Below are positions 1 through 21,856 of a stretch of DNA of 21,856 bases, piece by piece. The notes below the pieces were generated by a model. That model had not been told where the DNA came from. It did not search any database and saw only the letters and a program-made list of their open reading frames with translations. The position numbers and the translations under genes were made by a program. Positions within the stretch are counted from its first letter, which is position 1, and each line of letters begins with the position of its first letter. The DNA comes from a virus: the IMG/VR virus record IMGVR_UViG_3300029994_000024, positions 1 to 21,856 of that record. The stretch is one strand, 5' to 3'.

Positions 1-142
1 GCGGACCATACTGATTATCCTCGGTGTCTTGGATGAAAACATAAAGGTCGGCGGCCTGAAAGAGTTTGAAATTGTAATCGTAAACTGAAACCGCACCATT
101 TCCAACGAATAAACTTCGGCATGTCGTGGACGATATGGACAT
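1..142 (-). CDS. Tail fibre/spike protein, N-terminal fragment (runs off window)
   Basis: An open frame of 47 codons starts with ATG at 142 and runs off the left edge without a stop. The start lies 4 bases after the TAA of the giant internal virion protein, and AAGGGA in that gene's last codons can serve as ribosome binding site. The peptide begins MSISSTTCRSLFVGNGAVSV and continues with DYNFKLFQAADLYVFIQD. This pattern (a short Ser/Thr start, GNG, then an aromatic strand followed by a hydrophobic strand) is what I know from the virion-attachment domain of podovirus tail fibres and tailspikes, where it anchors the receptor-binding protein to the tail. Its place after the internal virion protein genes fits T7-like gene order. 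The receptor-binding part is outside the window, so fibre, spike or depolymerase cannot be told apart. Confidence 0.7.
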   Translation of the reverse strand, partial: MSISSTTCRSLFVGNGAVSVYDYNFKLFQAADLYVFIQDTEDNQYGP

Positions 143-146
143 AGTT

Positions 147-3100
147 TTATCTTCCCTTCTGACCCGTGATAAGTCCACGAGTAAAATCAATCGGACCAGT
201 CGGGTGAGCGTTACCCGAATTAACTTGGTTTAAATATGAGACAGGTTTCGCGAGAGGAGTCACCGGAACACCGGAAATTAAACTCATGAGAGTTAAACTA
301 TCCTTGATGGATTTATCGTCCCACTTTCCAGAGTGAATGGCGTTCTTAATTTCACCTGGAGCATGAATCCCGGCATAGAGTGCATCGAGAGCAGGAGAGT
401 TTAACCTGTCGGCCTCACCCTTGCGTTTTTCGTGAAGCATGGAATCGACCATTGAACCCACGATCGGAATTTCAGCAAGTGTATCGCGACCGATGTTTTG
501 ACCGACTTTGGAAGCGAACGCCTGCCAAGCTCCATCGCCAGACTCATCCCAAGCCTTGCCCGAAAGCGCTATTGCAGCAGTCGTCATCATCATTGCAGGA
601 ATTGCGCTTGTGTACGCGAAAATAGGAAGCGCACGAAAAGCGGCCTGTTTTATGCCTTGAAATTTTAAAGCCTTGTAATACTCACCAGCCTGAAGATTCA
701 GTTTCAGGTTTTGGAATGAGTAAAACCCGAGAAGCGATTTCACGAGAGGCGTCGTGTGTTCGGCGCTACTGATCGAAATCGGTTCCATATTGTGCTGAGT
801 TTGAGAAATTACCGCATCAGCCTTTGCAATTGCCTGATCCTCCGCGTGACCCTGGGAAATCGCGTGATCATAGGACGCTTTCCACATGCCAACATCGACC
901 ACATTTTGAACTGCGTGCTGAGTAAAAAACGAGTTTGCCACGATATATTTTTTTATGTCGCTTGCCGTTCCGGTTCCATTTGCAATATCGTAAAGCGTTT
1001 TACGCATTGTTGTCGAGCGATCATTAAACCTTGAACTCATCCAAGGTGACTTTTCGCTGATCATTTCCTGTGTGCCTTTTGCGTCCTGCATGTAACTCAA
1101 GAATCCTCGAGCAGTGTAAGACGCTGGAATTTCTTTAGACATCGCCATTGGAATTCCATGAAACATCATCAGGGTGTTTCGAGCGTTCAAAAAGAAGACC
1201 ATCGCAGAGTTGTTCGTCCGCAAGTAATTCATGGCCTGATCAAGATAGCGATTCGATCCTGGCTTTCCAGTCGTTTGCTGTTTTGCGCGATCGAGAAACG
1301 GAATCAAAACTTTTTTTGTCGCTTCAGGCAGAATCGAGTCAAAACCCTTTGAAACGCCGCGATCGAGGATCAAACGGCCCACTTGATAAATCGTCGGATC
1401 CATGTGCGTGAATTTTAAAACTTCTCGGACGTGTGAACCAATCAGACCCGGATCAAGGCTCAATGGCACATTGTAATTATCGACTCGCTTTTTAGTGAAT
1501 CCATTGCTAGAACCCGGTAGTAATGAGTATCCAGAATCAGACTCTAGTATCGCTTTACCTTGACGAATTACTTGATCGGTGTATCCAGTTTTTGTTAGAT
1601 CACGATCAGCGGCTGCGGGAATATAACCCCCTTTGTAATCGCCAAAAGGAGTTTGAACAGGAGTATGCTCAACGGTATCAAAATATCGTCCATAGCGTTT
1701 GTAATGGGCTTTCTGTGCATCTGGAAGGAGAGACTCGTTCAAGTCCCACATCCCTTGGACCCAATCCATCATATCTTTGGTTACGCTACCGTCGGTCATT
1801 GCGCGTTTTAGGAATTCGTCCCATTGACTGCGATCAAGATTTCCTTCCTCATCCATAGAACCCCAGCCGCGACCAATGAGGAGTTTCTTGAGATTACTTT
1901 CATTTCCTGAGTGAGCAATAGCCATCATGAGATGCGCCTGATCTGGGAAAAATATGTTTTCACCTTCAGCAGTCTGACCAAGTTCTGGAGCTTCGATTCG
2001 CTCATAACTTAGTTTTTTAAAAATCTTCTCATTCATGTCACTAATTCGATCCTGAGCAGCGTCGTTCGCAAGTCTGAATTTAGATGACGCTTCTTTGATC
2101 GGAAGCCAAAGATATTTATAAAGTGGACTATTTATATCGCCATTTGAAAGCGCATCGACGAAGTGCTCAACCCTAACAAGCATGCTGCCGATCGAGAGAG
2201 CACCCGTAGTGAGATCCTCGAGTTTTGTGGTTTTTCCACCTTCTCCGCGATACTTGCGGAAATTTCCTGGTTTCACGTCTGCAAGTTGATTTCGGGTTTC
2301 TTCTTGAGCTTGGTTTAAATCAACTCTTTCGTTTTGGAGATCAAGCTCACGATTCATTTTTGCCAGATCCCAAAGCGCATCAAGCTGCTCACGAACCGCT
2401 TGGAATTGACCATACGGCATATCGCCATAGGCTTTTAATTGCCCGAGCGACTGGACCTGAGCGACCGATTCATTGTACTGATCGACATCGCCGTATTTTT
2501 TAAGCTTCTCTAAATAATCCTGCGCCTTTTCACCGCGCTCAACTGATCCAATTCCAAGCTGATCAAGAATCACACGACCGGCATTGATCAAATTCATGTC
2601 GCGGGTTTTCGATAGCACGTCATCTTTTTTATTGAAGTCCTTGAATCCATCGACTGATTTTTGAACGTCAGCTTGAGATTCAGAAACAGCTTTATAAAGC
2701 TCGTGATTCAGAAACTCCTGATACTTCGCTTCAAACGCTTTATCCCACGCGCCCTTGAGCGCCTGATTCATCGCTTCGTTTGCGGCCTTGGTTTCAGCGC
2801 GCTGATACAGATAAGGTTTTAAGTCTCGAGTAGATAAAGTCGCAGTGATCGTGTCGGCTTGCTTTTGGAAAGATTCAGCGGTAATTACGCGTTTTCCGAT
2901 CCTGCGCATCAGCTCCTTGTAATCACCTAGCTTATTTTCCATGATCCATTTCAACTCGAAAGCCAAACGAGACGATTCTTTCGCGTTGTGGATGGACTTC
3001 ATCGCTTCTTCTTGCATCTGACCATTAACGGTCGGATCCTCGTAAGCGTAACGCTGCCTCATTTCGTTGTCTGTTTCCTGGCGTATCAGATCGTCTTTAG

Positions 3101-6100
3101 GCTGAGCATTTGCAAGCGCCATCACCAATTCGTGGCCCGAATTAAACCCTAACAATTCAGCGGCCTGTTCGTAGTGAAGGCCGTCTTTGGTCAAAGTCCC
3201 ACGCGGCATTTCTTTTGCGATGTCTTTTCCATAATCCGCAACGATCGTTTTTCGATCGAGTTGAAGATCGACCTTTTGACCGTTTGGAAGTTCACCAGAT
3301 TTAATCGCATCAAGTGCTCGGTATTCTGGACGCGCTTCAACTTCAGCAGTGATTTCACGTTCGACTGATTCGCGCTCAATTTTATACTGTTTCGAGCGTT
3401 CACGTTCGACTGCCTTCATATTTTTAGCGGTCAAATTGTCTTCAGCAGCAGCTCGAGCTTCTTGAACTGTTTTTGCGTATTTTGCCGCATCCTCTGGAGT
3501 CATGAACTTGTGAGGATCAGAAAATAATGGATTTAATCCGACTGAATTCCTTGCATCTGCGATCTCATCGTCAGTCGCGATCATGCGGTCAAAAGCGTTT
3601 CTGACTTCAGGGGTGAGCGTGACATCAGGATGCGCCATCAGTGTTTTATAAGCGTGAATCATCCAAGCTTTGAATGCGGCAAAAGCTTCTCTGAGCGCAG
3701 ATGACGGGGCTTTCCCTTCCATTAGGTATTTCTCAAAACCTTCGGCGATTTTTTCGTGCTGTTCTCGAGTTAGCTCCGATCCATGTTCTGCACCGGCAAA
3801 ATCGTAAAGCGCTCGGTTGATTTCTTTCGTGCGTTCTGAAGCGTCAGGACGACTTGCAAGATCATTTAAAACCTTAGTAAAAAAGTGACCAGTCTCATGT
3901 AAGAACGTCGAAAGGTTTGCGTCTTTTAAAAGTGAAATTGTGGTTTTGTCGGGGTGGAAGGTGATGCCGCCCATTGGATCGTGATCGCCATTTTGATAGT
4001 ATTGATATCTATCGCGTTTTTCTTGGGCTGCAATATCTTTCGTGGAAACAGCATCTTTAGAGCCGATATACTTTACATTTTCAGCGTTTTCGTGTGGGTA
4101 AAAACTTACTACCTGGTCTTGCCATTGTGAAAGATTTTCTAGACCGCCAGTTCGATCAGAAATGAATTTAGCGGTTTCTGCGTGTGTATCTATTCTTCTT
4201 TGTCTGGCTTGCTCTTCAGTCTCACCAGGTCTACTATTCATCCATCCTATGCCGTGCTTTTCAAGGGTAGCAGCATGAGCTGCATCTGAAATTGGCTGAC
4301 CAAAATCGTCCATTCCACGAATTATTAAACCATCGTAACCGTTTTTCTTAAGCCATTCAACGGCCTCATCGCCATTCATTTTAAGGATTTCTCGCGGAAG
4401 GCTTTTTATGGTTTCGGGTGTGATAAGAAGCGCTTTTTTAAAGTTGAGATCTGCCGAGTGAACTTTGTCTCCGGCGATCTGCCCACGGTATCCTCCATCA
4501 CCGGCAACCCAGTTCCCACTTTCATCGAAATAGGTGTGTTTTCCAAAGACGCCCTCACCGCCATCATAACGAATCTCATTACTGACGTGTTCAGGATTTA
4601 TAAAGTGATCTGTTATTCCATGTGAAAGATGCGCTACCCCTAGAAGCTTTCCACGGAAAACTGGACCACTCTTTTTTTCAAGACCATTCGACTGCAAAAA
4701 ATCAAAAAAATCCTTCGCCTGCTTCGGCGAATCCCTGTTCGTTTCGAGCGCTTTTTTGATGGATTCATTATCTGCGTTTTGGATGTCAATTCCTTGACTC
4801 CTAAGATACTTATCCATTTCAAGCATCTGTTCTCGAGTGTCGGCTTTTTCAGGATGGCGATTTCCTTCAGCATACTGTTTCTGACCTTGAGATTCGGCTG
4901 CCACGCGCTGAAGCAATTCTGGGATTGAATGTTCCTTCAGATATCCAGCTTCGTGCGCTTGCTCGGCTGCACGATCAAGATCCATTCCCATTTTTCTTGT
5001 AAGACCTTTTATGTCCATCGCCTGAACGTCGGACCCAGGTCCAGCAGTATTTACGCCGCCTTTTCCTTTCATGAAATCAATCAACGACTGGCCATAGGCC
5101 TCACGCTCGCTTGGGATTTTTCCCTCACGAAGCTTATTCAGGATCGGATCAAACTCATCAATGTTTTTAGATTTTAGCTGATCAGGAAGTGAACGAGTGA
5201 TATCGAGATTGTACCGACTAAAAAGCTCTTCTGGAGTTGTACCTTCAGACTGCGCCATCACATTGAAGAAATTATAAATCGAAGCGTTTTTATCCGCAGT
5301 CGCTTTATCCATTCCGGTCGCCTGAAGTTTTTGGCTAACCTGCTCAATGACGCCGCGACCGAGATCATTGAATGAACCACCGTTATTTGCGACGTGGTGT
5401 TCGTTTTCTCTAGCAATGTCATTCGCTTTAGTAGCCTCAGCGACGGTTGGCTGACCTGGATCAAAGGTCACATGATCGGCCATCGCCTTATAATCTTGAG
5501 GGTCGATTTTTGTCGTCCAATCAGAGAGTGGAATTTTTACCATTCCCCCAGAATCTTTTGCCTGATCGAATTCTTTGCCGATATTGAGATCCGATAAAAC
5601 CTTTGGAAGCTCATCCGGTCCTTTTGACTGGTAAAGCTGAGTCATCGCGTTTGGATCAACATAGACGTGCTCAACGGGTCCGTTTTTGGTCAGCGCATCG
5701 ACGATCTCCTGAAACTTAAGAGGCAGTGTTTTTTTAACTTGAGACGCTTCTGCTGTGTCACCCAAGGACGTGTAAAAATCCTTTTGAAGCTGTGCTTGAC
5801 GAATATCATGCACGCTTGAATGCGCGGACAGTACAGCAGAAGGCGAGACCATGAGAGCACCAGTCGCGCCTCCGATAATGCCACTTTCAATTGCACGTCC
5901 GAAAGTTCCTTCGAGTGCGTTTTTGTTCACCCCGGTCGCGTAGTCGGTTAAATCGTTTGCCACGCTCATCGCGGCCATCGAACCCGCGTCCCTAGTAAAT
6001 GAATAGGTGAGTGCATTAGTAAACGATTTCATCACCGTCGCCGCCGTGGCTTTGCCGTAATTCTGAACCAGGGTTTCACCCCATTTCGCCATTGGTCCAA

Positions 6101-7127
6101 AAGTTCCGACCTCACCCGCGCCCATTGCGACCGCGCCCTGAGTGACTGCATCGAGAGTACCTGTCACCGGCCCCGCCGCTTGGTTTTCAGGCCTGTTTGC
6201 CGATTCAGCGGCCTGCTGACTGCCCATGAGCAAAAGCTTCAGCCCATGCGCCTGGGCACCCCCCACCATCAATTCTGCGAGCTGTGGAGCGCTCTGAACG
6301 AGTTTGGCGAATGCCACACGTCCGGCTCTCGAGTAATTACCCTTTGTGATCTCTGAACTTACCGAATCATTTAAGTCTGAATTTTCGTCAGTGAAGGTCT
6401 TAGCCTGCCGATCAAAGAAGTCGGCGACCATGTTGCTCGTTGGAGCACTTGCCGCCAAGTTACCGAATTGATCAGGATATTTACTCGCTAGATAATTCTG
6501 AGGCCACGCGGCCATATTGTAAGCGAAATTTGGAATCCGAGCGGTATTCGCGAAAAGCTGATTCACGCCGGAACCAAGTGCGTCATAAGCGTCTTTTAGC
6601 ATTCCGTATTCCTGAAGCTGATCGGACATGCTTTTGAGATTCGGCAAATCGTTTTTAATGAGCGGATAATGCAAAGGATTTTGCGCAACCCATGCGGCGA
6701 GCTTCGGATTTGATTGAACGAATTGCTCTGGCGAGAAATTAGCCTGGTTCATTTGCTTCTCGAAACCATCTGGATCTGTCTTAATGAATTCTGGAGCAAT
6801 CCCAGTTTTCATGGATAAATTTAAAACTTTAGCAGCCTGATCTGGAGTTGATCCGTCGGTCGATGCAGCTTGAACTTTCGCAACGGTTTGAGCCTCTGTT
6901 CCCTCCGCAGACAAATCAAACGCACCAATTGGGTATGGATTTGGAGCTTGAGGCGCAGTCGAAAGAACCCTAGTTTGAACTGGCTGAGGAGTCGGTGCAG
7001 GAGCTGGAGCGACTGGTGCAGGAGTTACGGAATTTTCTATTCCAGAACTCGCCGGAGCGGGACCAGCGTTTTGAGGTGGAGTCGTTGGCGCTACGTCCAT
7101 TTTCTGAACTGAAAATTCATCTGCCAT
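147..7127 (-). CDS. Giant internal virion (ejection) protein, polyvalent type, with ART-like and gluzincin domains
   Basis: This 2326-residue protein is the last of three internal virion protein genes and sits where T7 gp16 sits. The start is firm: GGAGG lies 7 bases before ATG, and the start shares its A with the upstream TAA. Visible parts in order: a Pro/Ala-rich N-terminus (about 12-60); an Ala/Gly-rich region (about 280-440); an ADP-ribosyltransferase-like domain (about 823-1015; VFRG at 823, GGEGVFGKHTYF at 856-867, GYDGLII at 930, VVSFYP at 1006); HETGH at 1077-1081 with a downstream FEKYLMEG containing E1132, the arrangement of a gluzincin metallopeptidase; a charged, probably coiled-coil stretch (about 1220-1290); long helical regions; and a hydrophobic segment at about 2167-2190. 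The domain mix matches the large polyvalent proteins of phages and conjugative elements, which are injected with DNA. It is much longer than T7 gp16 (about 1300 residues), and I see no lytic transglycosylase signature. The family call is strong; enzyme activity is inferred from motifs only. Confidence 0.85.
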   Translation of the reverse strand: MADEFSVQKMDVAPTTPPQNAGPAPASSGIENSVTPAPVAPAPAPTPQPVQTRVLSTAPQAPNPYPIGAFDLSAEGTEAQTVAKVQAASTDGSTPDQAAKVLNLSMKTGIAPEFIKTDPDGFEKQMNQANFSPEQFVQSNPKLAAWVAQNPLHYPLIKNDLPNLKSMSDQLQEYGMLKDAYDALGSGVNQLFANTARIPNFAYNMAAWPQNYLASKYPDQFGNLAASAPTSNMVADFFDRQAKTFTDENSDLNDSVSSEITKGNYSRAGRVAFAKLVQSAPQLAELMVGGAQAHGLKLLLMGSQQAAESANRPENQAAGPVTGTLDAVTQGAVAMGAGEVGTFGPMAKWGETLVQNYGKATAATVMKSFTNALTYSFTRDAGSMAAMSVANDLTDYATGVNKNALEGTFGRAIESGIIGGATGALMVSPSAVLSAHSSVHDIRQAQLQKDFYTSLGDTAEASQVKKTLPLKFQEIVDALTKNGPVEHVYVDPNAMTQLYQSKGPDELPKVLSDLNIGKEFDQAKDSGGMVKIPLSDWTTKIDPQDYKAMADHVTFDPGQPTVAEATKANDIARENEHHVANNGGSFNDLGRGVIEQVSQKLQATGMDKATADKNASIYNFFNVMAQSEGTTPEELFSRYNLDITRSLPDQLKSKNIDEFDPILNKLREGKIPSEREAYGQSLIDFMKGKGGVNTAGPGSDVQAMDIKGLTRKMGMDLDRAAEQAHEAGYLKEHSIPELLQRVAAESQGQKQYAEGNRHPEKADTREQMLEMDKYLRSQGIDIQNADNESIKKALETNRDSPKQAKDFFDFLQSNGLEKKSGPVFRGKLLGVAHLSHGITDHFINPEHVSNEIRYDGGEGVFGKHTYFDESGNWVAGDGGYRGQIAGDKVHSADLNFKKALLITPETIKSLPREILKMNGDEAVEWLKKNGYDGLIIRGMDDFGQPISDAAHAATLEKHGIGWMNSRPGETEEQARQRRIDTHAETAKFISDRTGGLENLSQWQDQVVSFYPHENAENVKYIGSKDAVSTKDIAAQEKRDRYQYYQNGDHDPMGGITFHPDKTTISLLKDANLSTFLHETGHFFTKVLNDLASRPDASERTKEINRALYDFAGAEHGSELTREQHEKIAEGFEKYLMEGKAPSSALREAFAAFKAWMIHAYKTLMAHPDVTLTPEVRNAFDRMIATDDEIADARNSVGLNPLFSDPHKFMTPEDAAKYAKTVQEARAAAEDNLTAKNMKAVERERSKQYKIERESVEREITAEVEARPEYRALDAIKSGELPNGQKVDLQLDRKTIVADYGKDIAKEMPRGTLTKDGLHYEQAAELLGFNSGHELVMALANAQPKDDLIRQETDNEMRQRYAYEDPTVNGQMQEEAMKSIHNAKESSRLAFELKWIMENKLGDYKELMRRIGKRVITAESFQKQADTITATLSTRDLKPYLYQRAETKAANEAMNQALKGAWDKAFEAKYQEFLNHELYKAVSESQADVQKSVDGFKDFNKKDDVLSKTRDMNLINAGRVILDQLGIGSVERGEKAQDYLEKLKKYGDVDQYNESVAQVQSLGQLKAYGDMPYGQFQAVREQLDALWDLAKMNRELDLQNERVDLNQAQEETRNQLADVKPGNFRKYRGEGGKTTKLEDLTTGALSIGSMLVRVEHFVDALSNGDINSPLYKYLWLPIKEASSKFRLANDAAQDRISDMNEKIFKKLSYERIEAPELGQTAEGENIFFPDQAHLMMAIAHSGNESNLKKLLIGRGWGSMDEEGNLDRSQWDEFLKRAMTDGSVTKDMMDWVQGMWDLNESLLPDAQKAHYKRYGRYFDTVEHTPVQTPFGDYKGGYIPAAADRDLTKTGYTDQVIRQGKAILESDSGYSLLPGSSNGFTKKRVDNYNVPLSLDPGLIGSHVREVLKFTHMDPTIYQVGRLILDRGVSKGFDSILPEATKKVLIPFLDRAKQQTTGKPGSNRYLDQAMNYLRTNNSAMVFFLNARNTLMMFHGIPMAMSKEIPASYTARGFLSYMQDAKGTQEMISEKSPWMSSRFNDRSTTMRKTLYDIANGTGTASDIKKYIVANSFFTQHAVQNVVDVGMWKASYDHAISQGHAEDQAIAKADAVISQTQHNMEPISISSAEHTTPLVKSLLGFYSFQNLKLNLQAGEYYKALKFQGIKQAAFRALPIFAYTSAIPAMMMTTAAIALSGKAWDESGDGAWQAFASKVGQNIGRDTLAEIPIVGSMVDSMLHEKRKGEADRLNSPALDALYAGIHAPGEIKNAIHSGKWDDKSIKDSLTLMSLISGVPVTPLAKPVSYLNQVNSGNAHPTGPIDFTRGLITGQKGR

Positions 7128-8959
7128 TACTGGCCTCCCATGATGGCTCTAACTTGTTGAGCATTTGCACCACGGATATAAGCACCATAGGCCTTCTCGA
7201 AATTATTTTTATATTTAGAAGTTGCCACATCAAGCGGAGTATTGACTGGAATACCTCCGGCCTGAACGCCCATTTGATACAGTTGTTGAGTTTGATTTTG
7301 TGGAATATTCTGAACGCGAACTCTGATGTTTCCGCGCTGATCGGGTGGAACTTGAAACAACAGTTTGTCTTGCTCTGAATTTCCGAACATTCCAGGAGTC
7401 GAAGTAAATACCTTTTGTGTCGCAATTTTATTTGAAATTGCTTGAACTTCATCCGGCTTGAGTGGGCGACCTTGGAGTTGTTGTTGAGTGTCGATCTCAG
7501 TTTGAACCGCACTCTTGTAATCATCGTAAGCTTGTCTTACTGGAGCATCAAAATTATTATATTTCTGACCAGGTTGTGCGCCATTTATTCGAGTATTCGT
7601 GAAAGACTGAAGCGCTATACCGTCAATCCCAAATAACTGATTTGCTTTTGCAAGCGCTGCCTGATTTCCGCCAATACCTTCTCGAGCTTGAATCCACTGA
7701 GCTTGAACTTTTTGATAATCATAATCGCTTAAGTTTGGACGAACTTTAAGTGCCATTTCTGCCTGAGAAACTTGTCCAAGTTGAGCAGGAGGCATGCTTG
7801 AATATTGCTGCAAAATCTTATCGTTGGTCTGAATCGGTTGAGCGCCATTCGTATTATTTGCGAGTTTCTTAATGGCATCTGAAGTCGCTGGATCAAGTTG
7901 TTGCTGAATTGACAACGGAACTTGGTCAAAATTTCCTGTTTTTGTGACAATATCTATAGCTTGCATTGCGGTTTGATCGCGCTGCGTTTGGGTTTGTTTA
8001 TCCTTGATAGACATGAGGGTCTTAACTCGTTCACGCGTTTGATCCTGTAATTTTTGATCTTTGATTCCTTCGATCTCAGATTCCGCAGAACTCATATCCG
8101 AATGATTCGCTACAATTCCTTGAGCCGTAGTTTGAGCGGTTTGCTGCAAAACTCCTTCTTGAACAAGCTTATCCATTGCGATAGAAGTTTTTGAATCGGT
8201 GATTTGATTTTTAATAGACTCGTAATAATCTTTTCCTTGATCGGCTTGACCATTAGCAAAATATTTCTCAACCACCCCTGAATACATTTTACTTAAGGCG
8301 TTTCCTTGAGCTGCATTTATTTCATCAGTGCTTTGACCATGAGTAAATCCGTAGGCCTGAGCGGTTTTTATGATTTCTTCTTTTGCCGCGTTTACAGCAT
8401 CAGAATCGCTGTATTGTTGAACCCCACTGTTCACTGAATTTTCAAGTGAAGTGTCGTAAGTAGCTTGCTGAAAACGAGTCTGCTCTGCGCTGATATGAGT
8501 TTGAAGAACCTTGTTTTGAACATCCCAAGAATCAGACGCAGCATTTGCAAAAAATTGTTTCTGCTGAGGTGTGGGCAAGTTCGACATTTTATCAGAAACC
8601 CAGTCATTATATGACTGCTGATACTGATCAAAAACAGCGTGTGCATTTTGTCCAGATCCCTGAATCTTTTCAAGAGCACCAGGAACGTGCTGACCTGTGG
8701 TTGGATCTGTGTAACCATACAGACCGTTCGACTTGAACGTGTCAACCTCGTTCTTATTCTGCATGTTCGCAGCAAGTGTCGCCGTATTGAAAGATTGTTT
8801 AGCAAGTCCCTCAACTGTATTTCCAAGATTTGCGATTGCAGCCTCTGGACCAGTCTGAACGCTTCCACCGCCAAAAGCCTCGAGCGGAGCTTGCGTATTT
8901 ACATTCGGAGTTGGAAAGTTAGTTTCCTGAAGTTGTGTATTGAACTCTTGATTAGGCAC
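7127..8959 (-). CDS. Internal virion protein, gp15-like (ejectosome core)
   Basis: A Gln/Asn-rich, mostly helical protein of 610 residues between the gp14-like and giant gp16-like genes, the place of T7 gp15. I choose the GTG at 8959: the sequence GGGAGGAG stands 6 bases before it, and the start overlaps the stop of the upstream gene (TAA at 8954-8952) by 8 bases. In-frame ATGs at 9001 and 9013 would lengthen the protein by 14 or 18 residues but have no visible ribosome binding site. The protein has no signal peptide or membrane segment. Its long amphipathic regions with regularly spaced Gln resemble internal core proteins that form the periplasmic part of the DNA ejection channel. The stop overlaps the next start by one base (TAATG), so the two are probably translationally coupled. 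No catalytic motif is visible. Position and composition, not a diagnostic motif, carry the assignment. Confidence 0.72.
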   Translation of the reverse strand: MPNQEFNTQLQETNFPTPNVNTQAPLEAFGGGSVQTGPEAAIANLGNTVEGLAKQSFNTATLAANMQNKNEVDTFKSNGLYGYTDPTTGQHVPGALEKIQGSGQNAHAVFDQYQQSYNDWVSDKMSNLPTPQQKQFFANAASDSWDVQNKVLQTHISAEQTRFQQATYDTSLENSVNSGVQQYSDSDAVNAAKEEIIKTAQAYGFTHGQSTDEINAAQGNALSKMYSGVVEKYFANGQADQGKDYYESIKNQITDSKTSIAMDKLVQEGVLQQTAQTTAQGIVANHSDMSSAESEIEGIKDQKLQDQTRERVKTLMSIKDKQTQTQRDQTAMQAIDIVTKTGNFDQVPLSIQQQLDPATSDAIKKLANNTNGAQPIQTNDKILQQYSSMPPAQLGQVSQAEMALKVRPNLSDYDYQKVQAQWIQAREGIGGNQAALAKANQLFGIDGIALQSFTNTRINGAQPGQKYNNFDAPVRQAYDDYKSAVQTEIDTQQQLQGRPLKPDEVQAISNKIATQKVFTSTPGMFGNSEQDKLLFQVPPDQRGNIRVRVQNIPQNQTQQLYQMGVQAGGIPVNTPLDVATSKYKNNFEKAYGAYIRGANAQQVRAIMGGQ

Positions 8960-9608
8960 TGAAGGCTCCTCCCATTCCGTAGTACCCGGCTTTTGAGCCA
9001 TATGCAGCCGCATTTAGACCGCCAGTGAGAAGAGTAGACGTAGATTGGCCTTGAGCTGCGATTTCGCCAATTTGCGCTTCGCCTTGTTCTTGGGTAGCGC
9101 TAACTTCATAGCCCCATGCCTGTCTTGCAGCATTATTACGAGCCGTAAGAGCATCGAGGGCGGTCATAGCCTGAGTTGAACTTTGAGTTGCGGCGGCAGA
9201 ACCAGCGTTTACGTTTACGCCGCCCGCTGCTTCGCTTGTTCGCTCGGCACCAACTTGTTGCTGACCTGATCGCTCGATTTGTTCGGCTTGATGTTCTCCT
9301 TCATCTAGCGCACCCTGGGCTTGAACCTGAGCAATCTGTGCTTTGAAGTTTAACTGCTGAGATGCATACTTCGCCTGCATTTGAAGTGCATTTGACTGAA
9401 AGATAGAAGATGCAATAGAACTGAACGCGTTTAGAGCCATTCCGCCTGCGGCGATTCCATTGGGACTTATTCCACCACCACCGGGTTGAGGGATGCTAAG
9501 AACTGGATTAGAAATGTCAGCTCCATAGGGATTCGTTCCAACTCCGAGAGACGGATCAACTCCCCATGAATTTCCACTTATAGGCGCGTTGTAATCAAAA
9601 GCACTCAT
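8952..9608 (-). CDS. Internal virion protein, gp14-like
   Basis: This 218-residue protein has a Gly/Pro-rich start (1-55), a short hydrophobic helix (about 54-72, GMALNAFSSIASSIFQ), a long Gln/Ala/Glu-rich amphipathic helix (73-125), and the motif DALTARNNAARQAWGY at 152-167. The Asn-Asn-Ala...Ala-x-Gly-Tyr signature followed by an Ala/Gly-rich tail recurs in the small internal virion proteins of podoviruses (T7 gp14 type), which insert in the outer membrane as the first piece of the ejection channel. The start is the ATG at 9608 with GGGAG 6 bases upstream; it overlaps the preceding gene by ATGA. The last codons (GGA ATG GGA GGA GCC) double as ribosome binding site of the next gene. The Gly-Tyr-Tyr-Gly-rich C-terminus is typical of this group in my recollection. 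Confidence 0.78.
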   Translation of the reverse strand: MSAFDYNAPISGNSWGVDPSLGVGTNPYGADISNPVLSIPQPGGGGISPNGIAAGGMALNAFSSIASSIFQSNALQMQAKYASQQLNFKAQIAQVQAQGALDEGEHQAEQIERSGQQQVGAERTSEAAGGVNVNAGSAAATQSSTQAMTALDALTARNNAARQAWGYEVSATQEQGEAQIGEIAAQGQSTSTLLTGGLNAAAYGSKAGYYGMGGAFSA

Positions 9609-12493
9609 TTCTTGCTCCCTCCACCCATCGGAATGTCGCCTGATGGAATGATCGATAAAATAGCCAAAGGAATAGGATCTACTCCACGAACGAAAACACG
9701 ACCATTTCTATTGTCTGTCGTCATGATGTTCACTTTTACAACGTCATCATGGAGACTAACCGGCTGTTCATAATTCTCTTCATTTCTAACTTTGTATTCC
9801 ATCAGATTGCACAATGGATCTTCATTTGATAAATCAATAAGTGGATCGTTTGCGGAAGCGAGCTGACCGATTCCTGCGAAAAATCCTCGTGACTGATTCA
9901 AGTTCACGGCGACCTGATTAATCCGTTTCGAGTAAAGTCTGATCGCAGAGTCACTAGGAGAATCAATATCAAGCGTTTCTAGATCGGAAATGTACGGTAG
10001 ACCAACTTGAATAATTCCATAAGGACGCGGAAGGGTTATGTAACCATTTGTCACTGTAAGCTGAGTTTCAAATTCATCATTATTTGGACTGGCAATAACA
10101 TACCCATCTCCAAAAACCGAAACCGTTTGTCCTTCTAAATGCCAGAGTCCCTGTAAAATACTGATTGAAGTAGCCCACTGCCAGAGAGCAACGTCTTGCA
10201 TGTCAACTGGATAGTTTGGACCGGATGGAAATCCTTGCACTACCGTAGTGCTCACATAAGCCGTAATGTTGAACTGATAAACCTCGCCCGTTCCAGGATC
10301 TTGAAACTGAAGCCCCTGGCCCACCATTCCCGCATTAAATAATGGAACGGATCCGGTCGCATCAAGCAAGTCTTCTGAAGTCCATCCACCCGTTGTCGTC
10401 GTAAGCGTAATTGTTGGACCACCGATATCGGCAGGAGTTGTGTTCCAGCCATTATAAGAAATGTTAGAATCAACTCCAACGAAATTTTGAATTTCAGTCT
10501 GAGTTCTAGTATCAAGTTTTTCAACGTAGCGCTTGGTTACTCCATTGATCACACGGCGAATAACCATGTAAACAGAATCCTCATTGATAAAAGGATCAGG
10601 AATTGAAACCACATTCTCTACGAAACCAGCCTGATAGGTGTTCTGGAAATCGTGTCTGTGCCAGCCCCATATTTGCTGTTCTTTAACGTAGGTAAGCCCA
10701 AGCAAAATACCGTCTTCTCGAACTGCCCAGACAATTGAGTTTGGAATTTGCTGATAACACCAATCAACAATCGTGTGATTTTCAAACAAATGACTTGAGA
10801 AAATTGTCAAATCATTCCCAATGTAACCCTGCGTCTGCCACATGAACGCTAGATCTCGAACGATGTTTCCGCGAGCTTGAACATAGAGCGCTGTCTGACC
10901 AATCACGATTGGTTTTAAATCAGTGCAACCATAAGCCGTTTGTTGTTGAAGGTAAATATTTGATGGTGTGATGGCACCCTGACTTTGACTATTCACGGCC
11001 CATTCACCTTTTTCGGTAAGGATAATCATTCCGCCAAGATCCAATATGTGCTTGATCGGATTAATCTGAGAACCAACCATATCGAATTCAACGCCATCAG
11101 ACGCAATCGAAGGAATGGAGACATTAAAATTCAAATATTTTCCCGTCTGACTCATCTCTACTCGCTCAGGAAAATTAACTAAATTCCCATAAGTAAGCCG
11201 CTGTTGAACATAGGCCACACAACCGGGATTACCGCCGATTGATGTAATGAATGGATTTCTGAAAGTTTGAGGAGGCTGTGCTTGGTCAGGATCGGCACCA
11301 GTATCGACAAAAGAATACGTTGGTCCAAATGACGTGTACCCTATCGAACTTGGTCCTGTTCCACTAACTTTTGTTAATGTGCCACTTGCCGGAGGGATTG
11401 TTGTTCCAGATACCCATAGCGTTGAGCTTGCTGTCGTAGTGTTCACAACGGTATAATTTTCTCCTCCCGTTGAGTAAATTGCTCCCGCTGTTACACTTTC
11501 GATTGCCGTTAAATTAAAAAAAGCCCCCGATGGAGTGCCCGTAGTAGATCCAATGAAACCGTAAGAATTACTTCCAGCGGCATCCATTGTTTTATAAACA
11601 TTGTATAAAATATTGGTCAATTGGCCTTCAAAATAAATGGTATTTGGATTCGTCCCGGTAGCAGTACCAGGCGCAGTAAGTGCAACCGATGGCAACGACT
11701 CCTCGTAACTGACTTCATTGATCGCACTTACAACGTATGAATTTTGCGGCGTACTTGATGGGCCAGCGATTTCAAAAATTGACGGATAGAAAGTGTTCAC
11801 TCCAATTACGGTCGGTGCCATTGTCCAATCGGTATTACTTACAAAATTTAACTGCTGAGCTATATAGTCACTGTGTGCAAATTCCATCACGTCGATGGAT
11901 TGAGCGAATTTTACAAGCGGTAGGTCTGTATAGGCATAAGGCGTTCCGATTTCATAAATCTCAAGTGCCTTGCCACCGCTCGTATAAGCAGAAAACGTGC
12001 TCGAGTTAATGTTATTGCCAGATAGGTCTTTAATTTTAAAACTCGTACCAGTTTCGCCATAGGTTTCAAACGTCCTGTTATTCAACTGCCACATTCCACC
12101 GATTCCAGTCAAGTAAACTTGTTCGGCAATGTACACATTTGAAGTAACCGTCACGATGGTCTCACCACCAACCGATTGAATATTCGTGATCGTTTCAGAC
12201 AAATCAGTAACGTATTGATCTTGATAAATCACTCTAAAATAATTCTGACCAGCCTCAAGAACGTAATTTACGGTTTCTGATACTTCAAATGGAAATAATC
12301 TCACCGTGTCGGCAGAGTTCATGACTTCGCCCAGGTAATTCGTTCCGGGACGATTGGCAGCGCCACCGCTCTTCATAATGAGAAAATTCCTAAGCGTCCT
12401 TAGACCTTCAGTGTATTTACTCTCATCACAGCGAGCATAGAGCTTTGGCGATAACTCGCCACCTACGAATGATCTTTGGGCTACTGAACTCAC
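9605..12493 (-). CDS. Tail tubular protein B (gp12-like nozzle protein)
   Basis: A 962-residue, beta-rich protein that forms the lower tail tube of podoviruses. The N-terminus (FVGGELSPKLYAR at 9-21, then GLRTLRNFLIMKSGGAANRP at 30-49) is diagnostic of the family. Residues about 105-180 (LTGIGGMWQLNNR, then SAYTSGG) look like the FCCH-type beta domain often found in these proteins, and about 245-327 look fibronectin-III-like (SYVVSAINE, NVYKTMD, YGFIG). Residues about 328-393 seem to be an extra insert that splits the usual strand leading to FVDTGADPDQAQPP (395-408). The start is a GTG at 12493 overlapping the upstream stop as GTGA; there is no clear ribosome binding site, so re-initiation after tail tubular protein A is likely. 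It is longer than T7 gp12 (about 790 residues). The C-terminal stop overlaps the next ATG as ATGA. Confidence 0.9.
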   Translation of the reverse strand: MSSVAQRSFVGGELSPKLYARCDESKYTEGLRTLRNFLIMKSGGAANRPGTNYLGEVMNSADTVRLFPFEVSETVNYVLEAGQNYFRVIYQDQYVTDLSETITNIQSVGGETIVTVTSNVYIAEQVYLTGIGGMWQLNNRTFETYGETGTSFKIKDLSGNNINSSTFSAYTSGGKALEIYEIGTPYAYTDLPLVKFAQSIDVMEFAHSDYIAQQLNFVSNTDWTMAPTVIGVNTFYPSIFEIAGPSSTPQNSYVVSAINEVSYEESLPSVALTAPGTATGTNPNTIYFEGQLTNILYNVYKTMDAAGSNSYGFIGSTTGTPSGAFFNLTAIESVTAGAIYSTGGENYTVVNTTTASSTLWVSGTTIPPASGTLTKVSGTGPSSIGYTSFGPTYSFVDTGADPDQAQPPQTFRNPFITSIGGNPGCVAYVQQRLTYGNLVNFPERVEMSQTGKYLNFNVSIPSIASDGVEFDMVGSQINPIKHILDLGGMIILTEKGEWAVNSQSQGAITPSNIYLQQQTAYGCTDLKPIVIGQTALYVQARGNIVRDLAFMWQTQGYIGNDLTIFSSHLFENHTIVDWCYQQIPNSIVWAVREDGILLGLTYVKEQQIWGWHRHDFQNTYQAGFVENVVSIPDPFINEDSVYMVIRRVINGVTKRYVEKLDTRTQTEIQNFVGVDSNISYNGWNTTPADIGGPTITLTTTTGGWTSEDLLDATGSVPLFNAGMVGQGLQFQDPGTGEVYQFNITAYVSTTVVQGFPSGPNYPVDMQDVALWQWATSISILQGLWHLEGQTVSVFGDGYVIASPNNDEFETQLTVTNGYITLPRPYGIIQVGLPYISDLETLDIDSPSDSAIRLYSKRINQVAVNLNQSRGFFAGIGQLASANDPLIDLSNEDPLCNLMEYKVRNEENYEQPVSLHDDVVKVNIMTTDNRNGRVFVRGVDPIPLAILSIIPSGDIPMGGGSKK

Positions 12494-13254
12494 CAGTCAC
12501 CATCCCAACCACCACCCCAGCCACCGTCTCGCCCCCACCGTCCGGTTGTCATTCTAGCTCTAATCCATTCTGCCTCTGGTTCGCGGTCAACCTGTTCTTC
12601 TTGGGCAGAGTTGTCTTGGGCTTTTGCGAGTTCCATTTGATACAGACCCATCATTTTCTGAGTCAGATTAAATGGATCACCCGCAGTAATGATTGGTGCG
12701 ATATTCGAAGCAAGCCTTAATGCCGCAGACATGATAAAATCAACCGTGTAAGAGCTTGAGTTTGGATTTTGAAACGTGTATTCAATTTCAGCCGCAAACC
12801 ATGGTCCAGGAAGATTCGATGGCGAAGGACCAGACCCAAACGATTGACCACAATTAACGCCCCAGTCGGTATAAATCAAATTGCTGGATGGATCATTGGG
12901 ATTCGAAACCACTTTAAAAGGAACTCTGGACTCTCTGGTATCTGTCCTGCGATAGCTTAAGATCCTTCTAACCTTAAGACAGTCGGCAGGATACCCATAG
13001 GCAAATCTCCACTCACGCGTCGGGCAACGCTGAACCAGTGGCAATGTCGCGAACTTAGTCGCAAACGTCCACCAATAATCCTCGAGCGTTTGAGTGACCG
13101 TGATCGCGTAAAACTGACGACAGGCATTAGCTTCAGCCGAGCGCTCTGTCGTCAGATTCGCAATCTGCTTATTGATTCCTAGACGGGCAATCGCAATATT
13201 CGATATATTTGTCGCCGTGTCGTCAAAATTCAGAATCGTATTCTGATTCTGCAT
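12490..13254 (-). CDS. Tail tubular protein A (gp11-like adaptor)
   Basis: A 254-residue protein that, in podoviruses, sits between portal and tail nozzle as a dodecameric adaptor. Family signs are ISNIAIARLG (17-26), a stretch ending in RQFYAITVTQTLEDYWWTFA (46-65), the EWRFAYGYPADCLKVRRI segment (81-98), and a helix near 172-215 with AALRLA. The start ATG at 13254 overlaps the upstream TAA by one base. A weak AGGGA lies about 12 bases before it. The C-terminus from about 237 is unusual: RWGRDGGWGGGWDGDW, only Gly, Trp, Asp and Arg. The matching DNA is a G-rich minus-strand tract that runs straight into the GTG start of the next gene. The next gene (tail tubular protein B) is its expected partner, which supports the call. 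Confidence 0.88.
   Translation of the reverse strand: MQNQNTILNFDDTATNISNIAIARLGINKQIANLTTERSAEANACRQFYAITVTQTLEDYWWTFATKFATLPLVQRCPTREWRFAYGYPADCLKVRRILSYRRTDTRESRVPFKVVSNPNDPSSNLIYTDWGVNCGQSFGSGPSPSNLPGPWFAAEIEYTFQNPNSSSYTVDFIMSAALRLASNIAPIITAGDPFNLTQKMMGLYQMELAKAQDNSAQEEQVDREPEAEWIRARMTTGRWGRDGGWGGGWDGDW
12491..12545 (-). other. G-rich tract at the tail tubular A/B junction
   Basis: On the minus strand the last codons of the gp11-like gene are dominated by runs of two to five G separated by one to six bases (GGTGGGGGCGAGACGG, then TGGGGTGGTGGTTGGG). The tract codes for the Gly/Trp-rich tail and ends at the GTG start of the gp12-like gene. It could form G-quadruplex-like or other RNA structure and influence re-initiation, but that is inference from base composition only. 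Confidence 0.35.
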
Positions 13255-13580
13255 TAAGTGAAGTTCCCTACTGCTAATACCGATACGCTTGCTCCAGTAT
13301 TAACCGCCCATGGACCAACTCTTGATCTTATTCCAAGCAGAACAACAAAAGGTTTTATATCCGAAATCGTTCCACCCACAAAAATAGTGATCGCAGTTCC
13401 AGTGGAACTGTCTCGAATCTGAACCGTACCGGGTGTGGTAGTCGCAGGAATAATAACCAATTCCGAAATAATGTCACCCTGAGATCCTGCACCGTTTGGA
13501 CTCTCTAAAACTTGCCAACTGGAAGACGCAGGAACTAGTTGAAAACTTGTACTAAAAGCGCCTAATAAACCATTTCCCAT
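13254..13580 (-). CDS. Small beta-rich structural protein (head/neck region)
   Basis: This 108-residue protein starts at ATG 13580 with a very strong site (AAAAAAAGGAGGATCAG before ATG). The sequence is almost entirely short hydrophobic and Thr/Gly/Ser-rich strands (IISELVIIPATTTPG, GTAITIFVGGTI, SVSVLAVGNF), with no Cys, no signal peptide and no membrane helix, which suggests a compact beta-sandwich virion protein. It lies between the cement/acidic protein pair and tail tubular protein A and overlaps the latter by one base, so it is expressed with the neck genes. I do not recognise a named family. A neck, decoration or head-closure role is possible and unproven. Confidence 0.7.
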   Translation of the reverse strand: MGNGLLGAFSTSFQLVPASSSWQVLESPNGAGSQGDIISELVIIPATTTPGTVQIRDSSTGTAITIFVGGTISDIKPFVVLLGIRSRVGPWAVNTGASVSVLAVGNFT

Positions 13581-13600
13581 CTGATCCTCCTTTTTTTAGA

Positions 13601-13635
13601 GTGAGGCCTGAGTGTCATAACTACCCAAGCCTCAC
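13601..13635 (-). promoter_or_regulatory. Stem-loop upstream of the 13580 ribosome binding site
   Basis: The minus-strand transcript can fold GUGAGGCUUGGGU with ACUCAGGCCUCAC, a 13-bp stem with two G-U pairs and a 9-base loop. It fills the gap between the acidic protein gene and the beta-rich protein gene and ends about 10 bases before GGAGGA. After the stem comes UCUAAAAAAAGGAGG, so there is no U tract and it does not look like an intrinsic terminator on this strand. An RNA-processing or message-stabilising element is the more likely role. Confidence 0.55.
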
Positions 13636-13647
13636 ACTATAGGTCAT

Positions 13648-13998
13648 TTAAATAACAGCATCCGAGTCGTGACCTTCGCTCAGTTCTGTATCGTCAAGCT
13701 CCGCTTCCTGCTCGACATCATCGTCAGGATTGCTAGGTTCTTCATCCTCGTGTGGAGGTGGTGCTTTAACAGTTGGAAGTAATTTGACTACCTTTTTACC
13801 GTTCGACTTAAGCAGATTGTGCTTGTGGCGTTCCCACAATTTTGGATCTGATTGAAGCGCGGTATCGAGAGCAGAATCAAGAGACTTCATCCATACTGAC
13901 GAAAATTCTTTCGCTTTCTTGATGAAGAAAACCTTTCCCTCTGTTCTGCGTTGGTCGCCATAATAACCGTCTGCTAAGGCCTTTACTTTGTACGCCAT
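13648..13998 (-). CDS. Small head-associated protein with acidic tail
   Basis: A 116-residue protein starting at ATG 13998 with AGGAG 7 bases upstream. The first 40 residues (MAYKVKALADGYYGDQRRTE followed by GKVFFIKKAKEFSSVWMK) show the pattern VKA...GYYG...R..G.VF......S.WM that I know from short proteins encoded next to capsid genes in many tailed phages. A basic middle (52-78) is followed by a strongly acidic tail from about 84 to the end. It lies directly after the cement protein gene with 12 bases between. A role in head assembly or completion is inferred from position. The exact function is unknown. Confidence 0.72.
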   Translation of the reverse strand: MAYKVKALADGYYGDQRRTEGKVFFIKKAKEFSSVWMKSLDSALDTALQSDPKLWERHKHNLLKSNGKKVVKLLPTVKAPPPHEDEEPSNPDDDVEQEAELDDTELSEGHDSDAVI

Positions 13999-14010
13999 GT
14001 GATCTCCTAA

Positions 14011-14445
14011 TTAATGGCCAGCGATTACGAATCCAGACGGATAGTCTGTGTACGCATCGATAGCTTCCTGAGGTTGCAAGTATGAACTCAGGGTGATGGT
14101 TGGTGATGTTCCACCAAGGATATAGTACAAGCGCAAGAATTCAAGCGTTGTAACTAAACCCTCTGGAAGTGGGATAAAGATTTGAGCGCCAGCCACAAGC
14201 GTCGCCGCAGGGATTGTCACGTCAAACAAGTTCACAGTACTTCCAAAACCGCTTGATGCAGACGACTGTAATTGGAACTCGTAAGTTCCACCTGACGCCG
14301 CTGTCACACTCACGGTAATTAAAACACCGAGCTGTTCACCTTGTTGAATCTGACGAGATTCGCTCAGATCGATATAGTTAGTTGACGCCGCAGTAGCAGT
14401 GAGTGCTACATTGGAGTCGAATTGGTTTTGTGCATCTAAAATCAT
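14011..14445 (-). CDS. Capsid cement (decoration) protein, Bbp16-like
   Basis: I place the start at ATG 14445, where AAAGGAGACTAAA precedes it; a longer frame from ATG 14514 would run through a strong stem-loop and has no ribosome binding site. The 144-residue product begins MILDAQNQFDSNVALTATAA and has TNYIDL (22-27), GEQLGVLITVSV (36-47), TYEFQLQSS (54-62), IPLPEG (91-96), LRLYYILGGTSPTITLS (104-120), a beta-sandwich profile. This matches my knowledge of the Bbp16 cement protein of Bordetella phage BPP-1, whose dimers sit on the outside of the capsid at the twofold axes. The gene directly follows the major capsid gene, as in BPP-1. Confidence in the family is high; the oligomeric state here is inferred. 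Confidence 0.85.
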   Translation of the reverse strand: MILDAQNQFDSNVALTATAASTNYIDLSESRQIQQGEQLGVLITVSVTAASGGTYEFQLQSSASSGFGSTVNLFDVTIPAATLVAGAQIFIPLPEGLVTTLEFLRLYYILGGTSPTITLSSYLQPQEAIDAYTDYPSGFVIAGH

Positions 14446-14477
14446 TTTAGTCTCCTTTAATAAGTTTTTGGTTATTA

Positions 14478-14508
14478 CAGAGGCTCCGGAAAAATTCCGG
14501 AACCCCTG
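14478..14508 (-). promoter_or_regulatory. Stem-loop between major capsid and cement genes
   Basis: The minus-strand RNA CAGGGGUUCCGGAA can pair with UUCCGGAGCCUCUG across a 3-base loop, giving up to 14 bp with two G-U pairs. It begins 13 bases after the capsid stop codon and ends about 20 bases before the AGGAG of the cement gene. What follows is UAAUAACCAAAAAC, not a U tract, so it is not a classic intrinsic terminator. It may protect the 3' end of the capsid message, mark a processing site, or partly attenuate transcription. Confidence 0.6.
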
Positions 14509-14520
14509 TATCAATAAAAT

Positions 14521-15543
14521 TTAGGTCACTTCTGCTTCTGCGTTTGTCAGAGCATCGACAATTCGGATTGGGATCCCACGAAACGTAGGGACGTTTTTAC
14601 CGTCTACAGTTTCGTAAGTGATACCACCACCGCCGCCTGATCCTGATGGACCACCAGCGAGGTACTCGAATCGTTGAATGTCGAGCATCTGGAACAGGGT
14701 ACGGTTCATATAGAAGCATGGTTTACCCATCTTCATGAACGGGATACGGTGAACCATTTTGATCATACCTTTGACCAAGTTCGCAGCAGAGGACTCTGTT
14801 ACGAGGTTTGTGGTATCGATGTTAGCGAAACGGACGACATAACGCCAGTCACGAAGTGCGAGACCATTTTTCCATTGGAAGTGTTCGCGATACGCTTGCA
14901 TCCTTGAACCAGCCACGCCTGCGGTGACTTCGATAGTCACTTCGCCATGATCGGTTTGTTTAATTCCGGCCATTGACCCTTTAGGGAAAATACCGAAACA
15001 AGTTTGCTCGCCCCAACACACAAGCCAAATGGAAGCGTTGTCCGAAGACGTTCCACCACCTTGGATGATGTTCTGACCATTAAGCGCCTCAAGAGACGAA
15101 TAACGAACTGAGAAGCCATTGAACTCTTGAGGAGTCGTGCTTACGTTTCCGTAGAACAACACACTCGCCATAGATTGGTTCATCGCTTCTAAGAACGCAA
15201 CAGATTCAGAGTGACGGAATGCCGCCACGTCACCGTTAAGTTCAGCTAGGTCTTTATCCACTTCCGAATAAGCTTCCAACATGCCACAGTTCTCATCGAC
15301 CTGAGCGGTTGTGCTTTTAGAAGGTGGAATACCCATGTTCAACAAACGCCAGTAAACGGTAGGCAAGCCTGTCCGAATGGTCGTTCTGTGACCTGTTTCA
15401 AGATTTCCTTCTTTGAACAACATGTCTAAAAGAATGTCATTCGCCTGGTTAAGAATCTCAACTACCTTAGCAACTTTTCCGTTCGGATCTTTCCGTTTTG
15501 CCCAGTCAGTGAGAGTAAGACAATTTGCGCCTATAGCACCCAT
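14521..15543 (-). CDS. Major capsid protein, BPP-1 type (HK97 fold expected)
   Basis: A 340-residue protein between scaffold and cement genes. The start ATG at 15543 has AAGGGG about 10 bases upstream. The N-terminus (LTLTDWAKRKDPNGKVAKVV at 9-28, then LNQANDILLDMLFKEGN) and the central GLPTVYWRLLN and VDKDLAEL segments fit the capsid family that goes with Bbp16-type cement proteins. Other parts are a tryptophan-rich middle (SIWLVCWG) and an Arg-Asp-Trp-Arg-Tyr-Val segment. A Gly/Ser-rich loop, GGPSGSGGGGG, lies near 296-306, probably an exposed loop. No protease domain or cleavage site is obvious. Length is close to the roughly 330 residues known for BPP-1. It should be the most abundant virion protein, and the stem-loop just after it is consistent with separate message control. 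Confidence 0.88.
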   Translation of the reverse strand: MGAIGANCLTLTDWAKRKDPNGKVAKVVEILNQANDILLDMLFKEGNLETGHRTTIRTGLPTVYWRLLNMGIPPSKSTTAQVDENCGMLEAYSEVDKDLAELNGDVAAFRHSESVAFLEAMNQSMASVLFYGNVSTTPQEFNGFSVRYSSLEALNGQNIIQGGGTSSDNASIWLVCWGEQTCFGIFPKGSMAGIKQTDHGEVTIEVTAGVAGSRMQAYREHFQWKNGLALRDWRYVVRFANIDTTNLVTESSAANLVKGMIKMVHRIPFMKMGKPCFYMNRTLFQMLDIQRFEYLAGGPSGSGGGGGITYETVDGKNVPTFRGIPIRIVDALTNAEAEVT

Positions 15544-15556
15544 TTTTTATTACCCC

Positions 15557-16306
15557 TTATTTTTTTGGTTGTTTATCATAGAGAACATCTAAAGGATTGA
15601 CTTGACCTGCTCCTACGGGATTCCCGGAGTGAACAAATTTGTCGTCCTCAAACATTGCTCCAACTTTGGCAAACGCTCGAACGAACCTGGGATTATTCCC
15701 GAGTCCAGTTCTGTTTAACTCTTTGATCAATTCAGGATCTTCCATTTTGTTGACGCCGATTTGAGCAAGACGCACGGTCTTCTCGAAATTGGCACCACCC
15801 ATTAATGGATCTGTTTTCACTTCATTGATCCAAGTCTGCACTTGCCGCTCCATTGCTTGATTCACGCTGCTTTGTAACCTGGACACTGAGTCACTTTCAC
15901 GAACTAACTCGCGCTGAGCTTCTTCTTGCGAGAGCTGGTTCGCCTTGGCGTAGTCAGCAACTCTTTGAATAGCTTCAGTAGTTAGGAGTGATTTTTCCGG
16001 TGCTTTTAGATCGTACTTTTCGGGTACAACCTTTTGCACTGGTGCTTCAGGTGTCACAGCCGCAACAACGGGAACTTCCGTAGGATTCGCTCCAGTCACT
16101 AGAGTTGCCGATTGCGCCGTAGTCGCGCCTGCTGGTGGCTGAGCATTCACTTGAGCCGTGCCCGGATCAATGAGAGATGCCCCTGCCGCAGGTTGAGCGG
16201 GTGGGGTAGCAACTGGGGTTCCAGTCGTCGGAGATGGTACTACAGAATTAGCAGGAGCACCTTGATTTGTATTTTGGGGTGTTCCTGTGTTTATTACATC
16301 AGACAT
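15557..16306 (-). CDS. Capsid scaffolding protein
   Basis: A 249-residue protein immediately upstream of the major capsid gene. Residues 1-95 are low-complexity Pro/Ala/Thr/Gly/Val (for example GTPVATPPAQPAAG), and 105-225 are charged and helical, with QTWINEVKTDPLMGGANFEK (157-176) and GLGNNPRFVRAFAKVG (201-216). The pattern W...V..DP..GG..F followed by GLGNNP..VR.F.K.G recurs in podovirus scaffold proteins. Such proteins fill the procapsid and leave before packaging. The ATG at 16306 lies inside the end of the upstream gene (8-base overlap), and GAGG stands about 8 bases before it. The last residues are basic (YDKQPKK), as expected for a capsid-contact end. Confidence 0.85.
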   Translation of the reverse strand: MSDVINTGTPQNTNQGAPANSVVPSPTTGTPVATPPAQPAAGASLIDPGTAQVNAQPPAGATTAQSATLVTGANPTEVPVVAAVTPEAPVQKVVPEKYDLKAPEKSLLTTEAIQRVADYAKANQLSQEEAQRELVRESDSVSRLQSSVNQAMERQVQTWINEVKTDPLMGGANFEKTVRLAQIGVNKMEDPELIKELNRTGLGNNPRFVRAFAKVGAMFEDDKFVHSGNPVGAGQVNPLDVLYDKQPKK

Positions 16307-16601
16307 TTTTTGCCTCTTCTTTCAGTTTAAAGAATGCTGAAGGATCTGCATCACTAATTTTTGCGATGATCATCCTACCAACATTTCCACGGCCAATATT
16401 GCTCGCCATTAAAACGGTATTTGTATTCAATGGGTCTTCAAGTGGTGCGCAGTAAACAAGAACATTCCATATGAATCGTTTAAACTGCGGCAATTTAAGA
16501 AGCGCCCTTAAGTCTTCAAGTTCATTACGCGCGTGTTTTTTCTCATCGCGTTCCATCTCTCTTACTTCGTCTTCATCCGCTGCATTTTTTACACTGTTCA
16601 T
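16299..16601 (-). CDS. Bbp19-like small phage protein
   Basis: A 100-residue protein between portal and scaffold genes. After a charged N-terminus (1-30) it has DLRALLKLPQFKRFIWNVLV (30-49) and a second part, IGRGNVGRMIIAKISDADP (69-87). The pattern DLRA.L..P...R..W..L followed by ..GR.NVG..I...I..ADP is that of Bbp19-like proteins, a family first named in phage BPP-1 and encoded next to the scaffold. The molecular role is not known to me. The ATG at 16601 comes two bases after the portal stop; no ribosome binding site is visible, so expression may depend on coupling to the portal. Its end overlaps the scaffold start by 8 bases. Confidence 0.78.
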   Translation of the reverse strand: MNSVKNAADEDEVREMERDEKKHARNELEDLRALLKLPQFKRFIWNVLVYCAPLEDPLNTNTVLMASNIGRGNVGRMIIAKISDADPSAFFKLKEEAKNV

Positions 16602-16603
16602 AT

Positions 16604-18463
16604 TTACTGTGATGGGACCGGATTACCGGCCTGACCTTGTTGTTGGAGTTGAGTTAATGCATTCGGTCCATCCGTAGGACTCTGCGCCAAATGCTTCGTT
16701 GCAAGTGACTGCTGAAGCTGGTTCTGAGTTTGCATCTGCTGCATTTGCATTTTCTGTTTCGTTGCTTGAATCTGAGCTGTGACTTTCGGATCACGCACAA
16801 TTTTTGGCGCAATCGAAGTTTTGTCTGCGTAATCGTAAATCGCTTCGTTGATGTCGATCGAATCAACCACTTGAGGAAACACTTGAGCCACTCCTTCAAC
16901 AAACTGGAAGAATCTCTCGGTACTAGCAAGTCCAAGAAGTTTTTGAGCCTCTGCCATGATCGAAGTGTATTCAATTTTTAAAGGCACTCCATGAAGAGCA
17001 ATTGGAGGCGGTGGAATCTTCCCATGTTTTAGCATGTAATGAAACGTGCCAACAATTAACGGATCAAGTACATCCTGATTCAACTGCTCAAGAACCGGAC
17101 CAATCGCAAGCATCTGCTCTTGTTTCTTCTCGTTGATCTCAGTCGCGGTCGCAGGCTGGGTGCGCTCGTCGTTGATCATCATCATAAAAAGATCAACAAA
17201 GAACGCCTTTTCAATCCTACCCTGCGTCATCTCGATATCTTGCAATAACGCCGCAATATCGAATTTAACCTCGTGAACAGGCCTAAATCCTTGCTGACCT
17301 TCACGCACGTCTTGATAAGTAATATCTCCTGGCAAGAGCGATGTCTTAGTGTTCCGAAGCGATGCAGGCCCAGTCATCGGCGGGTTAACCATTTTTTCAA
17401 TGGCCTGCGCTTTACGTTTCTGCATGATCTGAAGCGCTTTAATATCCCCTAACGCCGTTATTCCTGGACAGTCAGTCCCATATGCGTCTTCAGCCACAGT
17501 TTCCCAACGTGGAGCAAGAATCGGGAACAGATCATACCCAGAATAACGAAGAAAACGATTAGCGTCTGGTCCGTTATACATCTGCGAATCAACGGAGGTC
17601 GCACCTTGCTCGTAGTACGCTGAAACAAATCTTTTTCCATCTGGACCAGGCTTTCCGATTTTGAAATGATCATTAGGTAAAATCATGTGAACAACGTAAA
17701 TCTTTTGATTCCACTGATTTGTTTCGATTGCTGTTTTTACTTGAGTTGAAAAATTTTCCCAGTTGAAATTTTGCCAGTCCAGAGTCTTTGTGCCTGGAAT
17801 CTTTTTACCGAACTTGTCCACCAGTTGAGACACGGTGAACTCCGTCTCGCGCATCCAAGTGTTTACGCGTCCCTTTTCGTCGGTCGCGATGCAATAACTA
17901 CCTAATGGAAATGTATAAAATCTTACTACCTCGTCCTCATCCTCTTCCATGAGCATCGCAGCCGTTGCAAACAACGCCAAATCTCCGTACACAATCGGAA
18001 ACTGATTATATAAATTTGATTTAAGAAACACCGTAAGTATCGCTTCGGTCACGCGATACAACCAATCCTTCACGTCCGCATTTTCTTGGAGTGACGGATC
18101 AGGCGTATCAATCCGAAACCATGGACGTGCTGGACTTGTAATGCCGCCCATCATGCCAGATTTCGTAGTCCGCAAACTCAAGGTAGGCGTCGAATCAATA
18201 ATATGATGATTCCTTAAATAACCTTTGTTCGTATCCTGAACAAAAAACCGTCTGCGTCTCGGCTGAACGTTCCTCGCCAAGTCATCCCACGTCGGCCAAA
18301 ACGTCGATCGTTCATTCTTAAGCTGCTGACGTAACATCTCCATCCGCTGACGTGGAGTTAGAGAGTTAATTAAGAACTGACCCTCAAGCGGTTTCTCTTT
18401 TTTAGGATTCTGTGCATTTCCTTCAATATCCGAATACGCGCTTGTTTCAATGTCTCTTGCCAT
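16604..18463 (-). CDS. Portal protein (podovirus head-to-tail connector)
   Basis: A 619-residue portal of the T7/BPP-1 type, which forms the dodecameric ring at one capsid vertex through which DNA enters and leaves. Signs are the basic N-terminal segment around ARNVQPRRRRFF (63-74), a stretch from IIDSTPTLSLRTTKSGMMGG to SPARPWFRI (88-118), WLYRVTEAILTVFLKSNLY (134-152), YGDLALFATAAMLMEED (159-175) and FYTFPLGSYCI (182-192). The final 55 residues are Gln-rich (KQKMQMQQMQTQNQLQQS), probably a flexible C-terminal tail. The ATG at 18463 follows directly on the stop TAG of the upstream gene (TAGATG); a weak AGGTG or GGGT is the only binding site. Neighbours (terminase upstream, scaffold and capsid downstream) agree. 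Confidence 0.92.
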   Translation of the reverse strand: MARDIETSAYSDIEGNAQNPKKEKPLEGQFLINSLTPRQRMEMLRQQLKNERSTFWPTWDDLARNVQPRRRRFFVQDTNKGYLRNHHIIDSTPTLSLRTTKSGMMGGITSPARPWFRIDTPDPSLQENADVKDWLYRVTEAILTVFLKSNLYNQFPIVYGDLALFATAAMLMEEDEDEVVRFYTFPLGSYCIATDEKGRVNTWMRETEFTVSQLVDKFGKKIPGTKTLDWQNFNWENFSTQVKTAIETNQWNQKIYVVHMILPNDHFKIGKPGPDGKRFVSAYYEQGATSVDSQMYNGPDANRFLRYSGYDLFPILAPRWETVAEDAYGTDCPGITALGDIKALQIMQKRKAQAIEKMVNPPMTGPASLRNTKTSLLPGDITYQDVREGQQGFRPVHEVKFDIAALLQDIEMTQGRIEKAFFVDLFMMMINDERTQPATATEINEKKQEQMLAIGPVLEQLNQDVLDPLIVGTFHYMLKHGKIPPPPIALHGVPLKIEYTSIMAEAQKLLGLASTERFFQFVEGVAQVFPQVVDSIDINEAIYDYADKTSIAPKIVRDPKVTAQIQATKQKMQMQQMQTQNQLQQSLATKHLAQSPTDGPNALTQLQQQGQAGNPVPSQ

Positions 18464-18796
18464 CTATTGACCCAACACCTGTTTTCCGCCAGTCGTCCCG
18501 GCGTTAGCAGAGTTTGTCGGCACTCCGAGCGGACTCGTTAGAATCGTTCCTGCCCATCCCTGCTTCCCAAGTCCCATCGATGCCAAGACTGACTCTTGAT
18601 TCTTTTCTTGGTTGTTGGCATTATTCTCGGCTTGCGTGTTGGTTTCGTTTGTCTGGGCAGTTTGGAGTTGCTGATTTTCAATATTCGTTTGATTATTCAT
18701 TGCCTGATTAGCTTCATTGGATTGATTTATTCCATTGAAAATCTGAGCAGTCAAACCAATTGCACCGATGCCAATACCTATTGCCGCAAAACTCAT
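18464..18796 (-). CDS. Small Asn/Gln-rich phage protein preceding the portal
   Basis: A 110-residue protein with a hydrophobic, Gly-zipper-like N-terminus (AAIGIGIGAIGLTAQIF, 4-20), a low-complexity Asn/Gln/Thr/Glu region (21-68), and a C-terminal part, GWAGTILTSPLGVPT (80-94), ending KQVLGQ. Small proteins ending in a similar way (a GT-ILT-P-GV segment and a terminal LLGQ or LLG) are common beside portal genes in podoviruses, but I know of no proven function. The N-terminal helix could be a membrane or packing segment. The ATG at 18796 overlaps the cupin gene as ATGA; TGGAG stands 5 bases before it. Expression is probably coupled to both neighbours. Confidence 0.7.
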   Translation of the reverse strand: MSFAAIGIGIGAIGLTAQIFNGINQSNEANQAMNNQTNIENQQLQTAQTNETNTQAENNANNQEKNQESVLASMGLGKQGWAGTILTSPLGVPTNSANAGTTGGKQVLGQ

Positions 18797-19308
18797 TTTT
18801 GCTCCAGTCTTGCAACTTCGTGTTCAAGCCATTCTAAATACTCGCGCTTAGATGGCGAAGTCAGAGCGTCCATCATTTTCTCTGGATCATCATCGCTTCG
18901 GCCTGCATCTGCTGCTCTAGTAGCATTGTGTATGGTAACGAATAGTGTATCTTCATGTCCAAAGACGAGACGCTGACTCCCTGCCTTTGATTCAAGAATT
19001 GATCCTGCCTTAAGGCGAAACCAACCGTCTTTAGAAATAACAGAGACATCGCCACGAGCAACCACAGCAATATGATCGAACTTGTGAACACGACCCAAAC
19101 AAAGAGCGTTTCGAGCCAAGAAGTATTCTCTTGCATATAAATTTCCTGAAAAGTGATGTTTTGCGGTATTTGGATATTTCGCATCTGGAAACCGATCGAC
19201 GAGTTTATAGAGATTCGCTTCAACCGTTTCGAGAGACAACCCGCGCTCAAGCGGAGTCATCTTATTAAATTCAGTCTGCATTCGTTCGAGAGGTGCCAGT
19301 TCACTCAT
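18793..19308 (-). CDS. Cupin-fold phage protein
   Basis: A 171-residue protein whose central part (about 52-130) has the spacing of a single-domain cupin: SGNLYAREYFLARNALCLGR, then VHKFDHIAVVARGDVSVIS (74-92), a dG.fRLkAGs turn, and RLVFGHEDTLFVTIHNAT (113-130). H75, H79 and H127 are candidate metal ligands. Related small cupin-like proteins occur in podovirus late regions, where they are of unknown use; enzyme, regulator and virion protein are all possible. The N-terminal 50 residues and C-terminal 40 (acidic, then helical) flank the domain. The ATG at 19308 overlaps the helix-turn-helix gene as ATGA, so the two are expected to be made together, and its own stop overlaps the next gene by ATGA. 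Fold call good, function unknown. Confidence 0.7.
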   Translation of the reverse strand: MSELAPLERMQTEFNKMTPLERGLSLETVEANLYKLVDRFPDAKYPNTAKHHFSGNLYAREYFLARNALCLGRVHKFDHIAVVARGDVSVISKDGWFRLKAGSILESKAGSQRLVFGHEDTLFVTIHNATRAADAGRSDDDPEKMMDALTSPSKREYLEWLEHEVARLEQK

Positions 19309-19559
19309 ACCGTGATTCCCAACTGATCAATGATCTCATTCCTGGAATCGGTGACGTATGCTTCAACAAGTTCTAACGGCTTGATCGACAGAATCTCGCA
19401 AGCCTGGGTGACTCTGGAGATCGGCAAACGAACCCGACCAGTCTCGACATTGAAAATAAATTGAGGTGTAACCGGCGGGGTGAATCTCCTCCCGATTTCG
19501 CTCTTGGACAGGTACAACGCTTGTCTTTGACGTTCAAGTAATCGTCCGACCATTCGCAT
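19305..19559 (-). CDS. Cro/C1 (XRE) family helix-turn-helix protein
   Basis: An 84-residue protein that is nearly all one DNA-binding domain. SKSEIGRRF (18-26) and TPQFIFNVETGRVRLP (31-46) form the expected scaffold and recognition helices, followed by LSIKPLELVEAY (57-68), the usual fourth-helix region of Cro/C1 domains. There is no effector or dimerisation domain beyond a short tail. ATG codons at 19559 and 19553 are both possible; neither has a ribosome binding site, and an in-frame TGA at 19568-19566 blocks a longer form. It follows terminase after a 76-base AT-rich gap and overlaps the cupin gene by ATGA. A regulator of late transcription or of its own operon is inferred. It is not flanked by lysogeny genes in this window. 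Confidence 0.85.
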   Translation of the reverse strand: MRMVGRLLERQRQALYLSKSEIGRRFTPPVTPQFIFNVETGRVRLPISRVTQACEILSIKPLELVEAYVTDSRNEIIDQLGITV

Positions 19560-19562
19560 TTG

Positions 19563-19611
19563 TAATCATGATTAAACCGATTTAAACGGTTAGCAATGAA
19601 ATAATTACATG
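19563..19611. promoter_or_regulatory. Operator-like palindromes upstream of the helix-turn-helix gene
   Basis: The gap between the large terminase stop (19636) and the regulator start (19559) is AT-rich and holds a perfect 12-bp palindrome, TAATCATGATTA (19563-19574), directly followed by an imperfect 17-bp one, AACCGATTTAAACGGTT (19575-19591). Farther on, TAATTACATG (19602-19611) echoes the first. Side-by-side palindromes just before a Cro-type gene are what an autoregulatory operator looks like. I see no convincing sigma-70 promoter in the gap. Confidence 0.45.
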
Positions 19612-19635
19612 TTTAATTAACGCGCTGTATATGAA

Positions 19636-21105
19636 TCAGTCTTCTGAACTCGCAGTCTCGAATGGATCCCATTCCGTCTCAGCGTGATTTGACCGCTCGC
19701 CTAGGGTAATAATACCCGCCTGGGTGCGTGAAATTGCCTCTTCTTGCGCAAATGTAAGCGCTAACGAATCCGCCCGATCAGGTGACCTTCCCAGTTCAGC
19801 TTTGATCAATTCCTTTGGAACCAAAATAATCTTGCCATTCTTACTCGTGTATTTCGTGGCGCATAATTCTTCCATCAAACGCGAGTCGTCAGGTAACTGT
19901 GCCCCACGCCTGAACCAGTCCCGCATCCTGAAATACATCTCAGCTCGCTTGTTGAAATACCTTGGATCGGTAGCCTTGGAGCTGAAGTTCACACCAATTG
20001 GCGAATAGCCACGTTGAACCATGGAATCGATCACCGATCCACCGAAACCACCAGTATCATCAACGAACTCTAATTCTGATCCCCATTTTTCTTTTGATGT
20101 AATCAAACGATCCGCAACCTCAGGTCCACGAGCACCTGACAGCTCCACATAGTTAAATGCTCGAAGTCCTTGCCTTGGAAACATCACCGTCATGTCATCA
20201 CCCTCACGAGCCACGTCGTTTCCAATTCGTTTCTGGGCACGCTCATAGGTGTACAGATCAAGCTTACGTTTCATTGCAACCTCAATCTCGTGAGCTGACA
20301 AGATGGCATTAATCGAAGTCTCAGGGAACTCCCCAAGCACGTTCACCATCACCCAAGGCGAATCGCGGCCATAGCGTTTGATTTGATCTCGTGCCCATTC
20401 GATGTTCTGCCTGCTTGATCGATTCGGATTGTCAGGATCTCCTGTAATCTTGATCGTGTGCCAGAGATCACGCTCACGGAAACATGCACGGTACAGCGGA
20501 CCATCTCGTTTCGTCGGGTTTCCGGCTTGGATAATCTTTTGGAATCGACCTTCCTCAGTTCCGGTCAATCCTGCATCGGCGGCAGCGAATACTGAATCAG
20601 GTACATCGCCTGACTCGTCAACTACGAATAGAAGGTATTTCGAATGGAGACCGGCCAAGGTGTTCGCCTGCTTGGTTTTGTCGCCTGACTTCGGCCACGT
20701 TCTTAAACTGAAGAACCAGGTTTCGGGGTGGTCAACGGACGTGATTCTAGTCTTCGTCCAATTGAATGAACGCTTCAAGTGTTCTGATCGACCTTGCCAC
20801 TTTGAAATCTCAGGCCACAAGTTGTCTGAGATGTTGTCTTCAGTGATTGAGGTAGCGGCTCCCTTCGGATGCTCGCCACGTTCGCCCTGAGCTGCCAGGA
20901 AGTTTAAGATGCATACTGCAAGACCTGCTGACTTTCCTACGCCTTTGCAGGCGGCAAGAGCGATACGCTTGTCTATGGGAGTTCCAGACGAGAACGCCTC
21001 AAATAGTTCGACCTGCCAGGGATCAGGTTGCATACCAAGTTCTTCAACCGCGAAGTACAAACAAGATTCGCGCCAACGCTTTATTTTTGCCTCACCTGGA
21101 GTCAT
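19636..21105 (-). CDS. terL: Terminase large subunit (packaging ATPase/nuclease)
   Basis: A 489-residue packaging motor. ATPase part: Walker A AACKGVGKS (51-59), Walker B LLFVVDE (158-164) with the catalytic Glu, and a coupling motif QAGNPT (193-198). Nuclease part: candidate metal-binding acidic residues D297 (in GNDVAR), D349/D350 (FVDDTGG) and D443 or D446 (SPDRADSLAL), the RNase H-like order. The ring it forms docks on the portal and cuts concatemeric DNA. The ATG at 21105 overlaps the small subunit stop by one base (TAATG), with only a weak AAG-type binding site, so translational coupling is likely. Length is normal for podovirus-type large subunits. Nothing seems missing or broken. Confidence 0.95.
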   Translation of the reverse strand: MTPGEAKIKRWRESCLYFAVEELGMQPDPWQVELFEAFSSGTPIDKRIALAACKGVGKSAGLAVCILNFLAAQGERGEHPKGAATSITEDNISDNLWPEISKWQGRSEHLKRSFNWTKTRITSVDHPETWFFSLRTWPKSGDKTKQANTLAGLHSKYLLFVVDESGDVPDSVFAAADAGLTGTEEGRFQKIIQAGNPTKRDGPLYRACFRERDLWHTIKITGDPDNPNRSSRQNIEWARDQIKRYGRDSPWVMVNVLGEFPETSINAILSAHEIEVAMKRKLDLYTYERAQKRIGNDVAREGDDMTVMFPRQGLRAFNYVELSGARGPEVADRLITSKEKWGSELEFVDDTGGFGGSVIDSMVQRGYSPIGVNFSSKATDPRYFNKRAEMYFRMRDWFRRGAQLPDDSRLMEELCATKYTSKNGKIILVPKELIKAELGRSPDRADSLALTFAQEEAISRTQAGIITLGERSNHAETEWDPFETASSED

Positions 21106-21641
21106 TATTCATTCTTATCGATCGAACGCGACGCGGTCAATAGCTCTTCGTAAGTCATGCCAACCTTGATCGTTTTGTCGTCGCTCCACATTTTGAGTTG
21201 CTTGCCGTACATGTCGATTGCTTTGAGTTTGTCATGGAACTCTATGGTTTTCAGGTAGCCGGTCCAAGTTCGATCCTCACCTGCACCCTCGAAGGTTTCG
21301 ACCACAACCATTTTCTTTAGGTTTGATTTAACATCATCAGGCCAACTATCGGTAGGTAGTAAAGCACCATCCTTGTCAATCACCTGTGTCATGGCCACAC
21401 ACGAGATCGATCTCAGTTCGGTCAATAGCCGTTCGACAACCCACTCCTTGCGATCCGCAAGTGCTTCGTCGTATTGGCGTGAGCGAATTGGATCACCCCT
21501 TAAAAACCGAATCAGGACGCGATAGGGGACTTCCCATAGTTTGGCTAGCTCAGTCACGGAGCCGCCAGTCGTGACATGATCTGTTAGCTTCATCATGCAG
21601 TCTTCATCTTGCAGTGCGGGGTAAACATGTTTGAATTCCAT
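21105..21641 (-). CDS. terS: Terminase small subunit
   Basis: A 178-residue protein upstream of and overlapping the large terminase. An N-terminal helix-turn-helix unit is visible (LTDHVTTGGSVTELAKLWEV at 19-38, then RVLIRFLRGDPIRSRQYDEA at 41-60), the DNA-recognition part of small terminases of this kind. Residues 60-85 and 125-150 are helical and likely mediate ring assembly; the end (GMTYEELLTA) may contact the large subunit. I choose ATG 21641, which has GGAG 9 bases upstream. Longer in-frame versions from 21656 or 21722 would read through a partly duplicated copy of the gene's own start in another frame and lack a well-placed binding site. Confidence 0.82.
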   Translation of the reverse strand: MEFKHVYPALQDEDCMMKLTDHVTTGGSVTELAKLWEVPYRVLIRFLRGDPIRSRQYDEALADRKEWVVERLLTELRSISCVAMTQVIDKDGALLPTDSWPDDVKSNLKKMVVVETFEGAGEDRTWTGYLKTIEFHDKLKAIDMYGKQLKMWSDDKTIKVGMTYEELLTASRSIDKNE

Positions 21642-21687
21642 GACTCGTATCTCCATCCCAGGCAGGGTAAACTCCCTTGAATTCCAT
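21596..21687 (-). repeat. Imperfect 46-bp tandem duplication of the terS start
   Basis: On the minus strand the first bases of terS (from 21641) are repeated 46 bases upstream (from 21687). Both copies start with the identical 11-mer ATGGAATTCAA and share GTTTACCC at the same distance, followed by a weaker GC..GATG-A match. The upstream copy encodes MEFKGVYPAWDGD, the downstream one MEFKHVYPALQDED. The 46-base offset is not a multiple of three, so the copies are out of frame with each other. Confidence 0.75.
21604..21687 (-). other. Leader ORF of 27 codons overlapping the terS start
   Basis: Starting at ATG 21687, the upstream copy of the duplicated terS start opens a 27-codon frame that overlaps the true gene by 38 bases in another frame and stops with TGA at 21606-21604. 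GTGGGT right before the ATG is a poor ribosome binding site. It may be a remnant of the duplication, or a translated leader that tunes terS. Translation is not shown by anything beyond the open frame. Confidence 0.3.
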
Positions 21688-21693
21688 ACCCAC

Positions 21694-21722
21694 AGTATTG
21701 GTTGAATCGATCGGGATTGCAA
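21694..21722 (-). promoter_or_regulatory. Weak sigma-70-like promoter candidate for the operon
   Basis: On the minus strand TTGCAA (21722-21717) and AATACT (21699-21694) are 17 bases apart, each matching four of six consensus positions. A start near 21687 would give a leader of roughly 45 bases before the terS ATG at 21641. The match is modest and could be chance; the real promoter might lie farther right. Confidence 0.22.
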
Positions 21723-21763
21723 ACTTGATTCTTTCTTGGTGTTTATCGGTGCTCTGCGTCTGT

Positions 21764-21781
21764 AAATTGTCTAAACAATTT
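21764..21781. repeat. Perfect inverted repeat in the terS leader region
   Basis: AAATTGT, four bases (CTAA), ACAATTT: two perfect 7-base arms. It is short and AT-rich, better suited to a protein binding site than to an RNA terminator. It lies about 125 bases upstream of the terS start, in the 134-base noncoding right end of the window. Confidence 0.4.
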
Positions 21782-21794
21782 CTGAAGAATGTTT

Positions 21795-21810
21795 GTTACA
21801 AAGTTACAAA
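21795..21810. repeat. Tandem 8-bp direct repeat
   Basis: GTTACAAA occurs twice without a gap on the plus strand (TTTGTAAC twice on the minus strand). It lies just upstream of the inverted repeat at 21764-21781 with respect to the minus-strand operon, within otherwise featureless AT-rich noncoding sequence. It could be part of a regulatory site. Confidence 0.4.
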
Positions 21811-21856
21811 AATTACGCCACTTCTCATGGACTCTCTGGAAATGGGAAATAGGGGG

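What the first reader, a model, noticed from the sequence alone, without database searches (positions are those of the whole stretch)
4082..4661. ADP-ribosyltransferase-like domain inside an ejected virion protein
Residues about 823-1015 of the giant internal protein carry, in order, VFRG, GGEGVFGKHTYF, GYDGLII and VVSFYP...NVKYIGS. This order matches the ART-type domain described in phage polyvalent proteins (VFRG-like first strand, a G.G.hT.F turn, GYDGI, then VVF.P..IK). If active, the phage would deliver a host-modifying enzyme along with its DNA. The last motif departs from the usual form (QDQVVSFYP, with Asp/Gln where a Glu is often expected), so the domain may be altered or inactive.
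Basis: partly seen in the sequence, partly recalled or inferred. Interest (0 to 1): 0.6.

Follow-up and report, generated by a model that had tools for sequence, protein, structure and literature searches.

The report
New ADP-ribosyltransferase-like domain in injected protein
A giant protein that this virus of bacteria probably injects into its host carries a small domain resembling enzymes that tag proteins with ADP-ribose; it belongs to a group that public family libraries lack and that sits in the virion proteins of several otherwise unrelated viruses.

Summary
The motifs are present at the stated place in an intact 2,326-codon gene, the counterpart of Bordetella phage BPP-1 bbp10. The broad call, an ADP-ribosyltransferase (ART)-like domain, nevertheless holds. 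The domain belongs to a coherent subfamily that I assembled from 17 other viral contigs and one isolate (Acinetobacter phage Aristophanes). A profile of nine of these, without the window's sequence, finds it at E about 1e-17; the closest relative is 34% identical over 189 alignment columns. The subfamily profile aligns with ART-PolyVal along its whole length (hhalign 97%; 200 shuffles reach at most 3%). Conserved are His (H833 here, not the Arg of VFRG), Tyr (Y866), the Asp of GYDG (D932) and QxQ (Q1003/Q1005). QxQ occurs in every complete member, so it is a family trait, not decay. The domain fills a swappable slot before a zincin peptidase: bbp10-type relatives carry ART-PolyVal, PBECR nuclease, GNAT or RadC domains there, or nothing. 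It also occurs in otherwise unrelated giant virion proteins. Best reading: a new ART subfamily, passed between phages as an injected-effector cassette. Activity, target and packaging are untested.

The parts
147..7127 (-). Giant virion-cassette protein P0001 (2326 aa), counterpart of Bordetella phage BPP-1 bbp10; last gene of the structural cassette in the window
   Evidence: ORF without internal stop; tblastn to bbp10-type proteins of BPP-1, PfDIW6, HU1, DC33 and others; phrog_9880, E = 6e-301
4053..4682 (-). ART-like domain, about residues 816-1025
   Evidence: Family HMM built without this sequence, E about 1e-17; hhalign of the family with ART-PolyVal 97.1%; BLAST with the L155 protein 34% over 189 alignment columns
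4629..4631 (-). H833, most likely counterpart of the family's conserved strand-1 His
   Evidence: BLAST with L155 pairs LGVAH with LNARH without a gap; the family HMM pairs it too; some MAFFT and hhalign runs choose H836 (window 4620-4622) instead
4653..4655 (-). R825 of VFRG: start of the conserved F-x-G, not the catalytic position
   Evidence: The position is K, S, R or A in relatives
4530..4532 (-). Y866, counterpart of the strand-2 Tyr (G-x-Y-x-T of ART-PolyVal)
   Evidence: Tyr in all aligned subfamily members
4332..4334 (-). D932 of GYDG
   Evidence: Asp in all aligned subfamily members and in 20 of 20 non-redundant ART-PolyVal domains
4113..4121 (-). Q1003-D-Q1005, QxQ motif before the last strand; Q1005 lies at the position of PARP's catalytic Glu
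   Evidence: QxQ in all complete subfamily members; the equivalent of Q1005 is Glu in 12 of 18 ART-PolyVal domains
3885..3899 (-). Zincin motif HETGH (residues 1077-1081), conserved in bbp10-type relatives
   Evidence: H, E and H invariant in alignment A2
6612..6857 (-). LPD22, large polyvalent protein associated domain (residues 91-172)
   Evidence: Pfam PF18834, E = 7.7e-8, above its cut-off
4728..5906 (-). Conserved block before the slot (residues 408-800)
   Evidence: Aligns with PfDIW6, HU1, Carin1, SAC and others; in HU1 and PfDIW6 it is joined to the zincin part with nothing, or about 17 residues, between
159..3995 (-). Conserved zincin plus C-terminal region after the slot (residues 1045-2323)
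   Evidence: 24-31% identical across bbp10-type phages; 80 metagenomic viral loci kept
7127..9608 (-). Two genes before P0001: gp15-like protein (7127-9013, endolysin PHROG) and gp14-like internal virion protein (8952-9608)
   Evidence: phrog_10475, and phrog_418 'internal virion protein', E = 7.9e-23

Best explanation
Residues about 816-1025 form a divergent ART-superfamily domain of the PARP/diphtheria-toxin-like, ART-PolyVal side (His, Tyr, acidic residue). It belongs to a subfamily without a model in Pfam or NCBIfam. It sits as an exchangeable effector cassette in the giant internal protein of a BPP-1-like podovirus. The protein is most likely built into the particle and ejected with the DNA; the zincin domain next to it may cut the domain free. 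In the cell the domain is expected to bind NAD+ through H833 and Y866 and to move ADP-ribose onto a host macromolecule, favouring early infection. Shown by computation: membership of the subfamily, its profile relation to ART-PolyVal, the conserved residues, the modular slot and the virion-gene setting. Inferred: packaging, ejection, cleavage, catalysis, target.
For: Family HMM without this sequence finds it at E about 1e-17; 34% identity over 189 alignment columns to an otherwise unrelated giant protein. Family versus ART-PolyVal: hhalign 97.1%, score 70.1, aligned from the His to the last strand; best of 200 shuffles scores 20.5. At the same place in relatives, ART-PolyVal (PF18760, E 1e-20 to 1e-23) is the commonest recognised content. 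dN/dS 0.09-0.19 in six member pairs. Hosts of the domain lie among virion genes in the loci checked. A published survey of polyvalent proteins predicts packaging, injection and zincin processing for such proteins (PMC5512222).
Against: No significant hit in Pfam, NCBIfam or PDB sequences. Taken alone, the sequence aligns with ART-PolyVal mainly through the GYDG block; the first and last thirds of a two-sequence profile do not beat shuffles. The AlphaFold model is weak (mean pLDDT 60.7) and its alignment contained ART-PolyVal rows; without an alignment no fold was obtained. Gln stands at the PARP Glu position throughout the subfamily. The place of the His is not fully certain (H833 or H836). 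No virion proteomics.
Confidence: 0.72

Rival explanations
1. ART fold, but no longer an enzyme: the conserved Gln in place of the PARP-type Glu marks a family that only binds NAD+ or ADP-ribose, or serves as a binding or spacer module in the ejected protein.
For: Q1005 sits where PARP has Glu988 (my reading, from general knowledge of PARP1) and is Gln in all complete members; in ART-PolyVal the position is Glu in 12 of 18.
Against: His, Tyr and the GYDG Asp are kept in all other members; the published description of ART-PolyVal names His, Tyr and Asp as the active site (PMC5512222); the PARP-Glu position is not conserved within ART-PolyVal itself; dN/dS 0.09-0.19 speaks against simple decay, though not against a binding role.
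Confidence: 0.2
2. Not an ART: a separate fold of phage virion proteins that shares a helix-GYDG-strand with ARTs by chance or by very distant ancestry.
For: From single sequences the link rests on the GYDG block; no known structure or Pfam family matches.
Against: With a profile of 12 members the match extends over 136 columns with the motifs in register, 97.1%, against at most 3% for shuffles; no stretch of any window protein without the GYDG block scores more than about half as high as the domain (15.5 against 30).
Confidence: 0.08
3. A structural or assembly module of the particle, kept for a virion role and unrelated to NAD+.
For: All hosts of the domain that could be placed lie among virion genes.
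Against: It is dispensable for the backbone: HU1 and PfDIW6 lack it, the Klebsiella relative of the L142 protein lacks it exactly, and relatives carry unrelated enzyme domains in the same slot.
Confidence: 0.1

Closest known systems
ART-PolyVal (Pfam PF18760), ADP-ribosyltransferase of phage polyvalent proteins
   Same: Same slot in the same kind of protein; same motif order: HG, G-x-Y, a hydrophobic strand ending in N-P or K-A, GYDG, V-V-x-F-x-P-x-x-x-K; hhalign 97% with the subfamily.
   Different: No Pfam hit, so below the family's own threshold; Gln instead of the common Glu before the last strand; RY and T-P motifs that ART-PolyVal lacks; long insert between GYDG and the last strand.
Aristophanes 'putative internal virion protein C' (QNO11464.1), Acinetobacter phage
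   Same: The only isolate in 50,697 phage records found to carry the domain; HG, Y, GYDGLIIR and QNQIVAF present.
   Different: The protein around it is a T7-type internal virion protein, not bbp10-type; annotated without any ART.
Bbp10 of Bordetella phage BPP-1
   Same: Whole-protein counterpart of P0001, about 25% identical.
   Different: Its slot holds a PBECR1 nuclease-like domain instead of an ART; the record calls it 'crystallin beta/gamma motif-containing'.
T4 Alt
   Same: Model for an ART packaged in the phage head and injected (PMC5512222).
   Different: R-S-E active site and a stand-alone protein; the Arg is not conserved here.
PARP catalytic domain (tankyrase) and diphtheria-type toxins
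   Same: 49 of the 50 PDB structures listed for the guided model are tankyrases (E 0.075 and weaker, TM at most 0.31); the ART-PolyVal profile weakly matches diphtheria toxin and exotoxin A at the His and Tyr motifs.
   Different: Gln instead of the catalytic Glu; matches are weak and the model was steered by its alignment.

Membership tests
ART-PolyVal, PF18760 | Passes the Pfam model's gathering score (31.2 bits) | tested here: not met
   No PF18760 hit for the whole protein or the domain; a local ART-PolyVal HMM gives only 11-16 bits, shuffles up to 9.8
ART-PolyVal, PF18760 | His, Tyr and Asp in the active site (PMC5512222) | tested here: inconclusive
   Y866 and D932 of GYDG present; the His is H833 by BLAST and HMM, H836 by other alignments. 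The text read does not say which Asp is meant
ART-PolyVal, PF18760 | Sits in a multidomain polyvalent protein encoded among virion genes | tested here: met
   LPD22, zincin motif, slot domains, virion gene order
ART superfamily | Profile similarity to known ARTs along the whole domain | tested here: met
   hhalign 97.1% of the subfamily with ART-PolyVal over 136 columns
ART superfamily | Split-sheet ART fold | tested here: inconclusive
   Guided AlphaFold model, pLDDT 60.7; PDB search gives mostly tankyrases but E at least 0.075; no fold without alignment
ART superfamily | NAD+-dependent transfer of ADP-ribose | not testable with these tools
   Needs purified protein
R-S-E ARTs (T4 Alt, C3-type) | Catalytic Arg in strand 1 and an E/Q-x-E motif | tested here: not met
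   R825 is K, S, R or A in relatives; the last motif is QxQ
New subfamily (Aristophanes / L109 / L113 / L142 / L155 type) | Significant match to a profile built without the query, with H, Y, GYDG and QxQ | tested here: met
   62-63 bits, E about 1e-17; motifs
Polyvalent proteins | Packaged in the particle and ejected into the host | not testable with these tools
   Inferred from gene order only

The most novel reading that the evidence does not exclude
A separate ART subfamily with His, Tyr, GYDG and an obligatory Gln in place of the PARP Glu spreads as a mobile effector cassette among the ejected proteins of at least five unrelated phage lineages, and uses its altered active site for a chemistry or a target (for example a nucleic acid or a small molecule) different from known phage ARTs.
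Probability: 0.2. Interest if true: 0.75.

Novelty: new variant of a known kind. Interest (0 to 1): 0.48.

Why it matters
ARTs in ejected phage proteins are a known theme, but this subfamily has no model in the libraries searched, so annotation misses it. Its conserved Gln makes a clear test case for what the acidic residue does in phage ARTs. The slot survey shows bbp10-type proteins exchanging one effector domain between fixed parts, which offers a list of candidate early-infection effectors (ART, GNAT, PBECR, RadC and unknown ones) at one recognisable position. Aristophanes provides a laboratory phage in which to test it.

Tried and rejected
Direct library searches of the domain gave only weak partial hits: DUF7307 E = 0.0066, phrog_2378 E = 0.0013. 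tblastn of the domain in plasmids: nothing credible. Two scans of bacterial and archaeal genomes found no relative. First viral scans found only a contig identical to the window; the DNA pattern for GYDGLIIR opened the family. AlphaFold without alignment failed (pLDDT 35.6). Rejected: VFRG as the catalytic strand of an R-S-E ART; 'last motif altered' as a sign of decay. I also dropped my early view that H836 is the catalytic His, in favour of H833, after the closest relative was found.

Full report
What the window is. The window is a fragment of a BPP-1-like podovirus: small and large terminase, head-tail connector, scaffold/protease-like protein, capsid, tail tube, a gp14-like internal virion protein, a gp15-like protein and the 2,326-aa protein P0001. 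It is identical, over all the parts compared (1-13995 and 14100-21800), to part of a 43,191-base viral contig. P0001 is the counterpart of bbp10 of Bordetella phage BPP-1 and of large 'hypothetical' or 'crystallin beta/gamma' proteins in other phages.

The observation. All quoted motifs are there at the stated residues. Pfam finds only LPD22 (residues 91-172) above its cut-off in P0001; no ART family is hit by the whole protein or by the domain alone, nor by NCBIfam or PDB sequences.

The slot. In two relatives, Pseudomonas phages HU1 and UFJF_PfDIW6, the blocks before and after residues 811-1048 are joined with nothing, or about 17 residues, between them. In others the place holds different domains: PBECR1 in BPP-1; PBECR5 in Carin1 and Ab9; PBECR3 in L068; ART-PolyVal in JessA, DC33, ctQRb9 and ctEw122; GNAT in Vibrio phage 1.185.O and in L025, L032 and L061; RadC in L035; LPD3 in L039 and L101; an unassigned sequence with an HEVLH motif in SAC. 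Of 80 metagenomic loci kept for the region after the slot, many carry ART-PolyVal at this place. A zincin motif, HETGH, follows directly and its H, E and H are invariant in the alignment.

First link to ARTs. An HMM built from the ART-PolyVal domains, without the window's sequence, scores the domain 11-16 bits, just above the best of 5,000 shuffles (9.8), and Aristophanes 19.7. hhalign gives 38% for the single sequence and 88% together with Aristophanes, but nearly all the signal comes from the block ending in GYDG; the other two thirds do not beat shuffles. On this evidence alone the call would have stayed open.

The subfamily. A scan of viral contigs for DNA encoding GYDGLIIR and two profile-guided scans brought in 17 other viral contigs (L109, L112, L113, L116, L117, L119, L120, L123, L127, L129, L142-L145, L149, L150, L155); with Acinetobacter phage Aristophanes there are 18 relatives. 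An HMM of nine of them finds the window's domain with 62-63 bits, E about 1e-17, over model positions 14-190. The nearest relative, in L155, is 34% identical over 189 alignment columns, while the rest of that 2,481-aa protein shows no similarity to P0001. With 12 members, the hhalign match to ART-PolyVal rises to 97.1%, score 70.1, and can be followed over 136 columns from the HG motif to the last strand; 200 column shuffles reach at most 20.5. None of the members tested in Pfam had an ART hit.

Active-site residues. In the subfamily the strand-1 His, the Tyr, the GYDG Asp and QxQ are each present in all full-length members; the exceptions in the final count come from L156, a weak ART-PolyVal-like fragment that slipped into the alignment. 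VFRG corresponds to a conserved F-x-G, whose middle residue is K, S, R or A. The window's sequence has two His nearby; BLAST with L155 and the family HMM choose H833, some multiple alignments H836. In 20 non-redundant ART-PolyVal domains the GYDG Asp is invariant, while the residue before the last strand is Glu in 12 of 18. The survey that defined these ARTs names His, Tyr and Asp (PMC5512222); the text read does not give the position of the Asp, so I cannot say whether it is the GYDG Asp. QxQ is a shared trait of a domain under purifying selection (dN/dS 0.09-0.19), not a local change.

Other hosts of the domain. Aristophanes: internal virion protein C of an Autographiviridae phage. L135 (the same contig as L116) and its like: a giant protein related to one of Pelagibacter phage HTVC103P; the aligned part of that protein does not include the domain. 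L142: a giant internal virion protein in which the flanking blocks are contiguous in a Klebsiella phage, so that the domain is a clean insertion. L138 (the same contig as L119): a gene between connector and capsid genes; L143 and L149 look alike by gene order but were not tested. L155: a giant protein whose C-terminal part resembles proteins annotated as DarB-like antirestriction or transglycosylase. So the domain has moved between unrelated proteins of the particle.

Structure. AlphaFold without alignment gave nothing usable (35.6). With an alignment that contained ART-PolyVal rows it gave a weak model (60.7) whose listed PDB matches are, all but one, tankyrase PARP domains, and whose viral matches include several named ART-PolyVal. 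This agrees with the ART reading but is not independent of it.

Conclusion. The domain is most likely a new ART subfamily used as an exchangeable, injected effector. Catalysis, target, cleavage and packaging remain to be shown.

Noticed in passing
window 3995-4728 (slot between residues 800 and 1045) and loci L003-L103: bbp10-type giant proteins exchange one domain at a fixed place before the zincin: ART-PolyVal, PBECR1/3/5, GNAT, RadC, LPD3, DUF7178, an HEVLH-bearing sequence, or nothing.
   Followed up: partly
L087 and L088 (residues 697-835 and 1737-1863), L093 (699-836 and 1832-1958): Two ART-PolyVal domains in one giant protein.
   Followed up: no
L110:8025-8516, minus strand: Short ORF (164 codons stop to stop) with GYDGLIIR on a 210,983-base viral contig, possibly a stand-alone ART-like protein.
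   Followed up: no
L013 (PQ492659.1, Limnohabitans phage DC33): The record's taxonomy says Inoviridae, but it is a 39 kb genome with a bbp10-type giant protein; probably misassigned.
   Followed up: no
window 6612-6857, minus strand: LPD22 near the N-terminus of P0001; the polyvalent-protein survey lists LPD22 among potentially enzymatic domains of unknown function.
   Followed up: no
L007 and other bbp10-type records: The product name 'crystallin beta/gamma motif-containing protein' is carried by several bbp10-type proteins, although Pfam finds no such domain in P0001.
   Followed up: no
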